A stretch of DNA of 64,000 nucleotides from Natronoarchaeum philippinense. GTDB lineage: Archaea > Halobacteriota > Halobacteria > Halobacteriales > Natronoarchaeaceae. The number at the start of each line of letters is the position of its first letter. Within the stretch, counting starts at the first letter, position 1. This document shows, in pieces, positions 1-64,000 of the stretch. The notes under the pieces were generated by a model. It searched no databases. It saw only the letters and a list, made by a program, of their open reading frames with translations, and was not told where the DNA came from. The stretch spans positions 248,001-312,000 of the forward strand of contig NZ_OBEJ01000001.1 of NCBI RefSeq assembly GCF_900215575.1, written 5' to 3'. Both the position numbers and the translations under genes were made by a program.

Positions 1-242
1 CGGGCGGCCGTCGACGCGGCGACGACGGCGTCGGCCTCGCGCGCGACCTCGACTTCGGCGTCGAGCGACGGCCCGGCGCCCGCGATGGCGACCGTCGCGC
101 CGTCGATATCGGCCAGCAGGTCCAGATCGAACGGTCCGGAAAGCTCCGCGAGCACGTCTCTGGCCTGCTCGTCGGCGCCGCTGTCGAACCCGAACGCCTG
201 CAGAATCGACTCGTAGATCGGACACCAGTCGCTCTCGTTCAC
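1..242 (-). CDS. MptE-like 6-hydroxymethylpterin diphosphokinase (DUF115), N-terminal part only
   Basis: The reading frame is open from a GTG at 242 down to the window edge, so only the first 80 residues are visible. The translation begins VNESDWCPIYESILQAFGFD and contains an AIAGAGPSLD motif, the phosphate-binding start of the archaeal MptE-like (DUF115) family. That family makes 6-hydroxymethyl-7,8-dihydropterin diphosphate for folate or methanopterin synthesis. The neighbour transcribed in the same direction is dihydropteroate synthase, the next enzyme of the pathway, which supports the call. The ATG at 250 leads to a stop after three codons, so GTG at 242 is the most likely start. The rest of the gene is outside the window. 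Confidence 0.7.
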   Translation of the reverse strand, partial: MNESDWCPIYESILQAFGFDSGADEQARDVLAELSGPFDLDLLADIDGATVAIAGAGPSLDAEVEVAREADAVVAASTAA

Positions 243-404
243 TGTCTCATAAAGACGGAGGCTGTCGAACGATCGCGTCGCTCGACGCTCAGCCGTCTGC
301 ACAAGCCGCTGATGTGGGCCGGAATGGCACCTCCAAGTACCCCTACCCGAGGTCCCTTCCGGCTTCCATCCGTTCGTTTTCGTGCCTCTGGCATAAGCTT
401 TCTC

Positions 405-1625
405 TTACTGTAGTAGTGTTTCGAGGAGAGATGAGAGATCGTTTTCAGCTGTTTCAGACTCTCTTAGCGATTTGTTGCCCGATTCATCGCCGACCGACGC
501 CGCCACGCGAGCGAGCGCGGCGGGCGATCCCGAGAGCAGTGTCGCCCGCTCGCCCGGCACCGCCAGCGCGCCGGCCTCGCTCGCCGCGTCGACGAGCCGA
601 TCCCGTCCGGTGGGATCGAGCCCCTCTACCTCGAACGTACGGGCGGCGACGCCGTCGGAAAGCTCCGCTTCGCCGCCGATTCGGTCGAGATGGCGCCGTG
701 CTTCGTCCGCCGTCCGAACGTCGAGCTCTGCGACCGTCACGTCGCCGGCCGACGCCGACGCCAGTTCGGGAGCGAACCGGTCGCCGATCAGCGCGGCGTC
801 TCGGGTCTCGCGCACGTCGTGGGTTCGGATCACGTGGGCGCCGCGCTCGACGGCCATCGCCGTCGCCGCGAGGCTGACCGGCAGGCGCTCGTCGGTGTCT
901 CGTCCTGCGACCTCGCCGAGGAAGTTCTTCCGGTTGATCGAGACGAGCATCGGCTGGCCGAACCCGCGGAACTCCCGGAGGCGCTCGAACGTCTCGCGGT
1001 CGTGGTCGAGCGTCTTGTGCTCGCTCCAGCCGCCGAAGGCCGGGTCGACGATCGTCTTGTCCGTCAGGCCGTTCTGCCCGAGCGCCTCGTAGAGCCGGTC
1101 GACGTAGTCGGCGCGCTCGGCCCACTCGGAGGACTTGCGCTCGGCCCAATCGACATCCGAGATCGCGCCCGGCCGCGAGAGGTCCGGCGGGCTCGCCATC
1201 TTGGCGACGGCGACATCGTACTCCCGACATATCTCGGGCATCGCCGGGTCGGCGAACCCGCAGATGTCGTTTACCATGTCGAAGCCGGCGTCTAACGCGG
1301 CTTCGGCGACCTCTGCGTACCGCGTTTCGATCGAGAAGACGGCGTCGCCGCTGACGCTCTCGATCGTCTCGACGGCGACGTGGAGCCTGTCGAGTTCCTC
1401 CTCGGCGCTGAGCACGTCGTAGCGCTTGTTCGCGGATTCGAGCCCCACGTCGACGATGTCGGCGCCCTCGTCGATCAGTTCCTCGTCGACGTAGGCTGCG
1501 GCCTCGCCGGGGTCGTCGTAGACGCTCGGGTCGTACGGCGACTCCTCGCTGACGTTTAACACGCCCATGATCCGCGGCGGGTGATCGTCCCCGATGCCCA
1601 GTCCGGCGGCGTCGACGGTTTGCAT
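405..1625 (-). CDS. folP: Dihydropteroate synthase
   Basis: The protein condenses a pterin diphosphate with p-aminobenzoate in folate synthesis. About 280 residues form the TIM-barrel pterin-binding domain. It shows IMGVLNVSEESPYDP in place of the usual NxTPDSF motif, GADIVDVGLES, DMVNDICGF, a SINRKNFLG loop and RGAHVIRTHDVRET near the end of the barrel. A further ~110 residues form a C-terminal extension that I do not recognise. The start was placed at the ATG at 1625 because conservation begins just after it. An upstream in-frame ATG at 1736 would add 37 unconvincing residues. The MptE-like gene lies downstream on the same strand, consistent with a pterin gene pair. Confidence 0.85.
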   Translation of the reverse strand: MQTVDAAGLGIGDDHPPRIMGVLNVSEESPYDPSVYDDPGEAAAYVDEELIDEGADIVDVGLESANKRYDVLSAEEELDRLHVAVETIESVSGDAVFSIETRYAEVAEAALDAGFDMVNDICGFADPAMPEICREYDVAVAKMASPPDLSRPGAISDVDWAERKSSEWAERADYVDRLYEALGQNGLTDKTIVDPAFGGWSEHKTLDHDRETFERLREFRGFGQPMLVSINRKNFLGEVAGRDTDERLPVSLAATAMAVERGAHVIRTHDVRETRDAALIGDRFAPELASASAGDVTVAELDVRTADEARRHLDRIGGEAELSDGVAARTFEVEGLDPTGRDRLVDAASEAGALAVPGERATLLSGSPAALARVAASVGDESGNKSLRESETAENDLSSLLETLLQ

Positions 1626-1906
1626 ACTCTCAGTCTGGGCCCCGACGCCCATAGTCGGTCCGATACGGGAACTCGACGGGGTCGACTGCCAGCCAAGCAA
1701 TCGCTCGATTACATCTGGAGTAGCCGGCCTGATCACCGAACAACGATCGAAGCAACTGGGTAGCAGTTTCGATCACGTATCCGACCGTTCCCGCTTGTGT
1801 CGGCCGTTACGCCGCGTTTACTTATTCCCCGGGGCGGTGCAGAGCAGCGTATGATCGAACGCACTGCTCCCGACCGACGGCGCCGCGGCGTCACGCCGGC
1901 GCGCCG

Positions 1907-2974
1907 ATGAGCGTACTGCGAACCGCCGGGTACTCGATCCGGCGCTTTCGCCCCGCGGACCGCGAGTCGGCGCCGAAACTGTTCGAGCGCCTGTCCGGTG
2001 GCGACGCCGCGCGCTTCGAGTGGAAGTTCGAGCAGAATCCGACCGTCGATCACGTGCCGGTGTACGTCGCCGAGCGCCGTGATCAGATCGTCGGCGCGGC
2101 GTCGCTGTGGCCGCTGCGTCTGCGCCTCGGCGACGTGACCCGACTCGCGCTCCAGCCCTGCGACGCCGTCGTCCGTCGAGACTATCGCGGGCGGGGGCTG
2201 GAAGACCTGCTGTTCGCCGAAGCAATCGAGGACTACCGCGGCGACGGGGCAGTCTGTATCGACTTTCGGCCGACCCCGATCGACGACGCCGACGACTGGA
2301 CCGCGATCGACCAGCTCTCGACGTACTACCGGATTCACGATCCCGGCCGGCTGTTCGGCGTCGGCGGCCCGCTCGCGGCCGCCGGCCGCCTCGCCGTGCG
2401 GAGCTATCACGCCGCGTGCGATCGGATCGCGCCCTCGACCGCGCCGCTCTCGGTCGACCGCTACGAGACCATCCCGCCCGAGACGTTTGCGTCCCTCTAC
2501 CGGCGCAGCGTCCCCGCGGCCATCCACGCGCTCCGCGACGAGGCGTTCTACCGCTGGCGCTACCGCAACCCCGACTGGGAGTACGAGGCGTATCTCGCGC
2601 GCCGGGACGGCGAGCCGGTCGCGGGCGCCGTCGTGGCGTCCCGGCGGACCGGCAACAGCTCGGTCGTCCGAATCGTCGACCGGGTGCCGCTCGTGCTCGC
2701 CGACGGCGACGCCGAGGCGGCGCTGCTCGATGCCGTCGTCACGGCGCACGCGGACGCCGGCGCCGTCGCGGTCCATCAGGACACGTTCACCCACCGAACG
2801 CTCTCGCGCTTTGGTTTCCAGCGCGACGACGCCGTCCCGCTGGCCAGCGCGGGCCGGGCGACGACCGTCGCGGTTCGGTCGTCTCGACCGAGCGACGCGA
2901 CCTCGATCGGGGACTACGATCTGACCGACGCCGACGACTGGCTGGTCGGGTTCGCCGAGCGCCATCCCTACTGA
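1907..2974 (+). CDS. GNAT family N-acetyltransferase (355 aa)
   Basis: Two GNAT-like halves are visible. The first carries an acetyl-CoA pyrophosphate-binding motif, RDYRGRGLE, at about residues 91-99, preceded by the FEWKFEQNP segment (37-45) common in this large acetyltransferase subgroup. The second half (about 190-340) resembles a degenerate GNAT fold and includes FYRWRYRNPD and a final TLSRFGFQRDD strand-helix. The acceptor substrate cannot be predicted. The gene stands alone between folP on the opposite strand and the next forward gene. A long open frame on the opposite strand across it is a GC-rich shadow. Confidence 0.75.
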   Translation: MSVLRTAGYSIRRFRPADRESAPKLFERLSGGDAARFEWKFEQNPTVDHVPVYVAERRDQIVGAASLWPLRLRLGDVTRLALQPCDAVVRRDYRGRGLEDLLFAEAIEDYRGDGAVCIDFRPTPIDDADDWTAIDQLSTYYRIHDPGRLFGVGGPLAAAGRLAVRSYHAACDRIAPSTAPLSVDRYETIPPETFASLYRRSVPAAIHALRDEAFYRWRYRNPDWEYEAYLARRDGEPVAGAVVASRRTGNSSVVRIVDRVPLVLADGDAEAALLDAVVTAHADAGAVAVHQDTFTHRTLSRFGFQRDDAVPLASAGRATTVAVRSSRPSDATSIGDYDLTDADDWLVGFAERHPY

Positions 2975-3064
2975 GCGATCCCGGCCGGCCAGCGACACAG
3001 GCAGTCTCCACCTTGTCGACCCGCAGACGCGCTCTTTTTACTCGTGGGGCGGATAGACGGCGAC

Positions 3065-3598
3065 ATGGGAAAGATCAGCATCGGGCTCCGCGGCTGGCGG
3101 TTCGACGAGGAGGAAGTCTTCACCGAGGAGGGCGAACTCCGCCCGCTCGAAGAGCTATCCGAGGACACCAGAAAGCGGTTAGTCCGACTGCAGGACATCG
3201 CGGACTCGATCTGTGACGGCTGCTGGCTGATCCACGGCGACGAGAACCCCGGCGAGTGCAACCCCGCTGAAGCGGTCTACGGCGAACCAGTTTCGGAGGT
3301 CATCCTCTGTGCGGAACACGAGCAGGACCTGATCTACTGGTTCCGTGAGGAGGGCGGGGACCGCTATATCGGCGACGAGGAGTTCCGCGACGCCTTCCAC
3401 GAGTGGTTCCTCGACGGCGGCCGCGCACCGGAGGACTACGAGGGCATCGAGCACGTCGAAACCGATCCGGACGACCTGCCCGAACCGCCCGAGATCGACG
3501 ACGAAGCGCGCAAGGAACGCTGGGAGACGACCGACCGCAAGGAGATGCGCGACGAGGAACTCGACCTCTCCCAAGAGTACCCCGGCGGCGATGACTGA
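3065..3598 (+). CDS. Conserved acidic haloarchaeal protein of unknown function
   Basis: The protein is 177 residues starting MGKISIGLRGWRFDEEEVF and is very acidic. It has a small set of possible metal ligands: CDGCW near residue 52, then ECN, then LCAEHEQD. I do not recognise a named fold. It overlaps the following RNA methyltransferase gene by 8 bases (the second gene's ATG lies in ATGACTGA), so the two are almost certainly co-transcribed and translationally coupled. A role linked to RNA modification is a guess from that coupling. The start was set at the ATG at 3065 rather than an upstream codon at 3044, because the family-like sequence begins there. Confidence 0.7.
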   Translation: MGKISIGLRGWRFDEEEVFTEEGELRPLEELSEDTRKRLVRLQDIADSICDGCWLIHGDENPGECNPAEAVYGEPVSEVILCAEHEQDLIYWFREEGGDRYIGDEEFRDAFHEWFLDGGRAPEDYEGIEHVETDPDDLPEPPEIDDEARKERWETTDRKEMRDEELDLSQEYPGGDD

Positions 3599-4421
3599 CG
3601 GGACAGCCGACGGCGGAACGGCGTCGGAGCGAACCCCGCCAGCGGTCGCCGTCGTCGATGCCCAGACGCCGGGCAACGTCGGCACCATCGCGCGAGCGAT
3701 GAAGAACTTCGGCTTCGAGGACCTGAAACTGGTCGATCCGCCGGAACTGGACCGGGACAGCGAGGCCTACGGCTTCGCCGGACAGGCCCGCGAGGACATC
3801 CTGCCGAACGCAGACACCGTCTCGCTGGAACACCTCGCCGAGAACTACCACACCGTCGCGCTGACCGCGACGACCAACGAGGACGCCCGAAAGCACGTCC
3901 GATTCCCGTTCTCGACGCCGGCCGAACTGTCCGATCGGCTCGCCACCGTCGACGCCCCGACCTGTCTGGTGTTCGGCCGGGAGGACGTGGGGCTGACCAA
4001 CGACGAGCTTGCGATGCTCGACGAGATCTGTTCGATCCCCGCCAGCGACGAGTACCCCGTCCTCAATCTCGGGCAGGCCGCGACGATCACGCTGTACGAG
4101 CTTCGGAACCTCGCACTCGAAGAGACACAGCTTCCCGATGTGGAGACCGAACGCGCCGACGAGCCGGTCGTCGAGCGCCTTCACGACCAGTTCGGCGACC
4201 TCCTCGGTGCGATCGACCACCCCGAGGAAAAGCGGCCCAAGACACGGCGGCTGTTCCGCCGACTCGTCGGGCGAGCACATCCCACCGACCGCGAGGCGCG
4301 CACGCTGCTCGGCATCTTCCGACGCGCGAGCGCGCATCTTGATTTCTACGCCGACGACGCCGACGCGACCGATGCTGCTGACGACGACGCGGACGCCGCG
4401 GCGTCGGACGCCGAGGACTAA
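3591..4421 (+). CDS. SpoU/TrmJ-type SPOUT RNA 2'-O-methyltransferase
   Basis: This 276-residue protein has the three SPOUT motifs of the TrmH/TrmJ family: NVGTIARAM at residues 29-37, FGREDVGL at 128-135 and LNLGQA at 158-163. Together they form the knotted S-adenosylmethionine site. Family members methylate ribose 2'-OH, commonly in tRNA (TrmJ acts at position 32), but the target cannot be read from sequence. A helical C-terminal part (about 200-250) and a low-complexity Asp/Ala tail follow. The ATG overlaps the stop of the upstream gene. The stop meets the convergent transporter gene in a 4-base overlap. Confidence 0.85.
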   Translation: MTDGTADGGTASERTPPAVAVVDAQTPGNVGTIARAMKNFGFEDLKLVDPPELDRDSEAYGFAGQAREDILPNADTVSLEHLAENYHTVALTATTNEDARKHVRFPFSTPAELSDRLATVDAPTCLVFGREDVGLTNDELAMLDEICSIPASDEYPVLNLGQAATITLYELRNLALEETQLPDVETERADEPVVERLHDQFGDLLGAIDHPEEKRPKTRRLFRRLVGRAHPTDREARTLLGIFRRASAHLDFYADDADATDAADDDADAAASDAED

Positions 4422-5446
4422 TCGTCACAGGGCTGGACGCGTTCGTCGCCGGCCGACTGACCGCCGTCAGTTCGGGCTGCGGTGTGGCTGCTGTCGCCGA
4501 ACGTCCCACCGTCGCCTGAGGTGAGTACCGACCCGGCCAGCGCGCGGATCGACTCTCGTTTGATGAGGCCGAAGCCGGCTGCGATCGTCAGGAGCCCGAG
4601 CACCGTCGTCGCGTCGACGACGGAGCCGAGCAACAGCCAACTGACGCCGATCGCAACGACGGGCTCGGCGTAGCCGACGAGGTTGACCTGTATCGCGCCG
4701 CTCCGGTCGAGCAGCTCGAAGTACAGCAGGAAGGCGACGACGCCCGAGACGATCGTCAGGTAGCCGTACGACAGGACGGCTGTCGCCGTCAGTTCGATCG
4801 CAGCCACGGACTCGCCGCTGACGAGCGCCCACCCCAACAGGACGCCGGCGCCGATAAGCATCGACCACGCCTGCAGGGTCTCGATCGGTAGCCCGGCGTC
4901 GATCGGACGGACGAGCACGCTCCCGAGCGCGAAGGCGGCCGCAGACGCGAACACCAGCCCGACGCCGACGGTCACCTCCGAAGTCAGCGCCGATTGCGAG
5001 GGCTGGACGACCAGCCCGACGCCGACCAGTCCGAGCACGAAGCCGACGATGCTGACGGCGCTCAGGCGCTCGCTCGGAAGGATCGTCCCCGCGAAGGCGA
5101 CGGTGAGGATCGGTGACGTGCTGACGACGGTCGCCGCGACGGCACCCGAGACGTACTGCTCGCCGAGGTACAGCAGGCCGTGGTAGAGCGCGATGACGAA
5201 GACGCCCGCGACCAGCACTGCCAGCCACTCGTCCCGGCCGGTCGGTCGGAACCGATCGGTGACGACCGCGGCGTAGCCGAGCACGATCGCGCCCGCAAGC
5301 GCGTATCGCAACCCCGCGAACAGCAGCGGTGGAACGTGTTCTAACCCGATCTCGATAGCCACGAACGAGCCGCCCCAAGAGAGAGCGAGCAACGAAAACA
5401 GCACTGCATTGCGGAATGCAGTAGGCACAGATTCGAACGTTCTCAT
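4418..5446 (-). CDS. EamA/DMT-superfamily transporter
   Basis: The 342-residue protein has ten predicted membrane helices as two EamA repeats. The first repeat opens with LLALSWGGSFVAIEIGL and the second with AAAFALGSVLVRPI. A soluble tail of about 35 residues follows. The drug/metabolite transporter superfamily exports or imports small metabolites, and the substrate is not predictable. It is divergent from an Lrp/AsnC regulator 180 bases away, which suggests regulation by that protein, perhaps with an amino-acid-like ligand. That regulatory link is inferred from position only. Confidence 0.85.
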   Translation of the reverse strand: MRTFESVPTAFRNAVLFSLLALSWGGSFVAIEIGLEHVPPLLFAGLRYALAGAIVLGYAAVVTDRFRPTGRDEWLAVLVAGVFVIALYHGLLYLGEQYVSGAVAATVVSTSPILTVAFAGTILPSERLSAVSIVGFVLGLVGVGLVVQPSQSALTSEVTVGVGLVFASAAAFALGSVLVRPIDAGLPIETLQAWSMLIGAGVLLGWALVSGESVAAIELTATAVLSYGYLTIVSGVVAFLLYFELLDRSGAIQVNLVGYAEPVVAIGVSWLLLGSVVDATTVLGLLTIAAGFGLIKRESIRALAGSVLTSGDGGTFGDSSHTAARTDGGQSAGDERVQPCDD

Positions 5447-5626
5447 ACTGCGTTCGAAATCACTGGCAGAACTTATAGTCTACTACAAACTCGCGGCATA
5501 TTGGGAATGAAACTCCACTCGTGTGGATTGTATCCGATTTCGGCCTTATATTATACCGATCAGTTGTAGCTATCTCCAATTATATAGGACGAAGAACATT
5601 AGTGGCGGTAGCACGAACGACCGTTC
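5447..5626. promoter_or_regulatory. Divergent promoter region between transporter and Lrp regulator
   Basis: This AT-rich gap holds promoters for both flanking genes. For the rightward Lrp gene, a TATA-like CTTATATTATACC lies near 5540-5552. For the leftward transporter, an element near 5473-5480 (CTTATAGT) is plausible. An imperfect inverted pair, CTACAAACT near 5483 and AGTTGTAG near 5561, could be an Lrp operator. No experimental evidence is available. Confidence 0.4.
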
Positions 5627-6106
5627 ATGGACGAACGCGACGTGCGACTCTTGAAAGCGATCGCCGAGCTCGGAACGGGAAGCCCTGAGCGGCTCCACGA
5701 GGAGACCGGCATCCCCGTCTCGACGATCCACTACCGGCTCTCGAACCTCCGGGAAGAGGGTGTCATCGAGAACGACCGCTACGAGATCGACCTCGACGAA
5801 CTCGGGCTCGGCGTCACGGTGCTGATCGAGGTCCACGCCGACTACGATGGACCCTACGAGAGCTTCGCGGACCGCCTCGTCGACGTCGAGGGCGTGACCA
5901 ACGTCTACTTCACGATGGGTGAGACGGACTTCATCGTCGTCGCACGACTGAGCAGCAGCCAGACGGTCGAGCGACTGATCGCCGATTTCGAGCAGATAGA
6001 GGGCGTCGACCGGACGGATTCGACGTTCGTCATCTCGGCGATCGAGGAACGAGACGCCCTGCAGAGTTACAGTCTCGACACGCTGCTCGACGAACTGGTC
6101 GAGTGA
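5627..6106 (+). CDS. Lrp/AsnC family transcriptional regulator
   Basis: The 159-residue protein starts MDERDVRLLKAIAELGTGSP and has an N-terminal helix-turn-helix (about residues 4-45, with the recognition helix around VSTIHYRLSNLREEGVI). A RAM-type ligand-binding and oligomerisation domain follows (about 60-145, including VTNVYFTMGETDFIVVARL). These regulators form dimers or octamers and respond to amino acids or related metabolites. It is divergent from the EamA transporter, its most likely target, and probably also controls itself. Confidence 0.9.
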   Translation: MDERDVRLLKAIAELGTGSPERLHEETGIPVSTIHYRLSNLREEGVIENDRYEIDLDELGLGVTVLIEVHADYDGPYESFADRLVDVEGVTNVYFTMGETDFIVVARLSSSQTVERLIADFEQIEGVDRTDSTFVISAIEERDALQSYSLDTLLDELVE

Positions 6107-6148
6107 TGTGATCACCCGTTCAGATCTCGTCGCGCGACAGTCCGAGAA

Positions 6149-6403
6149 CTAGTCGTCGCGGGACTGGATGCGGTCGTCGTCGACCCACTCCCAGCCTACG
6201 CCAGCGGTCTCGCGACGATCGGTTGTCTCACGGCCGAACTCGGCCCCGTCTGCGGCGTCGCCGTCGTCTACCGAATCCGGTTCGCCGTTCGATGCCGATT
6301 CCGCGTCCAGTTCGTCGCGCAGTATCTCTGCGGCGGTCAGATGTCGGCCGCGGCGTCGATCCCCCAGAATCTCACGTGGCGTGAGATGTCGTTTGCTCCC
6401 CAT
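6149..6403 (-). CDS. Small haloarchaeal hypothetical protein (84 aa)
   Basis: The protein starts MGSKRHLTPREILGDRRRGR and repeats the phrase: LTPREIL near residue 7 and LTAAEIL near residue 22. An acidic, disordered tail ends in GWEWVDDDRIQSRDD. The repeated short helix motif suggests two copies of a binding segment, but no function is known to me. The ATG at 6403 was chosen over 6523 because the upstream part runs through AT-rich promoter-like sequence. Confidence 0.6.
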   Translation of the reverse strand: MGSKRHLTPREILGDRRRGRHLTAAEILRDELDAESASNGEPDSVDDGDAADGAEFGRETTDRRETAGVGWEWVDDDRIQSRDD

Positions 6404-6562
6404 GACGAGCGAAGCCTCGCGCCAGACTGCCCTTAGTATACGCTCGCTAGAGGAAGTAATCAAGTAGTTGTCGACTACGTTTCGGATAGTTCGGTTCGGT
6501 ATACGACACCTAAACTGACACACGGGCGCCGACGCTGGCGGCGCCGTCTGTGACGCCGACGC

Positions 6563-8431
6563 TCAGGCGCGCTTTTGGATCTCCTCGCGGAGCAGTTCGC
6601 TCACGAGGTCGCCGTCGGCCTTCCCGCGCAGCGCGCCCATGCACTCGCCCATCAGCCCGGAGAAGGCGCCCATGCCTTCCTCGGCGACTTGGTCGTCGTT
6701 GCGTTCGACGACTTCGACGACGGCTTCTCGGACCTCGCTCTCGTCGACGCCGCCAAGATCCTCCGCTTCGACCGCTTCCTCGGCGGTGAGATCGGGAGTT
6801 TCGGCCAGCGCCGTCAGCAGATCCTCCATGCCCTCGTTGGGGACCTCGCCGTCGTCGACGAGGACGATCGCACCGCGCAGGTGCGCGTCGGTGAGGTTCT
6901 CGACGGGCACGTCGTCGCGCCGGAGCGCGGTCAGCGTCGATTCGAGCGTCTGGGCGGCCAGCGTCGCGTCGATTCCCTGTCCGACGAGATCCTCGAACAG
7001 CACCATCCGACGGCCGTAGGCGACCTGCTCGGCGAGGCCGGCGCCGAGGTCGTACTCCTCTTGATAGCGCTCGACCTTCTCGGTCAGGAGCTCGGGCTCC
7101 TCGACGGCCTCGATGTCGGGGTCGACCGGCGGCACGTCCGTCTCGGGGTACATCCGCGCGGCGCCGGGCAGCGGCCGGAGGTACTCGGAGGTGCCGTCCT
7201 CGTTGGCGCCGCGGGTCTCCTCGGGGACGCCCTCTAACGCCGTCTCGGCGCGCTCGGCGGCGGCCTCGATCGCGTTCTCCGCGACCTCGGCGTCGGCAGC
7301 GACGATGGCGACCGCATCTTCGTCGCCCGCGCCGACGGCGTCGCGCAGCGCCGCGACTTCCTCCTCGGTGACGCCGTAGGCCGGTAGCTCGTCGGTGTGG
7401 AAGATGCCGCCGGCGCCGTGTCGCTTGGCGTGATCGGAGAACTCGGTGCCCAGCCGGCGGTCGGGCTGGATCTCGGTGCCGACGAGGCCGTCGAAGCCGT
7501 ACAGCGGGACGGCGGTGACCTTACCTCCTGAATCGAGCGCGCCCCGGATGACGCCGCTGTCGGTGTCGGCGAACACGTCGGTCACGTCCTGTACGTCGCC
7601 GACGCTCGCATCGCGGGCCTCCAATTCATCTTTGATCTCCAGCAGCTCGACCTGCCGCTGGGCCTCGTTGCGGACGATGTCGTCGATGTCGTCCAGACTT
7701 TGGACGCCCTTCAGCTCGACGCGGGCGCCCTCGGCGATCGAGATATTCACGTCCTGCCGAATCGTGCCGAGGCCGCGCTTTACCTGCCCGGTCGAGCGCA
7801 ACAGCATGCCGATGCGCTCGGCGGCGTCGCGGGCCTGCTGGGGCGTCCGGATGTCGGGCTTGGTGCCGATCTCGACCAGCGGGATGCCGAGCCGGTCGAG
7901 GCTGAAGCGCACGCCGTCGTCGGTTTCTTCGACGCGCTGGGCGCTTTCCTCTTCGAGCATCAGGTCCTCGATGCCGACCGGCCCCTCTTCCGTACTGATC
8001 TCGCCGTCGGCGGCGAGCTTGGTGGTACGCTGGAACCCCGACGTGTTCGACCCGTCGACGACGATCTTGCGCATCACGTGGGCCTGATCGATCGGCGTCA
8101 TATCGAGCAGTTGGGCGATCTCTAAGGAGACTTCCAGTGCCTCCTCGTCGAGCCGATGGGGCGGCTCGTCGTCCTCCTCGACGAGGCAGGTCGTGTCGTA
8201 CGCGAGGTACTCGAACTCGCGGTCGACCTGACTCTCCTCTAAGGCGGCGTCGTCGATCTCGCCCAGCTCGGATTTCGTGGGGTGGAGGTAGCGCGTGAAT
8301 CGGCGCTCGGCCTCTTCGGGCTCGCGCAACTCGGTCGGACAGCCACAGAACAGCTTGGCCTCGGTGTCGAGCTGCTGGTGGATCTCCAGCCCGGCCACGA
8401 GTCCCAGCTCCTCGTAGTCGTAGTCAGTCAT
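6563..8431 (-). CDS. gatE: Glu-tRNA(Gln) amidotransferase subunit E
   Basis: GatE is the archaeal tRNA-binding subunit that works with GatD to convert Glu-tRNA(Gln) to Gln-tRNA(Gln). It is 622 residues, the normal family length. The GatB/E cradle signature GLEIHQQLDTEAKLFCGC lies at residues 14-31. Further conserved segments include RKIVVDGSNTSGFQRT and RTPQQARDAAERIGMLLRSTG. A GAD-like insert (about 270-400) is followed by the helical, YqeY-like tail (about 470-620). It stands alone here, and gatD is not in the window. Confidence 0.95.
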   Translation of the reverse strand: MTDYDYEELGLVAGLEIHQQLDTEAKLFCGCPTELREPEEAERRFTRYLHPTKSELGEIDDAALEESQVDREFEYLAYDTTCLVEEDDEPPHRLDEEALEVSLEIAQLLDMTPIDQAHVMRKIVVDGSNTSGFQRTTKLAADGEISTEEGPVGIEDLMLEEESAQRVEETDDGVRFSLDRLGIPLVEIGTKPDIRTPQQARDAAERIGMLLRSTGQVKRGLGTIRQDVNISIAEGARVELKGVQSLDDIDDIVRNEAQRQVELLEIKDELEARDASVGDVQDVTDVFADTDSGVIRGALDSGGKVTAVPLYGFDGLVGTEIQPDRRLGTEFSDHAKRHGAGGIFHTDELPAYGVTEEEVAALRDAVGAGDEDAVAIVAADAEVAENAIEAAAERAETALEGVPEETRGANEDGTSEYLRPLPGAARMYPETDVPPVDPDIEAVEEPELLTEKVERYQEEYDLGAGLAEQVAYGRRMVLFEDLVGQGIDATLAAQTLESTLTALRRDDVPVENLTDAHLRGAIVLVDDGEVPNEGMEDLLTALAETPDLTAEEAVEAEDLGGVDESEVREAVVEVVERNDDQVAEEGMGAFSGLMGECMGALRGKADGDLVSELLREEIQKRA

Positions 8432-8541
8432 TGTCGCACTCTCTGGCGGCGAGCGATAAAAAACCGTCCAAAGCGCCGGCGCGCTCGCGGTGCACCTGTC
8501 GGTGTCGCCGGTCGGAACGCCCGTCCCGGTCGACCGCTCTG

Positions 8542-8778
8542 CTACTGCTGCTCGGCGAGACGTGCGTCAGCTACCCGATAGAGGTCCTCTTTGATCCCCT
8601 CGCCGTCGCAGTCGTCGTTCGGGCAGCGATAGTGCCAGCCGTCCCGCGTCGCGGCGGCCTCGCTGAATCGCTCGCCGCACTCGCCACAGAGCAGTTCGTC
8701 CTCGCCGCAGGTGTCCCGGTGGAGCTCGAGTTCGAGCTCGGTCGAGAAGCTCCGATTACAGAGACGACAGGTGTGCAT
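8542..8778 (-). CDS. Small C2H2/zinc-ribbon haloarchaeal protein (78 aa)
   Basis: The protein begins MHTCRLCNRSF and holds a C2H2-like finger (CRLC, then ELHRDTC), followed by a second CxxC pair (LCGEC) and a third (CPNDDC). Such tiny zinc-finger proteins are abundant in haloarchaea and are usually regulators or nucleic-acid binders. The target is unknown. The start at 8778 was preferred to 8805 because a TATA-like/AT stretch and family similarity place translation at MHTC. It lies between gatE and fumC on the same strand but far enough from each to have its own promoter. Confidence 0.7.
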   Translation of the reverse strand: MHTCRLCNRSFSTELELELHRDTCGEDELLCGECGERFSEAAATRDGWHYRCPNDDCDGEGIKEDLYRVADARLAEQQ

Positions 8779-8997
8779 ATATGAGTCTTCGCGCTCCCGG
8801 GTCAAAACTACACTGGATCGTTTTTCGGGGTGAGACGGGGTAACGCATCCGAATTCGCGGAGCGGATTCGATCGACGGCGACGGCGGGCCGACGAAAGAA
8901 CAGGCTACCGGCGACGTTCGATCTCCGGTCCGTTTCCCGCAGAACTGCCGGCGACCGCTCGACGCGGGGTGGTTGGCGTCGACGCCGTGCTCGCTGC

Positions 8998-10404
8998 TCA
9001 GTCCTGCCCGAGGATTCCCCGATGGGTCATCGTCTCGGGGTCGAGCACCTCGTCGGCTTCCTCCTCGTCGAGGTAGCCTTCGTCGACGACGACCTCGCGG
9101 ACGGTCTTGTCCTCGGCGAGTGCTTTCTTGGCGACCTTGCTTGCCTTGTCGTAGCCGATCGCGGGGTTGAGCGCCGTCGCCAGCGCCATGCTCTGTTCGA
9201 CCTGCTCCTCGCAGATGTCCTCGTTTGCCTCCAGCGGCGCGACGAACTTCTCGCCGAACGTCTCGCTGGCGTTCGCGAGCATATCGGCCGACTGCAGGAA
9301 GTTGTACGCCAGCACCGGTTTGTAGAGATTGAGGTCGATCTGGCCCTCGGCGGCGCCCGCCGAGACCGCGGCGTCGTTGCCGACGACCTGCTTGTGGACC
9401 TGATTGACCGCCTCGGCGACGACGGGGTTGATCTTGCCGGGCATGATCGAGGAGCCGGGCTGGTTCTCGGGCTGTTCGATCTCTCCGAGTCCGTTGCGCG
9501 GGCCCGACGCGAGCAGGCGTAGGTCATTAGCGATCTTATTGAGCGAGCCGGCGACGACCCGGAGCGCGCCGTGGGCCTCGCTCATGGCGTCGTGGGCGGC
9601 TTGGGCCTCGAAGTGATCGTCGGCCTCGCGGAATTCGAGACCGGTCTCCTCGCTGATGTACTCGGCGGCGCGCTCGGGGAACTCCTCGTGTGTGTTCAGC
9701 CCTGTACCGACCGCGGTGCCGCCGAGCGCGAGTTCGGCGAGGTGGTCGGTGACCGATTCGACGCGCTCGACGCCCTTCTCGACTTGCGTGCGATAGCCGC
9801 CGAACTCCTGACCGAGCCGGACCGGCGTGGCGTCCTGCAGGTGCGTGCGGCCGGTCTTGACGACGCCGTCGAACTCGTCTTCTTTCTCGCCGAGCGCGTC
9901 GGCGAGCGTCTCCAGAGCGGGCAACAGATCCTTCTTGACGGCTTCGAGCGCGGCGACATGCATCGCGGTCGGGATCACGTCGTTGCTCGACTGGCCGAAG
10001 TTGACGTGGTCGTTGGGATGGACCTCGCGGGTTCCGATCTCGCCGCCGTAGATCTCGGTCGCCCGGTTGCCGATCACCTCGTTGGCGTTCATGTTCGTGG
10101 AGGTGCCGCTGCCGGTCTGGAACACGTCGACCGGGAACTGGTCGTCGTGCTCGCCGGCGACGACTTCGTCGGCCGCCGCGACGATGGCGTCGGCCTTGTC
10201 CTCGGGGATCAGTTCGAGGTCGCGGTTGGCCTGCGCGGCGGACTTCTTGACGACGCCTAGCGCGCGGACGAACCGCCGGCCGAACGTCAACCCGCTGATC
10301 GGGAAGTTCTCGACGGCCCGCTGGGTCTGTGCCCCCCAGTAGGCGTCGGCCGGAACCTGCATCTCGCCGAGGCTGTCGCGCTCCGTACGGTAGTCCTCCG
10401 TCAT
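8998..10404 (-). CDS. fumC: Class II fumarate hydratase
   Basis: The enzyme interconverts fumarate and malate in the citric acid cycle. The 468-residue protein matches the family's length. It has the signature loop GSSIMPGKINP at residues 317-327, the THLQDATP active-site segment at 187-194 and the substrate motif TGSGTSTNMNANEV near 98-110. The start at 10404 (MTEDYRTERDSLGEMQVP) is well conserved, and the 80 residues in frame upstream are not plausible. A 381-base regulatory region separates it from a divergent sugar transporter operon. Confidence 0.95.
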   Translation of the reverse strand: MTEDYRTERDSLGEMQVPADAYWGAQTQRAVENFPISGLTFGRRFVRALGVVKKSAAQANRDLELIPEDKADAIVAAADEVVAGEHDDQFPVDVFQTGSGTSTNMNANEVIGNRATEIYGGEIGTREVHPNDHVNFGQSSNDVIPTAMHVAALEAVKKDLLPALETLADALGEKEDEFDGVVKTGRTHLQDATPVRLGQEFGGYRTQVEKGVERVESVTDHLAELALGGTAVGTGLNTHEEFPERAAEYISEETGLEFREADDHFEAQAAHDAMSEAHGALRVVAGSLNKIANDLRLLASGPRNGLGEIEQPENQPGSSIMPGKINPVVAEAVNQVHKQVVGNDAAVSAGAAEGQIDLNLYKPVLAYNFLQSADMLANASETFGEKFVAPLEANEDICEEQVEQSMALATALNPAIGYDKASKVAKKALAEDKTVREVVVDEGYLDEEEADEVLDPETMTHRGILGQD

Positions 10405-10785
10405 ACCTTGAGAGACGGAGGCAATGCGAGTAAAAGCCACCGGAACGCGACCATCACGTGTCTCGACGGGCGGACGCATCTCAAATGTATCGCGTGTGTG
10501 CCTACCAGCCGCCCGTGGCGAGTAGCCGCGTATTACTTCACATATATAAATGCAGGGGGTCGGCCTGATTACTGTGAAATGTGCCTGAAAACACGTGGGA
10601 ACAATTTGTTCCACCGCTTCAGTGATCCCCGACGTAGATGGCACCTGAGGGCTAAATATGTTGAAATATTACTTCATGGATTTCTGATTATGGCCCGATT
10701 TACTCACCTCCGTAGAAAAATATTAGCAATATTTAAGTAAGGCGCTACTCACCATACACGTGAGTCTCTAACAGAGACAATAATC
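10405..10785. promoter_or_regulatory. Palindrome-rich regulatory region ahead of sugar ABC transporter
   Basis: This 381-base AT-rich gap contains four inverted repeats. GGAACAA-T-TTGTTCC lies at 10598-10612. AAATATT-AGC-AATATTT at 10718-10734 overlaps the likely TATA element (ATATTTAAG). ACTCAC-N7-GTGAGT lies at 10747-10765 and GTCTCT-AAC-AGAGAC at 10764-10778. The last two sit between the predicted transcription start and the ATG at 10786. Several operators around one promoter fit sugar-responsive control. I could not match them to the known TrmB spacing. The promoter of fumC lies near the left end. Confidence 0.5.
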
Positions 10786-12093
10786 ATGAGCGAAAAACAC
10801 TCCAACTCGACGCTTACGCGTCGTCGGATGCTGCAAGCGACAGGTGCTGCGGGCGCGCTCGGGTTCGCCGGATGCCTGAGCAATGTCACTGATGGCGGCG
10901 ACGGTGGCAGCAACACCATGGAACTGCTTCACGGCTGGACCGGCGGTGACGGGAAAGCCGCGATCAATGCGCTGACCGACGGGTTCGACGAAGCCTACCC
11001 CGATGTCGAAACGGATTATAAGCCGATCGGCGGCGGTGGGAACACGAACCTCAACACGGTCGTCGCAAACCGTCTGAGCCAGAACAACCCGCCGAGTACG
11101 TTCGCGGGCTGGCCCGGCAAGAACTTCCAGAAGTACGAGGGCGTCCTCGGCGACCTCACGAGCGTCTGGGAGGACGAAGGCTTCATGGACTCCCACATTC
11201 AGGAGGCCGTCGATGCCTGCCAGACCGACGACGGCAATTTCGCGGCAGTGCCGATCGGATCGCACCGGCTGAACTGCCTGTTCTACAGTACCGATGTCGT
11301 CGAGGCGGCGGGCGTCGACCCGAACTCGATGTCGTCACTGTCCGATCTGATCAGCGCGATGGATCAGGTCGCTGCGAACACCGAGGCAGTCCCGATGGCC
11401 CAAGCGATGACCGCGCCGTGGACGACGCTACAGCTGTTCGGCGTCGTCCTGCTCGGTCAGGAAGGATACGATTCCTACATGACGTTCGTCAACGGCGAGG
11501 GTGGCGGCGACGCCGTTCGGAGCGCGCTGGAAACGACGGGGACGATCCTCTCGAACTACATTCCGTCGGACGCCGCATCGAGCAACCTCACCCAGTCCAA
11601 CGAGCTGATCATGAACGACGAAGCGGCGTTCATCCATCAGGGTAACTGGGCAGCCGGTGCCTACCGGACCAACGACCTCACGTACAACGAGGACTGGGGC
11701 TTCGTTCCGTTCCCGGGTACCGAGGGCATGTACACGCTGCACATTGACTCGTTCCTCTACCCGACCAACAACAGCGGCGAGAATCCCTCGCCGGAAGCGA
11801 CGAAGAAGTGGATGAGCTACGCTGGCAGCCTCGAGGGACAGCAGCTGTTCGACCCGCTCAAGGGTTGTATCCCGACGCGGACCGACGCCAACCCGGAGGA
11901 CTTCGGTCCGTACCTCGCCGAGACGATCGAGGACTTCCAGAACGCCGAGGAGCGTCCGCCGACGCTCGCACACGGGCTGGCCGTCAGCCCGACGGCGATG
12001 AGCCAGATGAAAGAAGTCATCACCAACGAGTTCACCGGCCCGTACAACGTCGACGCCGCGGCGACGGGCCTTCTGGAAGCCGCCCAGCAGTAA
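10786..12093 (+). CDS. Sugar ABC transporter substrate-binding lipoprotein
   Basis: This is the extracellular solute-binding component of a carbohydrate importer. It is 435 residues and starts with a twin-arginine signal (TRRRMLQATG, residues 11-20). The lipobox ends at Cys30 (ALGFAGC), so it is exported folded and lipid-anchored. The mature part shows family 1 binding-protein features: ELLHGWTGGDGKAAI at the first strand, NPPSTFAGWPG, and FIHQGNWAAGAY in the second lobe. It is the first gene of a four-gene operon with two permeases and an ATPase. The sugar is not identifiable, though the arrangement matches glucose- or maltose-type importers. Confidence 0.9.
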   Translation: MSEKHSNSTLTRRRMLQATGAAGALGFAGCLSNVTDGGDGGSNTMELLHGWTGGDGKAAINALTDGFDEAYPDVETDYKPIGGGGNTNLNTVVANRLSQNNPPSTFAGWPGKNFQKYEGVLGDLTSVWEDEGFMDSHIQEAVDACQTDDGNFAAVPIGSHRLNCLFYSTDVVEAAGVDPNSMSSLSDLISAMDQVAANTEAVPMAQAMTAPWTTLQLFGVVLLGQEGYDSYMTFVNGEGGGDAVRSALETTGTILSNYIPSDAASSNLTQSNELIMNDEAAFIHQGNWAAGAYRTNDLTYNEDWGFVPFPGTEGMYTLHIDSFLYPTNNSGENPSPEATKKWMSYAGSLEGQQLFDPLKGCIPTRTDANPEDFGPYLAETIEDFQNAEERPPTLAHGLAVSPTAMSQMKEVITNEFTGPYNVDAAATGLLEAAQQ

Positions 12094-12109
12094 CGAAGGG
12101 ACGCTTTCC

Positions 12110-13102
12110 ATGGATCATTTATTCGAACGCATACGACGGTTACGGACTGGTAAACAGGACGACGAGCCGGAGGTACGTACCGACGGCGGCGTCGCCACGG
12201 ACACGTCCAGCAGCGGCCTTCGCGACCGGTTGAACACCGACTTCTTCCAGTCGATGCCGTTCTGGCTGCCGCCGTTCGCTCTGGTCGGCGTGTTCGTCTA
12301 CGGCGCGATCGGGTGGAACTTCCTGATCTCGCTGACGGACTACGAGAACTTCGGCCGGGTCGATTACTCGTCGTTGGACTTCGAGATGTACGTGCGGGCG
12401 TTCAACGACTCCTCGTTCATCCAAGCGACCCAGAACACGGTCGTGTTGCTGCTTGGTTTCATCGGCGTCTGCATGACTGTCGGATTGCTCCTGGCGATCC
12501 TCGTCGACCGGAACATCCGGTTCGAGAACACGTTCCGGACGATCTACCTGCTGCCGATGAGCCTGTCGTTCGTCGTGACGGCGCAGTTCTGGCTCTGGAT
12601 GTACAACTTCAACAACGGCGTGGTAAACACCGCCCTCGGCCTGTTCGGCCTCGGACCGTTCCAGTGGTTCGGGAACCCGGATCTGGTGTTGCCGGCGGTG
12701 ATCTTCGCGCTCGTGTGGCAGTTCAGCGGGTACGCCATGGTCGTGTTTCTGGCGTCGCTGCGCGCGATTCCCAGAGAACACTACGAGGCGGCGCGTGTCG
12801 ACGGCGCCAGCACGGTCAAGATGTACTGGCGCGTCATCATCCCGCAGCTGAAAAACGCTGTCGTCAGTGCGCTGGTCGTGCTGATGGTGTTCGGGCTCAA
12901 AGCCTTCGACTTCCTGTACGCCATCTCCGGCGGATATCAGCCCCCGAACGGGTCTGACATCCTTCCGACGCTGATGGTTCGGATGGCGTTCCAGCGAACG
13001 CAGTGGGCCTATGGCTCTGCCATCGCGATCCTGCTGTTCCTGCTGGCGTTGGGCATCATCACACCGTACCTCTACTACCAGTACAAGCAGGGAACGATAT
13101 GA
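12110..13102 (+). CDS. Sugar ABC transporter permease (MalF/UgpA type)
   Basis: The 330-residue inner-membrane component has an acidic/polar N-terminus of about 45 residues and six predicted helices. The ATPase-coupling EAA loop reads EAARVDGAS near residue 226. It begins 16 bases after the binding-protein gene and overlaps the second permease by four bases (ATGA), so the genes are translationally coupled. Confidence 0.9.
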   Translation: MDHLFERIRRLRTGKQDDEPEVRTDGGVATDTSSSGLRDRLNTDFFQSMPFWLPPFALVGVFVYGAIGWNFLISLTDYENFGRVDYSSLDFEMYVRAFNDSSFIQATQNTVVLLLGFIGVCMTVGLLLAILVDRNIRFENTFRTIYLLPMSLSFVVTAQFWLWMYNFNNGVVNTALGLFGLGPFQWFGNPDLVLPAVIFALVWQFSGYAMVVFLASLRAIPREHYEAARVDGASTVKMYWRVIIPQLKNAVVSALVVLMVFGLKAFDFLYAISGGYQPPNGSDILPTLMVRMAFQRTQWAYGSAIAILLFLLALGIITPYLYYQYKQGTI

Positions 13103-14022
13103 CTACAGAAACGACAACTGCGGCCGACGAGACGGAGCAGACGCTGTTCGACCAGATCAGCTTCTACCGCGTGGCGCTGTACGCGGTGCTGATCGGGATG
13201 ATCGGGTTCTTCTTGGCCCCGATCGAGGCGGGGCTGGTCACCTCATTCAAGACGATCGACGCGGTCACGCGAACCGCTTCCTACGCCCCGCCGGGGCCGG
13301 AGGGGTTCACGCTCCAGAAGTGGCAGACTGCCTTCGACACGCTGCTTCGCGGACTGATCAACAGCTTCATCTTCGCAGCGCCGGCGACGATCATCTCGGC
13401 GCTGCTGGGTAGCATGGCAGCATACGGCCTGACCCAGATCGACTGGCGCGGTCAGATCCCGATTCTGGCCCTGTTCATCGCAGGCATCTTCATCCCCTAT
13501 CAGGCGGTGCTGGTGCCGCTGTCGAAGATCTGGAGCACCTACATCCCGCTGTCGGATCTGCTGTGGCCGCTCTGGGCGATCACGGGCGTCTCGAGTTCAT
13601 ACGGCGATCTGATGGCGCTTTCGTTCTCCCACATCGCCTACGGCATCCCGATCTGTATGCTGCTGTTCAGATCGTACTACAAGTCGATGTCGGACGACAT
13701 CGTCGAGGCGGCGCGCCTTGACGGTGCGAGCGTCCGGAAGATCTACCAGCGGATCGTCTTGCCCCTGTCGAAGCCGATGTTCGCGGTCGTCCTGATCTAC
13801 CAGTTCACGCAGATCTGGAACGACCTGCTGTTTGCGCTAATCTTGCTGACCACGTCGAGCAATCCGGCGGCGCCGGTCACGCTGATTCTGGCTGGCCTCG
13901 GCGAGGCCCAACAGGGGACCGACTTCGCGCTCCGAATGGCGGGCGCGCTGCTGACTGCGCTCCCGACGCTGATCATCTACATCCTGTTCGGCGAAGAGTT
14001 CGCCAAGGGGGTAGCGACGTAA
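13099..14022 (+). CDS. Sugar ABC transporter permease (MalG/UgpE type)
   Basis: The second permease is 307 residues with six predicted helices. Its EAA loop reads EAARLDGASVRKIYQ and it ends in a TLIIYILFGEEFAKGVAT-type tail typical of the MalG subfamily. It pairs with the preceding permease to form the channel. The ATG overlaps the upstream stop codon. The ATPase gene follows after 36 bases, with a GGAGGT Shine-Dalgarno sequence just before it. Confidence 0.9.
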   Translation: MTTETTTAADETEQTLFDQISFYRVALYAVLIGMIGFFLAPIEAGLVTSFKTIDAVTRTASYAPPGPEGFTLQKWQTAFDTLLRGLINSFIFAAPATIISALLGSMAAYGLTQIDWRGQIPILALFIAGIFIPYQAVLVPLSKIWSTYIPLSDLLWPLWAITGVSSSYGDLMALSFSHIAYGIPICMLLFRSYYKSMSDDIVEAARLDGASVRKIYQRIVLPLSKPMFAVVLIYQFTQIWNDLLFALILLTTSSNPAAPVTLILAGLGEAQQGTDFALRMAGALLTALPTLIIYILFGEEFAKGVAT

Positions 14023-14058
14023 CAATGACAACGACAACTATCGAACGGAGGTACAACG

Positions 14059-15204
14059 ATGGCTGATCTCACCCTCGACAACGTAACGAAAGTGTTCACC
14101 GACGACGACGGCTCGGACATCGTCGCGGTCGACAACGTGTCGATCGACATCGACGACGGCGAGTTCCTCGTGCTGGTCGGCCCCTCGGGCTGTGGCAAAT
14201 CGACGACCCTGCGGATGGTCGCGGGGCTCGAAACGATCACGAGCGGCGACATCCAACTCGGCGACACGAGCCTGACCGGCAAGGACCCACAGGACCGGGA
14301 CATTGCGATGGTGTTCCAGTCCTACGCGCTGTACCCGCACATGACCGTCCGGACGAACATGAGCTTCGGGCTCCAAGAGTCGACCGACCTCCCCGACGAC
14401 GAGATCGACACCCGCGTCGAGGAGACCGCCGAGATGATGGGCATCGGCGACCTGCTCGATCGCAAGCCCGGCGAGCTGTCCGGCGGCCAGCAACAGCGCG
14501 TCGCGCTCGGCCGAGCGATCGTCCGGGACCCCGAAGTGTTCCTGATGGACGAGCCACTCAGCAATCTCGACGCCAAGCTCCGGTCGAGCATGCGCACGGA
14601 ACTCCAGCGCCTGCAGGAGGATCTGGGCGTGACGACGATCTACGTCACCCACGACCAGACCGAAGCGATGACGATGGCCGACAAGATCGCCATCCTCAAC
14701 GACGGCAAGCTCCAGCAGGTCGGCACGCCGCTGGAGTGTTACCACGAGCCGGCGAACCTGTTCGTCGCCGGGTTCATCGGCGAGCCGTCGATGAACTTCT
14801 TCGATGTCGAACGGGTCGGCGAGAAACTCGTCCACGACAACTTCGAGTACGAACTCTCCGACGAGACTGCCAATGCCGTCGCCGAGGCGAACGAGCTTGT
14901 GCTCGGGATCCGTCCCGAAGACATCGAGCTTCGGACGGAGGTAGAGGGCGTCCACGACTTCGAGACGACCGTCGACGTGATCGAACCGATGGGCGACGAG
15001 AACAACGTCTACCTGACGTTCGACGGCGCGAGCGACGACGAGACGTTCGTCGCCAACATCAGCGGGATGCAACACGTCGAGTCCGGGCAGCCGATCGTCG
15101 CGCACATTCCCGAAGTGGCGATCCACGTCTTCGAACGCAGGTCGGGTAACGCGCTACGCAATCGCACGCTCGACAACGTCGAAGAGCTCCACGTCCAGCT
15201 GTAG
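14059..15204 (+). CDS. Sugar ABC transporter ATPase (MalK/UgpC type)
   Basis: This is the motor protein of the importer, 381 residues. Walker A GPSGCGKST lies at residues 41-49, the signature LSGGQQQR at 140-147, Walker B FLMDEP at 161-166 and the switch histidine at 198 in YVTHDQ. The regulatory C-terminal domain (about 240-381) includes VLGIRPEDIEL, the TOBE segment typical of carbohydrate importers. It closes the operon. The convergent fen gene follows after a short gap. Confidence 0.93.
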   Translation: MADLTLDNVTKVFTDDDGSDIVAVDNVSIDIDDGEFLVLVGPSGCGKSTTLRMVAGLETITSGDIQLGDTSLTGKDPQDRDIAMVFQSYALYPHMTVRTNMSFGLQESTDLPDDEIDTRVEETAEMMGIGDLLDRKPGELSGGQQQRVALGRAIVRDPEVFLMDEPLSNLDAKLRSSMRTELQRLQEDLGVTTIYVTHDQTEAMTMADKIAILNDGKLQQVGTPLECYHEPANLFVAGFIGEPSMNFFDVERVGEKLVHDNFEYELSDETANAVAEANELVLGIRPEDIELRTEVEGVHDFETTVDVIEPMGDENNVYLTFDGASDDETFVANISGMQHVESGQPIVAHIPEVAIHVFERRSGNALRNRTLDNVEELHVQL

Positions 15205-15247
15205 CGGCTGCGGTCAGTTCGGTCCTTTTTTGAGCCGCGTTCGCCGC

Positions 15248-16228
15248 TCAGGTCCAGCGGTCGAGTCCGGTCTGAGCGACGGCGTCCTCGATCCGCTCGA
15301 AGCCGCGACCGACCTCGTCGGCGTCGACGCCCCACTCCTCACAGACGTACCGGCGCGCGGCGCCGATGTCGGGTTCGGGCTCGGCGTCGAACGCGTAGTC
15401 GTCGTCGACCGGCGGGTCGAGAAACAGCGAGCGCAGCCGATCGGCGTGCTCGACGTGAGCGTCTTTGGCCTCCAGCGCGCCCCAGAGGTCGCCGTGGTCT
15501 TTGACCAGCGAGACGGCCGTTTTCGGTCCGACGCCGTCGACGCCGGGGTTGAAGTCAGTCCCACAGAGGATGCCGACATCGACGAGCTGCTCCCACGTCA
15601 GATCGTGGTTCGCCAGCGTCGCCTCGAAGTCCATCCGTTCGGGGTCGCCGGAGCTGGTGAGTTGGCGGAGCGTCACCGGTGCGCCAAAGAGCAGGGCGTC
15701 GTAGTCCTCCGTGCCGACGTAGTCGACGGCGCCGTCACGAGCCATGTGTGCCGCCTGCGCTTCCCCCTCGGCCGGCGCCTCGACGATCGGCACGTCGAGC
15801 AGTTCGAGCAGTTCGCGCGAGGTCTCGTGGATCGTCTCGGTCAGTCGCTGGGTCTGGGAGTCCAGCCGCGCGATTGCGACCTCGTCGCCGCGCTCTCTCG
15901 CGTCCTCTAACTTCTCCTCCCGGCGTTCGCGGGCTTCGCGGCGCGACTCGATCTCGTCGCTTTTGAGGTCCGTGGGGGTGCCGTCGAACACGAACACCGG
16001 CGAGAGGTCGTGCTCGAAGAACTTCGGGAGCCCCTGTACGATCCCGATCAGGTTCGCCACCTCGACTCCGTCGTCGGTGGTGTAGGCATCGTCGGCGGTG
16101 AACTTCACCGTCGTCGTCAGATATCGGTACAGCCAGTTGTGCGCGTCGACGGCGACGGTCCGCCCGTCTAACTCGTCGAACGCCACCGTTTCGAGCGCGG
16201 CGAGATCACGGAGCGCTGCGTTACCCAT
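15248..16228 (-). CDS. fen: Flap endonuclease-1
   Basis: FEN1 removes 5' flaps during Okazaki-fragment maturation and repair. The 326-residue protein has the N-terminal nuclease motif [13 protein letters not shown] with Asp28, the FVFDGTP segment, the acidic [14 protein letters not shown] cluster and the helix-hairpin-helix [17 protein letters not shown]. It ends in QTGLDRWT (319-326), a PIP box for binding PCNA. Length and motifs are normal for archaeal FEN1. The start MGNAALRDL is conserved. Confidence 0.95.
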
Positions 16229-16297
16229 TGGCCCGTGCTACGGGCCACGTGGCTTTCAAGATGGCTGTTCGACGCCGACGCCGCCGCTGGGCCGCGC

Positions 16298-16951
16298 TCA
16301 GCTGTCGTCGAGGTCGATAGTATCGGGCGGCGCGGCGTCGAGCCGCGCGGCCAAAAAGTCGCGCTCGGCGTCGGCCAGCCCGTCGCGCTCGCGGTATTCT
16401 GCGAGGCCGTCCTGATACTGGCCGACAGAATCCTCGGCGGCGTGACGCGCCAGCGCGGCCGGTCGGGGATGTTCCATGACGAGTTCGGCGATTCCGGTCT
16501 GCTCGCCGGTGTACCCGAAGCCGGCCTTCCACGCGGCCTCGTAGGCGAATGGGTTGTTCACGGCGATGCGAACGCGCTCGTAGCCGCGGTCGATGGCCCG
16601 CTCGACCGTTCGCCCGAGTAGCTGGGGGCCGAGCCCGTCGCCGCGCCGATCCGCGCGGACGCTGACGTAGCGAAGCCACAGCGTCGAGGGATCGGTCCGG
16701 TCCTCGTTGAACGCGACGGCCGCGAGGACGGCATCGGAGTCGTCGTCGCGGCGGTCGTCGGTCAGTTTTGGGGCATCGTCTTCCTCGCTCGTCGACGCCG
16801 ACGGGCCGTCGCGCGCGGCCGCCGCGGCGTCGGTCAGCAACACCGCCTTACCGGTGCTGGACATGACGAACTTGCCGGCGTAGCTAAAGCGCTCGTGGTC
16901 GAGCGATAGCGTCGGTCCGTCGGCGGGCCAACCCAGCACCTCGAACTCCAT
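16298..16951 (-). CDS. GNAT family N-acetyltransferase (217 aa)
   Basis: One GNAT domain carries the acetyl-CoA loop RADRRGDGLGPQLLGRTVERA, read with its flanking strands LWLRYVSV and RVRIAVNNPFAYEAAWKAGF. A variable acidic loop (about 45-75) and a C-terminal helical tail are present. Substrate unknown. The start at 16951 (MEFEVLGWPADGP) follows a short promoter gap shared with the divergent Gly-rich gene. Upstream in-frame sequence belongs to the other strand. Confidence 0.75.
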   Translation of the reverse strand: MEFEVLGWPADGPTLSLDHERFSYAGKFVMSSTGKAVLLTDAAAAARDGPSASTSEEDDAPKLTDDRRDDDSDAVLAAVAFNEDRTDPSTLWLRYVSVRADRRGDGLGPQLLGRTVERAIDRGYERVRIAVNNPFAYEAAWKAGFGYTGEQTGIAELVMEHPRPAALARHAAEDSVGQYQDGLAEYRERDGLADAERDFLAARLDAAPPDTIDLDDS

Positions 16952-17034
16952 ACTGCAGGCGACGGTCCCGGGACTGGTAAGTGCCGCGAAGCCGGACGAA
17001 AACCCTTTTCGGTCCGGCGACTGAATCGGATGAC

Positions 17035-17439
17035 ATGGCTGACGACGAACCCGCGAACGACGAAGCCACGGGCGAGGAAGAGGGCGAAGAGAAGTCCTTC
17101 CGAGAGCGCGTCGAGGAGATCCGAGAGAAGCGCGCCGAGGAAGCCGAAGAGGGAGAAGGGCGTCCCGAGGGCGGCATGGAAGAGATGATGGGCGGTGGCG
17201 GCGGCCCCGGCGGTATGGGCGGCGGCAACCCGTTCGCACAGATGATGAGCGGCATGATGGGCGGCGGCGGCCCCGGCGGTCCGGGCGGCGCCGGCCCCGG
17301 CGGTCCGGGCGGTCGCGGCGGCCGCGAGGAGAGCGCCGGCAACGAGGAACTGACCCGCGAAGTCCGACAGCTCCGCGACGAGGTCCGTGACGCCACGCGA
17401 CAGCTTCAGCGCATCGCCGACGCGCTCGAAGACGACTAA
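17035..17439 (+). CDS. Gly/Met-rich haloarchaeal protein with coiled-coil tail (134 aa)
   Basis: The protein has an acidic, charged helix (residues about 10-45), a central low-complexity part made of GGG, PGG and MMGG repeats (about 46-100) and a C-terminal helix with heptads (LTREVRQLRDEVRDATRQL). The pattern suggests a flexible linker between two coiled coils. It is probably a conserved haloarchaeal family, but I know no function. It is divergent from the acetyltransferase at 16951. Confidence 0.65.
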   Translation: MADDEPANDEATGEEEGEEKSFRERVEEIREKRAEEAEEGEGRPEGGMEEMMGGGGGPGGMGGGNPFAQMMSGMMGGGGPGGPGGAGPGGPGGRGGREESAGNEELTREVRQLRDEVRDATRQLQRIADALEDD

Positions 17440-17550
17440 GCGCAACTCAGACGCGCCCGAGCGAGTTCGACTCCGCTTTTTGTGAACCAACGGCTCCGCG
17501 AGCGTCGTCTACGTATCGAACACGAAGAACAACCGACAGCGACCGGTTGG

Positions 17551-17925
17551 TCAGGCTTCGTCGAAGTGCTGGACGAGCACTTCGGCGACGGACTGGAAAT
17601 TTTCCCCGGGAGCGATCATGTCCCGCTCCTGATTGTACACGACGACATCATCCGACGCCAGTCGGGGCACGTCGGAGTGGTACAGCATCATGTAGATATC
17701 CCGAACGTCTTCGGGATCAAGTTCGGTGATCTCGACATCGGCTTCGGCGACGGCCACCTCCTCCGCGGCATCGGGCAGGCTGATGCGGCCGTGCTGGCGG
17801 ACGAGCCACAGCAGGCGCCTGCGCCGCTGGCTTGAGAGGTGTCCGAAGGCGCAACTCTTCGAGACCGCCGACCGACGGTTGCCGGTCCGCTCCTCGGTTT
17901 CGCCTCCGGGGTGGTCGTCGTTCAT
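17551..17925 (-). CDS. DUF7344-type winged-helix regulator
   Basis: The 124-residue protein contains one winged helix: LSSQRRRRLLWLVRQHGRISLPDAAEEVA (start of the motif only), then a wing near DIYMMLYHSDVPRLASDDVV. This matches the small haloarchaeal regulators recently grouped as DUF7344. The target is unknown. It is preceded by an unusually AT-poor N-terminal tail and a 264-base gap that separates it from the divergent RNase P gene. Confidence 0.7.
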   Translation of the reverse strand: MNDDHPGGETEERTGNRRSAVSKSCAFGHLSSQRRRRLLWLVRQHGRISLPDAAEEVAVAEADVEITELDPEDVRDIYMMLYHSDVPRLASDDVVVYNQERDMIAPGENFQSVAEVLVQHFDEA

Positions 17926-18189
17926 TGAGATATGATTCTTCGCTCAGAGGCATACGTATTGTGGTTCGTCCGCCCAGCACCGGCGAGTTGCTGACACACG
18001 AACGGGCCGTTAGCGACCGTTGTGCGGGACGTGCTCTGGCTCTCGGCGGCCGCGTTTCGGGGCAATGTTGTCAGTATACAAAGCAAAAAATACTTGTTCC
18101 GCACCTCCAGTTACGTCACTGGGGCAATACAGGACGTCCTCTCTCCTTGTCCGACTTGCCCCGGAATCCCCCACTCCCCCCACTTTCCG

Positions 18190-18462
18190 ATGACTCTCGC
18201 AGACGAGCGCATTGACCGATTACACGAGTTGGCCAGAGCCGCGACCAAAGAGTGCAACGACGACCGGGCACGGTACTACGTCCGACTGGCAAAGCGGGTC
18301 GCAGAGCGGCAGCGACGGCCGTTTCCCACCGCGTTCGAGCGGTCGGTCTGTGGCGCCTGCGATGCATACCTTCGTCCGGGCAAAAACGCCCGGACGCGAC
18401 TGCAGGACGGACACGTAGTCGTCACCTGCGACTGCGGGAACCAGTCGCGCTATCCGTACTGA
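18190..18462 (+). CDS. rnp4: Ribonuclease P protein component 4 (Rpr2/Rpp21)
   Basis: The protein is the zinc-ribbon subunit of archaeal RNase P, which trims the 5' ends of tRNA precursors. It is 90 residues: two N-terminal helices (ERIDRLHELARAATKECN), the RARYYVRLAKRVAER segment, then a zinc ribbon with CGAC near 55-58 and CDCG near 80-83. Length and order match the family. The start is the ATG at 18190. It is followed by a YhbY-like gene on the same strand, a common archaeal neighbourhood. Confidence 0.9.
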   Translation: MTLADERIDRLHELARAATKECNDDRARYYVRLAKRVAERQRRPFPTAFERSVCGACDAYLRPGKNARTRLQDGHVVVTCDCGNQSRYPY

Positions 18463-18561
18463 CACCCGCTGATCCGGGCTACCCGCCCTCGACCGAACGG
18501 CCGAAATCGGGGGTCTGAATACCCAAGAGTGAAAGTGGCTCGCTACATACGAGTGTCCACA

Positions 18562-18807
18562 ATGTCTAACGAGTCGTTACAACAGAAAGCGCACGACCTA
18601 GACGTGACCGTCTGGGTCGGTAAGAGCGGCATCGAGTCGGTCGTCGACGAACTCGGCGACCAGCTCGACGACCGTGAGTTGGTGAAAGTCAAGTTCCTCC
18701 GGGCGGCCCGCGGCGGCACGTCGACGGAGGAACTGGCCGCAGACCTCGCTGATCGCGTCGGCGCCGATCTGCTCCGAACGCGCGGGCATACGGCGGTGCT
18801 GCACTGA
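18562..18807 (+). CDS. YhbY/CRM-domain RNA-binding protein
   Basis: The 81-residue protein is a single CRM domain: VWVGKSGIESVVDELGDQL at the N-terminal side with a GxxG-like loop, and LVKVKFLRAARGG after it. Family members bind structured RNA and are linked to ribosome assembly. The stop overlaps the ATG of the MscS channel by one base (TGATG), so the two are co-translated. The ATG at 18562 starts MSNESLQQKAHD. An in-frame ATG/GTG at 18529 adds unconserved residues. Confidence 0.85.
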   Translation: MSNESLQQKAHDLDVTVWVGKSGIESVVDELGDQLDDRELVKVKFLRAARGGTSTEELAADLADRVGADLLRTRGHTAVLH

Positions 18808-19682
18808 TGGGCGTCATCGCCGTCGCGCTCGAAAACGTCGGTATCGATGGCGTCGTCGGACAGACGATCGAATCTGCGGCGCTGTTTCTGATTGCTTTTG
18901 CCGTCGTGTACGTCCTCGGCAAGACCCTCATCATGCCGCTTGCCGGACGGACGTTCGATCGGCGGGGTCTCGACGACCACGCGAAGAAGCCGCTGTTGCG
19001 ACTGGTCTGGGCTCTCGTGCTGTTCGCCGCTGTCGGCGTCGCCTTTGCGGCCGGCGGCTTCGGCAACATCCTCACGTCACTGGCGACGATCGCCGCCGCC
19101 GGTGCGCTGGCAATCGGGCTCGCCATGCAGAACATCATCAGCAACTTCGTCTCCGGCGTGTTCATCTACGCCGACAAGCCGTTCCGCATCGGCGACTGGA
19201 TCGAGTGGAACGGCAACTCCGGCGTCGTCGAGGACATCAGCCTCCGGGTGACCCGCGTCCGGACGTTCGACAACGAACTGCTGACGGTGCCGAATTCGGA
19301 CTTGACGAGCAACGTCGTCAAAAACCCTGTCGCCAAGGAGCAGCTCCGACTCAAGTTCGTCTTCGGAATCGGCTACGAGGACGACATCGAACAGGCCACC
19401 GACATCATCGTCGAGGAGGCCGAAGACCACCCCGACATCCTCGACGAGCCCGGGCCATCGGTCAGACTCACCGAGTTGGCTGACTCGTACGTTGGCCTGC
19501 AGTCGCGCATCTGGATCGACAACCCGAGCCGCGCCGACTACGTCAAGACCCGCGGCGAGTACATCACCAACGTCAAAGCGCGCTTCGACGAGGTCGGCAT
19601 CGATATCCCCTACCCGCAGCGCGAACTCAGTGGCGGCGTCGAGATGGCCGAGCACGCAGAAATTCCCCAGTCGGCCGAGTAA
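18807..19682 (+). CDS. MscS-family mechanosensitive ion channel
   Basis: The 291-residue protein has three N-terminal membrane helices, the third and pore-lining one rich in Gly/Ala (ALAIGLAMQNIISNFVSG). The MscS beta-domain signature FIYADKPFRIGDWIEW follows, then an alpha/beta cytosolic vestibule ending near DIPYPQREL. It opens under membrane tension to release solutes during osmotic downshift. It is coupled to the YhbY-like gene by a one-base overlap. Confidence 0.9.
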   Translation: MGVIAVALENVGIDGVVGQTIESAALFLIAFAVVYVLGKTLIMPLAGRTFDRRGLDDHAKKPLLRLVWALVLFAAVGVAFAAGGFGNILTSLATIAAAGALAIGLAMQNIISNFVSGVFIYADKPFRIGDWIEWNGNSGVVEDISLRVTRVRTFDNELLTVPNSDLTSNVVKNPVAKEQLRLKFVFGIGYEDDIEQATDIIVEEAEDHPDILDEPGPSVRLTELADSYVGLQSRIWIDNPSRADYVKTRGEYITNVKARFDEVGIDIPYPQRELSGGVEMAEHAEIPQSAE

Positions 19683-19796
19683 CTCGACGCGGTTCCCGTT
19701 TTGCGGTCTTTCTCGATATCGTCAGCAGTTACGCTGTTGAGCTTCGGCGTCTCCGACCGATAGCTGTCGCTCGTCGGCTGAGAATACGGTATGAAT

Positions 19797-20106
19797 GGCG
19801 GACGCCAAGGGTTGCCCGGCGTTCCCGGCCGGGGAAACCCGGTTGCCTCCTCCGCCCCGCGACCCATCGAGCGACCATCGTCCGGCGGTCCGCTGCTCGC
19901 TTCCGCGCCTGACGGGGTGGCGCCGACGAACCGCGACGGGACGCCCCTGCGGGCGATCGCCGCGGACCGTGGCCCCCGATGGACGAGGTTTCCACGTCGG
20001 CTCCCGGGGCCCGGACGGGTCTGTCCGGACGCTCCCAGGTTTCGGCCCCCGCTAAAGACCATAGTGCGGGTTTCGAGCAGGGCCTAACTGCCCGGCCTAG
20101 TCCACC
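19797..20106 (-). ncRNA. ffs: 7S signal recognition particle RNA
   Basis: Read on the minus strand, the 310-base transcript starts GGTGGACTAGGCCGGG and ends GTCCGCC. These ends pair perfectly, with one G-U, to form archaeal helix 1. The interior has the S-domain core GTCAGG..GGAAG..GAGCAGC that binds SRP54, and a long GC-rich rod. The length fits haloarchaeal 7S RNA (about 300). A TATA-like TTAAGATA lies at 20123-20130, about 24 bases upstream of the predicted 5' end. Open frames across this stretch are artefacts. Exact ends rest on helix 1 pairing and could shift by a few bases. Confidence 0.88.
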
Positions 20107-20122
20107 TCTACGTATCCGCCCG

Positions 20123-20130
20123 TATCTTAA
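20123..20130 (-). promoter_or_regulatory. TATA box of SRP RNA gene
   Basis: TTAAGATA on the minus strand is centred about 21-24 bases upstream of the predicted first base of the SRP RNA, the usual archaeal TATA spacing. Confidence 0.55.
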
Positions 20131-20254
20131 GGACCTTTCGACTCGACGCCCGCACAATCGGGTCGCCCTCTCGTGATCGTGGCGTCTCCGACGGGAGCTG
20201 ACGCAGTCGCCTGCACAGCGGCGTCGTGATGCTGCTTTAGTCGTGGCGCCGCTT

Positions 20255-20701
20255 CTAGAAGAGTTCGAGCGCACGGACGTACCAGACCGAACTGACGAGC
20301 GCGCCGATCGCGGTGACGACGAGCAGCCAGCGGTGGTAGGCAAGCCACGATGCGGTCCCGATCTGCTGGACGAGCTGTTCGGGGACCGAGACAGCCCACA
20401 CCAGCGCGATCATCGTCGCGGCGATGCCGAAGACGAGCGTCGCGCCAGCCATGGTGACGGGGTCGGATCGTTCCTCACGGCCCGCAGCGAACGCGACGGT
20501 CGAGAGTAGCCCCAGTACTGCGAGCGCCCACGGCCCGACCACGCCCTGCGCGTAGTACGTCTGGAGTCCGGAGACCTCGCCGCCCGACAGCGCGAGAAAC
20601 GGTGCGAACACGAGTACGACCGAGGCGAGACTGGCGACGATCCCGGCGGTCGGCGGCGTCCTGACAGCGGCCATACCCGCAGATGTGGCCCCATTGCGCA
20701 T
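20255..20701 (-). CDS. Four-helix haloarchaeal membrane protein
   Basis: The 148-residue protein has four predicted membrane helices: IVASLASVVLVFAPFLAL, WALAVLGLLSTVAFAA, MAGATLVFGIAATMIALV and WLLVVTAIGALVSSVWYV. It probably belongs to a conserved haloarchaeal family of small membrane proteins with no assigned function. The start could be the ATG at 20701 or at 20674 (MAAVRTPPTAG); the latter lacks nine unremarkable residues. Its stop lies about 150 bases upstream of the SRP RNA promoter on the same strand. Confidence 0.7.
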   Translation of the reverse strand: MRNGATSAGMAAVRTPPTAGIVASLASVVLVFAPFLALSGGEVSGLQTYYAQGVVGPWALAVLGLLSTVAFAAGREERSDPVTMAGATLVFGIAATMIALVWAVSVPEQLVQQIGTASWLAYHRWLLVVTAIGALVSSVWYVRALELF

Positions 20702-20773
20702 AAGGACGGCGTTCGATCACTGCACTGATACCCGATCGGAAAGCCCACAAAGGTCCGGGCCGAACCCGCGCCC

Positions 20774-21133
20774 ATGGGACTCGGCTCCACCGCGAAGAAG
20801 GTCCAGAAGCTCGGCGATCTCGCCGAGAAGCTCTACGCGCAGCTCAAAGACGTCCGCGAGCGCGTCATCGCGCTCGAACAGTCCGTCGAGGAGTCAAACA
20901 AGCGCGTCTCGGCGCTTGAGACTGATTCGGAGAAACAACTCGTCTTGCTGAAAGCGATCGCCGAGGAGCAGGGCATCGACGCCGAGCAGGTGCTCGCCGA
21001 CGCCGCCATCGACGAGGCCGAGCAGTCCGACGATACTGCCGGTTCCTCGGACGACGCCGCGGCGTCGTCGAGCGGAGATACCGAATCACAGCAGTCCGCG
21101 AGCGCATCCTCGCAGACCCAAAACGACGACTGA
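20774..21133 (+). CDS. Coiled-coil haloarchaeal protein (DUF5798-like)
   Basis: The 119-residue protein begins MGLGSTAKKVQKLGDLAEKL and forms one long amphipathic helix (about residues 5-70, with DVRERVIALEQSVEESNKRV as heptads). A disordered Ser/Asp/Gln tail follows. I recall this N-terminus from the haloarchaeal DUF5798 family, but the assignment is from memory. No function is known. Confidence 0.65.
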   Translation: MGLGSTAKKVQKLGDLAEKLYAQLKDVRERVIALEQSVEESNKRVSALETDSEKQLVLLKAIAEEQGIDAEQVLADAAIDEAEQSDDTAGSSDDAAASSSGDTESQQSASASSQTQNDD

Positions 21134-21193
21134 GACCGCTCTGCCGACCGCTCGTTCCCGATGGCGACAGTTCGGCTCGTAAGTCGGTGATCG

Positions 21194-21601
21194 CTATCCC
21201 GACCGCTTGCCGTGCTCTACTTTCAGACACCGGTCCTGAACGACCAGTTTCCCCGCCGATCTGGCCCGTTCGGCGGCCTCGTCGTCTTCGATACCGAGTT
21301 GCGTCCAGATCACGTCCACGTCGTCCCGGTCGATCGCCTGCTCGACGATGCCAGCAACTTCATCGCTGGGACGGAACACGTCGACCACGTCGACGGATTC
21401 TTCGACAGCCGCCAGCGAGTCGTATGACTGCCGCCCGAAGATTTCGTCGGCATAGGGGTTGACCGGGACGACCTCGTAGCCGTGTTCTCTGAGATAGCTC
21501 GGAATCTCGTGGGCGTCCTTCCCGGGCGTCGACGAGCAGCCGACGACCGCGACGACATCGGCTGCGAGCGCTGTTTCGATCGCTTCTTCGTCGGTTGACA
21601 T
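21194..21601 (-). CDS. CoA-binding (Rossmann) domain protein
   Basis: The 135-residue single-domain protein has a nucleotide-binding start VAVVGCSSTPGKDAHE, then GYEVVPVNPYADEIFG and VDVVDVFRPSDEV, typical of the CoA_binding_2 family. These proteins resemble the CoA-binding part of succinyl-CoA synthetase but stand alone, and their role is uncertain. A Cys in VQDRCLK near the C-terminus is conserved in many members. Confidence 0.85.
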   Translation of the reverse strand: MSTDEEAIETALAADVVAVVGCSSTPGKDAHEIPSYLREHGYEVVPVNPYADEIFGRQSYDSLAAVEESVDVVDVFRPSDEVAGIVEQAIDRDDVDVIWTQLGIEDDEAAERARSAGKLVVQDRCLKVEHGKRSG

Positions 21602-21650
21602 ACCTCATCGAAGGTGCTGCGAGAACAAAACGCTGGTGCGCACCGGCGCC

Positions 21651-22268
21651 TCAGGCAATCTTGAGCGTCGGGGCGTCGGCCTCGTCCTCGCCGACCTCGA
21701 TGACGCCGTCGAACAGTTGCTTGAGTGTGTTCATCGTCTGGTCGTCGTGGGCGGTCGAGTCGATGACGTACAAGCCGAGCGCGTCGGCGCTCTGGACACG
21801 CCCGGTAAACACGTGCAGGAACCGGAAGACAGTCTGGAGATCGGAGTACATCAGCAGCGTCGATACCGAGTGCAACAGCACGCGATTCTGTGCCAGCCCG
21901 CGGCGCTCGTAGAACTCTTGGAGGAACTCCGAGAGTTTGATCCCGATCCCGGTCATGTCAACTGGGGAGGATGCGTACTTCAGCTGCGGGCTGTCTTCGA
22001 CGTTGCTCACGCCACGCTGTTTGGTCACGCAGTCGACGACGCCGACGGGGAGTCCGTCGATGTCCTCGATTCGTTTTGCGTACTCGTCGAGGATCTTGTC
22101 TCCCCCGTCCTTCGTCGTGACGACGATCGAGCCCTGTTCCTGCTCGGTGCCGTGGGCGAGGATATCCAGCGCGAGACGGCGCTTGCCCGCCATCGGCGGC
22201 CCGGTGATCAGGAGGTTCGTACCGGGATCGAGTTCGGCGTCCGGAAGGACGTCGGCCAAGTCATACAT
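21651..22268 (-). CDS. RAD55/KaiC-like RecA-fold ATPase
   Basis: The 205-residue protein has Walker A GPPMAGKR (23-30), the RecA-like strand GSIVVTTKDGGDKIL and a Walker B-like strand near RVLLHSVSTLLMYSD. It ends with FDGVIEVGEDEADAPTLKIA, a typical last strand of haloarchaeal RAD55-family proteins. These are short relatives of KaiC/RadA, often linked to signalling or gas-vesicle-like regulation rather than recombination. The specific role is unknown. It is transcribed alone, towards the CoA-binding gene. Confidence 0.75.
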   Translation of the reverse strand: MYDLADVLPDAELDPGTNLLITGPPMAGKRRLALDILAHGTEQEQGSIVVTTKDGGDKILDEYAKRIEDIDGLPVGVVDCVTKQRGVSNVEDSPQLKYASSPVDMTGIGIKLSEFLQEFYERRGLAQNRVLLHSVSTLLMYSDLQTVFRFLHVFTGRVQSADALGLYVIDSTAHDDQTMNTLKQLFDGVIEVGEDEADAPTLKIA

Positions 22269-22403
22269 ATTATGCCCTCGTGTGCCGGAAACAACCGGGG
22301 GGCCGGCTGTCGTGTCGCGGAGAGTCCTGATGTTAACCTACAGTGACCGGCATATATTACTTTTGATTAGATAGAGGCTCCTCGCCGACATTTCGTGTAG
22401 CAA

Positions 22404-23258
22404 TCAGATCGTGGTCCCGCCGACGACGGCGGCGCGCCCCACGACGAACGCCAGCACAGCGACAAACATTCCGTATTTCAGATACGTTTGCCCGATGGTC
22501 GGGTTATCGTAGCTCTTAGCAACTGCCAACAGCATCAACGCATCGGCCGGCACGACGACCGCTAGATAGGCCGCCCCGAACGTCTCTAACAGGTATGGGA
22601 GAGGACTTGCGACGATAGCAACGACCAGCAGCGCCGTGGCGATGTGCAGCGATCGACGCTCTCCGATGGCGATCGGTAACGTGTTCAGGCCTTCCTCCCG
22701 ATCGCCTGCGATGTCTTCGACGTCTTTGATGATCTCGCGGGTCAGCGTCGACAGCGCAGCCAGCGCGAACAACACCGCCGAGGGACCGATGTTCCCGACC
22801 GCGGCGCCGCCGAACAGAAACGCGCTCCCGCCGAGATACGCGACGACTGCGTTTCCGACGCCGGGCAGTCCCTTGAACAGCTTCGTGTATGCGATCAGCG
22901 CAAGGAGATTGATCGCCGCGATCGCCAGTGCGAGCCGTGGGAGCAACAGCGCAAGCACGATCGCGCCCACGAACAGCGCACCGCTGTACCAGAGTGCCCC
23001 GGTGGGGGTCACTGCACCGCGCGGAATCGGTCGATCGGGCTGGTTGATTCGGTCGATCTCTCGATCGAAGTAGTCGTTGATCGCGTTGCCCGCTCCCGTC
23101 GCCAGCACTGTCGCCATAATTGCCGCCCCGGCGTCGACCGACTGCTCGGCGACGCCGCCGGCCACGAACGCGCCGACGAACGTCAACACTCCCGCCGCGA
23201 TGGCGTTTCCCGGCCGCGCCAGCTCGGCGTAGCCCCGTATCCGGGCTCCGACATTCAT
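22404..23258 (-). CDS. Geranylgeranylglycerol-phosphate geranylgeranyltransferase (DGGGP synthase)
   Basis: This membrane UbiA-family enzyme adds the second geranylgeranyl chain in archaeal ether lipid synthesis. It is 284 residues with about nine helices. The first Asp-rich motif is NAINDYFDREIDRINQPDRP (residues near 57-76) and the second is DVEDIAGDREEG. The NxxxDxxxD spacing and the IPRGAV that follows are typical of DGGGP synthases rather than ubiquinone enzymes. It is the last protein gene before the tRNA at the island boundary. Confidence 0.9.
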   Translation of the reverse strand: MNVGARIRGYAELARPGNAIAAGVLTFVGAFVAGGVAEQSVDAGAAIMATVLATGAGNAINDYFDREIDRINQPDRPIPRGAVTPTGALWYSGALFVGAIVLALLLPRLALAIAAINLLALIAYTKLFKGLPGVGNAVVAYLGGSAFLFGGAAVGNIGPSAVLFALAALSTLTREIIKDVEDIAGDREEGLNTLPIAIGERRSLHIATALLVVAIVASPLPYLLETFGAAYLAVVVPADALMLLAVAKSYDNPTIGQTYLKYGMFVAVLAFVVGRAAVVGGTTI

Positions 23259-23354
23259 ACGCCCTACTGTCCTACCGCCCCCGAATAAATCGCCCGGTCC
23301 CCGTACAGGGAAATCAGTGGGTTTAAATTCGTCTCGGCCGGACTGGTGGATGTC

Positions 23355-23429
23355 GGGCGCTTAGCTCAGTTTGGACAGAGTACTTGGCTTCGGACCAAGC
23401 TGTCGCGGGTTCAAATCCTGCAGCGCCCA
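23355..23429 (+). tRNA. tRNA-Arg (anticodon UCG)
   Basis: The 75-base gene folds as a cloverleaf: acceptor GGGCGCU paired with AGCGCCC plus discriminator A, a D arm with AGCUCAGUUUGGACAGAGU, and anticodon stem CUUGG/CCAAG. The anticodon loop CUUCGGA gives anticodon UCG, and the T arm reads CGGGUUCAAAUCCUG. No intron is seen and CCA is not encoded. Its 3' end coincides with the start of the foreign-looking region, so it is the likely integration target. Confidence 0.95.
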
Positions 23430-23699
23430 TTCGTTTTCCGAACGGATCACATTCGCAAGACGGCGGTACATCGTTTATAAACGAGCCGCCGATCGCGCAT
23501 TTGATTTCGTTCGATTATCGAACGGGGGTCCCTGCTGTCCTGCGATTCGCCAGGATTTACTGGACAGTCCAGGGACATAAACCTCGGTTCTGACCGTTTT
23601 CATAGGACACAATTCAATGCAGGTCTGGAATAAACATCACAAAGATGTCTATTCTCCAAGATAGTGATAATGCCGCCAGAAGGGACAGAGCGGATCGTT

Positions 23700-24353
23700 T
23701 CAGATAACGTTAGCAGCTCTTGTCTTTAGGAAAATCCGACCACTGTCGGTGATTTCGACCGTTTTGCTTCTCCCATTCTTTCTGGTCCGCACGAAGCCCG
23801 CGGATTCTAGGCTATTGATATGGCGTGCGATTGTACTCTTCGACTTATCAAGCTCATCTGCTATTTCACTTATTGATAAAACTGTATCCAAGTCGTGGAG
23901 GTCGGCGAGAAGGGTCGCTTCAGCGTCCGAAACTTCCCCGCGGAGATTCAAGCGTGGTAACCGTCGGACACTGCTATCTATATCGCCTACTTGGAGCACT
24001 GTGTCGATATTTTCACCACTAGTGAATGTCGCGACTGTTAGTGGCAACAGTAATTCCCGCGCACCACCACCCAAAATAACGATGGTTTCACCTTCCGATG
24101 CTTGGATGAGATCAGCACAGTATAACGTTGTCTCGACAAAATCTGTGTACGGTAGATGCTCTGTTTCTAAGTCTAGGTCCGGGACTACTTGCGTCAGGAC
24201 ATTTTGAACTTCCTGAAAAGCATCCTCTCCTCGATCGGAACTGCTTGCGGGTTGCAGTAATACGACTTGATCTCCTGTCTCTATACCTTCACTCAAAACT
24301 GGTCTGACTACGCGTCGACTATCGAATCCCAATGGAGCGAGGTATGTGCGCAT
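23700..24353 (-). CDS. CARF-HTH transcriptional regulator, Csa3-like
   Basis: The 217-residue protein has an N-terminal Rossmann-like CARF domain. Its first strand is MRTYLAPLGFDSRRVVRPVL, followed by TGDQVVLLQP and the ligand-loop segment TIVILGGGARELLLPLTVA. A C-terminal winged helix (about 145-217) has SISEIADELDKSKSTIARHI as helix-turn-helix and VRTRKNGRSKTVEIT as wing. This is the architecture of Csa3, which senses cyclic oligoadenylate-type signals and controls defence genes. The start at 24353 is preferred to 24401. It is divergent from the helicase operon and has a strong dyad 30 bases upstream. No cas genes are nearby. Confidence 0.75.
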   Translation of the reverse strand: MRTYLAPLGFDSRRVVRPVLSEGIETGDQVVLLQPASSSDRGEDAFQEVQNVLTQVVPDLDLETEHLPYTDFVETTLYCADLIQASEGETIVILGGGARELLLPLTVATFTSGENIDTVLQVGDIDSSVRRLPRLNLRGEVSDAEATLLADLHDLDTVLSISEIADELDKSKSTIARHINSLESAGFVRTRKNGRSKTVEITDSGRIFLKTRAANVI

Positions 24354-24720
24354 ATCGATAGCATCTGCTCGAAGCATCGTTACTGTTCCGGAATAGTGCA
24401 ACAGTGCGCACTATATTCGAACAGGAGCGACGAGAAGGGTCCAGAAATCACTGGCACATCCGATGTCTTGGTTTAGTTCGCGATCTACCGTATCGCATTA
24501 TCGCAACTCACGTCTAACTGTTTCATCGCCGATAATTATATGATGATTCGACAGAGAGTGTGAAGTGTTCGCTCATCTCGCCGACGGGGCGAGTAGAGGC
24601 ATCTATGGAATTATAACCTTCCCGACAGTTTTATGTGGGTTCCGCTCTGACTGCTATGCGTTCGCACCCTACGTTCACGGTCTGAGAAGGCCGAGAACGA
24701 CGTAGCGATAGCTACGGTCA
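24354..24720. promoter_or_regulatory. Divergent control region between Csa3-like gene and helicase operon
   Basis: The region holds a large imperfect dyad at 24383-24424. The arms CTGTTCCGGAATAGTGC and GCACTATATTCGAACAG match at 13 of 17 positions across an 8-base spacer. For the rightward operon, TATA-like elements are TTATAACC (24611-24618) and TTTTATGTG near 24629. A hairpin CGTAGC-GATA-GCTACG (24701-24716) sits in the predicted leader just before the ATG at 24721. The dyad is a good candidate operator for the CARF regulator. Confidence 0.5.
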
Positions 24721-25656
24721 ATGGGTGCGTTCAGACGGCGTCCATCCCACACCGACGCCGAAACCAACTCCCAAGCGATCACCAGAACGATGCACGATCC
24801 ACCCGACTCAGAGACGCCAGCATTAGCGGACTTCATCGGAACACGAGATTCGTTTCTCGTGATTCGGGATCCGCAACTAGCAAAGACTGGTTCCCAAGCA
24901 CGTGCGCAACTCAGATCGTTGCCGTTCCTCGCCAAATTCGGCCTCGATAGAGTCTCGCATCCCGAAATATACGACAACGGGTTGCGACTCGTCGAGTACG
25001 AACTGTTTCCGAACGAGAATCTCCGAGAGAATGGGGTGGATGGTGTCGAGTTTCCACTAGTTCACTACGTCAGCCAAGAGATGCTGACGGGAGAACTACG
25101 GGACGAAGACAGTACGTTCGACGATCAAGACGTTATTCGGCGGCTGCTGCGGAAGCGCCCGGAAGGTCTGCCATATGTGCTCGTCACTGATACGAGTACA
25201 CCGAAGATGCCCCGTCATACGAAGAAACCGGGGAAGTCGTTCATCGACGAGTTCGAGTGCACGGTCACCGATTACAAAGGACTGCTGAAGCGGTACATAC
25301 AGTACAACCTCGACTCGGATCTACCGCTATCAACAACGCAGAATCTGTTCTTCCATCAGATTTCTGCGCATCACAAACAGGAGGGTCTCGAGGCAGGCTC
25401 GATTCCGGTACTCTTCGATTACACGCAGATTCCGGCTGACAGTCCCGCCTGGGCACCCCTCTACTACCTCATTCGAGAGGACGTAGACCGTGTACTGGAA
25501 GATTACTCCGAGCGCATCAGAGAGGCGCTCCGTTCGTGGACTGAGCGCGGGCCCACGCAGAAAGTCGCGAACAGCATGCTCGACATGCTCGAACGTGTAG
25601 AATTCGAGGAAGATCGATTAGACAGTTATCGTTATCGCCACCAGGAGGACATATGA
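24721..25656 (+). CDS. Unknown protein opening the helicase/nuclease operon
   Basis: I do not recognise this protein (311 residues, or 288 if it starts at the ATG at 24790). The first ~23 residues are basic and unlike haloarchaeal proteins, so the later start is plausible. It is mixed alpha/beta with no membrane segment. Notable stretches are FLVIRDPQLAKTGSQAR, LRLVEYELFPNENL, a lysine-rich loop MPRHTKKPGKSF and FFHQISAHHKQEG. The stop overlaps the next start by four bases (ATGA), so it belongs to the operon. By position it could be a regulator or nuclease accessory protein of the system. No homologue comes to mind. Confidence 0.6.
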   Translation: MGAFRRRPSHTDAETNSQAITRTMHDPPDSETPALADFIGTRDSFLVIRDPQLAKTGSQARAQLRSLPFLAKFGLDRVSHPEIYDNGLRLVEYELFPNENLRENGVDGVEFPLVHYVSQEMLTGELRDEDSTFDDQDVIRRLLRKRPEGLPYVLVTDTSTPKMPRHTKKPGKSFIDEFECTVTDYKGLLKRYIQYNLDSDLPLSTTQNLFFHQISAHHKQEGLEAGSIPVLFDYTQIPADSPAWAPLYYLIREDVDRVLEDYSERIREALRSWTERGPTQKVANSMLDMLERVEFEEDRLDSYRYRHQEDI

Positions 25657-26582
25657 GCACAACATACACACCGGCGACCAACAAGCCGGACAAACTACTC
25701 ACCGGGTTCATCTCGGTGCGAGCACCGGAGCTAAAACACATCTACGGCTCACTTCAGGGGACCACCAGTGTCTCGGAAGTCACGAGCAAATTCGGTCGAC
25801 CAGCCACCGGCGGTGAGGTGAAAACCGATCACGTCGAAGGGTCACTTCGTTTCCTGAATGCGGTCGATCTCGTCGAGAGTCCGACCGGAGACATCAAAGA
25901 TACGGTCGAACCCATTAACGAGCGGCACTTCGAGGGCCTCCCTTTCGAAGCACAGTTGCTATACCACTGCAATCAGCAGGACGGTCGTCAGTCCCACTTT
26001 GGGGATGTTCACCGTGCCCTGTTGAGTGAGGGGAGCCGAACGGTGAACGCTGGCCGAGACAACCTTCGAACCATCCTGAAGCGCGAGACTGACTACGATT
26101 TCAGTTGGACCGACGAGAAGATCGACATGTGGGTGACGTTGTGCGAGCAACTGGGTCTCGTGTCGGAGACCGAGGACGGTCTCGTGCTGAGCCCCTGTCG
26201 GGCAATGATGTACGACGCGCTCGTACTCGCCCCAACTAGTTCGGGAGAGGACGCAGGCTACGACGGAGAGACAGTTGAAAACGGTGAATTCCGACGCGCA
26301 CTCAACTGGATCAACGACAACTTGTTCACCGTCTACAAGGCACGAACTGGAACGCCGCGGCTTCACCCTGCAATCGCTGACGTCCTCCGTAACATGGAGG
26401 AAGATGGGGTCTTGTCCCTGTCTGCACCCGGCGACGCGCAGAACCAGGTAGAAGTGCCACCAGCAGACCTCGACGATGACGTCCGCGGAAACAGACGAAG
26501 CGTGACGCACGTTTCGATTCATTCTCGACCGGACGAAACGGCGTATCAGTACCCTCTCGACCAACTTCTCACTCACCAATGA
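25653..26582 (+). CDS. Winged-helix-like operon protein, possibly DpdG-like
   Basis: The 309-residue protein seems to hold two or three winged-helix-like units. One covers about 25-75 (TSVSEVTSKFGRPATGGEV then LRFLNAVDLVES). A second covers about 130-180 (NLRTILKRETDYDF and LCEQLGLVSETEDGLVLS). A third lies near 260 (IADVLRNMEEDGVLSLS). It overlaps both neighbours by ATGA, and a clear GGAGG lies before its start. Its size and its place directly ahead of a ~1000-aa P-loop protein match dpdG in bacterial 7-deazapurine DNA restriction clusters as I recall them. This assignment rests on order and size, not on a motif. Confidence 0.5.
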   Translation: MSTTYTPATNKPDKLLTGFISVRAPELKHIYGSLQGTTSVSEVTSKFGRPATGGEVKTDHVEGSLRFLNAVDLVESPTGDIKDTVEPINERHFEGLPFEAQLLYHCNQQDGRQSHFGDVHRALLSEGSRTVNAGRDNLRTILKRETDYDFSWTDEKIDMWVTLCEQLGLVSETEDGLVLSPCRAMMYDALVLAPTSSGEDAGYDGETVENGEFRRALNWINDNLFTVYKARTGTPRLHPAIADVLRNMEEDGVLSLSAPGDAQNQVEVPPADLDDDVRGNRRSVTHVSIHSRPDETAYQYPLDQLLTHQ

Positions 26583-29500
26583 GCCAACAAATCAAAGATT
26601 CACCGGCCAGCGGAGAGATGCCCCAATACTGGGACGACGAGGAAGTCGACCACTTCATCACGTCGGAAGCCCATACGAAGAAGAAGACGCCCGAACAGTT
26701 CCGAGAGACCCACGTCGACATCGATCGGATTTACGCAGACACGCTGACCCCACTCGGTATCTCGGGCGACTTCGTTACCCAAGAGAACGTACTCGACGCG
26801 ATTACTGCGTCGAATATCGACGACCCGAACCGTATTTTCATCCTCCGTGGTGAACCCGGATCGGGTAAAAGCCAGCTCTGTGAGTGGACAAAGTATCAGA
26901 TCAATGGTTACGGCGAGGATGACGATGGCGTCGAAGATTACGTCGCCTTGCACGTCTCCCGTAGCCAGACCCGAATGGATCAGATCATCGACGTCCTCAC
27001 TGAACCACTCGACGTCGATACTGATGTCAGAAACATCGACGATCTCGACCCCGCCGATGCGGCGAGCGCCATCGTCGAGTATATGCGCGGTATCTGGTCG
27101 ACCGAACACTTTTCAGACCAAGAAATACAGGAACTGACCGAGAGCAGAGGCGATAATAGCGACCTGCGAGAAATCTTTGCCAAGAACATCAGGGAGTATC
27201 AGGAAGCTCTCGAGTCTCGTGACGAGAATCCCGACTTCAATCTGCTAACCCGCGCAGATTTCCGCACTCTACGCCTACAACTGAGCTTCAGTACGAAGCT
27301 CACGGAGAACAAAGACGTTCTGTACTCTGTCTTGAAGAACGAGGCTCACGAATACCTTTCCCGCAATCTCGTGGGCGACTTCAAGGAACAGCTACAGCAA
27401 TACTCGGAGATGTATCAAGAGCGCGGTATCCGGCCGGTACTCATCTGTGAGGACCTCACGACGTTCAGCGTCCTGAAAGAGCAACTACTAGACCACATCT
27501 TCGAACTTAGTAGTAGCAGCTACGACATCGTCCTCGGTTGGACGATCGGCTGGGAGCAGGACAACATCGACGACGCCCTCGCTCGCGAAGACGCAGCGAC
27601 GTACATGCAAGGCCGATCCGAGGGGTACCTAACGATGACCGACGAGAACGGCGAGGCGTACTTCCTCGACGACGATGCTTCGGTAGCCCTCGCCCGATCG
27701 TATCTAGGTGCCATCGAACGGAATTCTGATGCGGCAGATGCGCCTCAGGACGTTGCAGAAGCTTTCGACGGTTTATACCCGTTTAACGAGCGCTTCATAC
27801 ACGTCGCTTATCGACAGCTAAACGACGAGGGAAGCAACCGGAAGACGCCGCGACTGTTGCTTCTTCGAGTGGTAAAGCACTGTCTCAAGTCGACGTGGGC
27901 ACCTTACGAAGCGATGAAGTCGAACTCGTTCGTCGACACGCCGACCTTCGAGATCGACATGAAATACGACCAAATCTACCAAGACGTCAGCCGCTGGTAC
28001 GGAGTTCCTGTCGAGGACGGCGTCGGGGTCAAGGTCGGCATCTTCGAAACGTTCGGTATCGAACTACCGGACGACGACACTGCCGCTGTGAAAGGCGATT
28101 ACGTCGTGTTCGACAAGGGCAAGGGGAGTGCGGTACTCGATAAGATCAAGAACCCGCCGGTACCGGATCACGAGGTCGATACCGAGGACGACGGAGACGA
28201 TACAGAAAGCAACTCTTCTGAGGTCGAAGACGGCGAAGAAGCAGCAGACGACGAGGATCCAGAAGACGAGCAGGTTGAGGTCATCGACGAACCAGAACTG
28301 AGCGAGGAAGAACGCGAGCGACAGCGCAAATTCCAGGAGTTCCAGGACTGGGTCACGAGCGGCGAAGAGTATCCCAGTTCGGACACGCTCCACGACGGCG
28401 CAGTCGCCGTTCTCGAACGGTGGCACAACCCTACGCGCCTGAGTAATCCGAACTCCTCGACGCGGTCGGTCGGTGGGATCTACTACGCTCGCGGCGACAG
28501 TATTCCGGTCTCCATTCAAGGGGACCAACAACGCCAAGCTAGCGTCGACATCGAACTCGAATGGGGCGCAGAACACGCCGATCTCTACACACCGATGCTG
28601 GAGTACGGACTGTTCGATATGTTCGACCCGACGACGACGAACTTCGATCAGCTCCGTGCGTGGGCAGACACTAACGTCGCCCAGTTCCAGCATGAAATGC
28701 GCGAAGAGATCGAGGACTGTCTTCCCGAGGAACTCACGATAGAGAAAACGCTGGTCCTCGCACAGTTCTTCCTTATCAACGCTGCCCGTGGAGTTGAGGT
28801 CGACGACGATCAGATCCCCACAGAAATCGTCTTCGAGGAGTACGACAGCAATCAGTCGTACGGTAAACCGATCGTCGAAAACTTCGATCGAGATAGCGCG
28901 TTTGGACAGGCGTTCACCGACCTCACCGTGTCGTCGGGGGATATTAGTGACCTCATCGAGGGGTTCTTCCTCCTCAAATCGAACGTCGTAGACTACGAGC
29001 GCCTGTCTGAAGCACGTAGGGAGGTTGCCGAAGACCTCGAGGCACACGTCGACGCTGCGATGGTCATCGATACCGACGAACTCGCTGACGCGTACAAGGT
29101 CGGAACGACGCGAAATAACGCCAATACCAAGGTATCGAGTCTTTTCGATCGGATTTCGGATTACGCAGCAGAACTCCAGCGGCTCACGGTCGACGACGAC
29201 GCATCACACATCCAGGACGCGCTTGAACCCGTTGAACGGTGGTACGACAGCGGCCATACGGTCGACCAGCTCGCAGAGTGGTTCGAGACGTTGTATCAGT
29301 GCGCAGGTGCGATGGACGTTCCGATCAAGTCGAGTTACGAGGACGCCTACGAACTGCTCACCGAATCGCCGGAGGAAGTGAAGCTCACGGCCTTCCGTGA
29401 TGACGTCGAGCAGTTCCGTAACATGGGTGACGCAACCGGTGTGACGTTCATCGCTCGACTTCACGACTTCGCCCGGAGCCAAGACGAACAAGCAGCGTGG

Positions 29501-29656
29501 GAGATATACGAGGCGTTCGACTCGCTGATCAGCGATCTCCAAGACCAGGAACACGCTACCGGGGCCGATCTCGAACATCGCATCAAGCAACTCAGCGAGT
29601 ACAGTAACTACGAGCAGAAGCGCCAGTCGATCGTCTCTCTGACGGAGGATCTGTAA
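26579..29656 (+). CDS. Large P-loop ATPase, possibly DpdH-like
   Basis: The 1025-residue protein has Walker A GEPGSGKS at residues 91-98 and a Walker B-like strand PVLICEDLT near 286-294, followed by a sensor-like IVLGWTIGW. An acidic, disordered linker (about 530-585) separates the ATPase part from a long helical C-terminal half (about 590-1025) with many Asp/Glu-rich helices. The architecture suggests a STAND- or AAA-like motor with a large scaffold. It sits between the winged-helix and coiled-coil genes. In bacterial Dpd clusters a P-loop protein of nearly the same length (DpdH) holds this position. It could also be a generic defence ATPase. Confidence 0.6.
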   Translation: MSQQIKDSPASGEMPQYWDDEEVDHFITSEAHTKKKTPEQFRETHVDIDRIYADTLTPLGISGDFVTQENVLDAITASNIDDPNRIFILRGEPGSGKSQLCEWTKYQINGYGEDDDGVEDYVALHVSRSQTRMDQIIDVLTEPLDVDTDVRNIDDLDPADAASAIVEYMRGIWSTEHFSDQEIQELTESRGDNSDLREIFAKNIREYQEALESRDENPDFNLLTRADFRTLRLQLSFSTKLTENKDVLYSVLKNEAHEYLSRNLVGDFKEQLQQYSEMYQERGIRPVLICEDLTTFSVLKEQLLDHIFELSSSSYDIVLGWTIGWEQDNIDDALAREDAATYMQGRSEGYLTMTDENGEAYFLDDDASVALARSYLGAIERNSDAADAPQDVAEAFDGLYPFNERFIHVAYRQLNDEGSNRKTPRLLLLRVVKHCLKSTWAPYEAMKSNSFVDTPTFEIDMKYDQIYQDVSRWYGVPVEDGVGVKVGIFETFGIELPDDDTAAVKGDYVVFDKGKGSAVLDKIKNPPVPDHEVDTEDDGDDTESNSSEVEDGEEAADDEDPEDEQVEVIDEPELSEEERERQRKFQEFQDWVTSGEEYPSSDTLHDGAVAVLERWHNPTRLSNPNSSTRSVGGIYYARGDSIPVSIQGDQQRQASVDIELEWGAEHADLYTPMLEYGLFDMFDPTTTNFDQLRAWADTNVAQFQHEMREEIEDCLPEELTIEKTLVLAQFFLINAARGVEVDDDQIPTEIVFEEYDSNQSYGKPIVENFDRDSAFGQAFTDLTVSSGDISDLIEGFFLLKSNVVDYERLSEARREVAEDLEAHVDAAMVIDTDELADAYKVGTTRNNANTKVSSLFDRISDYAAELQRLTVDDDASHIQDALEPVERWYDSGHTVDQLAEWFETLYQCAGAMDVPIKSSYEDAYELLTESPEEVKLTAFRDDVEQFRNMGDATGVTFIARLHDFARSQDEQAAWEIYEAFDSLISDLQDQEHATGADLEHRIKQLSEYSNYEQKRQSIVSLTEDL

Positions 29657-29657
29657 A

Positions 29658-30494
29658 ATGAGCGAATCGAAATCACTACCGACGGCCGTTGACGCTCTCG
29701 AAGACAAGGCTCGAGAACACAAGCAGGCACAGAACACGCAGTATCACGTCTCGGTCGCGCGGCACAACATCAGCGAGGTGAACGACGAACTCGACGACCT
29801 CGCCGAGCGCCTTCGAGACCTGAAATACTACAAGAAAGTGCTTGAGGAGGCCTTCGACGGTTCCGCGCCATCGATGACCAGTAGTGCGGTTCAGGTGGCA
29901 GAGAAAGCGGTCGAGGTGACTCAAGAGGATCTACTCGAGAACGTCCAGAGCGACGATATGGGCGAGGGAGACGCGGAACTCGACGATCTTGGCGCAGACG
30001 GTCAGAGCGACCTCGAAGTCCAGCTGACACCGGACGTCGAGACCCATATCGAGCAGATTCGCTCGGCGAAGAAGCAGGTAAAGAACGTCACCGAGACCAT
30101 TGAGAGTCAACTCGACAGCAAGCGCAACGATTGGAGTACAAAGGTCGCGGCAGCGGAAGAACTCCAGAAGATCCTCGGTGGGCAGGACTCGGACTTCGCG
30201 CGTACACTCAACCACATGCACACGTTGCTGACGCGGGAGTTGATGGACTCGAGCGGAAGCGCCACGAGCTTCGTATCAAAGTGGGATAACGCCACCAGCG
30301 ACTGGGAGAAACATCAATCGCTCCAGAGCTTCGACGACTTTCAAGAGAAACACGACCTCTCAGACTCCACGATCGAGGACGTAAAGACGCTCAGTAAGTC
30401 CCAACAGCTTACGTTGGCTGATGTCTCGCTCGACTCGCTCGAGGAGATGAAACGCGTGGATGAACTGGAATCGGCGGTGGAGCTTAACCTGTAA
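29658..30494 (+). CDS. Coiled-coil operon protein, possibly DpdI-like
   Basis: The 278-residue protein is almost all helical. Residues about 5-60 (HNISEVNDELDDLAERLRDL) and 115-160 (HIEQIRSAKKQVKNVTETI) form long coiled coils. A C-terminal helical domain ends in DELESAVELNL. It has no catalytic motif. The gene starts one base after the ATPase stop and ends two bases before the first helicase start, so it is probably made in step with them and bridges ATPase and helicase. The position equals dpdI in the bacterial order as I recall it. Confidence 0.5.
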   Translation: MSESKSLPTAVDALEDKAREHKQAQNTQYHVSVARHNISEVNDELDDLAERLRDLKYYKKVLEEAFDGSAPSMTSSAVQVAEKAVEVTQEDLLENVQSDDMGEGDAELDDLGADGQSDLEVQLTPDVETHIEQIRSAKKQVKNVTETIESQLDSKRNDWSTKVAAAEELQKILGGQDSDFARTLNHMHTLLTRELMDSSGSATSFVSKWDNATSDWEKHQSLQSFDDFQEKHDLSDSTIEDVKTLSKSQQLTLADVSLDSLEEMKRVDELESAVELNL

Positions 30495-30496
30495 CG

Positions 30497-33400
30497 ATGA
30501 AGGACCCCGTCGCCAGCGCGGAACAAATGCAAGCCGCATACCACGACTACTTTATCGGTCGTGGTGGACGGGCTGCGCGTAGCGTCGCTAATCGCCTGGC
30601 GGACGGCGAGGACGACATCACGGGGATGCGCGGCCCCTACCTTCAGGCACTCGACATCCCGAACTGGAGCGGCCGTTCGTGGGACGCGTTCGCCAGGTCG
30701 GCACGTCTCGAGCCGCATATCCGCCGGGCTTTCTCGAAGATCGGCTTCGAACGACTCTACGACTTCCAGGAGCGTAGTATCGAGGCCATTCTTGAGGGAG
30801 ATGATACTGTCATTACTGCCGCGACGGGACGAGGAAAAACTGAAGCGTGGCTCATTCCCATCCTCAACCGCATCCTCGAAGACAAACGGCATGGTGACGG
30901 GGGTGACGATACGAGCGTCAAGGCCACGCTCATCTATCCGACGAAGGCGCTCGCACAGGACCAGTTGAAGCGCCTCCTCCAGTACCTCTACCTCATCAAT
31001 AACCACCTACGGTCGGAACAACAGATTACCGTCGGTATTTACGACGGTGATACCCCGCGGAATGTCGGCGAATCAGGCTCCGAAGGGTACCTCAATGCGA
31101 CCTTCCGTCACTTCGAGTGCCCTGGGTACAATGACGAACTCGACAAATGCCAAGACTGCGGTGGTGGTGTTCGGATCCGAAACACCGGCGCTCGGTTCAA
31201 ACTCATCCCAGAGAAAGCGCACTGTGAAGACGATGATCCGCACGACGTTCCGCTCGATTTCCTGCGGCTAACGAAGAACGACATCCTCGAGAACGGTGTT
31301 GACATCCTGCTCACCAACCCGGACACGATCAACTACCGACTCATCAACACTAACGCCGAAGACGAACACGAGCGGTTCGTCTACGAACCCGAGTTCCTCG
31401 TCTTCGACGAGGTCCACACCTACGACGGCCTGTTCGGGAGCTACACGTCGACGCTGATGAAGCGAATCCAGTCGCTCCGCGAGGAACGCGGCCTCGACGA
31501 CTTACAACTCGTCGCGAGCAGTGCGACCGTCGAGAACGACGTCGAGTTGTTCCAGAAGGTTAGCGGTGCCGTCGACGTCAAACAGGTGAGTGAGTCACCA
31601 CGCAACCTCGATGGGGACGCTCCGGACGAGATTCCGGAAGAGCTAACGTCGAACAGTCTGTCCGTCGACCGCATTCTGCGTGCGACGGCCGCGCCGGACG
31701 ACGTTGTTCCGGGCCTCGATGCGTTCGACTACACGCTGGAGGATGCATCGAGTTACGACCGTGACCGTCGGGAGACGCTAGTGAGTGACGCTCTCTTCGA
31801 CCATCTCACCGAGGTCGAGGATGACCTCGGCGCACAGGTCGTTCGCTACGTCCACCAGTTGCTGTACGACGAGCCGCTCACACGGTCCCAGCTACACGAC
31901 GAGTTAGCGACGACGCTGAATCTCGACACCGATGAAGCATCGAAACTGGTGTCGAACGTCCGGACCCTCGGTGAGTTTTCCGGTATGCTGGAGAACCGAA
32001 GTCACGTGTTCTCTTGGCCGATCGACGGCTTCTATACGTGTCCATCGTGTGACGCAACGTACCGCTCCCCACAGGACGACTGTAACGAGTGTGGATTCGA
32101 CTTCGTCACGCGCTCTACCTACTGCCGACACTGTAGCGACGAACACCTTGTCGGATGGTACTGTCCAGGCTGCGACCAACTAGAGCCGTACACGCCGACC
32201 GAACACGGGACGATCGACCAAGACGAGGAACACGTCTGCCGCCGATGTGAGGAAGCGCGCGACGATGTCGTCCAGATGGTTCGTACGACGTTCCAGCCGT
32301 TCCTCGAGTGCCTCGACTGTGGACACCGAACCGAGCGAACGACGACCCGTGACTGTCCCGAGTGTGGTTCCAAGACCGTCAGGACCGACGATGAGACGTT
32401 CACCTGCGTTAATCCGAAGTGTGAGTCGGCTCACGAGATTGAACGAGTCTGCGACAGCTGTGACGGGACCGACTTCGGACTAGCTACTGTTGCGAGTCGG
32501 TTCGATTGTCCAGAATGTGGCGCAACTTACGAAGACCCCGAGCAGGCCCCTGACCAGTGTGTCGACTGTGGTTCCTCACTCACCTCGACGAGGTTTCTTC
32601 CCTGGGTCTGTGGGAGCGACGATTGTAGTCGGGTCCTCTTCGATGATTCCCCCAATCAATGCGACTGTGGCTCATCGTCGTTCGTAAAGCGCGGACTCTT
32701 CGAGATTCACGACGACCAACACTGTCGTTCGTGTGAGACGGCATTCCTCGGCGACGAGGGTTGCAACTGTGACGATCCGGACATCCATCCGCGGACCGGT
32801 CACCATCAGGCCTACAAGACGATCGACACCAGGGGGTGGATTCACACGATGAGTTCGCAGCCGTCGGCTGTCCCGTGCCCGCATCCGTATGCCCGGTACG
32901 AGATTGACCGCCGGTTCGACGAACTGATGCGAGGTCCGAGCAACCTCGCGGTGACCACCTCGCAGTACATGTTGCGCCGCGTCGCCGACAAGGAGGGCCA
33001 ACAGGCGGCGAAGCTCCTGTCGTTCGCTGACTCTCATCGTGACATGAAGGAGCTCAGTCGTGACTTCTCGGAACCAGAGGTCGAGACCCTTCTTGATCAA
33101 CTGTTAATCGAAAGTGCATCGTCCCGAAATGACGGGAACGACTGGACACCGTTTAATCAAGTCCTCGAGGACGCGGCGAACATCGTCGGCGAGGTAAACG
33201 ATGCACTGGAACCGCCGCGAGTCACAAGGAGTGTCGAGTTTGACCTGAAGTCACGATTGAAAGATCAGCCCCGAAAGCGCTGGGACGACGATGACGCGCT
33301 TCGGGATCGACTCACCCGACGCGCACTCGAACACACCTACAGCCAGCGTTTGGGCGAGCGGGATGGCTCCCTCACCGAAGAAGGACTGCTCGATGTCCGC

Positions 33401-36025
33401 TTTGGCCCAGGTCTCGACGAACTCGATGGTGATGAGCGCGCTATCGTCCGCGAACTCGCCGACGAGGGCAATGACTATCGTGTCGCAAACTTCGACCATC
33501 CGAGTCCCGACAGGCCCGCCGAAGCAGTCGTCGACAAACTGGTCGACCGAAATATCCTCTCCTACGGACACTCTGATGACTACGTCTCGTTCGATCCGTC
33601 GGCGCTCGCTGTTACGGTTGCGGGCGACGGTGATGGTATTCGGTTCGACCCTGATACTGAGCGGTACTACACGACGCTCCAGCACCAGTTTGGTCTGGAT
33701 ACGCAGTCCACTGTTCAGTCCGGAACGTCGCTCGCCGAACGTGCCTCGACCTCCCATCCCCGGTTCACACAGCGTGCCCACCGTGCCGAATACTCAGAGA
33801 CGCGGATTCTCATCTCTGAGGAGTATCTCGGGGCGACGAATAAGCGCAAGCGTCGGGAGTTAGAGTACCTCTTCCGCGAGGAGAACTACCCCCACCACCT
33901 CTCTTCGGGACCGACGATGGAACTCGGGGTCGACATCGGCAACCTCGACGCACTCCTGCTGTATGGGACGCCGCCGAACATGAACGCGTACCTCCAGCGG
34001 GTCGGGCGTGCAGGGCGTAGCTCCCATTCTTCGATGGTCCACTCGGTCAGTCAGCGCAACCCGATCGACTACTACTACTACGACCACCCGGACGAACTCA
34101 TCGACACCGACCCGACTCCAGTACCGCTCAACGAACACAACGAGGAAGTCCTACGCGTTTCGCTGTCATGGGGAATCTTCGACTACGTGGCGGCTAACTT
34201 CACTATTCCGTGGGACGTCAGTCGACACGGTCGCGCGCGGTCGATCGATGGTGGAGATACCTATCACCGTCGGAGCATGCTCGACGAGAGCGAACGTGAC
34301 GATGCCAGTAAACTGACCCACGTGATGTCCCTCGGTGCCGACACGCTGTCGCTCGGTAGCGACGACTCAAAACTCGACGTACTCGGCGAAGTCGTCGACG
34401 ACTATGAACGAGACATCGCCGACTACCTTGAATCTCTCCTCGACTACCGCTACTGCGAAGAATGTGAGCGACGGTATGCTACTGACGACGACCGCGAAAC
34501 GTGTACCGACAGTGACTGTGAGGGAGAAATCCTGCACGCTCAGAGCGAGTTCGGCCACCTTGTCGACGACGTTCTCGCGAACTTTGACGAGCGCTACATC
34601 ACTGGATACCGCGAGTACAAACAGGGGCTGGAAAGTGAGTTGTCCGACCTGAAACGACGTAACTCTCGGTTGCGTCGTGACCAGCAGCGGGCCGGGTCAG
34701 ACGAACGGGCACGCATCATGCGCGAACGCCGGGGCCTCAAGGACCGCATCGAGGTTCTCGAGGACTACCTCTCTGATCTGGGCGGCGCGAGCTACTTCGA
34801 CTTCCTCAGAGAGTCCCGTGAAAGCAAATACGACTTCTCGATGCGGAGCGTCGCCACGACGGCCGGTCTGTCTCTGGTTGACGAAGGGTACAACCGCCGG
34901 AACGTCGGCGATCAGGGGAGCGGCCGTGCGATGCAGATGGCGCTCTCAGAACTCCACCCCGGTGCCGCCTACCTTGACGGCGGGGAGACGTACACCGTCT
35001 CGCGCGTCCGACTCGACGACAAGGCTAGCTCGGACCTCCGGGATACCGTGAGCGAAGCCGTCGACGGAGATCACCTGGCCGAGGAACTCGTCTGCCCGGC
35101 GTGCCACACCTCGCACGACCTCGACGCTGACGGGTGTGATTGCGATAACGATGTACCGCTCAAGCGACGCCGACTGGCGGTACTCGATTCGGTCGATGCC
35201 TACCACGACAACCTCAAACTGACCGCAGAAGGTGACGAAGCGCGCTACCTCCACGACGAACCGAACAAACCGATCCAGAACACGTACGCCGAGCGGGAGA
35301 CGTCGATACTCGAGTTCGACTCTGAACGGACGTTCGAACTCCAGGATGCCGATGGCGATCCTCTCGGGACGATCGAGTACGGCGATTACTCGGTCCTGCT
35401 GCATACGAAGAGCTACAAGACGAAGTACAAGTCCGGTGAGGTCGATCCGAGGCCGACAGCCTTCGAGGTATGCGGTGAAGAGAACTGTCCAGGCGTCATC
35501 TATCGTGACGATGACGACGAGCGTCGGTGCAGCGCCGACCCTGACCACTTCCCTAACGGCCGCGGTGCTGACTCCGAGTTCATTCGCCTTGGATACCAGT
35601 ACGACACTCAGGGTGTCCGAGTTGACCTCAACGACCGCGACCTGTCGCACACGTTGGCTCACGGCCTCCGAGTCGCGCTGCAATACCTCGGCGGCGTCAA
35701 CATTCGTGACCTCGCCGAATATGTCGGCGAGGATCACGTAGACGTCTTCGAGTCTCAAGAGGGCGGGTCCGACGTCGCGCGACTCCTCTTCGAACGGACG
35801 GACGGAGAGTTCCGGGCGTTCCACCGTGCAGTCGGGCTTATGCGCGATCAGTTCGACTGTGACTGCGAGAACGGGTGTCCGTCCTGTCTCTACCAATACG
35901 GCTGTGACGTCAGGAACGACCAGCGGTCGTTCGACCGAGAACGTCTTCGAGACATCCTCGCCAACGGTAGCGTGATCATTCAGCCGATCACGAACCACGA
36001 AATCGACGAACAGCTCACCGACTGA
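30497..36025 (+). CDS. Giant SF2 helicase with zinc-ribbon array and DUF1998-type end (first copy)
   Basis: The 1842-residue protein has split RecA lobes. Lobe 1 has a Q-like FQERSIEAI, Walker A AATGRGKTEAW near 108-118, Ia IYPTKALAQDQLKR, DEVH at about 304-307 and motif III SAT near 340. Lobe 2 has MELGVDIG near 1141 and QRVGRAGR near 1166. Between the lobes, about residues 515-757 carry more than a dozen CxxC knuckles. A coiled coil lies near 1376-1430. The end has CDCENGCPSCLYQYGC near 1788, the cysteine cluster of DUF1998 proteins. This matches the DpdJ, DruE and DISARM helicase class. It probably translocates on invading DNA. Confidence 0.8.
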   Translation: MKDPVASAEQMQAAYHDYFIGRGGRAARSVANRLADGEDDITGMRGPYLQALDIPNWSGRSWDAFARSARLEPHIRRAFSKIGFERLYDFQERSIEAILEGDDTVITAATGRGKTEAWLIPILNRILEDKRHGDGGDDTSVKATLIYPTKALAQDQLKRLLQYLYLINNHLRSEQQITVGIYDGDTPRNVGESGSEGYLNATFRHFECPGYNDELDKCQDCGGGVRIRNTGARFKLIPEKAHCEDDDPHDVPLDFLRLTKNDILENGVDILLTNPDTINYRLINTNAEDEHERFVYEPEFLVFDEVHTYDGLFGSYTSTLMKRIQSLREERGLDDLQLVASSATVENDVELFQKVSGAVDVKQVSESPRNLDGDAPDEIPEELTSNSLSVDRILRATAAPDDVVPGLDAFDYTLEDASSYDRDRRETLVSDALFDHLTEVEDDLGAQVVRYVHQLLYDEPLTRSQLHDELATTLNLDTDEASKLVSNVRTLGEFSGMLENRSHVFSWPIDGFYTCPSCDATYRSPQDDCNECGFDFVTRSTYCRHCSDEHLVGWYCPGCDQLEPYTPTEHGTIDQDEEHVCRRCEEARDDVVQMVRTTFQPFLECLDCGHRTERTTTRDCPECGSKTVRTDDETFTCVNPKCESAHEIERVCDSCDGTDFGLATVASRFDCPECGATYEDPEQAPDQCVDCGSSLTSTRFLPWVCGSDDCSRVLFDDSPNQCDCGSSSFVKRGLFEIHDDQHCRSCETAFLGDEGCNCDDPDIHPRTGHHQAYKTIDTRGWIHTMSSQPSAVPCPHPYARYEIDRRFDELMRGPSNLAVTTSQYMLRRVADKEGQQAAKLLSFADSHRDMKELSRDFSEPEVETLLDQLLIESASSRNDGNDWTPFNQVLEDAANIVGEVNDALEPPRVTRSVEFDLKSRLKDQPRKRWDDDDALRDRLTRRALEHTYSQRLGERDGSLTEEGLLDVRFGPGLDELDGDERAIVRELADEGNDYRVANFDHPSPDRPAEAVVDKLVDRNILSYGHSDDYVSFDPSALAVTVAGDGDGIRFDPDTERYYTTLQHQFGLDTQSTVQSGTSLAERASTSHPRFTQRAHRAEYSETRILISEEYLGATNKRKRRELEYLFREENYPHHLSSGPTMELGVDIGNLDALLLYGTPPNMNAYLQRVGRAGRSSHSSMVHSVSQRNPIDYYYYDHPDELIDTDPTPVPLNEHNEEVLRVSLSWGIFDYVAANFTIPWDVSRHGRARSIDGGDTYHRRSMLDESERDDASKLTHVMSLGADTLSLGSDDSKLDVLGEVVDDYERDIADYLESLLDYRYCEECERRYATDDDRETCTDSDCEGEILHAQSEFGHLVDDVLANFDERYITGYREYKQGLESELSDLKRRNSRLRRDQQRAGSDERARIMRERRGLKDRIEVLEDYLSDLGGASYFDFLRESRESKYDFSMRSVATTAGLSLVDEGYNRRNVGDQGSGRAMQMALSELHPGAAYLDGGETYTVSRVRLDDKASSDLRDTVSEAVDGDHLAEELVCPACHTSHDLDADGCDCDNDVPLKRRRLAVLDSVDAYHDNLKLTAEGDEARYLHDEPNKPIQNTYAERETSILEFDSERTFELQDADGDPLGTIEYGDYSVLLHTKSYKTKYKSGEVDPRPTAFEVCGEENCPGVIYRDDDDERRCSADPDHFPNGRGADSEFIRLGYQYDTQGVRVDLNDRDLSHTLAHGLRVALQYLGGVNIRDLAEYVGEDHVDVFESQEGGSDVARLLFERTDGEFRAFHRAVGLMRDQFDCDCENGCPSCLYQYGCDVRNDQRSFDRERLRDILANGSVIIQPITNHEIDEQLTD

Positions 36026-36051
36026 CCAACATCCCACACAAATTGCCACCG

Positions 36052-39000
36052 ATGGATTTCGACCCACTCGAACTCGCGAACTCGATGCGCGAATCGTACG
36101 CTGAACACTACGCCGGCTCCCAACCACAGCGAGCCGTCAAGAACCTCGTCTCGCGGTACCACGACGGGTCTGGCGAGTCACTGGAGGAGGACCTTCCTGA
36201 GTTCATCCGGACGAAAGGCCCCTTCCTCCAGGTGCTGGACCTTCCACGGATGAGCGACACCTCTTGGGAGACGTTCGCCAGTAACCAGGGCCTCCACGAC
36301 GATGTCACCGAAACGTTCTCTGAGGCCGGGTTCCGATCCCTGTATGAATTTCAGGAGTCAGCGGTCGAATCGGTTCTCGAGGACCACCACACGCTCCTGA
36401 CCGCAAGTACGGGTCGGGGAAAGACCGAGGGATGGCTCATCCCTATCCTTCAGTTCATTACTGAGGCAAAAGCGGGTCAGCACGGCGACCATCCACCAGA
36501 CAGCGTCAAGTGCGTCCTCACATACCCGACAAAAGCACTCGCACAGGACCAGTTGAAGCGATTGATCGACTACCTCTTCACGCTCAATCGAGATCGGTCG
36601 TCGGACGAGCAAGTGACCGTTGGTATCTACGACGGTGACACTAAGCGTCGCGACCCCGACGAACTCGCGTACCTCCAGACCACGTTCCAATACTTCGACT
36701 GCCCGTGCGACGAGTGTGATTCGTCGCTGACGGTTAGGCAGCGTGACGACGACTCGTTCGTCGTCGAACCGATGGTGGAACACGAGGACGACCTCACGTT
36801 CGATTTCATCAAGGTCACTCGTGACGCCATCGTCGAATCGCCAGCGGACATCCTGTTGACGAACCCAGACACGATCAACTACAGGCTCTTCAACGTCAAC
36901 GGTGACGAGGAACAGCAGCGCTTCGTCGCCGAGCCGAAATACTTCGTGTTCGATGAGATCCACGAGTATTCCGAACTCTTCGGTTCGTTCACGTCGACGC
37001 TCATGCGCCGGTATATTCGAGAGCGGCAGGAACTCAACGGGTACGAGAGTGAGGCAGACGACGATCTCACCATCGTCGGTGCGTCGGCGACCGTGGAGAA
37101 CAAACGGACGGTCTTCCAGCGCATCAATCCGTTCGTCGACCCTGACATCGAAGTTGTCGAAGAAGACGAGCGTACCCTCGACGCACCGTTCCCCGTCGAC
37201 ATCCCCGACGAATTTGTTTCGGCAGAAATGAGCGAAGAGGAGTTACGTGCCGGGGACACCGATGCCGCGAGGCAAGCACTTGACGCCGCTGCCGTAAAGG
37301 ATGGTAGTGAGGACGTTGATGATGCGCTCTACGAACATTTAGTCGAGGACGAAGGTGGGCCCCTTGAGTTCGTCCGCGGGATCTACGCGGCGCTCCGTGA
37401 GACCCCACTTCGGCCAGTCGGTCTTCGGGGCCGCCTGATCGACGAGGCTGGGCTTTCTGAGTCCCAGGCGGAGACAGTCGTAGCGAACTTCATGACTATC
37501 GGCGAGGTGTCGGGCATTCTCGAGCGCCGCGCCCACTTGTTCAGCTGGCCGCTCGACGGTTACTACACGTGTATTAACTGTGGGACAGTCTACGACACCC
37601 CGCAGTCGTCCTGTACTGAGTGCGGCCACCACTTCGTGACGAAACTCTCGTTGTGTAACGAGTGTGGTGAAGAGTCGCTTGAATCGTGGTTCTGTCCAAA
37701 CTGTGAGCGCCTCGCACCTCATACCGTCACGTCGGAAGAAGGCCGTTTCGAGTATTTCCAACGGAGAGAATGTCAGTGTGAGACCATCGACGGCGAAACA
37801 CCGGAGATGGTTCGAGTTTACTGGCGACCGTACTACGAGTGTACGGACTGTGGCGAGCGTCAGAAGATTGACCATCAGCATGACTGTCCCGACTGCGACG
37901 CCTCGATGGTCCTCGACGATTCGATGGAGAAGCACGTTTGCACCAACCCAGACTGTGACGGCGAACTCACGGTCGAGGAAGCACGGGAACCCGAATGTCA
38001 TTCCTGCCGTTCCACTGCGTTAGAGCCGCTTGCAGACGAAGATGTTCAGTATTGCACCGAGTGTGGAGAAGTCTATGAAGATCCGGAGGGTCAGGAGTGC
38101 ACTACGGACGACTGTGACGGCGAACTCACGCCCAAACGGTTCCTCGGATGGACGTGCAGCGACCCCGGGTGCGACGAAGTGTATTTCGGTAATCCACCCG
38201 CGTCGTGCAGTTGCAATAAACGGAAACTCGTTCGATCCGCGCTGTTCGACATCAACATGGTCGACGAGTGTCAGTCCTGCGGGCACGAGTTCCTTCCTAA
38301 CGGTCCACACAACTGCAACTGCGACGATCCCGAGATTAGCCGCCGGGCGAAGGGCTACGGGAACTTTCGGATGGTAGACGATAACGGACGAATCAGGGAA
38401 GCGAGTAACTTCTCCGGCGGACTGCCGTGTTACCACGAAGATCGGCGAGAAACCTACGCGAAGAACCGGCGATACGACTCGATGCTCCGTGGTCCGGCCA
38501 ATGCTGCTGTGACGAGCGGGCGCTATTTGTTGCGTTCACTGGCAGATCGCGACGATCCCAGTACCTTCGGAGAATCGAAGATGCTCTCGTTCGCGGACAG
38601 CCAGTCCGACATGAAGGAACTCGAGCGGAACTTCCGCGAACCCGAAGAGTCGTTCTTCTTCGACCAGTTGTTCGTAGATAGCGTCAGCTCGGAGGCCGAC
38701 GAATCGGGTTGGGCAACACTGTCCGACGTCGTGGAGTGCGGAGTAGACGATGCACACCAGTACGAAGGGCAATTAGTCGGTAAGGACGGTAACGCCCCGC
38801 AGATGTACGAACATCTGACCGGCTACGACCAGTCGGTCGACGAATACCTGACAGAAGAATTGCTATCTCGCGTCTTTGAAGGTAAGTACAGTCAGCGTTA
38901 CCGCAGTAGCCAGCTTAGCGACGAGGGGCTGGTCGACGTTCGGCTGGACGCCGGACTTGACGAGCTCAGCGAGGGCGAGCGTGAGTTACTCGTAGAGGCA

Positions 39001-41502
39001 ATCGGTCAGAACCACCATTATGAGCCGAATCTGGTGGACGAGCTCGAGAACGGACACGACCATCTCGACTCCCTCGTCGATCGCGGTATTCTACGTCGCA
39101 TCGAAGAGGAGGGGAGTCGGTTCGTCATGGTCGACGAAGATGCGGTCGAATGTGCGGTCGTCGACAACGTGACGCCGACGAACTACAGTCCGAGCCAAGA
39201 GGAATACGCGACCTCGCTCGAAGTCACTCTAGGGCTCGCACCGGATGATGTCATCGAGTTCGGAACGACGATAGAGGACCGGTCGGAGTTCTCTCACTCC
39301 CACTACTCCCTGACTGCTCAACAGGTTTCGACGTCCGACCCGATGATGTTGCTCGCGCGGGCATACTACGGTGAGACCGATCGCGACGAGCGGCGAAAAC
39401 TGGAGTACCAGTTCCGACAGGGGCGGTATCCACACTTCCTCTCGTCCGGGCCGGCGATGGAGTTAGGTGTCGACATCGGCGACCTCAACACGCTCCTCCT
39501 GTACGGGACCCCGCCGAACGCCAACTCGTACCTTCAGCGAATCGGACGTGCGGGTCGGGCTTCGGGCAATTCCCTCATTCACTCGGTCAGCCAGCGGAAC
39601 CCCATCGATTACTACTACCACGAACACCCAGAGGAACTCATCGCGGCCGACCCCCAGCAGGTTCCGCTCAACGAGGTGAACCACGAAGTGCTCCACCAGT
39701 CGCTTTCGTGGGCCGTCCTCGACTGGGCTGCGACGACCCGATGGGTCCCATGGCGCCGCGAACAGAGCGGTCTCGAAGACCTCATCGTCTGTGGCAACGA
39801 GCCAGTACCGCGAACGGAGCCCCGACCGAACGACGTGATGACGTTCACCGGGGTGCTTTCGTCCACGAACTTCCAAGTCCAGAGTTGGAACGATGATGCT
39901 CCGCTCGAAGCACTTCGAAGACTCCTCGACGAGAACCGGGATGAAATCGAGCGGTGGTTGGAGGACCTCCTGTCGTTCAGCGTTTGTTCAGCGTGTGGCC
40001 GAAAGCACGCCGCTGGCTACGGCGGGGAGTGTCAGCGTAACGACTGTGACGGTGTCGTCGAGTCGGTTCTCGATAAGCATGGGGACATCGTCGAAGGGAT
40101 CCTCGCCGGAACCGAGGACAAACAGAGCTTCGAAGAGACTATCGTCGATCTCTATCGCGACCAGCAAGACGACATCTACGACGACATCGATGAACTTGAC
40201 GAGGAAGTAAGCGATCTACGGCGAGAAGAACGGAATACTCGCGACCGCGACGAAAAGCGCCGCCTACGAGAACAGCGAGAGCAGGTCGAGCGTCAACTCG
40301 ACCAACTGAACGACTATCTCGACCGACTCGAGGACATGGACTTCGGTAGCTATCTGAACCGGGAGAGTCCTGCTGCGTTCGGATTGCGGTCGGTTGGTAG
40401 CTCGGTCGATTACCAACTCGTCGGTGAAGACTTCGAGCACGTCAGCGACGGGTCACGCGAGCGCCGCATCGCTCTCTCTGAACTCCATCCTGGCGCTGCG
40501 TATCTCTACGACAGCGAGACCTACGTCGTGACACAGGTGTACTGGGAGCCGCTGGAATCCGCACGCATCACTGACGACCTCGAAGATGCGGCTATTTGTC
40601 CGACGTGTGCTTCCGAGTACGATAGCGACACTTCCAACTGCGAGTCGTGCGGGACGCGACTGAAGCCGCTCGTCACTCAGGTCCCGGAGCGAGTGATCGC
40701 ATATCAGCACGATCTCCCGCTCAGTTCGACGCCGAGTACCCAGCAACTTCAACCCTCGACGGTCTACCAGAACGATACGGAACCCCAGAGCACGTACGCT
40801 CCCGTCGAAACCGATGCCGGCGATTCGTTCGAGGCGACGTTCTCCCGGGACATCGTCGACGAAAACGGGACCGTCCACGGACAGTTCGAGTACGGAGACG
40901 TCACGCTACTCGCCTCGACGAGCAAATACTGGGCGACCTACAAGGACGGTGGAGCAGACCCGTTACCGAACGTGTTTGAGATGTGCGGTGTCGACGGATG
41001 TAACGGAGCAATCGCGAAAACCGGAGACTCGGCATACTGTACGAACAACGTCGAACATCCCGTCGATGAGAGCGAGGCTGTCCGGCCCGCAACGAAGTTC
41101 TCTACGAAGGCGGCCCGGGTACGCTTCGACAGCGAAGAACTCGAACACGGCTTCGCTCACGGCCTCCGAGTCGCACTCCAGTACATCGGCGGCGTTAGCG
41201 TCAGGCAGGTTCCAGAATCCATCGAGGACGAAGGAACACTAGTCTACGATTCCGACGAAGGCGGAAGCGGCATCACCGTGCTGCTAACTCAAGATGACGG
41301 AGAGAAATTCGAACGCGCCGTCGAACTCATGCGTGAGGCGTTTTCACCGGACGAGTCGAAGTGTAACTGCGAGAACGGATGTCCGTTCTGCCTCTACCAG
41401 TATGGGTGTGTAGAGCAGAACGACCCCGAATCGTTTGCAAAGGACGAACTGCTAGACCTGCTATCTCACGAGCTTCACCTCGAACCGAGGAACGATGAGT
41501 AA
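36052..41502 (+). CDS. Giant SF2 helicase with zinc-ribbon array and DUF1998-type end (second copy)
   Basis: This is a paralogue of the preceding gene, 1816 residues from the ATG at 36052 (a TTG at 36043 is less likely). Motifs are conserved and apparently active: TASTGRGKTEGW near 117-128, DEIH at 301-304, SAT near 345, MELGVDIG at 1136-1143, QRIGRAGR at 1162-1169, a zinc-knuckle array at about 507-753, and CNCENGCPFCLYQYGC near 1771. The two proteins are alike across their whole length but far from identical, so the duplication is old. Both copies keep all catalytic motifs, which argues for a heteromeric machine. The stop overlaps the start of the PLD gene by eight bases. Confidence 0.8.
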   Translation: MDFDPLELANSMRESYAEHYAGSQPQRAVKNLVSRYHDGSGESLEEDLPEFIRTKGPFLQVLDLPRMSDTSWETFASNQGLHDDVTETFSEAGFRSLYEFQESAVESVLEDHHTLLTASTGRGKTEGWLIPILQFITEAKAGQHGDHPPDSVKCVLTYPTKALAQDQLKRLIDYLFTLNRDRSSDEQVTVGIYDGDTKRRDPDELAYLQTTFQYFDCPCDECDSSLTVRQRDDDSFVVEPMVEHEDDLTFDFIKVTRDAIVESPADILLTNPDTINYRLFNVNGDEEQQRFVAEPKYFVFDEIHEYSELFGSFTSTLMRRYIRERQELNGYESEADDDLTIVGASATVENKRTVFQRINPFVDPDIEVVEEDERTLDAPFPVDIPDEFVSAEMSEEELRAGDTDAARQALDAAAVKDGSEDVDDALYEHLVEDEGGPLEFVRGIYAALRETPLRPVGLRGRLIDEAGLSESQAETVVANFMTIGEVSGILERRAHLFSWPLDGYYTCINCGTVYDTPQSSCTECGHHFVTKLSLCNECGEESLESWFCPNCERLAPHTVTSEEGRFEYFQRRECQCETIDGETPEMVRVYWRPYYECTDCGERQKIDHQHDCPDCDASMVLDDSMEKHVCTNPDCDGELTVEEAREPECHSCRSTALEPLADEDVQYCTECGEVYEDPEGQECTTDDCDGELTPKRFLGWTCSDPGCDEVYFGNPPASCSCNKRKLVRSALFDINMVDECQSCGHEFLPNGPHNCNCDDPEISRRAKGYGNFRMVDDNGRIREASNFSGGLPCYHEDRRETYAKNRRYDSMLRGPANAAVTSGRYLLRSLADRDDPSTFGESKMLSFADSQSDMKELERNFREPEESFFFDQLFVDSVSSEADESGWATLSDVVECGVDDAHQYEGQLVGKDGNAPQMYEHLTGYDQSVDEYLTEELLSRVFEGKYSQRYRSSQLSDEGLVDVRLDAGLDELSEGERELLVEAIGQNHHYEPNLVDELENGHDHLDSLVDRGILRRIEEEGSRFVMVDEDAVECAVVDNVTPTNYSPSQEEYATSLEVTLGLAPDDVIEFGTTIEDRSEFSHSHYSLTAQQVSTSDPMMLLARAYYGETDRDERRKLEYQFRQGRYPHFLSSGPAMELGVDIGDLNTLLLYGTPPNANSYLQRIGRAGRASGNSLIHSVSQRNPIDYYYHEHPEELIAADPQQVPLNEVNHEVLHQSLSWAVLDWAATTRWVPWRREQSGLEDLIVCGNEPVPRTEPRPNDVMTFTGVLSSTNFQVQSWNDDAPLEALRRLLDENRDEIERWLEDLLSFSVCSACGRKHAAGYGGECQRNDCDGVVESVLDKHGDIVEGILAGTEDKQSFEETIVDLYRDQQDDIYDDIDELDEEVSDLRREERNTRDRDEKRRLREQREQVERQLDQLNDYLDRLEDMDFGSYLNRESPAAFGLRSVGSSVDYQLVGEDFEHVSDGSRERRIALSELHPGAAYLYDSETYVVTQVYWEPLESARITDDLEDAAICPTCASEYDSDTSNCESCGTRLKPLVTQVPERVIAYQHDLPLSSTPSTQQLQPSTVYQNDTEPQSTYAPVETDAGDSFEATFSRDIVDENGTVHGQFEYGDVTLLASTSKYWATYKDGGADPLPNVFEMCGVDGCNGAIAKTGDSAYCTNNVEHPVDESEAVRPATKFSTKAARVRFDSEELEHGFAHGLRVALQYIGGVSVRQVPESIEDEGTLVYDSDEGGSGITVLLTQDDGEKFERAVELMREAFSPDESKCNCENGCPFCLYQYGCVEQNDPESFAKDELLDLLSHELHLEPRNDE

Positions 41503-43471
41503 TCCACTCAACGCCGCGAACGAACTCCGAACGCAGTCACCTGAGCGCCTCTGGGCGCTTTCAGCGGAGAGCGTGTACTCTGCACTCGCCGCAACAGCAA
41601 CTGGGGAGCCCATACAGGAACGCCTCGAACCGCATGTTCGGACTGAAATTATCAGAACGAATGACGAACGAGGCCGCGATCCCGTCGTCTCGATACACGA
41701 GTGGCTGCTCGACGAACTCGGTCTCGTCGACAACGGCACCATTTCGCTACTGGGAATGGTAGTGCTAATCTCGGACGAGCCACAGCCGTTCATCCGAACA
41801 GCTACTGTCGCTCGGCTTCAGCCAGCTGAGATGGTGCTTCGCTCGTGCAACGAAATCGAGGAGGATAACGTCCCGAGACGCGAACTCGACAGCCTGCTCG
41901 CCGACGAGTGGGATGAAACCGTTCTTGCTCCCCTCTTAGGGTCGCTCGGGTTCATGACGATCTATCCCGATAGCGTCAACCTCAATCGAGAACGGATCGA
42001 CAGTTCGCTGTCGGCCCAGCAGACAATGTCTACCGAGACAGTTGTTGCAGAAGCCTATCGCGACATCCTCTCTCGCGTCGTCGAATCTGCGGACGCAGCC
42101 TGTCTAGAAGACCTCGTGCAGCGATTAATTGGAACAACTCCGACGAAGGGAGAACTGGAGGTGGCCGAGGTAGCAAACCTCGCCAGTACGCAAGCGATCA
42201 CAGTCGATGAAACGGAAGTCGAAGACGCAGTCCGTAACCAGCGGCAGGAATACGAGGACGAATTCGACCAAGTGCGATCACTGCTGGTGCCATCAACTGA
42301 GGCCGACTTAGAGAGGGTCAACACGGACCAGTCGGTCGGACTCGACGATGTATCGGAAGATGCGGATCTTAGCGCTGATGAACGGGAGGCAGCTCTCAAA
42401 GTCGTCGCCACTGTTGCGGCATACCCCGTTCTGGCGACGTTCGACGTGCACTTCGTTACTGAGCGGTGGCCGAGCGTAACGCCGTACTCTCTCTACCAAG
42501 CACTTTCATCAGTTCCGGGAGTCGAGTGTGAGGTCAGCGACGGCCTCGTCGAATTTGAGACCGTGCCAGAAGCTGTCGATGTCGAGGCTGTACGAGACGA
42601 ATATACGAAACACCTCGTGGAACGCTGTTCGGACATTCAGAGTCGCATCGACACCCTCTCTCAAGAGACGGTGTCATTCCCACCTGACCCCGTCGCGACC
42701 GAGTCGATGGTGGTTCAGGACTACGAGTCGATCGACAGCGGGGCGATCGCACCGACCTACTTCACCTACACGCTCGTCGATCCGGACGCTCTCGGAGAGC
42801 AAAAGATGGACGCCTACGTCGGAGATTCACGTGGACTCGGTAGAGAACGGGCACGTCTCCGCCGCTGGCATGAGAGGCGCTCGTCGGGACTGAAACCGTA
42901 CACTGCAATGACCGACCGCTTGTTCAGCCTCGGCCTCGAGCGCGACATAGAGGACAAGGTTTTGCGCATCATGACACCGTTCGACGACGACACGTTCAAC
43001 GAGTACGTGGCCCAAATTCGTCGTCTTCTCGAACATGGCTTCGAGCTTCGTTTGCTCACTCGCCATACGAAGGAACCCTGGGAGTGGCGGCGGCTTCAAC
43101 GAAACCTGCTGAGCGAGATCAAAGAACATCGTGATCGAGTGACGGTGCGTTCCTATTCGCGGTTCAAGGAACACCAGCGTGTGACGCCCGATATGGACTT
43201 CCGCGATCTCAATGAAATCGGGATTCATGGCAAACTCCAGACGGTCGGTGCACCGGAGGAAGGGGCAGCACTCCTCGGGTCTGCGAACTTCATGGAGAAC
43301 AGTTACGACTGGAACCCCGAATGTGGGATCTACACCGAACGAACGCAGTTTGTTGATGCCGCAGTCGAATTCTTCGACATCGTATGGGACATCTCGGCGG
43401 CTGACGAATTATCGATTGAGCGCTTGCAAGAGATTCCCGATCACCAGCTAGTACCAACGTACTATAGCTAG
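41495..43471 (+). CDS. PLD-family (HxK) nuclease, DrmC/DpdK-like
   Basis: The 658-residue protein ends in a phospholipase-D-type domain. It shows VLRIMTPFDDDTFNEYV and ELRLLTRHTKEPWEW, then GIHGKLQTVG (His and Lys of the HxK motif near 577-579) and GAALLGSANFMEN near 590-602. Only one HxK motif is present, so an active enzyme would dimerise. The N-terminal 400 residues are helical and unrecognised, with a possible winged helix near 320-360. It is translationally coupled to the second helicase. PLD nucleases close both DISARM (DrmC) and Dpd (DpdK) gene sets. It is the most likely nuclease of the operon. Confidence 0.75.
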   Translation: MSNPLNAANELRTQSPERLWALSAESVYSALAATATGEPIQERLEPHVRTEIIRTNDERGRDPVVSIHEWLLDELGLVDNGTISLLGMVVLISDEPQPFIRTATVARLQPAEMVLRSCNEIEEDNVPRRELDSLLADEWDETVLAPLLGSLGFMTIYPDSVNLNRERIDSSLSAQQTMSTETVVAEAYRDILSRVVESADAACLEDLVQRLIGTTPTKGELEVAEVANLASTQAITVDETEVEDAVRNQRQEYEDEFDQVRSLLVPSTEADLERVNTDQSVGLDDVSEDADLSADEREAALKVVATVAAYPVLATFDVHFVTERWPSVTPYSLYQALSSVPGVECEVSDGLVEFETVPEAVDVEAVRDEYTKHLVERCSDIQSRIDTLSQETVSFPPDPVATESMVVQDYESIDSGAIAPTYFTYTLVDPDALGEQKMDAYVGDSRGLGRERARLRRWHERRSSGLKPYTAMTDRLFSLGLERDIEDKVLRIMTPFDDDTFNEYVAQIRRLLEHGFELRLLTRHTKEPWEWRRLQRNLLSEIKEHRDRVTVRSYSRFKEHQRVTPDMDFRDLNEIGIHGKLQTVGAPEEGAALLGSANFMENSYDWNPECGIYTERTQFVDAAVEFFDIVWDISAADELSIERLQEIPDHQLVPTYYS

Positions 43472-44555
43472 CTTGTCCTGCCTAGCAAGCGCATTTGGAT
43501 CTCTGCCTCAGAAACATACGTTAGTATATAAGTAGTACAAATATGTAGATAGCCCAACTGGCGACTGAAGTTCTTCGCAAGTTGGCTCAGTCGATTCGTC
43601 GCCTTAATGGCTCATAGGCATGGGTTCTTACGGACTCAAAACCACCCTCACGACTCCACTTTTTGCTATATAAGCGTATTAGAAACGATAATACCCCATC
43701 TAATGGCGAGAAAAAGCGTGAGAGGTGTCGCCGATTTTTGCCATTGTCGACTTCACACTTTCTAAGGAGTTTATAGAAACCGAAATAGGATTTGAGTTTT
43801 TGTTTCCCACTAAAACTGCCGAAAGACGATGCTGGTGACAAATATAGCTTCTCGGGATGACACAAATGTGTGCAAACTGCCCACATCGGTCTAAAAATCG
43901 CAGGCCATCGAGACGACTCTGAAATCATCCAAATGATATTCTGTGTATCAACTCCCGTATTATAAATAATATTACTATTATGCAGCACGCTTGGCATACA
44001 TCATGAGAGAATTTTTACTGTAATGTGGGCAGATTGCCCACAGAGTTCTAGAAATCGCAAGACGAAATCCGAAACACAATATTCAAAATCAGACATGTGC
44101 TAGGTAGCCCACTATACATAAGATGGTTTTTATAATTCAGATTTAATTCGCGTCCGGAATAGTTTGACTGATTATCATAATGTGGGCAGGTTGCACACAT
44201 TCCTTGAGAATTGGTGGACGTGGCAAGAGGTATCGTATGAAAATTCTGGTATTAGGATGTTTGTCAGTATTACATAAACTCCTATACACTATTGGCCACC
44301 AAATTGAACTCCATCTGTTATTTCTGCGTTTTCAGACCCCACTGCTATTATTAACTCGTAGGTTTTGGCGAATCGCCATACTGCAAGGGGTCTAGTGTGT
44401 TGGAGTCATCGTGAGAACGTCTAATTGGCTCGCCAATACGGATCCTTCGAGATTGCACACAAGAGCGTTCCAGCGTGACGTCTTGAGCGACGTGGTTTCC
44501 TACCGAAAGTCGCCGCTGCCCAGTGATTCATCAGAGCCAACTCGTACAAAATTGG
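43472..44555. other. AT-rich non-coding region with spaced palindromes
   Basis: No convincing gene is present in this 1.08-kb stretch. Short open frames on both strands have un-haloarchaeal composition. The base composition is much more AT-rich than its surroundings. Three 21-base palindromes lie inside it at an exact 157-base spacing. The region could be an origin, a regulatory array or a decayed remnant between two defence operons. Confidence 0.6.
43866..44200. repeat. Three 21-base palindromic repeats at 157-base intervals
   Basis: Copies lie at 43866-43886 (inverted), 44023-44043 and 44180-44200. The shared form is ATGTGGGCAG then RTTGCMCACA. The middle copy gives an 8-bp stem TGTGGGCA/TGCCCACA with a 3-base loop. 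Start-to-start spacing is 157 bases both times. The first two copies share further sequence just after them (TCTAaAAATCGCA and TCTAgAAATCGCA), so the unit is a degenerate long tandem repeat. Confidence 0.7.
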
Positions 44556-44822
44556 TCATTCGCACCAGCAGCGAACTCGACTCTCATCCTCTTCGGTTTC
44601 GACCTCACACGTGAATGAATCTCCTTCAGGGAACATGATGAACCGATCTTCTTCAACGTTTTTGACGCAGTCAACGTCCTCTATCTCCCAATTCGCATCT
44701 TCACCATCCTCCCATGTGTAGTAGTCATTCTCGCCTTCAACTGCAAAATCAAGGATCCCAGATCCACTCCCGAGAATGTGTTCAACTTGTTCCAGCGTGG
44801 TTGACTGAGAGATTCTTGGCAT
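44556..44822 (-). CDS. Small acidic hypothetical protein (88 aa)
   Basis: The protein starts MPRISQSTTLEQVEHILGSG and has a tryptophan-rich middle (YYTWEDGEDANWEIEDVDC) and a C-terminus with RVRCWCE. It looks like a small beta-rich domain. A TATA-like TATTAATT (44847-44854) is centred 28 bases ahead of the ATG at 44822, which supports a leaderless start. Function unknown. It is the first credible gene after the AT-rich gap. Confidence 0.6.
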   Translation of the reverse strand: MPRISQSTTLEQVEHILGSGSGILDFAVEGENDYYTWEDGEDANWEIEDVDCVKNVEEDRFIMFPEGDSFTCEVETEEDESRVRCWCE

Positions 44823-45076
44823 GGTCGAGTGTTCTGTGTTCACACAAATTAATACCGGCTACTTTGGCGGCGCTGTGTCACTATTTCAAAAGGGAAGTTC
44901 GTGCCACCGATGGAGGATGGCAACTCCCAAGCTTCCCAGGTGGGGACGACGTAATTTTAGAGCATACCACGCATCCCACTACGCGGTAGGCCGTCGTCCA
45001 CTGGATCAAATGCGGTCAAGAGATAAAGATATTGGCCGCGTAGACTGGTGACTTACTTTATTCTGAAGAGGTGACC

Positions 45077-45430
45077 TTAGACCGAGATGGCGAGCTGAGC
45101 GAGCACAGAGATCGATGCGTACCTCTGGAGACGGGAGGTTACCACTACCTCCTTCGCTGATTCATCGTACTCAATCAAGCCCCTCGCGCTGAGTTTCGGG
45201 AGGTGCGTTTGGATCAGTCCGTTGTAGGCTGATTCGTAATCGCCTGTACTGACCTGCGTGGGCGGAGTTCCGGTCTCTATCCCTCGAATGACCCTCGCGA
45301 TGTGACGGACTGTTACAGAGGCGTTCTCCTCGAACAGAGAGAGGTACCGAATGAGCAGGTTACGCCGTTCGTTGCCGAGGAGTTTGTGAACCGAAGCCGG
45401 TTGGGTGTCGACGTCACTCTTAGCTGCCAT
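45077..45430 (-). CDS. DUF7344-type winged-helix regulator (element-borne)
   Basis: The 117-residue protein resembles small haloarchaeal winged-helix regulators: VHKLLGNERRNLLIRYLSLF, then VTVRHIARVIRGIE and a wing near LIQTHLPKLSARGLIEYDE. A strong GGAGGTGGAG lies before its ATG. A 32-codon open frame ends inside its start codon region, which suggests translational coupling. Targets are unknown. It may control element genes, as DUF7344 proteins are common on haloarchaeal plasmids. Confidence 0.7.
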   Translation of the reverse strand: MAAKSDVDTQPASVHKLLGNERRNLLIRYLSLFEENASVTVRHIARVIRGIETGTPPTQVSTGDYESAYNGLIQTHLPKLSARGLIEYDESAKEVVVTSRLQRYASISVLAQLAISV

Positions 45431-45518
45431 TCTTCTCCACCTCCGTTGAGGGCAATGCGATAGTTGCGTCTACTATTCCATCGTCGGACTTTTGCGAATC
45501 GTCCTCGACTATGTACAT
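45420..45518 (-). CDS. Possible 32-aa upstream peptide coupled to DUF7344 gene
   Basis: An ATG at 45518 opens a 32-codon frame with acidic haloarchaeal composition (it begins MYIVEDDSQKSDDGIVDAT). The frame ends with a TAA that overlaps the start of the DUF7344 gene by 11 bases. Such overlap usually means coupled translation. The peptide itself has no recognisable domain, and it could be a leader rather than a functional protein. Confidence 0.35.
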   Translation of the reverse strand: MYIVEDDSQKSDDGIVDATIALPSTEVEKNGS

Positions 45519-45761
45519 GCTGTCTGCTCCAGACAGCGCGGGTTCGGTGTCTTCACCACCGGGCCCACTTCTGTGGACCACCGCGCGTCAAAAACGTGTA
45601 GGTCGAGAACCGTCTTAACCGTAGGTAAATCGGCTCAGTGACCAACAAACCAAGCTTTGGGGTTCGCCTCTCTTAGAGAAACCGGGTTCTGTCAAAACCT
45701 CCCCCAGTTGATAGAACTCGTATGCTGGATAGAAGGGCTATCCTCACTACCGTTAGCAGTC

Positions 45762-46667
45762 TCAGGTAGAGAAGTTAGGCGAAAATCGGACAAAAAGCGG
45801 AGCGTGATCACTGCATTCGAGTCCATCAGCGTCATAATAACAGTCCTCAGGATTCAGGCTCTCTGATGCGATCACGTGGTCGAATCGTTTCCCCGTCAGG
45901 GTATCACAGTCTCCCGTAGGATGACTGATGTCTAGTGTATCGAGATCACCGTAACCGTAGATTGTTCGAAAGACATCTACCATCCCAACATCCTCTAGAC
46001 CTGTCAGAATGTTGCACTCTGCGGCCTGCCATCGCTCCGATAGTGCATCGTCCTTCTCGCTTCGCCACGGAATCACCTCACCGTCCTCGGTCTCAGCCTT
46101 GGGTGCATTGAAGTCCCCTGCGAGTATTCGGGGCCCGGTCTCTTTCGCGAGAATGCGATTGTATACGTTCTCCAGAACCTTGATCTTCTCCTCTCCGAAC
46201 ATATTCCCAGGCACGGTCCGTACGTTCCAGAGATCAATCGTTGTGTCTCCGAAATCAACCTCTGCGTTGAGAATCTTCTCAGGGAAATTTGTATCCCAGT
46301 GCTTGCGGGTAGCGTCACCAAACGGGGGCTCACTGATACTTGGCGTCTGTCTACTGAGGTCTTCCAGAGCACTATCCTCGTGTATCGCAATGAGATTCCC
46401 GTTCACCCCGTTGAAATCTTGGAAGGGGGGCACGTCAAGCTCTCCGAGTTTGCGACTCCAATCCAAGGTATCCACGATTTCTGCATACCCGGCAATGCTC
46501 TCCAGTTTGTTATACCAGAGTTCACGCCGGTTAGTCGTCACTTCGTTGAGCATCAGGAGATCGGGACAGTCGGCATTCTCCACAATGAACCGAATCTGCT
46601 TGTCAATTCGGTCAGGTGATCCGGCCGGCGGAAACGCACCCTGGACGTTCCACGAAAAAACCTCCAT
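45762..46667 (-). CDS. Endonuclease/exonuclease/phosphatase (EEP) family protein
   Basis: The 301-residue protein has the EEP hallmarks: MEVFSWNVQGAF at the start (Asn metal ligand), DLLMLNEVTTNR with the catalytic Glu, RILAGDFNAP (the GDFN motif) and CSDHAPLFVRF with the final Asp-His pair. All key residues are present. Members hydrolyse DNA, RNA or phosphoesters, and the substrate is unknown. It is divergent from the transglycosylase operon, so it may serve the same defence module. The start at 46667 was chosen because the first strand begins there. Confidence 0.8.
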   Translation of the reverse strand: MEVFSWNVQGAFPPAGSPDRIDKQIRFIVENADCPDLLMLNEVTTNRRELWYNKLESIAGYAEIVDTLDWSRKLGELDVPPFQDFNGVNGNLIAIHEDSALEDLSRQTPSISEPPFGDATRKHWDTNFPEKILNAEVDFGDTTIDLWNVRTVPGNMFGEEKIKVLENVYNRILAKETGPRILAGDFNAPKAETEDGEVIPWRSEKDDALSERWQAAECNILTGLEDVGMVDVFRTIYGYGDLDTLDISHPTGDCDTLTGKRFDHVIASESLNPEDCYYDADGLECSDHAPLFVRFSPNFST

Positions 46668-46915
46668 ACCGTCTATGTCTGGCTCTAGAATTATAATCCA
46701 ATCCCAGCGTTTGAGATACGCGCGCTGTATTCCAGCACGACCGCTAATCTCCATCACCTGCTGTGGGTTTCAACAAGACCAGAAAAACCCACCTCCGGCT
46801 CGGGTACGTCCTAACGTGATAATATTTTCATCCGTTCCGGAACTACACTTCGACGAAGCGGAAAGGGAGATTCATAAGGAGGAACCAACTTAGCGTAAGA
46901 CGGTGAATAGAATCT

Positions 46916-49819
46916 GTGAGATTTTACGTTCCTGAGTGGGACGACGCGGTCGATTCCCACTACGATTTCCGACACGACGAACTCTCTACTCTCGACCGTC
47001 AGGAGCGGGATCTAGATTACATCTGGGATATTTTCGAGCGCGACACAACCCCGATCGATGGCGTGCTAATTTCGCGTGAACAAGTTGAAGAGACGACTCG
47101 CAAAGCAAATCGTCTCGCCGAGTACGGGGTCTACGATGACCCGGTGTTGTCCGTTCCAGAATGGCTTCCTACGATCAGCGACTGCGGCGCGTGGGGCTAC
47201 AAGTCACTCCCGTTCCCTCCGTACGGGAACGCCGAGATGCTTGACTTCTACGAAACGCTGGAGGTCACAGTCGGCGTTACTATCGATCACCTCGTTTTGG
47301 GTTCGGGGAAAGACAAGGGTCGTCTGTACCTCGACGAACGCGCCTTCCATACCGATTTCAAGAAGAGTGACATCCCAGACGCACTGACTGACGTCGTCGA
47401 TTTGATGGTCGACGAGTGGCCCAACGAATGGCCTACTTACGTCGAGGAGTACGAACCGTCCATCTGTACTCAATCGAAGAAGGAGGTCGAGGCCTTTGCT
47501 CCAGAAGACTTCCAAGGCGACGTCGATACGGTACTTGCGCGATTGGCTCGTGATCCCAGAGCGGTGTACCGAGAGGACGACGCAGCATTCCGCTACGAGC
47601 TTACTCTCCGGAACGCTCAGGAGATGTACGACCTGTACCACCGAGGTAACTACCCGTTCCGGCTAATGGTAGCGATCCAGGGCTGGAACCCCGAGACGTA
47701 TATCGAGGCCACGGAAGAAGTGCTCGACATTGGATACGATTATCTCGGTATCGGTGGCGTCGCTGGCAGTCCCATCCACGACGTCAGGCAAATCGTGAAG
47801 GGCGTCGGAAAGACTGTAAAGGAGTTTGAACGCGAGAATAACACTCGCATTGACTCGCACGTCTTCGGGTTTGCGAAGAGCGAAGGATTCGAGACGGTCG
47901 GTCGATCGGGGATGACCAGTTTCGATAGTGCGAGTATGCTCCGTTCGGCATGGACAGGAGGGCAGAATTACCGGCTTGACAACAACGAGCGATACGACGC
48001 GATTCGGGTTCGTTACCCATCTAACCGCGATTCTCTTGCAGAGGCCGTGGAGAAGTCCCTTCGAGGCCGCGAGACGCTAGTTGCGTTGAGAGCCTTCGAT
48101 TCTGAGGAACCCATCGTTGACGCGCTCTATGAGTGGGAGAAGAAAGCAGAAAAGGTCCTTCCAGCCACTCGAGAATATCTACGTGAACACCGTCACGACG
48201 AGCAATACGACGCTTCGCTACTCCAAGAAGTCGAAACCGCTTTTAGAGACGATTTCGAGTACGCCCGAGAGCTCCAAGCGAGCTTCAGCGACAATCTTCG
48301 AGGAAAGCTGGTCAAACTTCTTCGGAAAGACGATCCCGAAGACCCGGTTAGCTTCGAAGAGTATTCTGATTTACTAACCGTCGCACAGCAAGAGTTCGAG
48401 CCTTTCCCGCGTATGACTACCATCCTTGAAAACGACGATCCTGAAACTACTTATGACGCGATTTGGACCGTCGTTCGAGATTACGCGACGTGGATCGGCG
48501 ACGAAGACCTCTTAGAAGAGTACCAGCGTACACTGCAAAACCGACCTTGGGAGAAGTGCGATTGCTCGATCTGTACCGAGAACAGTATCGAGGTCTGTAT
48601 CTTCCGTGGTAACGACCGCAACCGTCGACGTGGATTCCATAACACCCGACGGTTCTACGACGAGTTCACCGACGAGCTACCGAAAATCCTCATCGGAATT
48701 CGAGGTACGGCATCTCTGAACGGCTACGAAACTATCGAGGACTACCTTCGAGCCGAGCATCCAGACTTCTGGCAGCAGGTGCATGATCTCCCAGTTGCCG
48801 AAGTTGGCGTTTTGGATGCCGGCGGTGTACGGGAATGGTGGGACGAGACCCCCACCGGCGTTTCGCTTGCCCGGAGTCGCATGGCTGAAAACCTTGGCCA
48901 GCAAGCAGAGCGATACCAGAAGGTGTTCCTCCACACACCTGACGGAGAAATCGACGAGCACATCGTAGATGCCGTGGAAGAAAGCAACTGCACAATCCAG
49001 ACGTTCCAAGATCCATCGAAACTGCGCCAGAATGCTTTGGAAGCGTGCGGAGAGAATTACATAGCTGGGGATGACTTCCTGCCTCACCCACCCAAAATCA
49101 ACGTCCAGGATGGGCTCGACATTTTGGTTATCGACCAATGTTCTGGCTCGAAGGACATCCCCGAAGGTGCACCCGTCTTCGATGATAAAGAGACGCTCCA
49201 ATTCTCGAGAGAAGAGCTCTTGGAGCGCGATAATGTTCCCGGAATCAACGCCAAGGATCTCTACACGGGCCGACAGCAGGAGTTCGTGAAGGAAGCGGTT
49301 AGACGGCTCAAAGGAGAAGGTCACGATGTCGAGCGGTACTTCATAAGTGCAGGCTTCGGCCTCGTTTCCGAGGACGAACCGTTGCCGCCATATGAAGTGA
49401 CGTTCAGTTCGATGGGCGTTGCCGACATCAGGGAGCGATCTAAACAACTCAGCATTCAGGCCGACTTAGAGCAGGTGCTGAACGAGTCAGACTACGATGT
49501 AGTCTTCTTCACTCTCGGGAAGGATTACTACACCAGCATTGACATCGATAATATGGTCCAGAACGTTCGTTCTGACCGTATTGGAGTCGTCTTCAACCGG
49601 GAACTCGTCGACGACCAGTTCGATAATATCGTGTCAGTGCCTGCCCGCACAGAAGACGCGAAAAACCACGGCACAATCGTAGTAGGGTTGAAAGGACACT
49701 ATATGAAGAATTTCGCACACCGTATAGACAGTGTCGAATCACTGGAACCTGAAGCGATTGAGGGCCTCTGTCGTCGTGTAGAAGAGGAACCTACTCAGAT
49801 GGCCTTCGAGAAGTATTAG
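46916..49819 (+). CDS. Long TGT-like enzyme with YaaA/DUF6884-like C-terminus (DpdA-related)
   Basis: The 967-residue protein (GTG start; a stop lies just upstream in frame) has a tRNA-guanine-transglycosylase-like part over residues 1-580. SDCGAWGY at 88-95 stands where TGTs have DSGGF (Asp89 as base), TSFDSASMLRSAW gives a nucleophile at Asp337, and CDCSIC (548-553) with His575 forms the zinc site. A large helical insert lies at about 370-540. The C-terminal domain (about 735-967) has DQCSGSKDIPEGAP and YFISAGFGLVSEDEPL, as in YaaA/DUF6884 proteins. Such enzymes swap guanine for 7-deazaguanines. The shape fits DpdA-type DNA enzymes better than ArcTGT. Confidence 0.7.
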   Translation: MRFYVPEWDDAVDSHYDFRHDELSTLDRQERDLDYIWDIFERDTTPIDGVLISREQVEETTRKANRLAEYGVYDDPVLSVPEWLPTISDCGAWGYKSLPFPPYGNAEMLDFYETLEVTVGVTIDHLVLGSGKDKGRLYLDERAFHTDFKKSDIPDALTDVVDLMVDEWPNEWPTYVEEYEPSICTQSKKEVEAFAPEDFQGDVDTVLARLARDPRAVYREDDAAFRYELTLRNAQEMYDLYHRGNYPFRLMVAIQGWNPETYIEATEEVLDIGYDYLGIGGVAGSPIHDVRQIVKGVGKTVKEFERENNTRIDSHVFGFAKSEGFETVGRSGMTSFDSASMLRSAWTGGQNYRLDNNERYDAIRVRYPSNRDSLAEAVEKSLRGRETLVALRAFDSEEPIVDALYEWEKKAEKVLPATREYLREHRHDEQYDASLLQEVETAFRDDFEYARELQASFSDNLRGKLVKLLRKDDPEDPVSFEEYSDLLTVAQQEFEPFPRMTTILENDDPETTYDAIWTVVRDYATWIGDEDLLEEYQRTLQNRPWEKCDCSICTENSIEVCIFRGNDRNRRRGFHNTRRFYDEFTDELPKILIGIRGTASLNGYETIEDYLRAEHPDFWQQVHDLPVAEVGVLDAGGVREWWDETPTGVSLARSRMAENLGQQAERYQKVFLHTPDGEIDEHIVDAVEESNCTIQTFQDPSKLRQNALEACGENYIAGDDFLPHPPKINVQDGLDILVIDQCSGSKDIPEGAPVFDDKETLQFSREELLERDNVPGINAKDLYTGRQQEFVKEAVRRLKGEGHDVERYFISAGFGLVSEDEPLPPYEVTFSSMGVADIRERSKQLSIQADLEQVLNESDYDVVFFTLGKDYYTSIDIDNMVQNVRSDRIGVVFNRELVDDQFDNIVSVPARTEDAKNHGTIVVGLKGHYMKNFAHRIDSVESLEPEAIEGLCRRVEEEPTQMAFEKY

Positions 49820-49916
49820 ACGAGAAATTACTAAGGCGAACCTCTATACTTCACCTCTTCTGATCGTCTATCGCCCCATTATCTAAGTAAGATAACAGCA
49901 TATCCGAGCGGGAGGG

Positions 49917-50951
49917 ATGCTGTACAGACAACGGAAACTCGATCTTCCCCACGGAGAACTGGATACACCAGTTCTCTTCCCAGTTAGGAACGTGGGGAAG
50001 CGATCGAGTGATAACACTCCCAAGTACGTCGGCACTATCCCGGAGTTTTCCGCGGCGATGATTAACGCTCGATCGATACGGAACCGGGACCCGATGTGGA
50101 ATCGGCTAACGAATGGTGTGACCCTCCGCGAAGAGATGGATGTTCCAGAGGATACCATCATCTTCGCTGATAGCGGTGGATTCGATTTTTCTGAGCAGGA
50201 GATCGACACTACACCGAAAAAGACGATCAAAACTCAACGGAAATTAGATAGCGACATACACGGAACAATTGACATTCCTTTATCCAGAGAAAACCGTGCA
50301 GCAGAGAACCAACGGCGTATCGACCGAAGCATCGAGTTTGCTCTCGAAGCAAGTGATCTCCATACTGGTGATGCTCTTCTCTTTGCAAGCGTTCACGGGT
50401 ACGATCCAGAAACGATTCGTAACAATATCCAGTACCTGGAGAACCACGGAGATTTTGACGGATACGCACTCGGGAGTATGGTCCCAATCCGGACGGACTA
50501 CAAAAAGGTAACAAAGCTGGTACTGGCTGCAAGAAATGCGACAAAGAAGCATCTACACGTTTATGGGCTCGGTGGATTAGTCTATCAGCCACTTTTACTT
50601 TATCTCGGTGTCGATAGTTTTGACTCGTCGGCGTTCATCAGAAGTGCCGGCAATCGTAACTACTTGATACCTGGTTTTGGAGGGGAGGAGCTCCACAACA
50701 TCGAGGACTTGGATCGGTTGCCTTGCCCCTGTCCGATCTGTGGGCAACGGAGTTTAGAAGACATCCGGGAAGATCGAACCGCGCTCACTCAACATAATCT
50801 CTGGGCGCTTGCAACGGAGCTTCGGCGATTCAAATACATAGCTGAGTCCGATCGAGACGTCGAGAATTATCTCGATCTTCGGTTCCAGGGCAACGAAGTC
50901 ACTAAGAGAGCCTATGAAACCGCAAAACAGCAAGTGAGGAGGCTCACATGA
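49917..50951 (+). CDS. Short TGT-fold enzyme (DpdA-like base exchange)
   Basis: The 344-residue protein keeps the transglycosylase core: ADSGGFDF at 84-91 (Asp85 as base), YALGSMVPIR at 183-192, HVYGLGG and GVDSFDSSAF at 231-240 with nucleophile candidates Asp233/Asp236. The zinc site is C270, C272, C275 and H293 (CPCPICG, then TQHNLWAL). It lacks the PUA and C-terminal domains that ArcTGT uses to bind tRNA, so tRNA is an unlikely substrate. A GGAGG lies five bases before the ATG. It overlaps the next gene by ATGA. It probably inserts preQ0 or a relative into DNA. Confidence 0.75.
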   Translation: MLYRQRKLDLPHGELDTPVLFPVRNVGKRSSDNTPKYVGTIPEFSAAMINARSIRNRDPMWNRLTNGVTLREEMDVPEDTIIFADSGGFDFSEQEIDTTPKKTIKTQRKLDSDIHGTIDIPLSRENRAAENQRRIDRSIEFALEASDLHTGDALLFASVHGYDPETIRNNIQYLENHGDFDGYALGSMVPIRTDYKKVTKLVLAARNATKKHLHVYGLGGLVYQPLLLYLGVDSFDSSAFIRSAGNRNYLIPGFGGEELHNIEDLDRLPCPCPICGQRSLEDIREDRTALTQHNLWALATELRRFKYIAESDRDVENYLDLRFQGNEVTKRAYETAKQQVRRLT

Positions 50952-51844
50952 GTGACGAACGAGCGACGATCCGTCCAGTCACACTGAGCCGTCTGGTCGA
51001 ACTCACACACGCCTGTGCAGACGACGAGAAAACGACAGAGGATCTCGAGACTGCCCTCGATGTAAGTCATCGGCGAGCGCGAGAAACAGTCCTAGAAGCG
51101 AAACGGATCGATCTTCTGGACGAACGCGAGTCAGATGATGTTTCCTTTTACGAGACCACTGCTATCGGTGAAGCATTCTTAGAGGCGATTCAAGATGAGG
51201 ACTGGCAGCAAGTGAGTTCAATCCTCGCGACTCGTAGCCCTCACTACGGAGCATTTCTCGAGGTTCTGGAGCAGATCGAACCGACAGACCTCGATGCCCT
51301 TCTGGAGAGCCTGGAAGAAGACCAGAAGTATACACCCTATTCGTTCAACCAGACCGGCATAGAGGTCGTCGGTGACTGGGCTGAGCGATTAGGTCGCGTT
51401 CAGCGGAATGCCTTCACTGGGAGCTACTATTTGACCAGCCACTCTAGCATTCCGGATAACTTCCCTTTCGTGGTGCTTGACGCTTATGACAACCTCGAAC
51501 AGACGGCTGGCATAGATTTGCGACAGCGCTATCTGTCGATACCGCAACTTCGGGAAGAAGTCTGTGAACGAGTTGGATGTTCACGTGAGGGTTTCGACGA
51601 GGCGCTGGTCGCTCTTTGCCAGCAGAACGTCGGCAAGCTCGAGCTGTCGGGAGCCCCGATGGATACGGAGGCTAAAGATTCTGCTCTCGGGATAAAGCAA
51701 ATTTCCTTGGCAGATGAGGGAACGTTGGTCTCCACGTCGCAATCAACACAGCAGGTGATGTCTGGCGTCGAATTGTACGACAAACAATACTACTACCTCG
51801 CGGTCCACGACCGCGACGTCACGTTCCACCAGGAGGATACATAA
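50948..51844 (+). CDS. Winged-helix protein of the transglycosylase operon
   Basis: The 298-residue protein begins with a winged helix (about 10-75: EDLETALDVSHRRARETVL then LDERESDDVSFYETT). Helical segments and a second winged-helix-like unit follow near 200-250 (SIPQLREEVCERVGCSREGF). Its C-terminal strand pair (GVELYDKQYYYLAVHDRDV) is unrecognised. It overlaps the transglycosylase before it and the ATPase after it, so the three are made together. A DNA-binding adaptor for the ATPase is the simplest reading. I know no named homologue. Confidence 0.6.
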   Translation: MSDERATIRPVTLSRLVELTHACADDEKTTEDLETALDVSHRRARETVLEAKRIDLLDERESDDVSFYETTAIGEAFLEAIQDEDWQQVSSILATRSPHYGAFLEVLEQIEPTDLDALLESLEEDQKYTPYSFNQTGIEVVGDWAERLGRVQRNAFTGSYYLTSHSSIPDNFPFVVLDAYDNLEQTAGIDLRQRYLSIPQLREEVCERVGCSREGFDEALVALCQQNVGKLELSGAPMDTEAKDSALGIKQISLADEGTLVSTSQSTQQVMSGVELYDKQYYYLAVHDRDVTFHQEDT

Positions 51845-53001
51845 TGTCCGACGCATTCGACATTTCAGACGAACAGCAAGACTACTCACAGTACGGTCTC
51901 GAGGCCAATCCGTTTCCGTACAGTCCGGTTCCCGCAGAGGACCCCGAAATATACTGTGGTCAACAGCACGTCTCCGAAAAGATTAGTTCCACAGTCTCTA
52001 CGATGCTTTCGACTGGAAAGTCCAAGCATCTCGTTATTACTGGGAAATACGGCAACGGAAAGTCGCATACGCTCAAATATACCCGCTCGCTGTTACGGGA
52101 CCGGGACGATGTCGTCGTTGGGTACGTTGCTCAACCGGGCGAAGGCTTTCTCGACATCTATCATGAGTTCGTGTACGACCTAGGTTTCAATCGAGTCCAA
52201 GAGTTGGCCTACGAGTACCTCGCCTCGGTTGCTCGTGACGTCACAGATGCGAATCCAATTAGCGCGAGCGCAATGAAATCGCTCATCGATGAGGGAGAAA
52301 TCCTTCTCTCTGAGATCGTCCCGGAGGCAGTTCGACGATTAAGCGATGTGACTCACTTTGCCGACTTTGCTCGTGCGATCGTACACATGGTGTACGAAGA
52401 CACCAACCTCTATGCTTGGCAGTGGTTGACCGCAGAGGGTATCCGGTATGAGCAGCGCAAGGAGATGGAGATCCACAGCGCACTCGATGACGATACGATG
52501 GGCGTCCGGGCGTTTACCGCTTTCAAGAATATGCTACTCGAGCTCGGTTATACTGGCGTATTCGTTTTCGTCGACGAGTTCGAGAGTATCGCCCGTCTCA
52601 GCCCAAAAAACGAGCAGGCTACGCTCAACAGTATTCGACACCTGATGGACCAGAATAGTTCCGGGCTGTGTATGTTGTTTGGCTGTGCTCCCGAAGTCTG
52701 GCAAGACGTCATGAGTGAGTATCATGCTTTTAGCGAGCGAATCGGAGAGGAGGTCGCTCTGAAACCCCTCACAAACGAGCATCTGAACGATCTGGTATCA
52801 GACTACCTCAGCCGAGAGCGCAATGGGCCAAACGAAGATTCTTCAATAGACCCGTTTACTGATGAAGCGTTGGACGTGATTCTACAACGTTCTCAGGGTA
52901 ACGTTCGCCAGGCCCTGGCTATCTGTAGCCGCGTGCTGGACTCTGCTATTGAGGAAAGCCGAGAGCAGGTCACACCTGAATTCGTTCAAGAATCGATGTG
53001 A
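51844..53001 (+). CDS. AAA-type ATPase, BrxD/DUF2791-like
   Basis: The 385-residue protein has an ANPFPYSPVP lead-in, Walker A GKYGNGKS (67-74), Walker B VFVFVDEFE near 239-247 and a sensor-2-like GNVRQALAICSRVLDSA near 350-366. The fold resembles Orc/Cdc6- and TniB-like ATPases and the BREX protein BrxD (DUF2791 family). It follows a winged-helix gene with a one-base overlap. Clamp loading or target scanning for the modification enzymes is plausible but inferred. It lacks the C-terminal winged helix of true Orc1/Cdc6. Confidence 0.6.
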   Translation: MSDAFDISDEQQDYSQYGLEANPFPYSPVPAEDPEIYCGQQHVSEKISSTVSTMLSTGKSKHLVITGKYGNGKSHTLKYTRSLLRDRDDVVVGYVAQPGEGFLDIYHEFVYDLGFNRVQELAYEYLASVARDVTDANPISASAMKSLIDEGEILLSEIVPEAVRRLSDVTHFADFARAIVHMVYEDTNLYAWQWLTAEGIRYEQRKEMEIHSALDDDTMGVRAFTAFKNMLLELGYTGVFVFVDEFESIARLSPKNEQATLNSIRHLMDQNSSGLCMLFGCAPEVWQDVMSEYHAFSERIGEEVALKPLTNEHLNDLVSDYLSRERNGPNEDSSIDPFTDEALDVILQRSQGNVRQALAICSRVLDSAIEESREQVTPEFVQESM

Positions 53002-53266
53002 AAAGTGGTCTACTGAACGAACATCCCACTAGTTATGGGGCTTCTGTCCCTCAAGCCATTTTGAACCGCGTCGAGGATGGGCAGTTTCAGAAGGAGAAAC
53101 ACATCCCGCTAGGTTCATGGGCACTCTGACATCAATACGGCAGCCAGACCGTATGATCCGATACATGCATACGCCTACGTATATTTCGGAAACCCATCTT
53201 CATTTGTTCGATTCACCAAGATCAATTTCTCCCAATAGAACCGTAGATCAGCAGGAGGCGTAGCGG

Positions 53267-54046
53267 TCAGACTCGAGTAAGAGCTTCGTAGCTCTCGTCG
53301 TCTGCGAGTTCGTAGAGGCGGTCGAGGTTTGGGTCGGGCACTTCTATTCTCGCCTCATACTCGCTATCTCCCCAAGTGGCACCGAGAACGGGTCGCACCA
53401 TAGCGCGTACGTGCTCGTAGTCTTCGGGGTCAAGCGCTTGGAGATCGTGGTCGTTTTTGATTTGCTGCACGTCGTGTTGCCATCCAGCGTAGGGTTTCTC
53501 GACGTCAATGCTGACACGGGTGCCGTCAGCGTGAGTGAGGAGGTCAACGATTCCACCACGACCGTTGAGCAGTTTCTGCGTGATGACTTCGGTCGCGCTA
53601 GTGACGTAGCGATCGACGAGATCAACGACGGCGGATCCAGGGATGGAAGCCGACACACCGACATCGCTCAGACTTTTTTCGATGTCCATGCTGGCGACCG
53701 GGACCTTTGCTGACTCGATCGGGACGATACGCGGCCTTTGCGTCGCGACTTGTTGAATTTTGACGTAATAGCTGTCTATCGTCCCCTGCGTGTAGCCCGT
53801 CCCCTGAATGTAGAGGGCGGCGTCAGGATCAACGTACCAACCACTGGTACTGGAGAGAGCAGACAGGTCCACTTCAAGGTCGGATCCTTGCTCGACTGGG
53901 ATCTGGCCCTGGATTTTGTACTCTGGCTCGTTTATAAACCTGTTCTCGATCTTGGTTGCGTCGAGTTCCACCGGCAGCTCGAGGGGACCTCCACCATCGT
54001 GGAAGCCGTGATCGTCAGCGGTGGGTGATGCGTTTGATTGACTCAT
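53267..54046 (-). CDS. Hypothetical element protein (259 aa)
   Basis: I do not recognise this protein. It has a disordered N-terminus (about 1-30), a beta-rich domain (IENRFINEPEYKIQGQIPV, SSTSGWYVDPDAALYIQGTG) and a helical C-terminus with DRLYELADDESYEALTRV. There are no membrane segments or catalytic motifs. It lies downstream of the ParA pair on the same strand after a 154-base gap with partition-like repeats. The 265-base gap to its right holds two related ~27-base segments 80 bases apart (53021 and 53101) and no gene. Confidence 0.5.
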   Translation of the reverse strand: MSQSNASPTADDHGFHDGGGPLELPVELDATKIENRFINEPEYKIQGQIPVEQGSDLEVDLSALSSTSGWYVDPDAALYIQGTGYTQGTIDSYYVKIQQVATQRPRIVPIESAKVPVASMDIEKSLSDVGVSASIPGSAVVDLVDRYVTSATEVITQKLLNGRGGIVDLLTHADGTRVSIDVEKPYAGWQHDVQQIKNDHDLQALDPEDYEHVRAMVRPVLGATWGDSEYEARIEVPDPNLDRLYELADDESYEALTRV

Positions 54047-54166
54047 CGCAAGTGGAGATTTTGATTGGTCAGGTAAATACCCTAGCCCACTGACGGATCC
54101 TCTCCGAGCACTTGTATCTATAGTTAGAATGGGCTGAGAGACAATATACGGCGAGAATATGTGGAT

Positions 54167-54185
54167 ATAGGTTTTCCTATAGGAT
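54167..54185. repeat. Partition-site-like palindrome, copy downstream of ParA pair
   Basis: ATAGGTTTTCCTATAGGAT contains ATAGG-N4-CCTAT and an overlapping CCTATAGG palindrome. It lies 16 bases beyond the stop of the small ParA-partner gene. It matches the copy at 55460-55478 at 16 of 19 positions. The stop codon region itself contains another CTATAG. Confidence 0.5.
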
Positions 54186-54200
54186 ACGATATAGAGGCAT

Positions 54201-54581
54201 CTATAGGTTTTTTGTCGCCTTATCGCTGACCGCCTCGCGCGTCGCTTTCATAGCCTCCGGTGCGGCGGTTCCAAGTCCAAGCCGAAGCGCAAGCCGAATA
54301 ACCTCGCTCCGATCAACGTCCTCCTGGTCGACATCGAGCTCGTCCTGAAGACGATGACCGACATCATCCAGATGCTCGGGATGGTTCTCGAGAGCGCGAA
54401 CTAATGCTGCCATTGGCCCGTCCCAGACACTGACGACCTTCTGCTGATCTCCTTCGTCGATTTTCTCCAGTTCTTCAAGAATCGCGGTTTTGAGGTCATT
54501 CCGTTTCTGTTCTGCACTCACTTCGTCCAATCGGTCTCCTTGGCTGGTCTGCTGTTTCAGCTCTTCAATTTCGTCATCCAT
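54201..54581 (-). CDS. Small ParA-partner protein, probably centromere-binding
   Basis: The 126-residue acidic helical protein starts two bases after the ParA stop, so the two form an operon. N-terminal helices (DEIEELKQQTSQGDRL, KRNDLKTAILEELEKI) are followed by a DRSEVIRLALRLGLG segment that resembles a ribbon-helix-helix unit. It has no ParB fold. Small RHH-like proteins often replace ParB in type Ib partition cassettes. I infer that role from operon context and from the matching palindromes on both sides. Confidence 0.55.
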   Translation of the reverse strand: MDDEIEELKQQTSQGDRLDEVSAEQKRNDLKTAILEELEKIDEGDQQKVVSVWDGPMAALVRALENHPEHLDDVGHRLQDELDVDQEDVDRSEVIRLALRLGLGTAAPEAMKATREAVSDKATKNL

Positions 54582-54583
54582 GG

Positions 54584-55435
54584 TTAGTTACCACTGACGC
54601 GTTCTATGAGCGCTTCAGCGTTGGTACGATATGCGTCACGTGCTTTACGGGCTGTTCCACTCGGATTGTCCAGCGCAAAGATTGACTGTCCCTGCTCGGT
54701 TGCGTTCCGGATGTCTTGCGAAGAGGGAACATACTTTGGCGCGATTGCTCTAGGGTACTCCTCGCGATAGGCATCAAGATACTCGCCAGCGAGTTTCGTA
54801 CGTGAGTCAACTTTGTTCGGGAGGACCATCGCCAAGTCGACATTGATGTTGAAGTTGGCCTCGACCTTCGCGAGATCGTCACGTAACGCGCCAACTTGTT
54901 CGGCCTCGAACGGTCCCATTTCGACGGGGGCGAGCACGTTCTGTGCTGCCCAGAGTCCGTTGTAGGTCACGTTCGTCGTCATTCCTGGCAGGTCGATCAG
55001 TACGGCGTCGTAGCCAAGCGGGTCAATGTAGTCGTCAAGGAATTGCTTGAACCGGGAGTACCGGTCGGAAGCATCGTCGATGTTCGCAAGTTCCGCGTCA
55101 AGCGTATCCAGTCCAGGATGTGCCGGGATTAGATCGACGCCCTCGTCGGTCTGCACGATGAGTTCCTCAACAGCCTCGTCGCCGAGCTTTTCGACGATCG
55201 TCTCCCAGGCGTCGTCGAAGACTGTCGAAATGTTCGGCCAGGCGTCGTCGTTCTCGATGGCGGCCTGTGTGCCCTGCCAGACGCCGAATGATTTTGCGAG
55301 GTCTCCCTGTTTACCGGCAAGATCGATGAGCAGGACGTCGTGTCCTTGCTCAGAAAGTGCGACGCCGAGATGTGCGATACTGGTGGTCTTTCCTGTTCCT
55401 CCTTTATCGAGGAAACTGGCCACTCTTGCGCTCAT
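54584..55435 (-). CDS. ParA/Soj-family partition ATPase
   Basis: The 283-residue protein has the deviant Walker A KGGTGKTT (12-19) and a Walker A' strand DVLLIDLAGKQGD. Walker B is YDAVLIDLPGMTTNV. It has no N-terminal DNA-binding domain, as in type Ib ParA proteins. It drives plasmid or element segregation with a partner protein and a centromere. A palindromic site at 55460-55478 covers its promoter region, which fits autoregulation. Its presence marks the region as plasmid-derived. Confidence 0.9.
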   Translation of the reverse strand: MSARVASFLDKGGTGKTTSIAHLGVALSEQGHDVLLIDLAGKQGDLAKSFGVWQGTQAAIENDDAWPNISTVFDDAWETIVEKLGDEAVEELIVQTDEGVDLIPAHPGLDTLDAELANIDDASDRYSRFKQFLDDYIDPLGYDAVLIDLPGMTTNVTYNGLWAAQNVLAPVEMGPFEAEQVGALRDDLAKVEANFNINVDLAMVLPNKVDSRTKLAGEYLDAYREEYPRAIAPKYVPSSQDIRNATEQGQSIFALDNPSGTARKARDAYRTNAEALIERVSGN

Positions 55436-55459
55436 TTATGTATTCCTATATGCTCAGAT

Positions 55460-55478
55460 ATAGGGTAACCTATAGGAT
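55460..55478. repeat. Partition-site-like palindrome in the ParA promoter region
   Basis: ATAGGGTAACCTATAGGAT lies 25 bases upstream of the ParA start and overlaps likely promoter elements (TTTATCC on the minus strand). It matches the copy at 54167-54185 at 16 of 19 positions. The pair flanks the two-gene cassette. Confidence 0.5.
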
Positions 55479-55567
55479 AAACCCTTGTCAGACATCCCTA
55501 AGCAACTCGTCAATAGATGTCGTCGAGGACTCTCGGTTCGTCTTGGACTATTGATGTCCAGAGTGAG

Positions 55568-56677
55568 TTATTCTTTCGAGAGGTACGGCTCGAGGCTATC
55601 GAAGAAGTCACGAAAACGATAGTGGAACTTCTCTGAGGGTGTAAACGCCGTTTTCACCTGATCTGATTGTCCGTTCGCATCCTTCTTTCCCAGTTCTAAG
55701 AGATAGCCGTTATCGGGGGTAGAAATGACTTTCAGCCAGGCCGTTATGGGATCGGCGTACGCTTTGATCCAGCAAACATCCAGATCCTGCCACTCTCCCT
55801 CGACCTGCTTTTTTTCGAGTGCCGAATTGAGTACGTCCGGAGCATGCTGAAGACGGCCGATGTCATCTTCCCTGAGCGGAACGTGGACAAACTCGGGGCG
55901 TTGTCCTTTCTTGCCTTTACTCAGCTTCAGGTAGAACCCTCCAGCAGGTGCTTCAGCGAATTGCAGAGATCGGTTGGTGGGTTGATGTGGTTTACTTAGC
56001 CACACTTGCTGATGCGTCGTCCAAGACCTGTTTGACCGCTGGCGCTGCCCCCGTTCGAAGGCGTCGCGAATCGATGGCTGGTGGTGATCCAGGTAGTCAG
56101 GGGGGAGTGGAACTTGGATCTCAGGAGTCGAAGGCTCATCTACAACTGGCCATGATAGCCCATCGTGCCCTCGAAGCTGAGGAAGAGCCTTCGGCCAAAC
56201 GGGCTGGATATGATCAATAGCGACGTCGTACTCGGCATAGTGCTGTTCAGATAGCCAGAGGACACTGAAACCTTCGTCGTAGTAATCTTGGTCAGTCGCA
56301 AAGAGGTCTTTCGAGTTGTTCCGGTGCTGAACCTCGACGGCGATTCCCTTCCCGAGAGGAGACCGTGGTTCTGGAAATTCGACGAGAACATCTGCCCGGC
56401 GTGGACCGACTGATTTCTCGATACTGACGTCCGCATCAGGGTAGGTGGTTACGAGTTTCGAGAAGGCGATTGCCTTCATCCGCAGGTGGGGAATCGACTC
56501 ACCGCGACATTCGTCGTTAGTCTGATGACGGAAATGGCGGGCGACGAAACTACCGCGGCGACGATGTTCGTCGACGACACTCATCGCGTCATCGCAGACA
56601 GGACAGACTAGCGCATCGGAAGATTCTGCTTCGTGGGGGAGGACACGCTCACCATCGCGAGTTGCTGTGAATGGCAT
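55568..56677 (-). CDS. CoiA-like nuclease with N-terminal zinc finger
   Basis: The 369-residue protein starts with a zinc-binding segment (CPVCDDAMSVV, then H and C ligands in ARHFRHQTNDEC). A PD-(D/E)xK-type nuclease core follows: IPHLRMKAIAF, RRADVLVEFPEP with the Asp, and GKGIAVEVQHRNNSKD with the ExQ pair. This matches the competence CoiA-like family. The C-terminal ~200 residues are unrecognised. In mobile elements such proteins are seen as restriction or processing nucleases. It follows the ParA pair on the same strand. Confidence 0.75.
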   Translation of the reverse strand: MPFTATRDGERVLPHEAESSDALVCPVCDDAMSVVDEHRRRGSFVARHFRHQTNDECRGESIPHLRMKAIAFSKLVTTYPDADVSIEKSVGPRRADVLVEFPEPRSPLGKGIAVEVQHRNNSKDLFATDQDYYDEGFSVLWLSEQHYAEYDVAIDHIQPVWPKALPQLRGHDGLSWPVVDEPSTPEIQVPLPPDYLDHHQPSIRDAFERGQRQRSNRSWTTHQQVWLSKPHQPTNRSLQFAEAPAGGFYLKLSKGKKGQRPEFVHVPLREDDIGRLQHAPDVLNSALEKKQVEGEWQDLDVCWIKAYADPITAWLKVISTPDNGYLLELGKKDANGQSDQVKTAFTPSEKFHYRFRDFFDSLEPYLSKE

Positions 56678-56793
56678 GATTCAGGGCATACTGAACTGAC
56701 CGTAACTGAATGATAGGCATCCAACTATTATCTGTTTCACGATACTGGTGGCGACGTTCTCTGATTAATCTACCGTGGTCCCTTGGATTCTGG

Positions 56794-57621
56794 TCAGCTT
56801 CTGTCAAGCATGTATGCGAACGCTTCGAGAGTATTCTGACCTTCCTCGGTTGCTTTGACGTATTTGTTCCGGCCTTTCTTGTACGTCTCTACGTACCCGT
56901 CTTCTCGAAGCGAGTCGAGTAAGTGAGAGTCGAGCAGGCGGTACAGGCCGCGTGTGTCATCGCCTTCATGATCAGCGAGAGGATCAATCCCTGCGGCGAC
57001 TGCAAACTCGATACACTCCTGTTTCGTTACCGGACCCTCGTTGACGATATACTGGAGAAGCTTGAGCGGGGCATAAGAGGGCGCTTGGATTGGATACGTT
57101 GGAAGGCGAGAGATGCTGGTCACATTTTTCGCCACCGGTACCTCTTTGTCTTGCCCGTATTCTGAGGCACTCACGTAGATTGGTTCAGCACCGCTCGTGA
57201 CCATACAGGCGATCATGCCTGCAATCGCGGTGACCTTCCCTCCCGAGGCGAGATTGACATAGACCTCGTGGTCTTGGTTGGCTTGAATGAGTTCAGCAAC
57301 TGTTCTCAGGGTATCATACAAGTCGAAGATATTGCAGATGTTGTCATCGTCAACATCAATCCCAGCACCTCTCAAATCATCGTGAATGTCCTCATAGTAC
57401 CCCGGCCGCTCATCGGGGTCATCCCCTTTGTGGTAGATGAGATACACGCGATCTGCGCGCATTCGAATCGCTGGGACTGTGACACGCTCGTATTCGTACC
57501 CCAGCGGGACAATGTGGACACGATCAGAAACATTCAGGCCCTCGAACGAGACTGACTCCTCTTCCGTGCGCGCATTTGGGCTCTCACCTGAAAAGGTAGT
57601 CTTGTCCTCGTTACTGCTCAT
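56794..57621 (-). CDS. CARF-like HTH regulator of the HFX_2341/DUF6293 family
   Basis: The 275-residue protein has an N-terminal Rossmann-type sensor domain (DRVHIVPLGYEYERVTVPAI, VYVNLASGGKVTAIAGMIA) and a C-terminal winged helix (about 190-270, with GPVTKQECIEFAVAAG and GYVETYKKGRNKYVKAT). This matches the haloarchaeal HFX_2341 (DUF6293) regulators, whose sensor belongs to the CARF/WYL-linked signalling group. It has no close partner gene and is the second CARF-type regulator of the element. It is divergent from the DUF2797-Argonaute operon and may regulate it. The effector is unknown. Confidence 0.75.
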   Translation of the reverse strand: MSSNEDKTTFSGESPNARTEEESVSFEGLNVSDRVHIVPLGYEYERVTVPAIRMRADRVYLIYHKGDDPDERPGYYEDIHDDLRGAGIDVDDDNICNIFDLYDTLRTVAELIQANQDHEVYVNLASGGKVTAIAGMIACMVTSGAEPIYVSASEYGQDKEVPVAKNVTSISRLPTYPIQAPSYAPLKLLQYIVNEGPVTKQECIEFAVAAGIDPLADHEGDDTRGLYRLLDSHLLDSLREDGYVETYKKGRNKYVKATEEGQNTLEAFAYMLDRS

Positions 57622-57755
57622 AGGCGGGTTTGTACGGGACAGATTATGAATAATGCGGTTATTCTGGTAACGTCGTTACAATACGCAATATCAGCAACAA
57701 TGCTGTTTTGTCAGCGTAGTATTTTTGTATCCTTTCTTCGTGTCACGTCTAGTAG

Positions 57756-58751
57756 ATGCAGAATAAGCAGGAAACGTTCGCTTCCTTCAGTTCCCCTCGG
57801 GTCGCAGCGGACGCCGCCTCGATAACTGGAGTCATCGACTTCGTCTCCTGGTACAACGACGAACCCGCGCTCAAGTTCGCGCAACCGGACGTACCGATCC
57901 ATCAGCGTCCGGACCTTCCCCTATCCGAACTCGTGGGGACAGAGATTCGAGTGACAATCTCTGAAGAACAATACTGTACGCTATGTGGGGAACCAACTGA
58001 AACTTCCCCTTGTCCAGACTGCGCCGGAGAGCCGCCTCATGCGACGTGTGTGATGCATCCTGCGACCCACTGTGAGTACAAAGCCTGCCCATACCCAGAC
58101 TACAAACAACGGTCGTGCTCGCATACGCATCTCGTCTACCTCGCGGCAACCGACCGGATCAAGGTTGGCATCAGCCGAGAGTCTCGAGCACGCTGCCGCT
58201 GGGCCGAACAGGGTGCCTCTCACGCGATCCCCATCGCTCGTGCGCCTAACCGAAAGGCAGCAGGGATTATCGAGAAGGCCATCGGCGAGGAGTGGCCGCA
58301 GCGCCGTCGCCACGAGTGGTACCAGCCGATGGAAAACAGCGTCGACCAACTCACAGATGACGCCCTCGCTACGGCGGCCTTGATCCCGGAAAAGCTCCAA
58401 CCATGCTACTTCTGGGCTGACAGCGATCGGCAGGACGTTCGTGATGCTGTCGTCGATGTACCTTCCATCGAGGCGCCGGCCCTTGACCAGCGACTGACGA
58501 CTAACCAATACTCGTTGTCAGCGGGAGAGTCGCGGGAGGGCCGAGTGCTCGGGATTCGCGGCGGACTGCTGGCGACTGACTCGTTCGTCGCTAACCTCAA
58601 AGGCCACAGTAGTCACGTGCTCACGATCGAGACTGACGACCCATTCTTTGAGGAGACCGATCTGCGCATTCAGCCGAACGAAGAGGATCATTCGCAGGAA
58701 CGCGAACAGCCATCTGAGTACATCCCCGCCACCAAGGAGGGTGCTGCATGA
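57756..58751 (+). CDS. DUF2797 (GIY-YIG-like) zinc protein, Argonaute partner
   Basis: The 331-residue protein has an N-terminal zinc-binding region (CTLCGEPTETSPCPDC and further Cys/His in CEYKACPYPDYKQRSCSH, about 75-125). The DUF2797 core follows: HTHLVYLAATDRIKVGISR, then WAEQGASHAI and AAGIIEKAIGEEW, which resembles the GIY-YIG nuclease fold. The tail (about 250-331) is variable. The stop overlaps the Argonaute start by four bases (ATGA), so both are made together. Host DUF2797 proteins are chromosomal singletons, so the pairing is notable. Nuclease activity is unproven for the family. Confidence 0.7.
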   Translation: MQNKQETFASFSSPRVAADAASITGVIDFVSWYNDEPALKFAQPDVPIHQRPDLPLSELVGTEIRVTISEEQYCTLCGEPTETSPCPDCAGEPPHATCVMHPATHCEYKACPYPDYKQRSCSHTHLVYLAATDRIKVGISRESRARCRWAEQGASHAIPIARAPNRKAAGIIEKAIGEEWPQRRRHEWYQPMENSVDQLTDDALATAALIPEKLQPCYFWADSDRQDVRDAVVDVPSIEAPALDQRLTTNQYSLSAGESREGRVLGIRGGLLATDSFVANLKGHSSHVLTIETDDPFFEETDLRIQPNEEDHSQEREQPSEYIPATKEGAA

Positions 58752-61402
58752 CTGAGTTTTCCTACGACATCATCGAAGACGAATACGGCGAAAAATTGGC
58801 TATCGAGTTCGAATACGACGAGGATGTCAAGAATCGCTTGAAAGGTCTTTCGTGGGACACGACTCACCGTGCCTGGGACCCAGATGTCGGCGCGTGGACG
58901 ATTGAACTGACGCCAGCGAGTATCCAGGCATTCGAAGAAGAGTTCGACGTGACCGTCCCCGATGAATACAGGTCCGGCGAGATCACTGGTGGTGACAACG
59001 AAGAAACTGACACGGGAGTCGACTCTGGTACAACTGACTTCCAGCCAGCAGCTGAGAAGAGTAGTGCCACCACCAGCGATAGTACAGGATCCGACTACGA
59101 CGAGGACGCAGCTATCGAAGATGCCCTCGTTGACACGCGCGACATTTCGGCCAGCGGGCATGGGTTAACCACGTATCCTGCCGCGCAGCGAATCGACGAC
59201 GTTCCTGTCCACGTCTATAACGTCCTCATCACGACAGGGGATCAAGCGCAGTCGGCTGCCGAGCGCCGTCGGCGAGCGTACTCCGCTATGCGTGAAATCC
59301 GTGAAGAGTACGAGGATCAAGCACCACCGATGGCGTACGCTGGCGACCTCGAGGTCGTGTCCCTCCACCCAATCCCCGGCGATGGTACTCTCGAAAGCGA
59401 GGACGTTCGCGAGCTCAAAGAGGCGGGAAAGCGAACGCTAGAGTTGTCTAACCAAGCCGAGCGTGCACAAATCCAGCGCCTCGTAGAGGAAGCGTTCAAA
59501 CACCGTGTCGCCGACCAGGATTTCATTGTCCACGGCATGCACAAGATTCTCGAAGGCGAGCCCGTTCCCATCCAAGCTGGAACTGGAAATTTCCGCTTGC
59601 ACGAGCGCTTCGACTGCGCCATTACCGTCGCATCGTCAGGACAGGTCTACCTCCACGTGAACCCCAAGACGCGTGTCCAAACCGACTATACGCTCGACAA
59701 ACTCGAGAACCATCGACTCTATCCCGGGCTACGACTCGTCACGACCTACAATGGGCGTGGGTATCGACTCGGCCGCGTTCAGTCTGAGAGGGCTCGCGAT
59801 CCGACAATCGACGCCGAGACAAGTGTCGTCGACTACCATCGAGATGACAATCCGCTCGTCGACGACAAGACAGTTGAGCGAATCGACAGCGCGAACCGCC
59901 GCGTCGTTACTGCATACCCTATGGGTTCCGGTGGAAAACAGACCTTCCCTCAAGAGTTGCTAGCCCTCCAAGGACACACCGCGAATCTCGCAAACTTCGA
60001 CGGCGATTTTTGGGCGGAAGCACAGCCGAAGATGCGCCGTTCAGCATCCGCTCGTGTCGAAGACGCCGTGGAGTTCGCTCGGCAAGTCGGTGACGTTCCC
60101 TTCGACGGGACTACCCTTTCCTTCCCCGCTGACGCACCACTCTTCGCTGGCGACTCTCATTTTCGTGTCGAACAACTGTACGAGATCGACGCCGAGATTC
60201 TCAAGTTCGCCAACGGCCGTCTTGGGTCGCATCCGAAGGAAGTCGGCCAGAAAGGTGTCTACAAACCGCCTGCGTCGTTCAACGTCCTTTACGTCTATCC
60301 GCAGCAATTGGAAGGCGACCAAGCCGATTCATTCTGGGACACGTTCTCGCGGAAGCTCAGGTCCATAGGTGCTGAACCGGACAGCCGATCGGACATTACG
60401 TTTGATCCGACGCCGAAAAGCGACGGACCAGGCGACGTCGACATCCAAGTTGGTCGCCAGATTTCGAGTGACCACGAGTATGATGCCGCGTTGGTGGTTC
60501 TTCCTCCAGAAGAGGGCGCGCTGATCTCGTTCTACCAGCCCTACGACGAGCTTAAGGAAGTTCTCGCCGAGAAAGGACTCCACTCCCAGATGATCGATCG
60601 GAAGTCGATGAATGAGCTTGGCTACCACCAGAATATCGCTCTCGGGTTAATCAGCGCAGCTGGCGGAATCCCGTTCACCGTGGAAGGCTCGTTGCCAGGC
60701 GATGCCGATCTCTACCTCGCGTTTGATGTCGGTCAGTATTTCGACGACGATGACGATGGTCTCCAAGACGGAATTCGCGTCGGCGCGTCCGTGACCGCGA
60801 TCACGAACGAAGGCGCGGTTCTCGGGTACGCCCACACAGGCCCGCAAGCAGGTGAACGCATTCCTGCATCGGCACTCCGCCGGATCGCCAGACAGTCGCT
60901 GTTAGGGTACGAAGAGCGCCGCGGCGACGCGCCCGACCATATCGCTATCCATCGCGATGGCTTCATGAACGATCCGATTGAGCCGGCTCTCGGGTTCCTT
61001 GACGAGCGCGGTATCTCCTACGATGTGGTCGAAGTACGCAAGCAGGCACCCGCCCGGATCGTCAAGCAGGAGGGTGGATTCGCGACTCCTGATAAGGCGA
61101 TCGCCTGCATCAACGACGAACAACACCTCGCATATATCGCGACGTATGGCCAGAAAGAACCGCTTGCCAAGGGCACAACTGGAACACCACGACCGATCAC
61201 GGTTGAGCGCAAACATGGAGACACAGACATCGAGACGCTCACACGACAGGTGTATCTCCTCTCGCAATGCCACATCGGCGTCGCGAACACGACGACGCGA
61301 CTACCGATCACGACAGCCTACGCAGACCGCGCGGCGACCGCGGCAGCAAAAGGACATCTCCCATTGACAACGAACTTAGAGACAGGTATCGGCTTCCTCT
61401 AA
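58748..61402 (+). CDS. ago: Long prokaryotic Argonaute, NgAgo-like, with HARP-like N-terminus
   Basis: The 884-residue protein is clearly related to Natronobacterium gregoryi Argonaute over its N-domain, PAZ, MID and PIWI parts. The catalytic tetrad is complete: Asp660 (FDVGQ), Glu703 (QAGERI), Asp737 (IHRDGF) and Asp860 (TAYADRA). NgAgo's equivalents are at 663, 704, 738 and 863. The first ~75 residues differ. Instead of NgAgo's OB-fold they read like a HARP unit (LAIEFEYDEDVKNRL, AWDPDVGAWTIEL), followed by a disordered linker to about 135. It probably uses nucleic-acid guides to cut invading DNA or RNA. It is coupled to the DUF2797 gene. Confidence 0.9.
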   Translation: MTEFSYDIIEDEYGEKLAIEFEYDEDVKNRLKGLSWDTTHRAWDPDVGAWTIELTPASIQAFEEEFDVTVPDEYRSGEITGGDNEETDTGVDSGTTDFQPAAEKSSATTSDSTGSDYDEDAAIEDALVDTRDISASGHGLTTYPAAQRIDDVPVHVYNVLITTGDQAQSAAERRRRAYSAMREIREEYEDQAPPMAYAGDLEVVSLHPIPGDGTLESEDVRELKEAGKRTLELSNQAERAQIQRLVEEAFKHRVADQDFIVHGMHKILEGEPVPIQAGTGNFRLHERFDCAITVASSGQVYLHVNPKTRVQTDYTLDKLENHRLYPGLRLVTTYNGRGYRLGRVQSERARDPTIDAETSVVDYHRDDNPLVDDKTVERIDSANRRVVTAYPMGSGGKQTFPQELLALQGHTANLANFDGDFWAEAQPKMRRSASARVEDAVEFARQVGDVPFDGTTLSFPADAPLFAGDSHFRVEQLYEIDAEILKFANGRLGSHPKEVGQKGVYKPPASFNVLYVYPQQLEGDQADSFWDTFSRKLRSIGAEPDSRSDITFDPTPKSDGPGDVDIQVGRQISSDHEYDAALVVLPPEEGALISFYQPYDELKEVLAEKGLHSQMIDRKSMNELGYHQNIALGLISAAGGIPFTVEGSLPGDADLYLAFDVGQYFDDDDDGLQDGIRVGASVTAITNEGAVLGYAHTGPQAGERIPASALRRIARQSLLGYEERRGDAPDHIAIHRDGFMNDPIEPALGFLDERGISYDVVEVRKQAPARIVKQEGGFATPDKAIACINDEQHLAYIATYGQKEPLAKGTTGTPRPITVERKHGDTDIETLTRQVYLLSQCHIGVANTTTRLPITTAYADRAATAAAKGHLPLTTNLETGIGFL

Positions 61403-61840
61403 ACTGGCTGGGCACAGTGACAGGACACACCTCCTCGAAGTGATCGATATTATCGTTTCAGAATGACCTCCAATGATAAAACTATCACCTAGCCCGACAA
61501 ACGGCGACTGACGTGATTCCCCTGCCTCAATGGCGAATACCCCTACCCACTTGTGGACCCACCTTCTTATGTGGTTCTCACCACAGCCTCGACTATATGG
61601 TCTAAGATGTTCTAATAGGGCCTCTAAAACAATTAAAATCCGTGAGGCGTTTCTGGATGCGCACCATGTACACCACACTGTTCTGTGACATTTCTATATA
61701 TAAGCCCTGGAGGAGATGGGTGGGATCGAAGAAGAACAAGCAATAATTTCTGGTAAACGGGTGCACCACATGCACCACGTAAATATGCAGTACACCACAC
61801 CCTCCTTGAGTATAAGTGGAACGTTACCTGACCTCCTCAC
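61403..61840. promoter_or_regulatory. Promoter region with TRCACCACA repeats
   Basis: No gene is visible in this 438-base gap. Four copies of TRCACCACA/G occur at 61669-61677, 61762-61770, 61771-61779 and 61791-61799; the second and third are directly abutting. They end 12 bases before a TATA element (TATAAG, 61811-61816), which is 27 bases ahead of the ATG at 61841, so the downstream gene is probably leaderless. The repeats look like an activator or repressor array. Confidence 0.5.
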
Positions 61841-62200
61841 ATGGGTGACGAACTCAACATCACCAACACAGAACCCGACGAATTTCGGGTTGAAATTGGC
61901 ACCAGTTCTCTCGGTGAGGTCGCAGAGGTGATCGTCCAGCTCGAGAGGCCGATGCATGAGGGTACTCTCACGACCGACGAGGTGGCTCAGTTGCGCGCTG
62001 CCGCCACTGCTCTGCTGGCCAGGCTTGCTGACCACAACGCGGGCGTCACTGCTCGCCGTGATGGCGCCAAGAGTCAAGGACGAGTCGCGTTCGGCCGGGA
62101 GCACGAAGGTGAGGCAGGTATTGGACTGTTCATCCGTGCTGAGGACCTCCCCGTCATCGCCGAAGAATACCGCACTTGGAAGGAGAAACAGGAACAATGA
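61841..62200 (+). CDS. Hypothetical element protein (119 aa)
   Basis: The protein begins MGDELNITNTEPDEFRVEIG and has an alternating strand-helix pattern (EVAEVIVQLERP, TTDEVAQLRAAATALLARL, AGIGLFIRAEDLPVIAEEY). It resembles a small regulator or subunit, but no family is recognised. It begins at a well-spaced TATA box and overlaps the next gene by ATGA. The pair is transcribed away from Argonaute. Confidence 0.55.
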   Translation: MGDELNITNTEPDEFRVEIGTSSLGEVAEVIVQLERPMHEGTLTTDEVAQLRAAATALLARLADHNAGVTARRDGAKSQGRVAFGREHEGEAGIGLFIRAEDLPVIAEEYRTWKEKQEQ

Positions 62201-62928
62201 CTCTGTTCGAGAGCAATGTCGACGTCGATGTCGACAAAGAAAACGAAGAGGAAGAGACTACTACATCGGTTGAAGAGGAGGAACAGACTGCCACCACAAG
62301 CGAGGAACAGACATCGAAGCCCACGACGGGCGCTGACGAAGCCCCAACTGAGGAGTCTGTGAAGAGGTCGAGAGATGCGCCCAAGGAGGATGCGGTCGAG
62401 CAAGCGAAAAAGGTCAGCAGAGATCGTCCTAGTTTTCAAGGCGGGAAGAACGTTCTAGACCAGCATACGGCCGAACAGCCGGCGGACCTCACGGACAGCC
62501 ACCCAGACTTACAGCGCCGTGGTTTCCTCAGCCCCGTGCTCCGGAAGGGAATCTCAGAAGCTGCGAGAGATCCCGCCTCACCGCTCCATGATACAGACAT
62601 AATAGAGGATGCGGTGAAGCGCTTGGCTGCCGATGAGGAACGGTTGGAGACGGTGGTGGAAAAAAGCGAGCACGCACGTTTGCTGGCGAGAGCACGGCGC
62701 AATTCAAGAAAGCTGTGGGCGATCCCAACCCAGGAAATGGCACGTGTTGCTGATTCGCGGATGTATACTCGTGAACGGCGTGCCGTTCGCGTTGCGCACG
62801 AGCACGCTGCAAGGGCAGCTCTTGAGAAGGTTCCCAGTGGCGAATGGATTGAAAACGCTCACGTCGATGTCGAGGGCCTCGACACGCTTCTCGACGCACA
62901 AGGATGGACCGTCTTACTAAACCACTGA
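62197..62928 (+). CDS. Hypothetical element protein with disordered N-terminus (243 aa)
   Basis: The protein has an acidic, Thr/Glu-rich disordered N-terminus (about 1-90). A helical domain follows (about 100-243, with DIIEDAVKRLAADEERLETV and RARRNSRKLWAIPTQEMARV). The basic patch RMYTRERRAVRVAHEHAARA may bind nucleic acid. It is translationally coupled to the preceding gene by ATGA. I do not recognise it. The composition is typical of haloarchaeal plasmid proteins. Confidence 0.55.
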   Translation: MTLFESNVDVDVDKENEEEETTTSVEEEEQTATTSEEQTSKPTTGADEAPTEESVKRSRDAPKEDAVEQAKKVSRDRPSFQGGKNVLDQHTAEQPADLTDSHPDLQRRGFLSPVLRKGISEAARDPASPLHDTDIIEDAVKRLAADEERLETVVEKSEHARLLARARRNSRKLWAIPTQEMARVADSRMYTRERRAVRVAHEHAARAALEKVPSGEWIENAHVDVEGLDTLLDAQGWTVLLNH

Positions 62929-63055
62929 CTGTCTGATTTTCAAGGCTTGGTGATCCTCGACGATGGCAACAGTCGAAGAGGTTGGAAACACAGAAACTGG
63001 TGGTTCGTGGCTGCGCAGTGTGTCCCACTACCCGGGGGTTCCGAGACACCAGTAA

Positions 63056-63089
63056 TTAGCACTAAGTGTAGTGCAATCTTTAGCACTAA
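63056..63089. promoter_or_regulatory. Operator-like repeats before the AbrB-like gene
   Basis: TTAGCACTAA occurs at 63056-63065 and again at 63080-63089. Between them GCACTA-AGTG-TAGTGC forms a perfect inverted repeat with the first copy. The cluster ends seven bases before the ATG at 63096, so a protein bound here would block initiation. Autoregulation by the AbrB-like product is likely. Confidence 0.5.
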
Positions 63090-63095
63090 CTACTG

Positions 63096-63284
63096 ATGCC
63101 CAAGACGACCGTTACGAAGACCACGAGTACCACCACCAACTCCGACGGTGAAGACCGAACTGTCGAGCAGTATCGAACGACTGTTCCCAAGGGCATTGCC
63201 GAGGCGATGGACCTCGCGGGAGCACGTGTCGAGTGGAACATCAAGAGCGGGAACACGCTCGAAATCACAGTCACCGATGAGTGA
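63096..63284 (+). CDS. AbrB/MazE-like small DNA-binding protein
   Basis: The 62-residue protein has the SpoVT-AbrB pattern: a short strand (RTVEQYRTTVPKGIAEAM), then VEWNIKSGNTLEITVTDE. The TVPKGIAEAMDL part is the signature loop-helix. Such proteins are dimeric swapped-hairpin repressors, often antitoxins or plasmid regulators. It overlaps the recombinase start by eight bases (ATGAGTGA), so it probably controls recombinase production. No toxin is adjacent. Confidence 0.75.
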   Translation: MPKTTVTKTTSTTTNSDGEDRTVEQYRTTVPKGIAEAMDLAGARVEWNIKSGNTLEITVTDE

Positions 63285-64000
63285 CGCCACCACCAGCAAG
63301 GCGCTCGCGGTCATTCGACGATCGCAAGGCGACGAGGATGGTGCCAGCCTTCGCCTCCAGCGCGAACAGGTGCCTTCGCTCGCGAGCGACCTTGCCGACG
63401 AGTACGATGTCGTTGACCTAGGTGTCCACACTGGATTTAGCATACTCTCGCGAGACAAGGACGACCCGAGAATTGACGATAACGACGAGATCCTCAACGC
63501 GATCGATCGCGTACGAGCTGGAGAGTACGACCACGTGGTCGCCTGGGACGACTCCAGACTGGCCCGCGACGACTTTTTCGCGGAATGGCGGCGTGCAGCT
63601 GCCTCGGGCAGCGCCGAGTTCGCATTCGTCGCTGGAGACGTTGATGTCGACAGTATGGAACATGGCGTTCGCCGAACAGTCGAAACCGCAATCAAACGCG
63701 AGGAAATCAAGAAAGCTCGGGAGGCTGTGAACGACCGCGAACAGCGAGCAATGTGGAACTCCCGGCCACCGGTCGGTCTCGAGTTCGACGACGCGCGCGA
63801 GTATCTGGTGGCAAGTAAGCAGTTCGACACCGTCGTGGACGCGCTCGCAATGCGCGCCGACGGCGTGTCGTATCGTTCGATCGCAGACGAGACCGGACTC
63901 TCCCGCGGAGCGATTGAGCGGTGGGTCAACCACGTTGAGGACCGAGCGCAGTCATGCCGCGATGGCGGTACCGCACGTACGCTCCTCGACGCCGCCCCGG
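63277..64000 (+). CDS. Serine recombinase (resolvase/invertase family), 3' end outside window
   Basis: The frame is open from the ATG at 63277 to the window edge (241 codons). The start reads ALAVIRRSQGDEDGASLRLQ with the catalytic Ser in RRSQ. VVAWDDSRLARDD follows, the conserved DRLxR-like active-site segment. A helix-turn-helix-like part near residues 195-215 reads GVSYRSIADETGLSRGAIER. It is coupled to the AbrB-like gene by overlap. It is the only recombinase seen on the element, so it may excise or integrate it, or resolve multimers. A tRNA target is unusual for serine recombinases. Confidence 0.8.
   Translation, partial: MSDATTSKALAVIRRSQGDEDGASLRLQREQVPSLASDLADEYDVVDLGVHTGFSILSRDKDDPRIDDNDEILNAIDRVRAGEYDHVVAWDDSRLARDDFFAEWRRAAASGSAEFAFVAGDVDVDSMEHGVRRTVETAIKREEIKKAREAVNDREQRAMWNSRPPVGLEFDDAREYLVASKQFDTVVDALAMRADGVSYRSIADETGLSRGAIERWVNHVEDRAQSCRDGGTARTLLDAAP

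What the first reader, a model, noticed from the sequence alone, without database searches (positions are those of the whole stretch)
50948..53001. Winged-helix and BrxD-like ATPase pair attached to base-exchange enzymes
A 298-aa winged-helix protein and a 385-aa AAA ATPase overlap each other and the short transglycosylase. Such a pair recalls BrxB/BrxD-like or TniB-like DNA-scanning modules, so modification may be ATP-driven and targeted, unlike simple Dpd.
Basis: inference. Interest (0 to 1): 0.55.

Follow-up and report, generated by a model that had tools for sequence, protein, structure and literature searches.

The report
ATP motor unit beside DNA base-swapping enzymes
Salt-loving archaea carry a bacterial-type DNA-marking and defence system in which the usual helper protein is missing and a DNA-binding protein plus a ring-type ATPase are locked to a second base-swapping enzyme instead, which could explain how such enzymes reach bases inside double-stranded DNA.

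Summary
The two genes are real. A winged-helix (WH) protein (50948-51844) and an AAA+ ATPase (51844-53001) overlap each other and a short transglycosylase (TGT). With a DpdA-DUF6884 fusion (46916-49819) they form the modification half of a divergent archaeal Dpd island; the restriction half (24721-43471) follows the bacterial G-H-I-J-K order.

TGT, WH and ATPase are contiguous in 54 of 58 other loci, and in one genome sharing only the phylum. Of 391 class genomes 58 have the ATPase; 39 have the restriction gene DpdH, always with the ATPase; 19 have the ATPase without DpdH, though 3 of these show divergent restriction-like genes nearby. So the pair belongs to modification. DpdB is over its cut-off in 0 of 58.

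Models show an ORC/TnsC-type ATPase and tandem winged helices. Best reading: an ATP-driven DNA-opening unit in place of DpdB. In 4 of 8 other TGT loci inspected, a short TGT adjoins an unrelated ATPase (SF2 helicases, GHKL).

Family BrxC/BrxD, not shown to be BREX. New variant of a known kind.

The parts
46916..49819 (+). DpdA (TGT fold, residues 1-~590) fused to a C-terminal DUF6884/DpdC-like domain (~735-940), 967 aa
   Evidence: NCBIfam DpdA 274.5 bits, cut-off 200; PF21818 DUF6884 31.6, cut-off 30; PADLOC DpdC 1.4e-7; catalytic Asp and CxCxxC..H kept; the two parts match as separate open frames in 20 genomes, one of them decayed
49917..50951 (+). second, short TGT, 344 aa, archaeosine-TGT catalytic domain without the C-terminal part
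   Evidence: PF01702 98.4 bits; TIGR00432 143 bits, below cut-off 350; D85, D233, D236 and C270, C272, C275, H293 invariant in 18 of 18; aligns to residues 23-326 of 582 in 1iq8
50948..51844 (+). tandem winged-helix protein, 298 aa
   Evidence: AlphaFold2 pLDDT 88.7; MarR-type wH, Z 11.6 for residues 12-85, and cullin wH, Z 10.3 for 97-164; basic residues enriched among invariant ones, 11 of 46 against 14 of 252
51844..53001 (+). ORC/Cdc6-TnsC-type AAA+ ATPase of the BrxC/BrxD family, 385 aa
   Evidence: PF10923 62.7 bits, cut-off 22.2; Walker A YGNGKSH in 35 of 35, D244 E245 and R355 invariant; model pLDDT 89.7, A. pernix ORC2 Z 19.1, TnsC Z 15.4
24721..25656 (+). 311-aa protein, first gene of the restriction half
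   Evidence: no family hit; homologue at the head of the module in 11 of the 58 fetched loci
25653..26582 (+). 309-aa protein at the DpdG position
   Evidence: position and length only (for the bacterial order); no family hit above a cut-off
26579..29656 (+). DpdH-like P-loop ATPase, 1025 aa
   Evidence: NCBIfam DpdH 1.6e-11, 43.5 bits, below cut-off 450; 22% over 408 aa to the DpdH-position protein of Paenibacillus, E 5e-10
29658..30494 (+). 278-aa protein at the DpdI position
   Evidence: position and length only
30497..36025 (+). DpdJ-like SF2 helicase 1, 1842 aa
   Evidence: NCBIfam DpdJ 1.1e-31, below cut-off; PADLOC DpdJ 5e-34, DruE 1e-36
36043..41502 (+). DpdJ-like SF2 helicase 2, 1819 aa
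   Evidence: NCBIfam DpdJ 4.5e-23, below cut-off; at E 1e-60 or better in 38 of 61 genomes searched, all DpdH-positive
41495..43471 (+). PLD-like protein at the DpdK position, 658 aa
   Evidence: PF13091 24.7 bits, cut-off 27; 30 of 61 genomes
23700..24401 (-). Csa3-like CARF-HTH regulator that often precedes the restriction half
   Evidence: PF22662 59.6 bits; beside the 311-aa gene in 9 of the 11 fetched loci that hold that gene

Best explanation
The winged-helix protein and the AAA+ ATPase are the ATP-driven, DNA-engaging unit of the modification half of an archaeal Dpd-type (7-deazaguanine) restriction-modification island, and they take the place of DpdB. Proposed mechanism: the ATPase assembles on DNA as ORC- and TnsC-type AAA+ proteins do; the tandem winged-helix protein holds or positions the DNA; ATP binding or turnover distorts the duplex and exposes a guanine. 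The short TGT, alone or paired with DpdA, swaps that guanine for preQ0 made by the host, and the DUF6884 (DpdC-like) part of the DpdA fusion converts dPreQ0 to dADG. The mark protects self DNA from the DpdH/J/K-like restriction half. Shown here: gene coupling, co-occurrence, the window-type restriction half never without the cassette, catalytic motifs kept, folds predicted. Inferred: oligomerisation, DNA opening, chemistry, division of labour between the two TGTs, and the product base.
For: 1. Overlapping triplet in the window, contiguous in 54 of 58 other loci.
2. WH and ATPase co-occur in 57 of 391 genomes. The one ATPase-only and the two WH-only genomes hold fragments.
3. ATPase and DpdA co-occur in 55 of 391, with 3 ATPase-only and 1 DpdA-only, the latter with stops.
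4. Restriction follows modification: DpdH in 39 of 391, all with the ATPase (0 without); 19 have the ATPase without DpdH. Helicase 2 (E 1e-60 or better) is in 38 of 61 genomes searched, exactly the DpdH set minus G003. G003 has no DpdA match, a TGT cut to 51 residues, and of the restriction half only Csa3, 311, 309, DpdH and 110 of 278 aa.
5. ATPase and WH dN/dS of 0.04-0.17 and 0.03-0.09 over four pairs of genomes without restriction genes in sight.
6. DpdB family over cut-off in 0 of 58 ATPase-positive genomes.
7. preQ0 link: queD lies in 29 of 58 fetched stretches (PTPS); the window's genome has QueC, QueD and a separate full-length TgtA.
8. The same triplet, 38/35/41% identical and overlapping, lies about 15 kb from a DpdA-DUF6884 protein in a genome sharing only the phylum.
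9. Elsewhere a short TGT adjoins other ATPases: between two DEAD/DEAH helicases in 2 cyanobacterial plasmids and beside a GHKL ATPase in 2 haloarchaeal plasmids.
10. Folds: ORC2 Z 19.1, TnsC Z 15.4.
Against: No biochemical or DNA-modification data exist for any of these proteins in what I read. [quoted passage not shown] In 3 of the 19 genomes without window-type DpdH the fetched stretch holds a divergent restriction-like gene: DpdJ-like helicases in G061 (E 1e-34) and G131 (E 4e-39), a DpdH-like match in G277 (E 1e-6); farther genes were not checked. The cyanobacterial short TGT lacks the zinc ligands and the Paenibacillus one lacks the DSGG motif, so the second TGT may be structural in some systems. 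In 4 of 8 other TGT loci inspected no dedicated motor adjoins a short TGT (Paenibacillus; Deinococcus, 109; Aulosira, 110, neighbours unannotated; Haloplanus, 111). Two of 58 genomes have a weak DpdB-like gene (43-50 bits, cut-off 300) beside the cassette, and none of the 14 control genomes passed the DpdB cut-off, so that search had no strong positive control. Purifying selection could partly predate loss of restriction genes. Co-occurrence is not corrected for phylogeny or for transfer of whole islands.
Confidence: 0.6

Rival explanations
1. The ATPase and WH serve restriction: they sense unmodified DNA and load the DpdJ-like helicases, as is proposed for BrxD and the BrxHI helicase in type 2 BREX.
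For: BrxD is proposed to load or activate BrxHI (PMC12839542 section 24); the ATPase is BrxC/BrxD-like and the island has two large SF2 helicases. Three of the 19 genomes without window-type DpdH have divergent restriction-like genes near the cassette.
Against: 19 of 58 ATPase-positive genomes have neither window-type DpdH nor helicase 2. Leaving out the three with divergent genes, 16 remain, of which 14 keep full-length WH and DpdA. The pair is contiguous with the TGT in 54 of 58 loci and no restriction gene lies inside the triplet there.
Confidence: 0.15
2. The triplet is an autonomous base-exchange device with its own target (RNA, invader DNA or a specific site), merely kept near DpdA.
For: The triplet is tighter than its bond with DpdA: DpdA is within the fetched stretch in 48 of 58 loci, at times on the opposite strand. 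The short TGT keeps all catalytic residues, so it may act without DpdA.
Against: Genome-wide, a DpdA match accompanies the ATPase in 55 of 58 (partial and 31% in G131); the other three are G003 (TGT cut short), G365 (contig edge) and G380 (ATPase fragment). The short TGT lacks the C-terminal part of the tRNA enzyme 1iq8 and the genome has a separate TgtA.
Confidence: 0.15
3. The pair are regulators or partition proteins of the island (winged-helix regulator plus Orc-like ATPase) that act on gene expression or maintenance, not on modification chemistry.
For: WH residues 12-85 are closest to MarR-type regulators; ORC-type ATPases start replication (recalled); eight plasmid records carry a near-complete copy.
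Against: The strict triplet order with overlapping starts, the co-loss pattern, and unrelated ATPases in the same place beside the short TGT of other systems. Chromosomal copies exist, e.g. L097 and L099 on complete chromosomes.
Confidence: 0.08

Closest known systems
Bacterial Dpd (7-deazaguanine DNA restriction-modification), e.g. dpdA-K on Enterobacter cloacae pPOL9A (L136)
   Same: DpdA above its curated cut-off; a DUF6884 (DpdC-type) domain; restriction half in the order G-H-I-J-K by position, with remote but significant similarity for H and J
   Different: No DpdB (0 of 58 over cut-off); second TGT plus WH plus AAA+ ATPase instead; DpdC-like part fused to the C-terminus of DpdA; two DpdJ-like helicases; PLD protein of 658 aa against 176 aa; DpdD not among the hits listed for the 18 proteins scanned
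BREX type 2 BrxD / type 1 BrxC ATPases (PF10923)
   Same: Pfam family above cut-off (62.7 against 22.2 bits), ORC/Cdc6-type AAA+ fold
   Different: BrxD equivalog cut-off not met (44.4 against 350); operon partners are a winged-helix protein and a TGT, not BrxHI
BREX-Related Capture (BRC) systems with TGT (Rakesh and Krishnan 2026, PMC12839542; passages of section 36 seen)
   Same: A TGT with an NTPase that the authors suggest may substitute for DpdB; preQ0 genes beside a BRC-like locus in Haloplanus
   Different: BRC is built on HerA/FtsK, PglZ, DUF6079 and DUF4007, none listed for the 18 window proteins scanned with Pfam; here DpdA, DUF6884 and a Dpd-type restriction half are present
TnsC / TniB / MuB transposition AAA+ ATPases
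   Same: Fold: TnsC Z 15.4 over 277 residues, MuB Z 14.3
   Different: TniB Pfam score below cut-off; no transposase in the operon
Cyanobacterial dpdA islands with helicase-TGT-helicase (L133, L134)
   Same: Long DpdA fused to DUF6884, a second short TGT overlapping ATP-driven partners, no dpdB annotated in the stretch shown
   Different: Partners are two DEAD/DEAH helicases, DUF6884 is N-terminal, the short TGT lacks the zinc ligands

Membership tests
Dpd system | DpdA transglycosylase | tested here: met
   NF041059 274.5 bits, cut-off 200
Dpd system | DpdB (DGQHR/ParB-like ATPase) | tested here: not met
   NF041060 over cut-off in 0 of 58 ATPase-positive genomes; weak partial hits in 2 of 58; no hit in the window's genome. 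DpdB is said to be dispensable in some Dpd clusters (passage)
Dpd system | DpdC / DUF6884 domain | tested here: met
   PF21818 31.6 bits, cut-off 30, as the C-terminal part of DpdA; DUF6884 equated with dpdC in PMC11888242 (passage)
Dpd system | DpdH and DpdJ restriction proteins | tested here: inconclusive
   Significant but below the equivalog cut-offs: DpdH 43.5 of 450, DpdJ 109.5 of 800
Dpd system | DpdK PLD-like nuclease and DpdG, DpdI | tested here: inconclusive
   PLD 24.7 against cut-off 27; G and I by position and length only
Dpd system | 7-deazaguanine base in DNA | not testable with these tools
   needs LC-MS of DNA
BrxC/BrxD ATPase family (PF10923) | Pfam gathering score | tested here: met
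   62.7 against 22.2 bits; the copy in G508 scores 53.2
BREX BrxD (equivalog) | NCBIfam NF033438 cut-off | tested here: not met
   44.4 against 350 bits
BREX system | PglZ and BREX methyltransferase in the same locus | tested here: inconclusive
   none among the PADLOC hits listed for 18 window proteins (lists capped at 25 for 4 of them); window 1-20000 and the rest of the genome were not searched
TniB | PF05621 gathering score | tested here: not met
   14.3 against 22.4 bits
Archaeosine tRNA TGT (TgtA) | TIGR00432 cut-off and C-terminal part of the tRNA enzyme | tested here: not met
   143 against 350 bits; only residues 23-326 of the 582 in 1iq8 are matched; a separate TgtA scores 637
BRC systems | HerA/FtsK translocase with PglZ, DUF6079, DUF4007 | tested here: inconclusive
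   not among the Pfam hits listed for 18 window proteins; other window ORFs were not scanned

The most novel reading that the evidence does not exclude
Base exchange inside duplex DNA by TGT-fold enzymes rests on a two-TGT enzyme (DpdA plus a short TGT) coupled to an exchangeable ATP motor. Evolution has plugged unrelated motors into the same slot: BrxD-type AAA+ with a tandem winged-helix clamp (archaea), GHKL ATPase (other haloarchaea), paired SF2 helicases (cyanobacteria), and DpdB in the enteric single-TGT form. The motor, not the transglycosylase, would be what opens the helix and sets where the marks go.
Probability: 0.33. Interest if true: 0.8.

Novelty: new variant of a known kind. Interest (0 to 1): 0.6.

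Why it matters
TGT enzymes normally act on a guanine in a tRNA (background knowledge); how DpdA-type enzymes reach a guanine in duplex DNA is not explained by the enzyme itself. A compact TGT-WH-ATPase triplet with all motifs intact gives a defined reconstitution target. Named carriers include Haloarcula vallismortis ATCC 29715 (L096). By equal contig length this is G051, which also holds the restriction half. H. vallismortis is the host species of HVTV-1, a virus with dPreQ1 in its own DNA (PMC6884629, passages seen), so host island and viral counter-modification may be testable in one pair. If the replacement of DpdB is right, searches that require dpdA plus dpdB (as in PMC11888242, which reports eight bacterial phyla; passage) would miss archaeal Dpd islands.

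Tried and rejected
Viral origin: three scans of viral contigs gave no relative and phage records none. The contig scans rest on short peptide patterns, so distant relatives are not excluded.

BrxB or BrxA kinship of the WH protein: no PADLOC, Pfam, NCBIfam or PDB-sequence hit of weight. Foldseek matches to RPC62, SelB, FokI and AlkX/YcaQ have low TM-scores (0.15-0.36 by query length) and E 3e-4 to 0.03; I take them only as 'tandem winged helix'.

RNA element near the operon: no Rfam match in 43400-54100. Tandem array in 43400-45100: none by TRF.

WH or ATPase relatives inside the bacterial Dpd islands inspected: none among 26 bacterial proteins by BLASTP or phmmer. DpdG and DpdI equivalence could not be shown by sequence.

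The genome-contig scan returned 37 loci, all halobacterial by record title; it did not return the copy in G508 that a profile search found (1 of 7 positives among 196 genomes, the other six being of the window's order or its own), so its taxonomic limit is no true limit.

G003: the 388-aa ORF beside its cut TGT looked like a transposase to me, but Pfam gives no family, so I do not claim an insertion sequence.

Mended on checking: I first counted all 19 genomes without DpdH as free of restriction genes; one search shows divergent DpdJ- or DpdH-like genes near the cassette in 3 of them. I therefore dropped one dN/dS pair (L117/L118) and lowered the best explanation from 0.62 to 0.60, raised the restriction rival from 0.13 to 0.15 and lowered the novel case from 0.35 to 0.33. 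BREX and BRC absence moved from 'not met' to 'inconclusive' because hit lists were capped and window 1-20000 was not read.

Not in print: I found no description of an archaeal Dpd island or of this triplet in the searches; the library holds open-licence papers only, and four central papers were not held, so this is weak evidence. PGAP already labels the ATPase 'BREX system ATP-binding domain-containing protein'.
Full report
WHAT IS THERE. The window lies at G000:C1:248001-312000. The ATPase of the finding is 70-98% identical to most of its class homologues, and the 37 named loci found are all halobacterial by record title. The two ORFs are exactly where stated. The TGT stop and WH start share ATGA (50948-50951), the WH stop and ATPase start share TAATG (51842-51846), and each start has a GGAGG-like motif just upstream. 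Upstream lies a 967-aa DpdA (NF041059 274.5 bits, cut-off 200) whose C-terminus is a DUF6884 domain (PF21818 31.6 bits, cut-off 30; PADLOC DpdC 1.4e-7). In 20 genomes, one of them decayed, the two parts match as separate open frames. PMC11888242 (passages) equates DUF6884 with dpdC.

THE SECOND HALF OF THE ISLAND. At 24721-43471 seven co-directional genes encode proteins of 311, 309, 1025, 278, 1842, 1819 and 658 aa. The 1025-aa protein is a remote DpdH (1.6e-11; E 5e-10 to the DpdH-position protein of Paenibacillus). The helicases are remote DpdJ (1.1e-31 and 4.5e-23); helicase 1 also matches DruE (1e-36) and BrxHI (2.7e-30) in PADLOC. The last is PLD-like, below the Pfam cut-off. On Enterobacter pPOL9A the order is dpdG (291 aa), H (1068), an unnamed 282-aa protein, J (1478), K (176). 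The window order 309-1025-278-helicases-PLD is the same, although G and I have no sequence support. H and J score below NCBI's equivalog cut-offs, so this is a divergent relative, not a textbook Dpd.

THE TRIPLET IS A UNIT. Of 391 genomes of the class, 58 have the ATPase, 59 the WH (57 near full length, two fragments), 56 DpdA and 39 DpdH. Overlaps: ATPase and WH 57; ATPase and DpdA 55; ATPase and DpdH 39. No genome has DpdH without the ATPase; 19 have the ATPase without DpdH. Fisher tests for the three give about 1e-39 or less, but shared ancestry and transfer are not corrected for. In the 58 loci fetched from the 57 other positive genomes, TGT, WH and ATPase are contiguous and co-directional in 54; the others are a TGT cut to 51 residues, a second copy with a broken ATPase, a fragment and a contig edge. 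DpdA is within the fetched stretch in 48 and queD in 29 of 58.

RESTRICTION FOLLOWS MODIFICATION. Helicase 2 (E 1e-60 or better) was sought in 61 genomes (58 ATPase-positive, 3 with fragments or decayed parts): 38 have it, exactly the 39 DpdH genomes minus G003. G003 is telling: its TGT is cut short, no DpdA is found, and its restriction half keeps Csa3, 311, 309 and DpdH but only 110 of 278 aa of the next gene, and neither helicase 2 nor PLD. PLD was found in 30 of 61, so it is less constant. Of the 19 genomes without DpdH, a laxer look at the fetched stretches shows divergent genes in three: DpdJ-like helicases in G061 and G131 and a DpdH-like match in G277. That leaves 16, of which 14 keep full-length WH and DpdA; stretches beyond those fetched were not checked for divergent genes. 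In four pairs among them dN/dS is 0.04-0.17 for the ATPase and 0.03-0.09 for WH, though part of that divergence may predate loss of restriction. This is the pattern expected of a modification component.

WHAT THE PROTEINS LOOK LIKE. ATPase: Pfam BrxC_BrxD 62.7 bits; PADLOC BrxD and SngB in 35 of 35 members; Walker A YGNGKSH in 35 of 35; D244, E245 and R355 invariant. The model (pLDDT 89.7) matches A. pernix ORC2 (Z 19.1, rmsd 3.7, 261 aligned), Cdc6/Orc1, TnsC (Z 15.4, rmsd 5.0, 277) and MuB (Z 14.3, rmsd 3.0, 221). WH: model pLDDT 88.7; residues 12-85 resemble MarR-type winged helices (Z 11.6, rmsd 1.5, 74 aligned), 97-164 the cullin winged helix (Z 10.3, rmsd 1.5, 67). A third winged helix around 172-255 is my reading of the secondary structure, not tested alone. 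Invariant residues are rich in Arg and Lys (11 of 46 against 14 of 252) in a protein with 20% Asp plus Glu. Short TGT: catalytic and zinc residues kept in 18 of 18, aligned to 1iq8 over residues 23-326 of 582; the missing C-terminal part serves tRNA binding in the archaeal enzyme (recalled). The genome has its own TgtA (637 bits) with a weaker match beside it, and QueC and QueD elsewhere.

BEYOND THE CLASS. A profile search of 196 genomes of the phylum gave 7 positives, six of them the window's own genome or its order and one, G508, sharing only the phylum. There a 342-aa TGT, 279-aa WH and 393-aa ATPase (38, 35 and 41% identical) overlap in the same order, about 15 kb from a 573-aa DpdA-DUF6884 protein and near helicases that match DpdJ. 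Its ATPase is again PF10923 (53.2 bits). No copy was found in viral contigs or phages. Thirteen plasmid records match, 12 of them haloarchaeal, eight covering 80% or more of the protein.

OTHER PAIRINGS. I inspected eight other loci with DpdA- or TGT-like proteins. In two cyanobacterial plasmids a short TGT lies between and overlaps two DEAD/DEAH helicases, with a DpdA whose DUF6884 part is N-terminal and no dpdB annotated in the stretch shown. In two haloarchaeal plasmids a short TGT abuts or overlaps a GHKL ATPase. A Haloplanus plasmid shows queC-queE-queD beside a TGT, a BrxC/D-type 1363-aa protein and a GNAT, like the BRC systems of PMC12839542 (passages), whose authors suggest an NTPase may substitute for DpdB. 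The other three (Paenibacillus, Deinococcus, Aulosira) show no obvious motor beside a short TGT.

MECHANISM. In bacterial Dpd, insertion of the base is ascribed to the ATPase activity of DpdB, though DpdB may be dispensable in some clusters (passage). Here DpdB is missing (0 of 58 over cut-off; 2 of 58 weak; no control genome over the cut-off), and the ATPase locked to a base-exchange enzyme is this one. The simplest reading is replacement: the AAA+ protein, held on DNA by the winged-helix protein, opens or bends the duplex in an ATP-dependent way so that the TGT pair can exchange a guanine for preQ0, later turned into the amide. Oligomerisation, strand opening, product and site choice are inferred.

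VERDICT. 'Unlike simple Dpd' should read 'in place of DpdB'. It works like a DNA-loading AAA+ unit. By Pfam it belongs to the BrxC/BrxD ATPase family but it fails the BrxD equivalog cut-off, and it sits in a Dpd-like island that lacks one usual Dpd part (DpdB).

Noticed in passing
window 43864-44199: Three 19-nt near-palindromes (TGTGNGCANNNTGCNCACA) at exactly 157-nt spacing, about 15 helical turns, in the AT-rich gap behind the PLD gene; the same three at the same spacing in L031-L034. Function unknown.
   Followed up: partly
window 56794-57621 (-) and 58748-61402 (+): CARF-HTH (HFX_2341-like) protein near a long prokaryotic Argonaute (PADLOC pAgo 1185 bits).
   Followed up: no
window 45762-46757 (-): Endonuclease/exonuclease/phosphatase-family gene divergent from dpdA, matched in L031 and L032 but not in L033 or L034; a gene of the same annotation lies near the TGTs of a Haladaptatus plasmid (L143).
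   Followed up: no
L143 13944-15965, 16679-18643, 24607-27223: Haladaptatus sp. YSMS36 plasmid with three annotated TGTs, one of which carries DUF5591 (an archaeosine-synthase domain, recalled), one abutting a GHKL ATPase, plus DUF6884, PLD-like and helicase genes: possibly another Dpd variant.
   Followed up: partly
L147 6410-18817: Haloplanus sp. HW8-1 plasmid: queC-queE-queD next to a TGT, a BrxC/D-type 1363-aa protein and a GNAT, i.e. a BRC-like locus with its own preQ0 genes.
   Followed up: partly
L129-L132 (G162:C4:122047, G273:C1:843077): Weak DpdB/DGQHR-like gene (open frames 472 and 489 aa) beside the cassette in two genomes of one genus.
   Followed up: no
L031-L034 against the window: ATPase and DpdA are 97-99% identical across genomes of three different families, which points to recent transfer of the cassette.
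   Followed up: no
L101 and L102; L059 and L085: Two copies of the cassette on one plasmid in Halospeciosus flavus (DpdA frames read as 594 and 791 aa) and in G263, where the ATPase of one copy is broken by a stop.
   Followed up: no
window 54201-55435 (-) and 55568-56677 (-): A 126-aa protein with a ParA-like one (by eye, not scanned) and a protein with a sub-threshold CoiA match directly behind the island, kept in L033.
   Followed up: no
L117 16345-18465 (G061), L084 3017-3934 (G131), L062 15251-16783 (G277): Divergent DpdJ- or DpdH-like genes near the cassette in genomes that lack the window-type restriction half: perhaps a second type of restriction half (L062 coordinates as read in that locus).
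   Followed up: partly

What the first reader, a model, noticed from the sequence alone, without database searches (positions are those of the whole stretch)
58748..61402. NgAgo-like Argonaute with an intact DEDD tetrad and a HARP-like domain in place of the OB-fold
D660, E703, D737 and D860 match NgAgo's catalytic residues closely. NgAgo begins with an OB-fold single-strand-binding region, but this protein starts with a segment like the HARP domain of annealing helicases (residues about 10-70) and a disordered linker. HARP units bind branched or single-stranded DNA. The swap suggests that the N-terminal module helps open or anneal DNA for guide capture and is replaceable in haloarchaeal Argonautes.
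Basis: partly seen in the sequence, partly recalled or inferred. Interest (0 to 1): 0.8.

Follow-up and report, generated by a model that had tools for sequence, protein, structure and literature searches.

The report
NgAgo-type Argonaute with helicase-type front module
A salt-loving archaeon carries a close cousin of the debated genome-editing protein NgAgo in which the usual single-strand DNA-binding front end has been replaced by a small domain otherwise seen on viral DNA helicases, and both proteins turn out to share an overlooked partner gene.

Summary
The ORF is real (884 aa) and is a catalytically intact long prokaryotic Argonaute: D660, E703, D737 and D860 align with CbAgo/CpAgo and with NgAgo, which was recovered here as L064 (887 aa; R40, D663, D738). 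Its N-terminus is not the OB-fold of its relatives. Residues 1-77 form a compact, constrained ββαββα module, found on only four Argonautes. The module's best relatives are N-termini of UvsW/XPB-like helicases in halovirus contigs and one haloarchaeal genome (43-50% identical). Pfam HARP does not match and similarity to the solved HARP domain is not significant, so "HARP-like" holds only as a resemblance. The tree and OB-to-OB profile matches favour one replacement of an ancestral OB module. Beyond the finding, every Argonaute examined in the NgAgo clade (15/15, NgAgo included) has a dedicated DUF2797 paralogue directly upstream; it is absent beside 15/15 members of the other OB-bearing clade. 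DUF2797 has zinc-binding cysteines and GIY-YIG-like motifs. Ten of 14 assessable loci also lie beside Mre11/Rad50/NurA/HerA genes. No paper in the library mentions DUF2797 with Argonaute. DNA capture by the module and any DUF2797 nuclease activity are inferred, not shown.

The parts
58748..61402 (+). Long pAgo, NgAgo clade, 884 aa
   Evidence: PADLOC pAgo PDLC02391 1185 bits over residues 120-884; Pfam Piwi; CpAgo/CbAgo E about 1e-38
58748..58978 (+). N-terminal helicase-type module, residues 1-77 (HARP-resembling ββαββα)
   Evidence: AF2 pLDDT 87; 43-50% identical to N-termini of SF2 helicases L077, L078, L037; dN/dS 0.04-0.14
58979..59122 (+). Acidic, poorly conserved linker, residues 78-125 (approximate)
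   Evidence: 31% D/E, 33-65% identity among the four relatives, dN/dS 0.16-0.31
59123..61399 (+). N-PAZ-MID-PIWI core, residues 126-884 (start approximate)
   Evidence: PADLOC profile spans 2-742 of 742 from residue 120
60725..60727 (+). Catalytic D660
60854..60856 (+). Catalytic E703
60956..60958 (+). Catalytic D737
61325..61327 (+). Catalytic D860
57756..58751 (+). DUF2797 partner, 331 aa: zinc cysteines and GIY-YIG-like motif (Y128, K136, G138, R144, R148, H156, N165, E173)
   Evidence: PF10977 E 1.6e-32; upstream of every NgAgo-clade pAgo; invariant residues; own clade 100/100
58748..58751 (+). 4-nt stop/start overlap (ATGA) of DUF2797 and Ago, suggesting coupled translation
   Evidence: same -4 overlap in all four HARP-type loci and several OB-type loci
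56794..57621 (-). Divergent CARF-winged-helix regulator (HFX_2341/Csa3-like)
   Evidence: PF19810 2.5e-41, PADLOC CARF; kept beside the operon in L002 and L001, not Halocatena
57622..57755 (.). 134-bp divergent intergenic region between CARF gene and DUF2797-Ago operon
   Evidence: coordinates; sequence

Best explanation
This is a two-gene DUF2797-Argonaute locus of the NgAgo clade in which the ancestral N-terminal OB-fold was replaced once by a DNA-binding module taken from a halovirus-type UvsW-like helicase. Shown: the anatomy, the intact active site, the module swap, the conserved partner. Inferred: the Argonaute is a guide-directed DNA nuclease used against mobile DNA; the N-terminal module does the same job as NgAgo's OB module, namely holding single-stranded or branched DNA (replicating, resected or invading DNA) close to the guide-loading core, so that DNA with such structures is preferred for guide capture and targeting; DUF2797, a zinc-binding GIY-YIG-like protein made together with it, trims guides or cuts targets. 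The module is a substrate-choosing front end and not part of the catalytic engine, which is why it can be exchanged.
For: DEDD intact. Module relatives sit in front of SF2 motors: L037 carries the module, then UvsW_N, then helicase; L077 has the module in the same place. The module does not match the OB modules while the two OB groups match each other (hhalign probability 92.7); the OB profile's best PDB hits include archaeal SSBs, weakly. Tree: HARP-type four form one clade, sister to the OB-bearing NgAgo group, 100/100 for both nodes, with a second OB clade outside. Purifying selection on the module. In NgAgo the R40C change, in the OB module, weakened T7 protection more than the catalytic double mutant (PMC9040764). 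DUF2797 upstream in 15 of 15 NgAgo-clade loci, same strand; absent at 15 of 15 other OB-clade loci; forms its own clade apart from the core copy that 115 of 116 haloarchaea have. Mre11/Rad50/NurA/HerA genes beside 10 of 14 loci; NurA averages only about 1.3 copies per genome.
Against: No nucleic-acid binding shown. The module is acidic (27% D/E, 9% K/R/H), as usual in halophiles, but not an obvious DNA binder. Module fold has no significant PDB match. DUF2797 structure prediction failed (pLDDT 29), so GIY-YIG is motif-level only. The window genome has no Mre11/NurA cluster near the operon. MID motif lacks its fourth lysine, so guide chemistry may differ. OB2 monophyly is only 67/87.
Confidence: 0.5

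Rival explanations
1. The module is a protein-protein docking domain (for a replisome, helicase or the DUF2797 partner) and not a DNA-binding domain; its presence on helicases reflects shared recruitment, not shared DNA binding.
For: Strongly acidic module; weak SMI1/KNR4 edge match at residues 54-103; conserved W/H/T patch could be an interface.
Against: Relatives stand in front of SF2 motors where substrate-recognition domains usually sit; NgAgo's counterpart at this position is an OB-type module.
Confidence: 0.25
2. The module is a true HARP domain (PF07443 homologue) bringing fork-binding and strand-annealing behaviour to the Argonaute.
For: Same order of elements and motif (hydrophobic strand, Y, helix ending in K, R-x-aromatic-D, W); hhalign places it in that register on 4o66.
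Against: No PF07443 match at E up to 10, none in G000; 4o66 ranks 302 among about 17,300 scored sequences, the rest its own shuffles; 4o66 not among the fold matches shown, which does not exclude it.
Confidence: 0.2
3. The N-terminal module is a recent passenger fusion with no function in the Argonaute.
For: Rare (four Argonautes), from mobile-element proteins.
Against: Kept intact in four different genera; dN/dS 0.04-0.14, close to the core and below the linker; same 4-nt overlap with DUF2797 in all four.
Confidence: 0.05
4. DUF2797 next to the Argonaute is only a neighbour or a regulator (zinc-finger DNA-binding), not a functional nuclease partner.
For: GIY-YIG fold unproven; weak PHROG hit to a transcriptional regulator, E 0.21; core DUF2797 has unknown function.
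Against: 15 of 15 linkage across several families, separate paralogue, ATGA overlaps, invariant putative catalytic set.
Confidence: 0.3

Closest known systems
NgAgo (Natronobacterium gregoryi Argonaute; here L064)
   Same: Same clade, about 38% identity, DEDD tetrad, YKQ-A MID motif without the fourth lysine, DUF2797 directly upstream
   Different: NgAgo starts with an OB-type module (R40 lies in it); this protein has the helicase-type module; 42-nt gap to DUF2797 instead of an overlap; no CARF gene adjoining
Long pAgos with extra N-terminal DNA-binding domains (OB-fold, Schlafen AlbA_2, lambda-repressor-like; Ryazansky et al. 2018, PMC6299218)
   Same: Extra nucleic-acid-binding module ahead of the N domain
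   Different: The module type here is none of those listed there; GIY-YIG gets no mention there and no held paper joins DUF2797 and Argonaute
N-terminal module of halovirus and haloarchaeal UvsW/XPB-like SF2 helicases (L077, L078, L037)
   Same: 43-50% identical over about 75 residues, same position at the protein start
   Different: There it precedes an ATP motor (in L037 with a UvsW_N domain between); here an Argonaute
HARP domain of SMARCAL1 (PF07443, PDB 4o66)
   Same: Similar motif order and position next to a DNA-processing engine
   Different: No significant sequence match; extra β-hairpin start and a longer W-x-x-T-H-R loop here
CbAgo/CpAgo
   Same: Closest solved structures over residues 280-865, same catalytic tetrad
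   Different: Alignment leaves the extra N-terminal module of this protein unmatched; CpAgo keeps the MID lysine that aligns with A637 here

Membership tests
Long prokaryotic Argonaute | N/PAZ/MID/PIWI span | tested here: met
   PADLOC PDLC02391 positions 2-742/742, 1185 bits
Long prokaryotic Argonaute | DEDX catalytic tetrad | tested here: met
   D660 E703 D737 D860
Long prokaryotic Argonaute | guide-directed nucleic acid cleavage | not testable with these tools
   needs biochemistry
NgAgo clade | groups with NgAgo on the core tree | tested here: met
   100/100 node joining HARP-type and NgAgo group
NgAgo clade | DUF2797 gene directly upstream | tested here: met
   15 of 15; this feature was found here, not taken from literature
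NgAgo-type architecture | N-terminal OB-type module | tested here: not met
   no match to the OB modules; ββαββα model
Canonical MID 5'-phosphate motif YKQK | all four residues | tested here: not met
   Y599 K603 Q614 present, fourth lysine is S/A in the whole NgAgo clade
HARP domain PF07443 | profile match above cut-off | tested here: not met
HARP domain PF07443 | fold as in 4o66 | tested here: inconclusive
   4o66 not in the listed fold matches; hhalign P 0.28 in a plausible register
UvsW-like helicase N-terminal module (unnamed) | sequence homology over the whole module | tested here: met
   43-50% identity, tblastn E 2e-22 to 8e-21 in the candidate set; 7.2e-17 in G235
DUF2797 PF10977 | profile match | tested here: met
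   E 1.6e-32, 113.6 bits against cut-off 25
GIY-YIG nuclease superfamily (partner) | GIY-YIG fold and catalytic residues | tested here: inconclusive
   motif-level residues invariant; structure prediction failed; only DUF2797 matched in Pfam

The most novel reading that the evidence does not exclude
NgAgo and its relatives are one half of an obligate two-component DUF2797-Argonaute system: DUF2797 is a GIY-YIG-type nuclease that makes or loads guides (or cuts the bound target), the exchangeable N-terminal module decides which DNA structures are sampled, and the long dispute over NgAgo activity comes partly from studying it without this partner.
Probability: 0.22. Interest if true: 0.92.

Novelty: new variant of a known kind. 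Interest (0 to 1): 0.62.

Why it matters
NgAgo's activity has been contested for years and its N-terminal module is among its least understood parts. A natural relative in which that module was replaced by a helicase-type domain suggests that the front end is a separable substrate selector and gives a ready-made domain-swap experiment. The unrecognised DUF2797 partner, present beside NgAgo itself and every examined clade member, makes a concrete and cheap test possible: assay NgAgo with and without it.

Tried and rejected
HARP by Pfam, by PDB profile search (only ubiquitin-like and Kelch noise), by shuffles and hhalign. SMI1/KNR4 (SUKH) edge match (E 0.002-0.03, below cut-off): covers the module's last helix and linker only, dropped. 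Foldseek on PDB gave nothing below E 0.4, and VIA-align nothing above Z 4.8. BFVD: uncharacterised halovirus and phage proteins at E about 1e-3 to 1e-2, one annotated DUF3560. DUF2797 model with three sequences failed, not used for fold search. Viral contigs gave no relative of the whole pAgo or of DUF2797. T5orf172 members were too few in haloarchaea for a profile test of GIY-YIG. Pfam PF02171 over the own genome rang nothing in the six-frame screen although the protein itself passes, a sensitivity effect. I first took the 28-31% tier for the NgAgo tier; numbering of L064 showed NgAgo to be in the DUF2797-linked tier, and the notebook was corrected. The notebook's '10 of 13' should read 10 of 14, and its '0 of 7' should read 0 of 6.

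Full report
What is there. The ORF at 58748-61402 (+) encodes 884 aa. It is a long prokaryotic Argonaute: PADLOC's pAgo profile PDLC02391 covers residues 120-884 end to end with 1185 bits, Pfam finds Piwi, and the best solved relatives are CpAgo and CbAgo at E about 1e-38.

NgAgo itself was recovered. A search of 391 haloarchaeal genomes gave 57 with a match. The protein in L064 has 887 aa with R40, D663, E704, D738 and D863. PMC9040764 made NgAgo mutants R40C and D663A/D738A, so L064 is NgAgo or a near-identical copy. It shares about 38% identity with the window protein.

The N-terminal module. Residues 1-77 are shared by only four Argonautes: the window, Halorhabdus amylolytica (L002), a Natrialbaceae MAG (L001) and Halocatena salina (L006/L058). 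A model of residues 1-80 has mean pLDDT 87 and the order β4-11, β14-21, α25-32, short helix 36-39, β42-44, β49-53, α56-66. Outside Argonautes the module heads an SF2 helicase with a UvsW_N domain in a haloarchaeal genome (L037) and UvsW/XPB-like helicases in two IMG/VR contigs (L077, L078), 43-50% identical. Shorter relatives lie in plasmid-like and viral ORFs (L038, L039, L041, L079, L080). The invariant core in alignment A2 is Y13 G14 Y23 K32 L34 W36 T39 H40 W43 D46 W50.

Is it HARP? Not by the tests available. PF07443 does not match the protein at E up to 10 or the genome. Against the sequence of 4o66 the module profile scores 2.1 bits, rank 302 among about 17,300 scored sequences, all others shuffles of it; hhalign gives P 0.28, although in the register expected from motif order. 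PDB fold searches are uninformative. The honest label is 'helicase-type N-terminal module resembling HARP'.

Is it a swap? The other N-extended haloarchaeal pAgos form two groups, OB2 (11, with NgAgo) and OB3 (20). Their N-terminal modules match each other by profile (probability 92.7, E 4e-7) and not the window's module. Their joint profile's best PDB hits are 2kbn (named only 'conserved protein') and then archaeal SSBs, at E 0.1-0.3, suggestive only. Ryazansky et al. reported OB-fold N-termini in eight long pAgos (PMC6299218), and NgAgo's fifth domain is called RepA elsewhere (PMC10908814). On the core tree the four form a clade (100/100), sister to the OB2 group (100/100 for both together), with OB3 outside and pAgos without extension as outgroup. 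One replacement of an ancestral OB module is the simplest reading; independent OB gains in OB2 and OB3 are not excluded. The module is under purifying selection (dN/dS 0.04 and 0.14) and the linker less so (0.16 to 0.31).

The partner. DUF2797 (57756-58751) ends 4 nt inside the Argonaute start. A DUF2797 gene lies directly upstream on the same strand in 15 of 15 members of the NgAgo clade, NgAgo included (42-nt gap), and in none of 15 OB3 loci. Nearly all haloarchaea (115 of 116) have a DUF2797 gene; the Argonaute-linked copies form a separate clade (100/100) whose main subgroups mirror those of the Argonautes. Invariant residues are C74 C77 C86 C89 C98 C106 C111 C121 H123, then Y128 K136 G138 R144 R148 H156 N165 E173. 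I read the second set as GIY-YIG-like, but the fold could not be tested. No paper in the library holds DUF2797 and Argonaute together; most subscription papers are not held, so this is not proof of novelty.

The neighbourhood. A CARF-winged-helix gene is divergent at 56794-57621 and is kept in three of the four loci. Mre11, Rad50, NurA or HerA-like genes lie within about 10 kb in 10 of 14 assessable loci, in four sequence lineages and in different arrangements, but not in the window genome, NgAgo's, G202 or Halocatena; there is no match at six OB3 loci. NurA occurs about 1.3 times per genome, so by my arithmetic chance proximity is about 1%. Islands attract such genes, so the link may be indirect. 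In haloarchaea these proteins are thought to resect DNA ends (general knowledge), which would parallel the reported CbAgo-RecBCD link mentioned in PMC9040764.

Mechanism. Shown: anatomy, intact catalytic residues, swap, partner. Inferred: the module captures single-stranded or branched DNA and biases guide capture and targeting, as NgAgo's OB module may do; R40C in that module weakened T7 protection more than the catalytic double mutant. DUF2797 as a nuclease is inference. The MID motif has lost its fourth lysine throughout the clade, so 5'-end preference should be measured and not assumed.

Verdict. A real and informative variant of a known kind.

Noticed in passing
window 29658-53001: Defence-type island: two giant DEAD helicases (DruE/DpdJ/DrmA-like), a PLD-like protein, DpdA-like 46916-49819 and a TGT-family protein 49917-50951, then a BrxC/D-like ATPase 51844-53001: a probable 7-deazaguanine DNA-modification (Dpd-like) system.
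   Followed up: partly
window 23355-23429 and 24000-64000: tRNA-Arg followed by a drop in G+C from about 0.61-0.68 to 0.52-0.60, suggesting an island integrated at the tRNA.
   Followed up: no
window 54201-55435: ParA-like partition ATPase with a small partner gene, suggesting plasmid ancestry of this part.
   Followed up: no
L058 12001-14649 (Halocatena salina NZ_CP096020.1): Public annotation starts this Argonaute at locus base 12541, about 180 codons late, so the helicase-type module is missing from the database protein; a BREX-like cluster lies downstream.
   Followed up: yes
G121:C35:19993, G254:C1:2535204, G320:C5:3397, G180:C4:51159: Short fragments 73-89% identical to the window Argonaute, two with a stop inside: likely remnants of degraded copies in other haloarchaea.
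   Followed up: no
L066, L074, L098: In these OB-type loci the N-terminal OB part lies in a different frame from the Argonaute core (and L098's end is split): frameshifts, pseudogenes or sequencing errors.
   Followed up: no
L078 4995-6155: The helicase reading frame turns into an intein-like sequence right after its DEC motif where L077 continues as DECHRTS.
   Followed up: no
L059 7775-9608 and 11-4293: In the G373-type loci an AAA/winged-helix protein and an unknown 239-aa protein precede DUF2797-Ago, and an MrfA/MrfB-like helicase-exonuclease pair follows.
   Followed up: no
L102-L115 and L075: Mre11/Rad50/NurA/HerA-like clusters beside most NgAgo-clade loci, in at least three arrangements.
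   Followed up: partly
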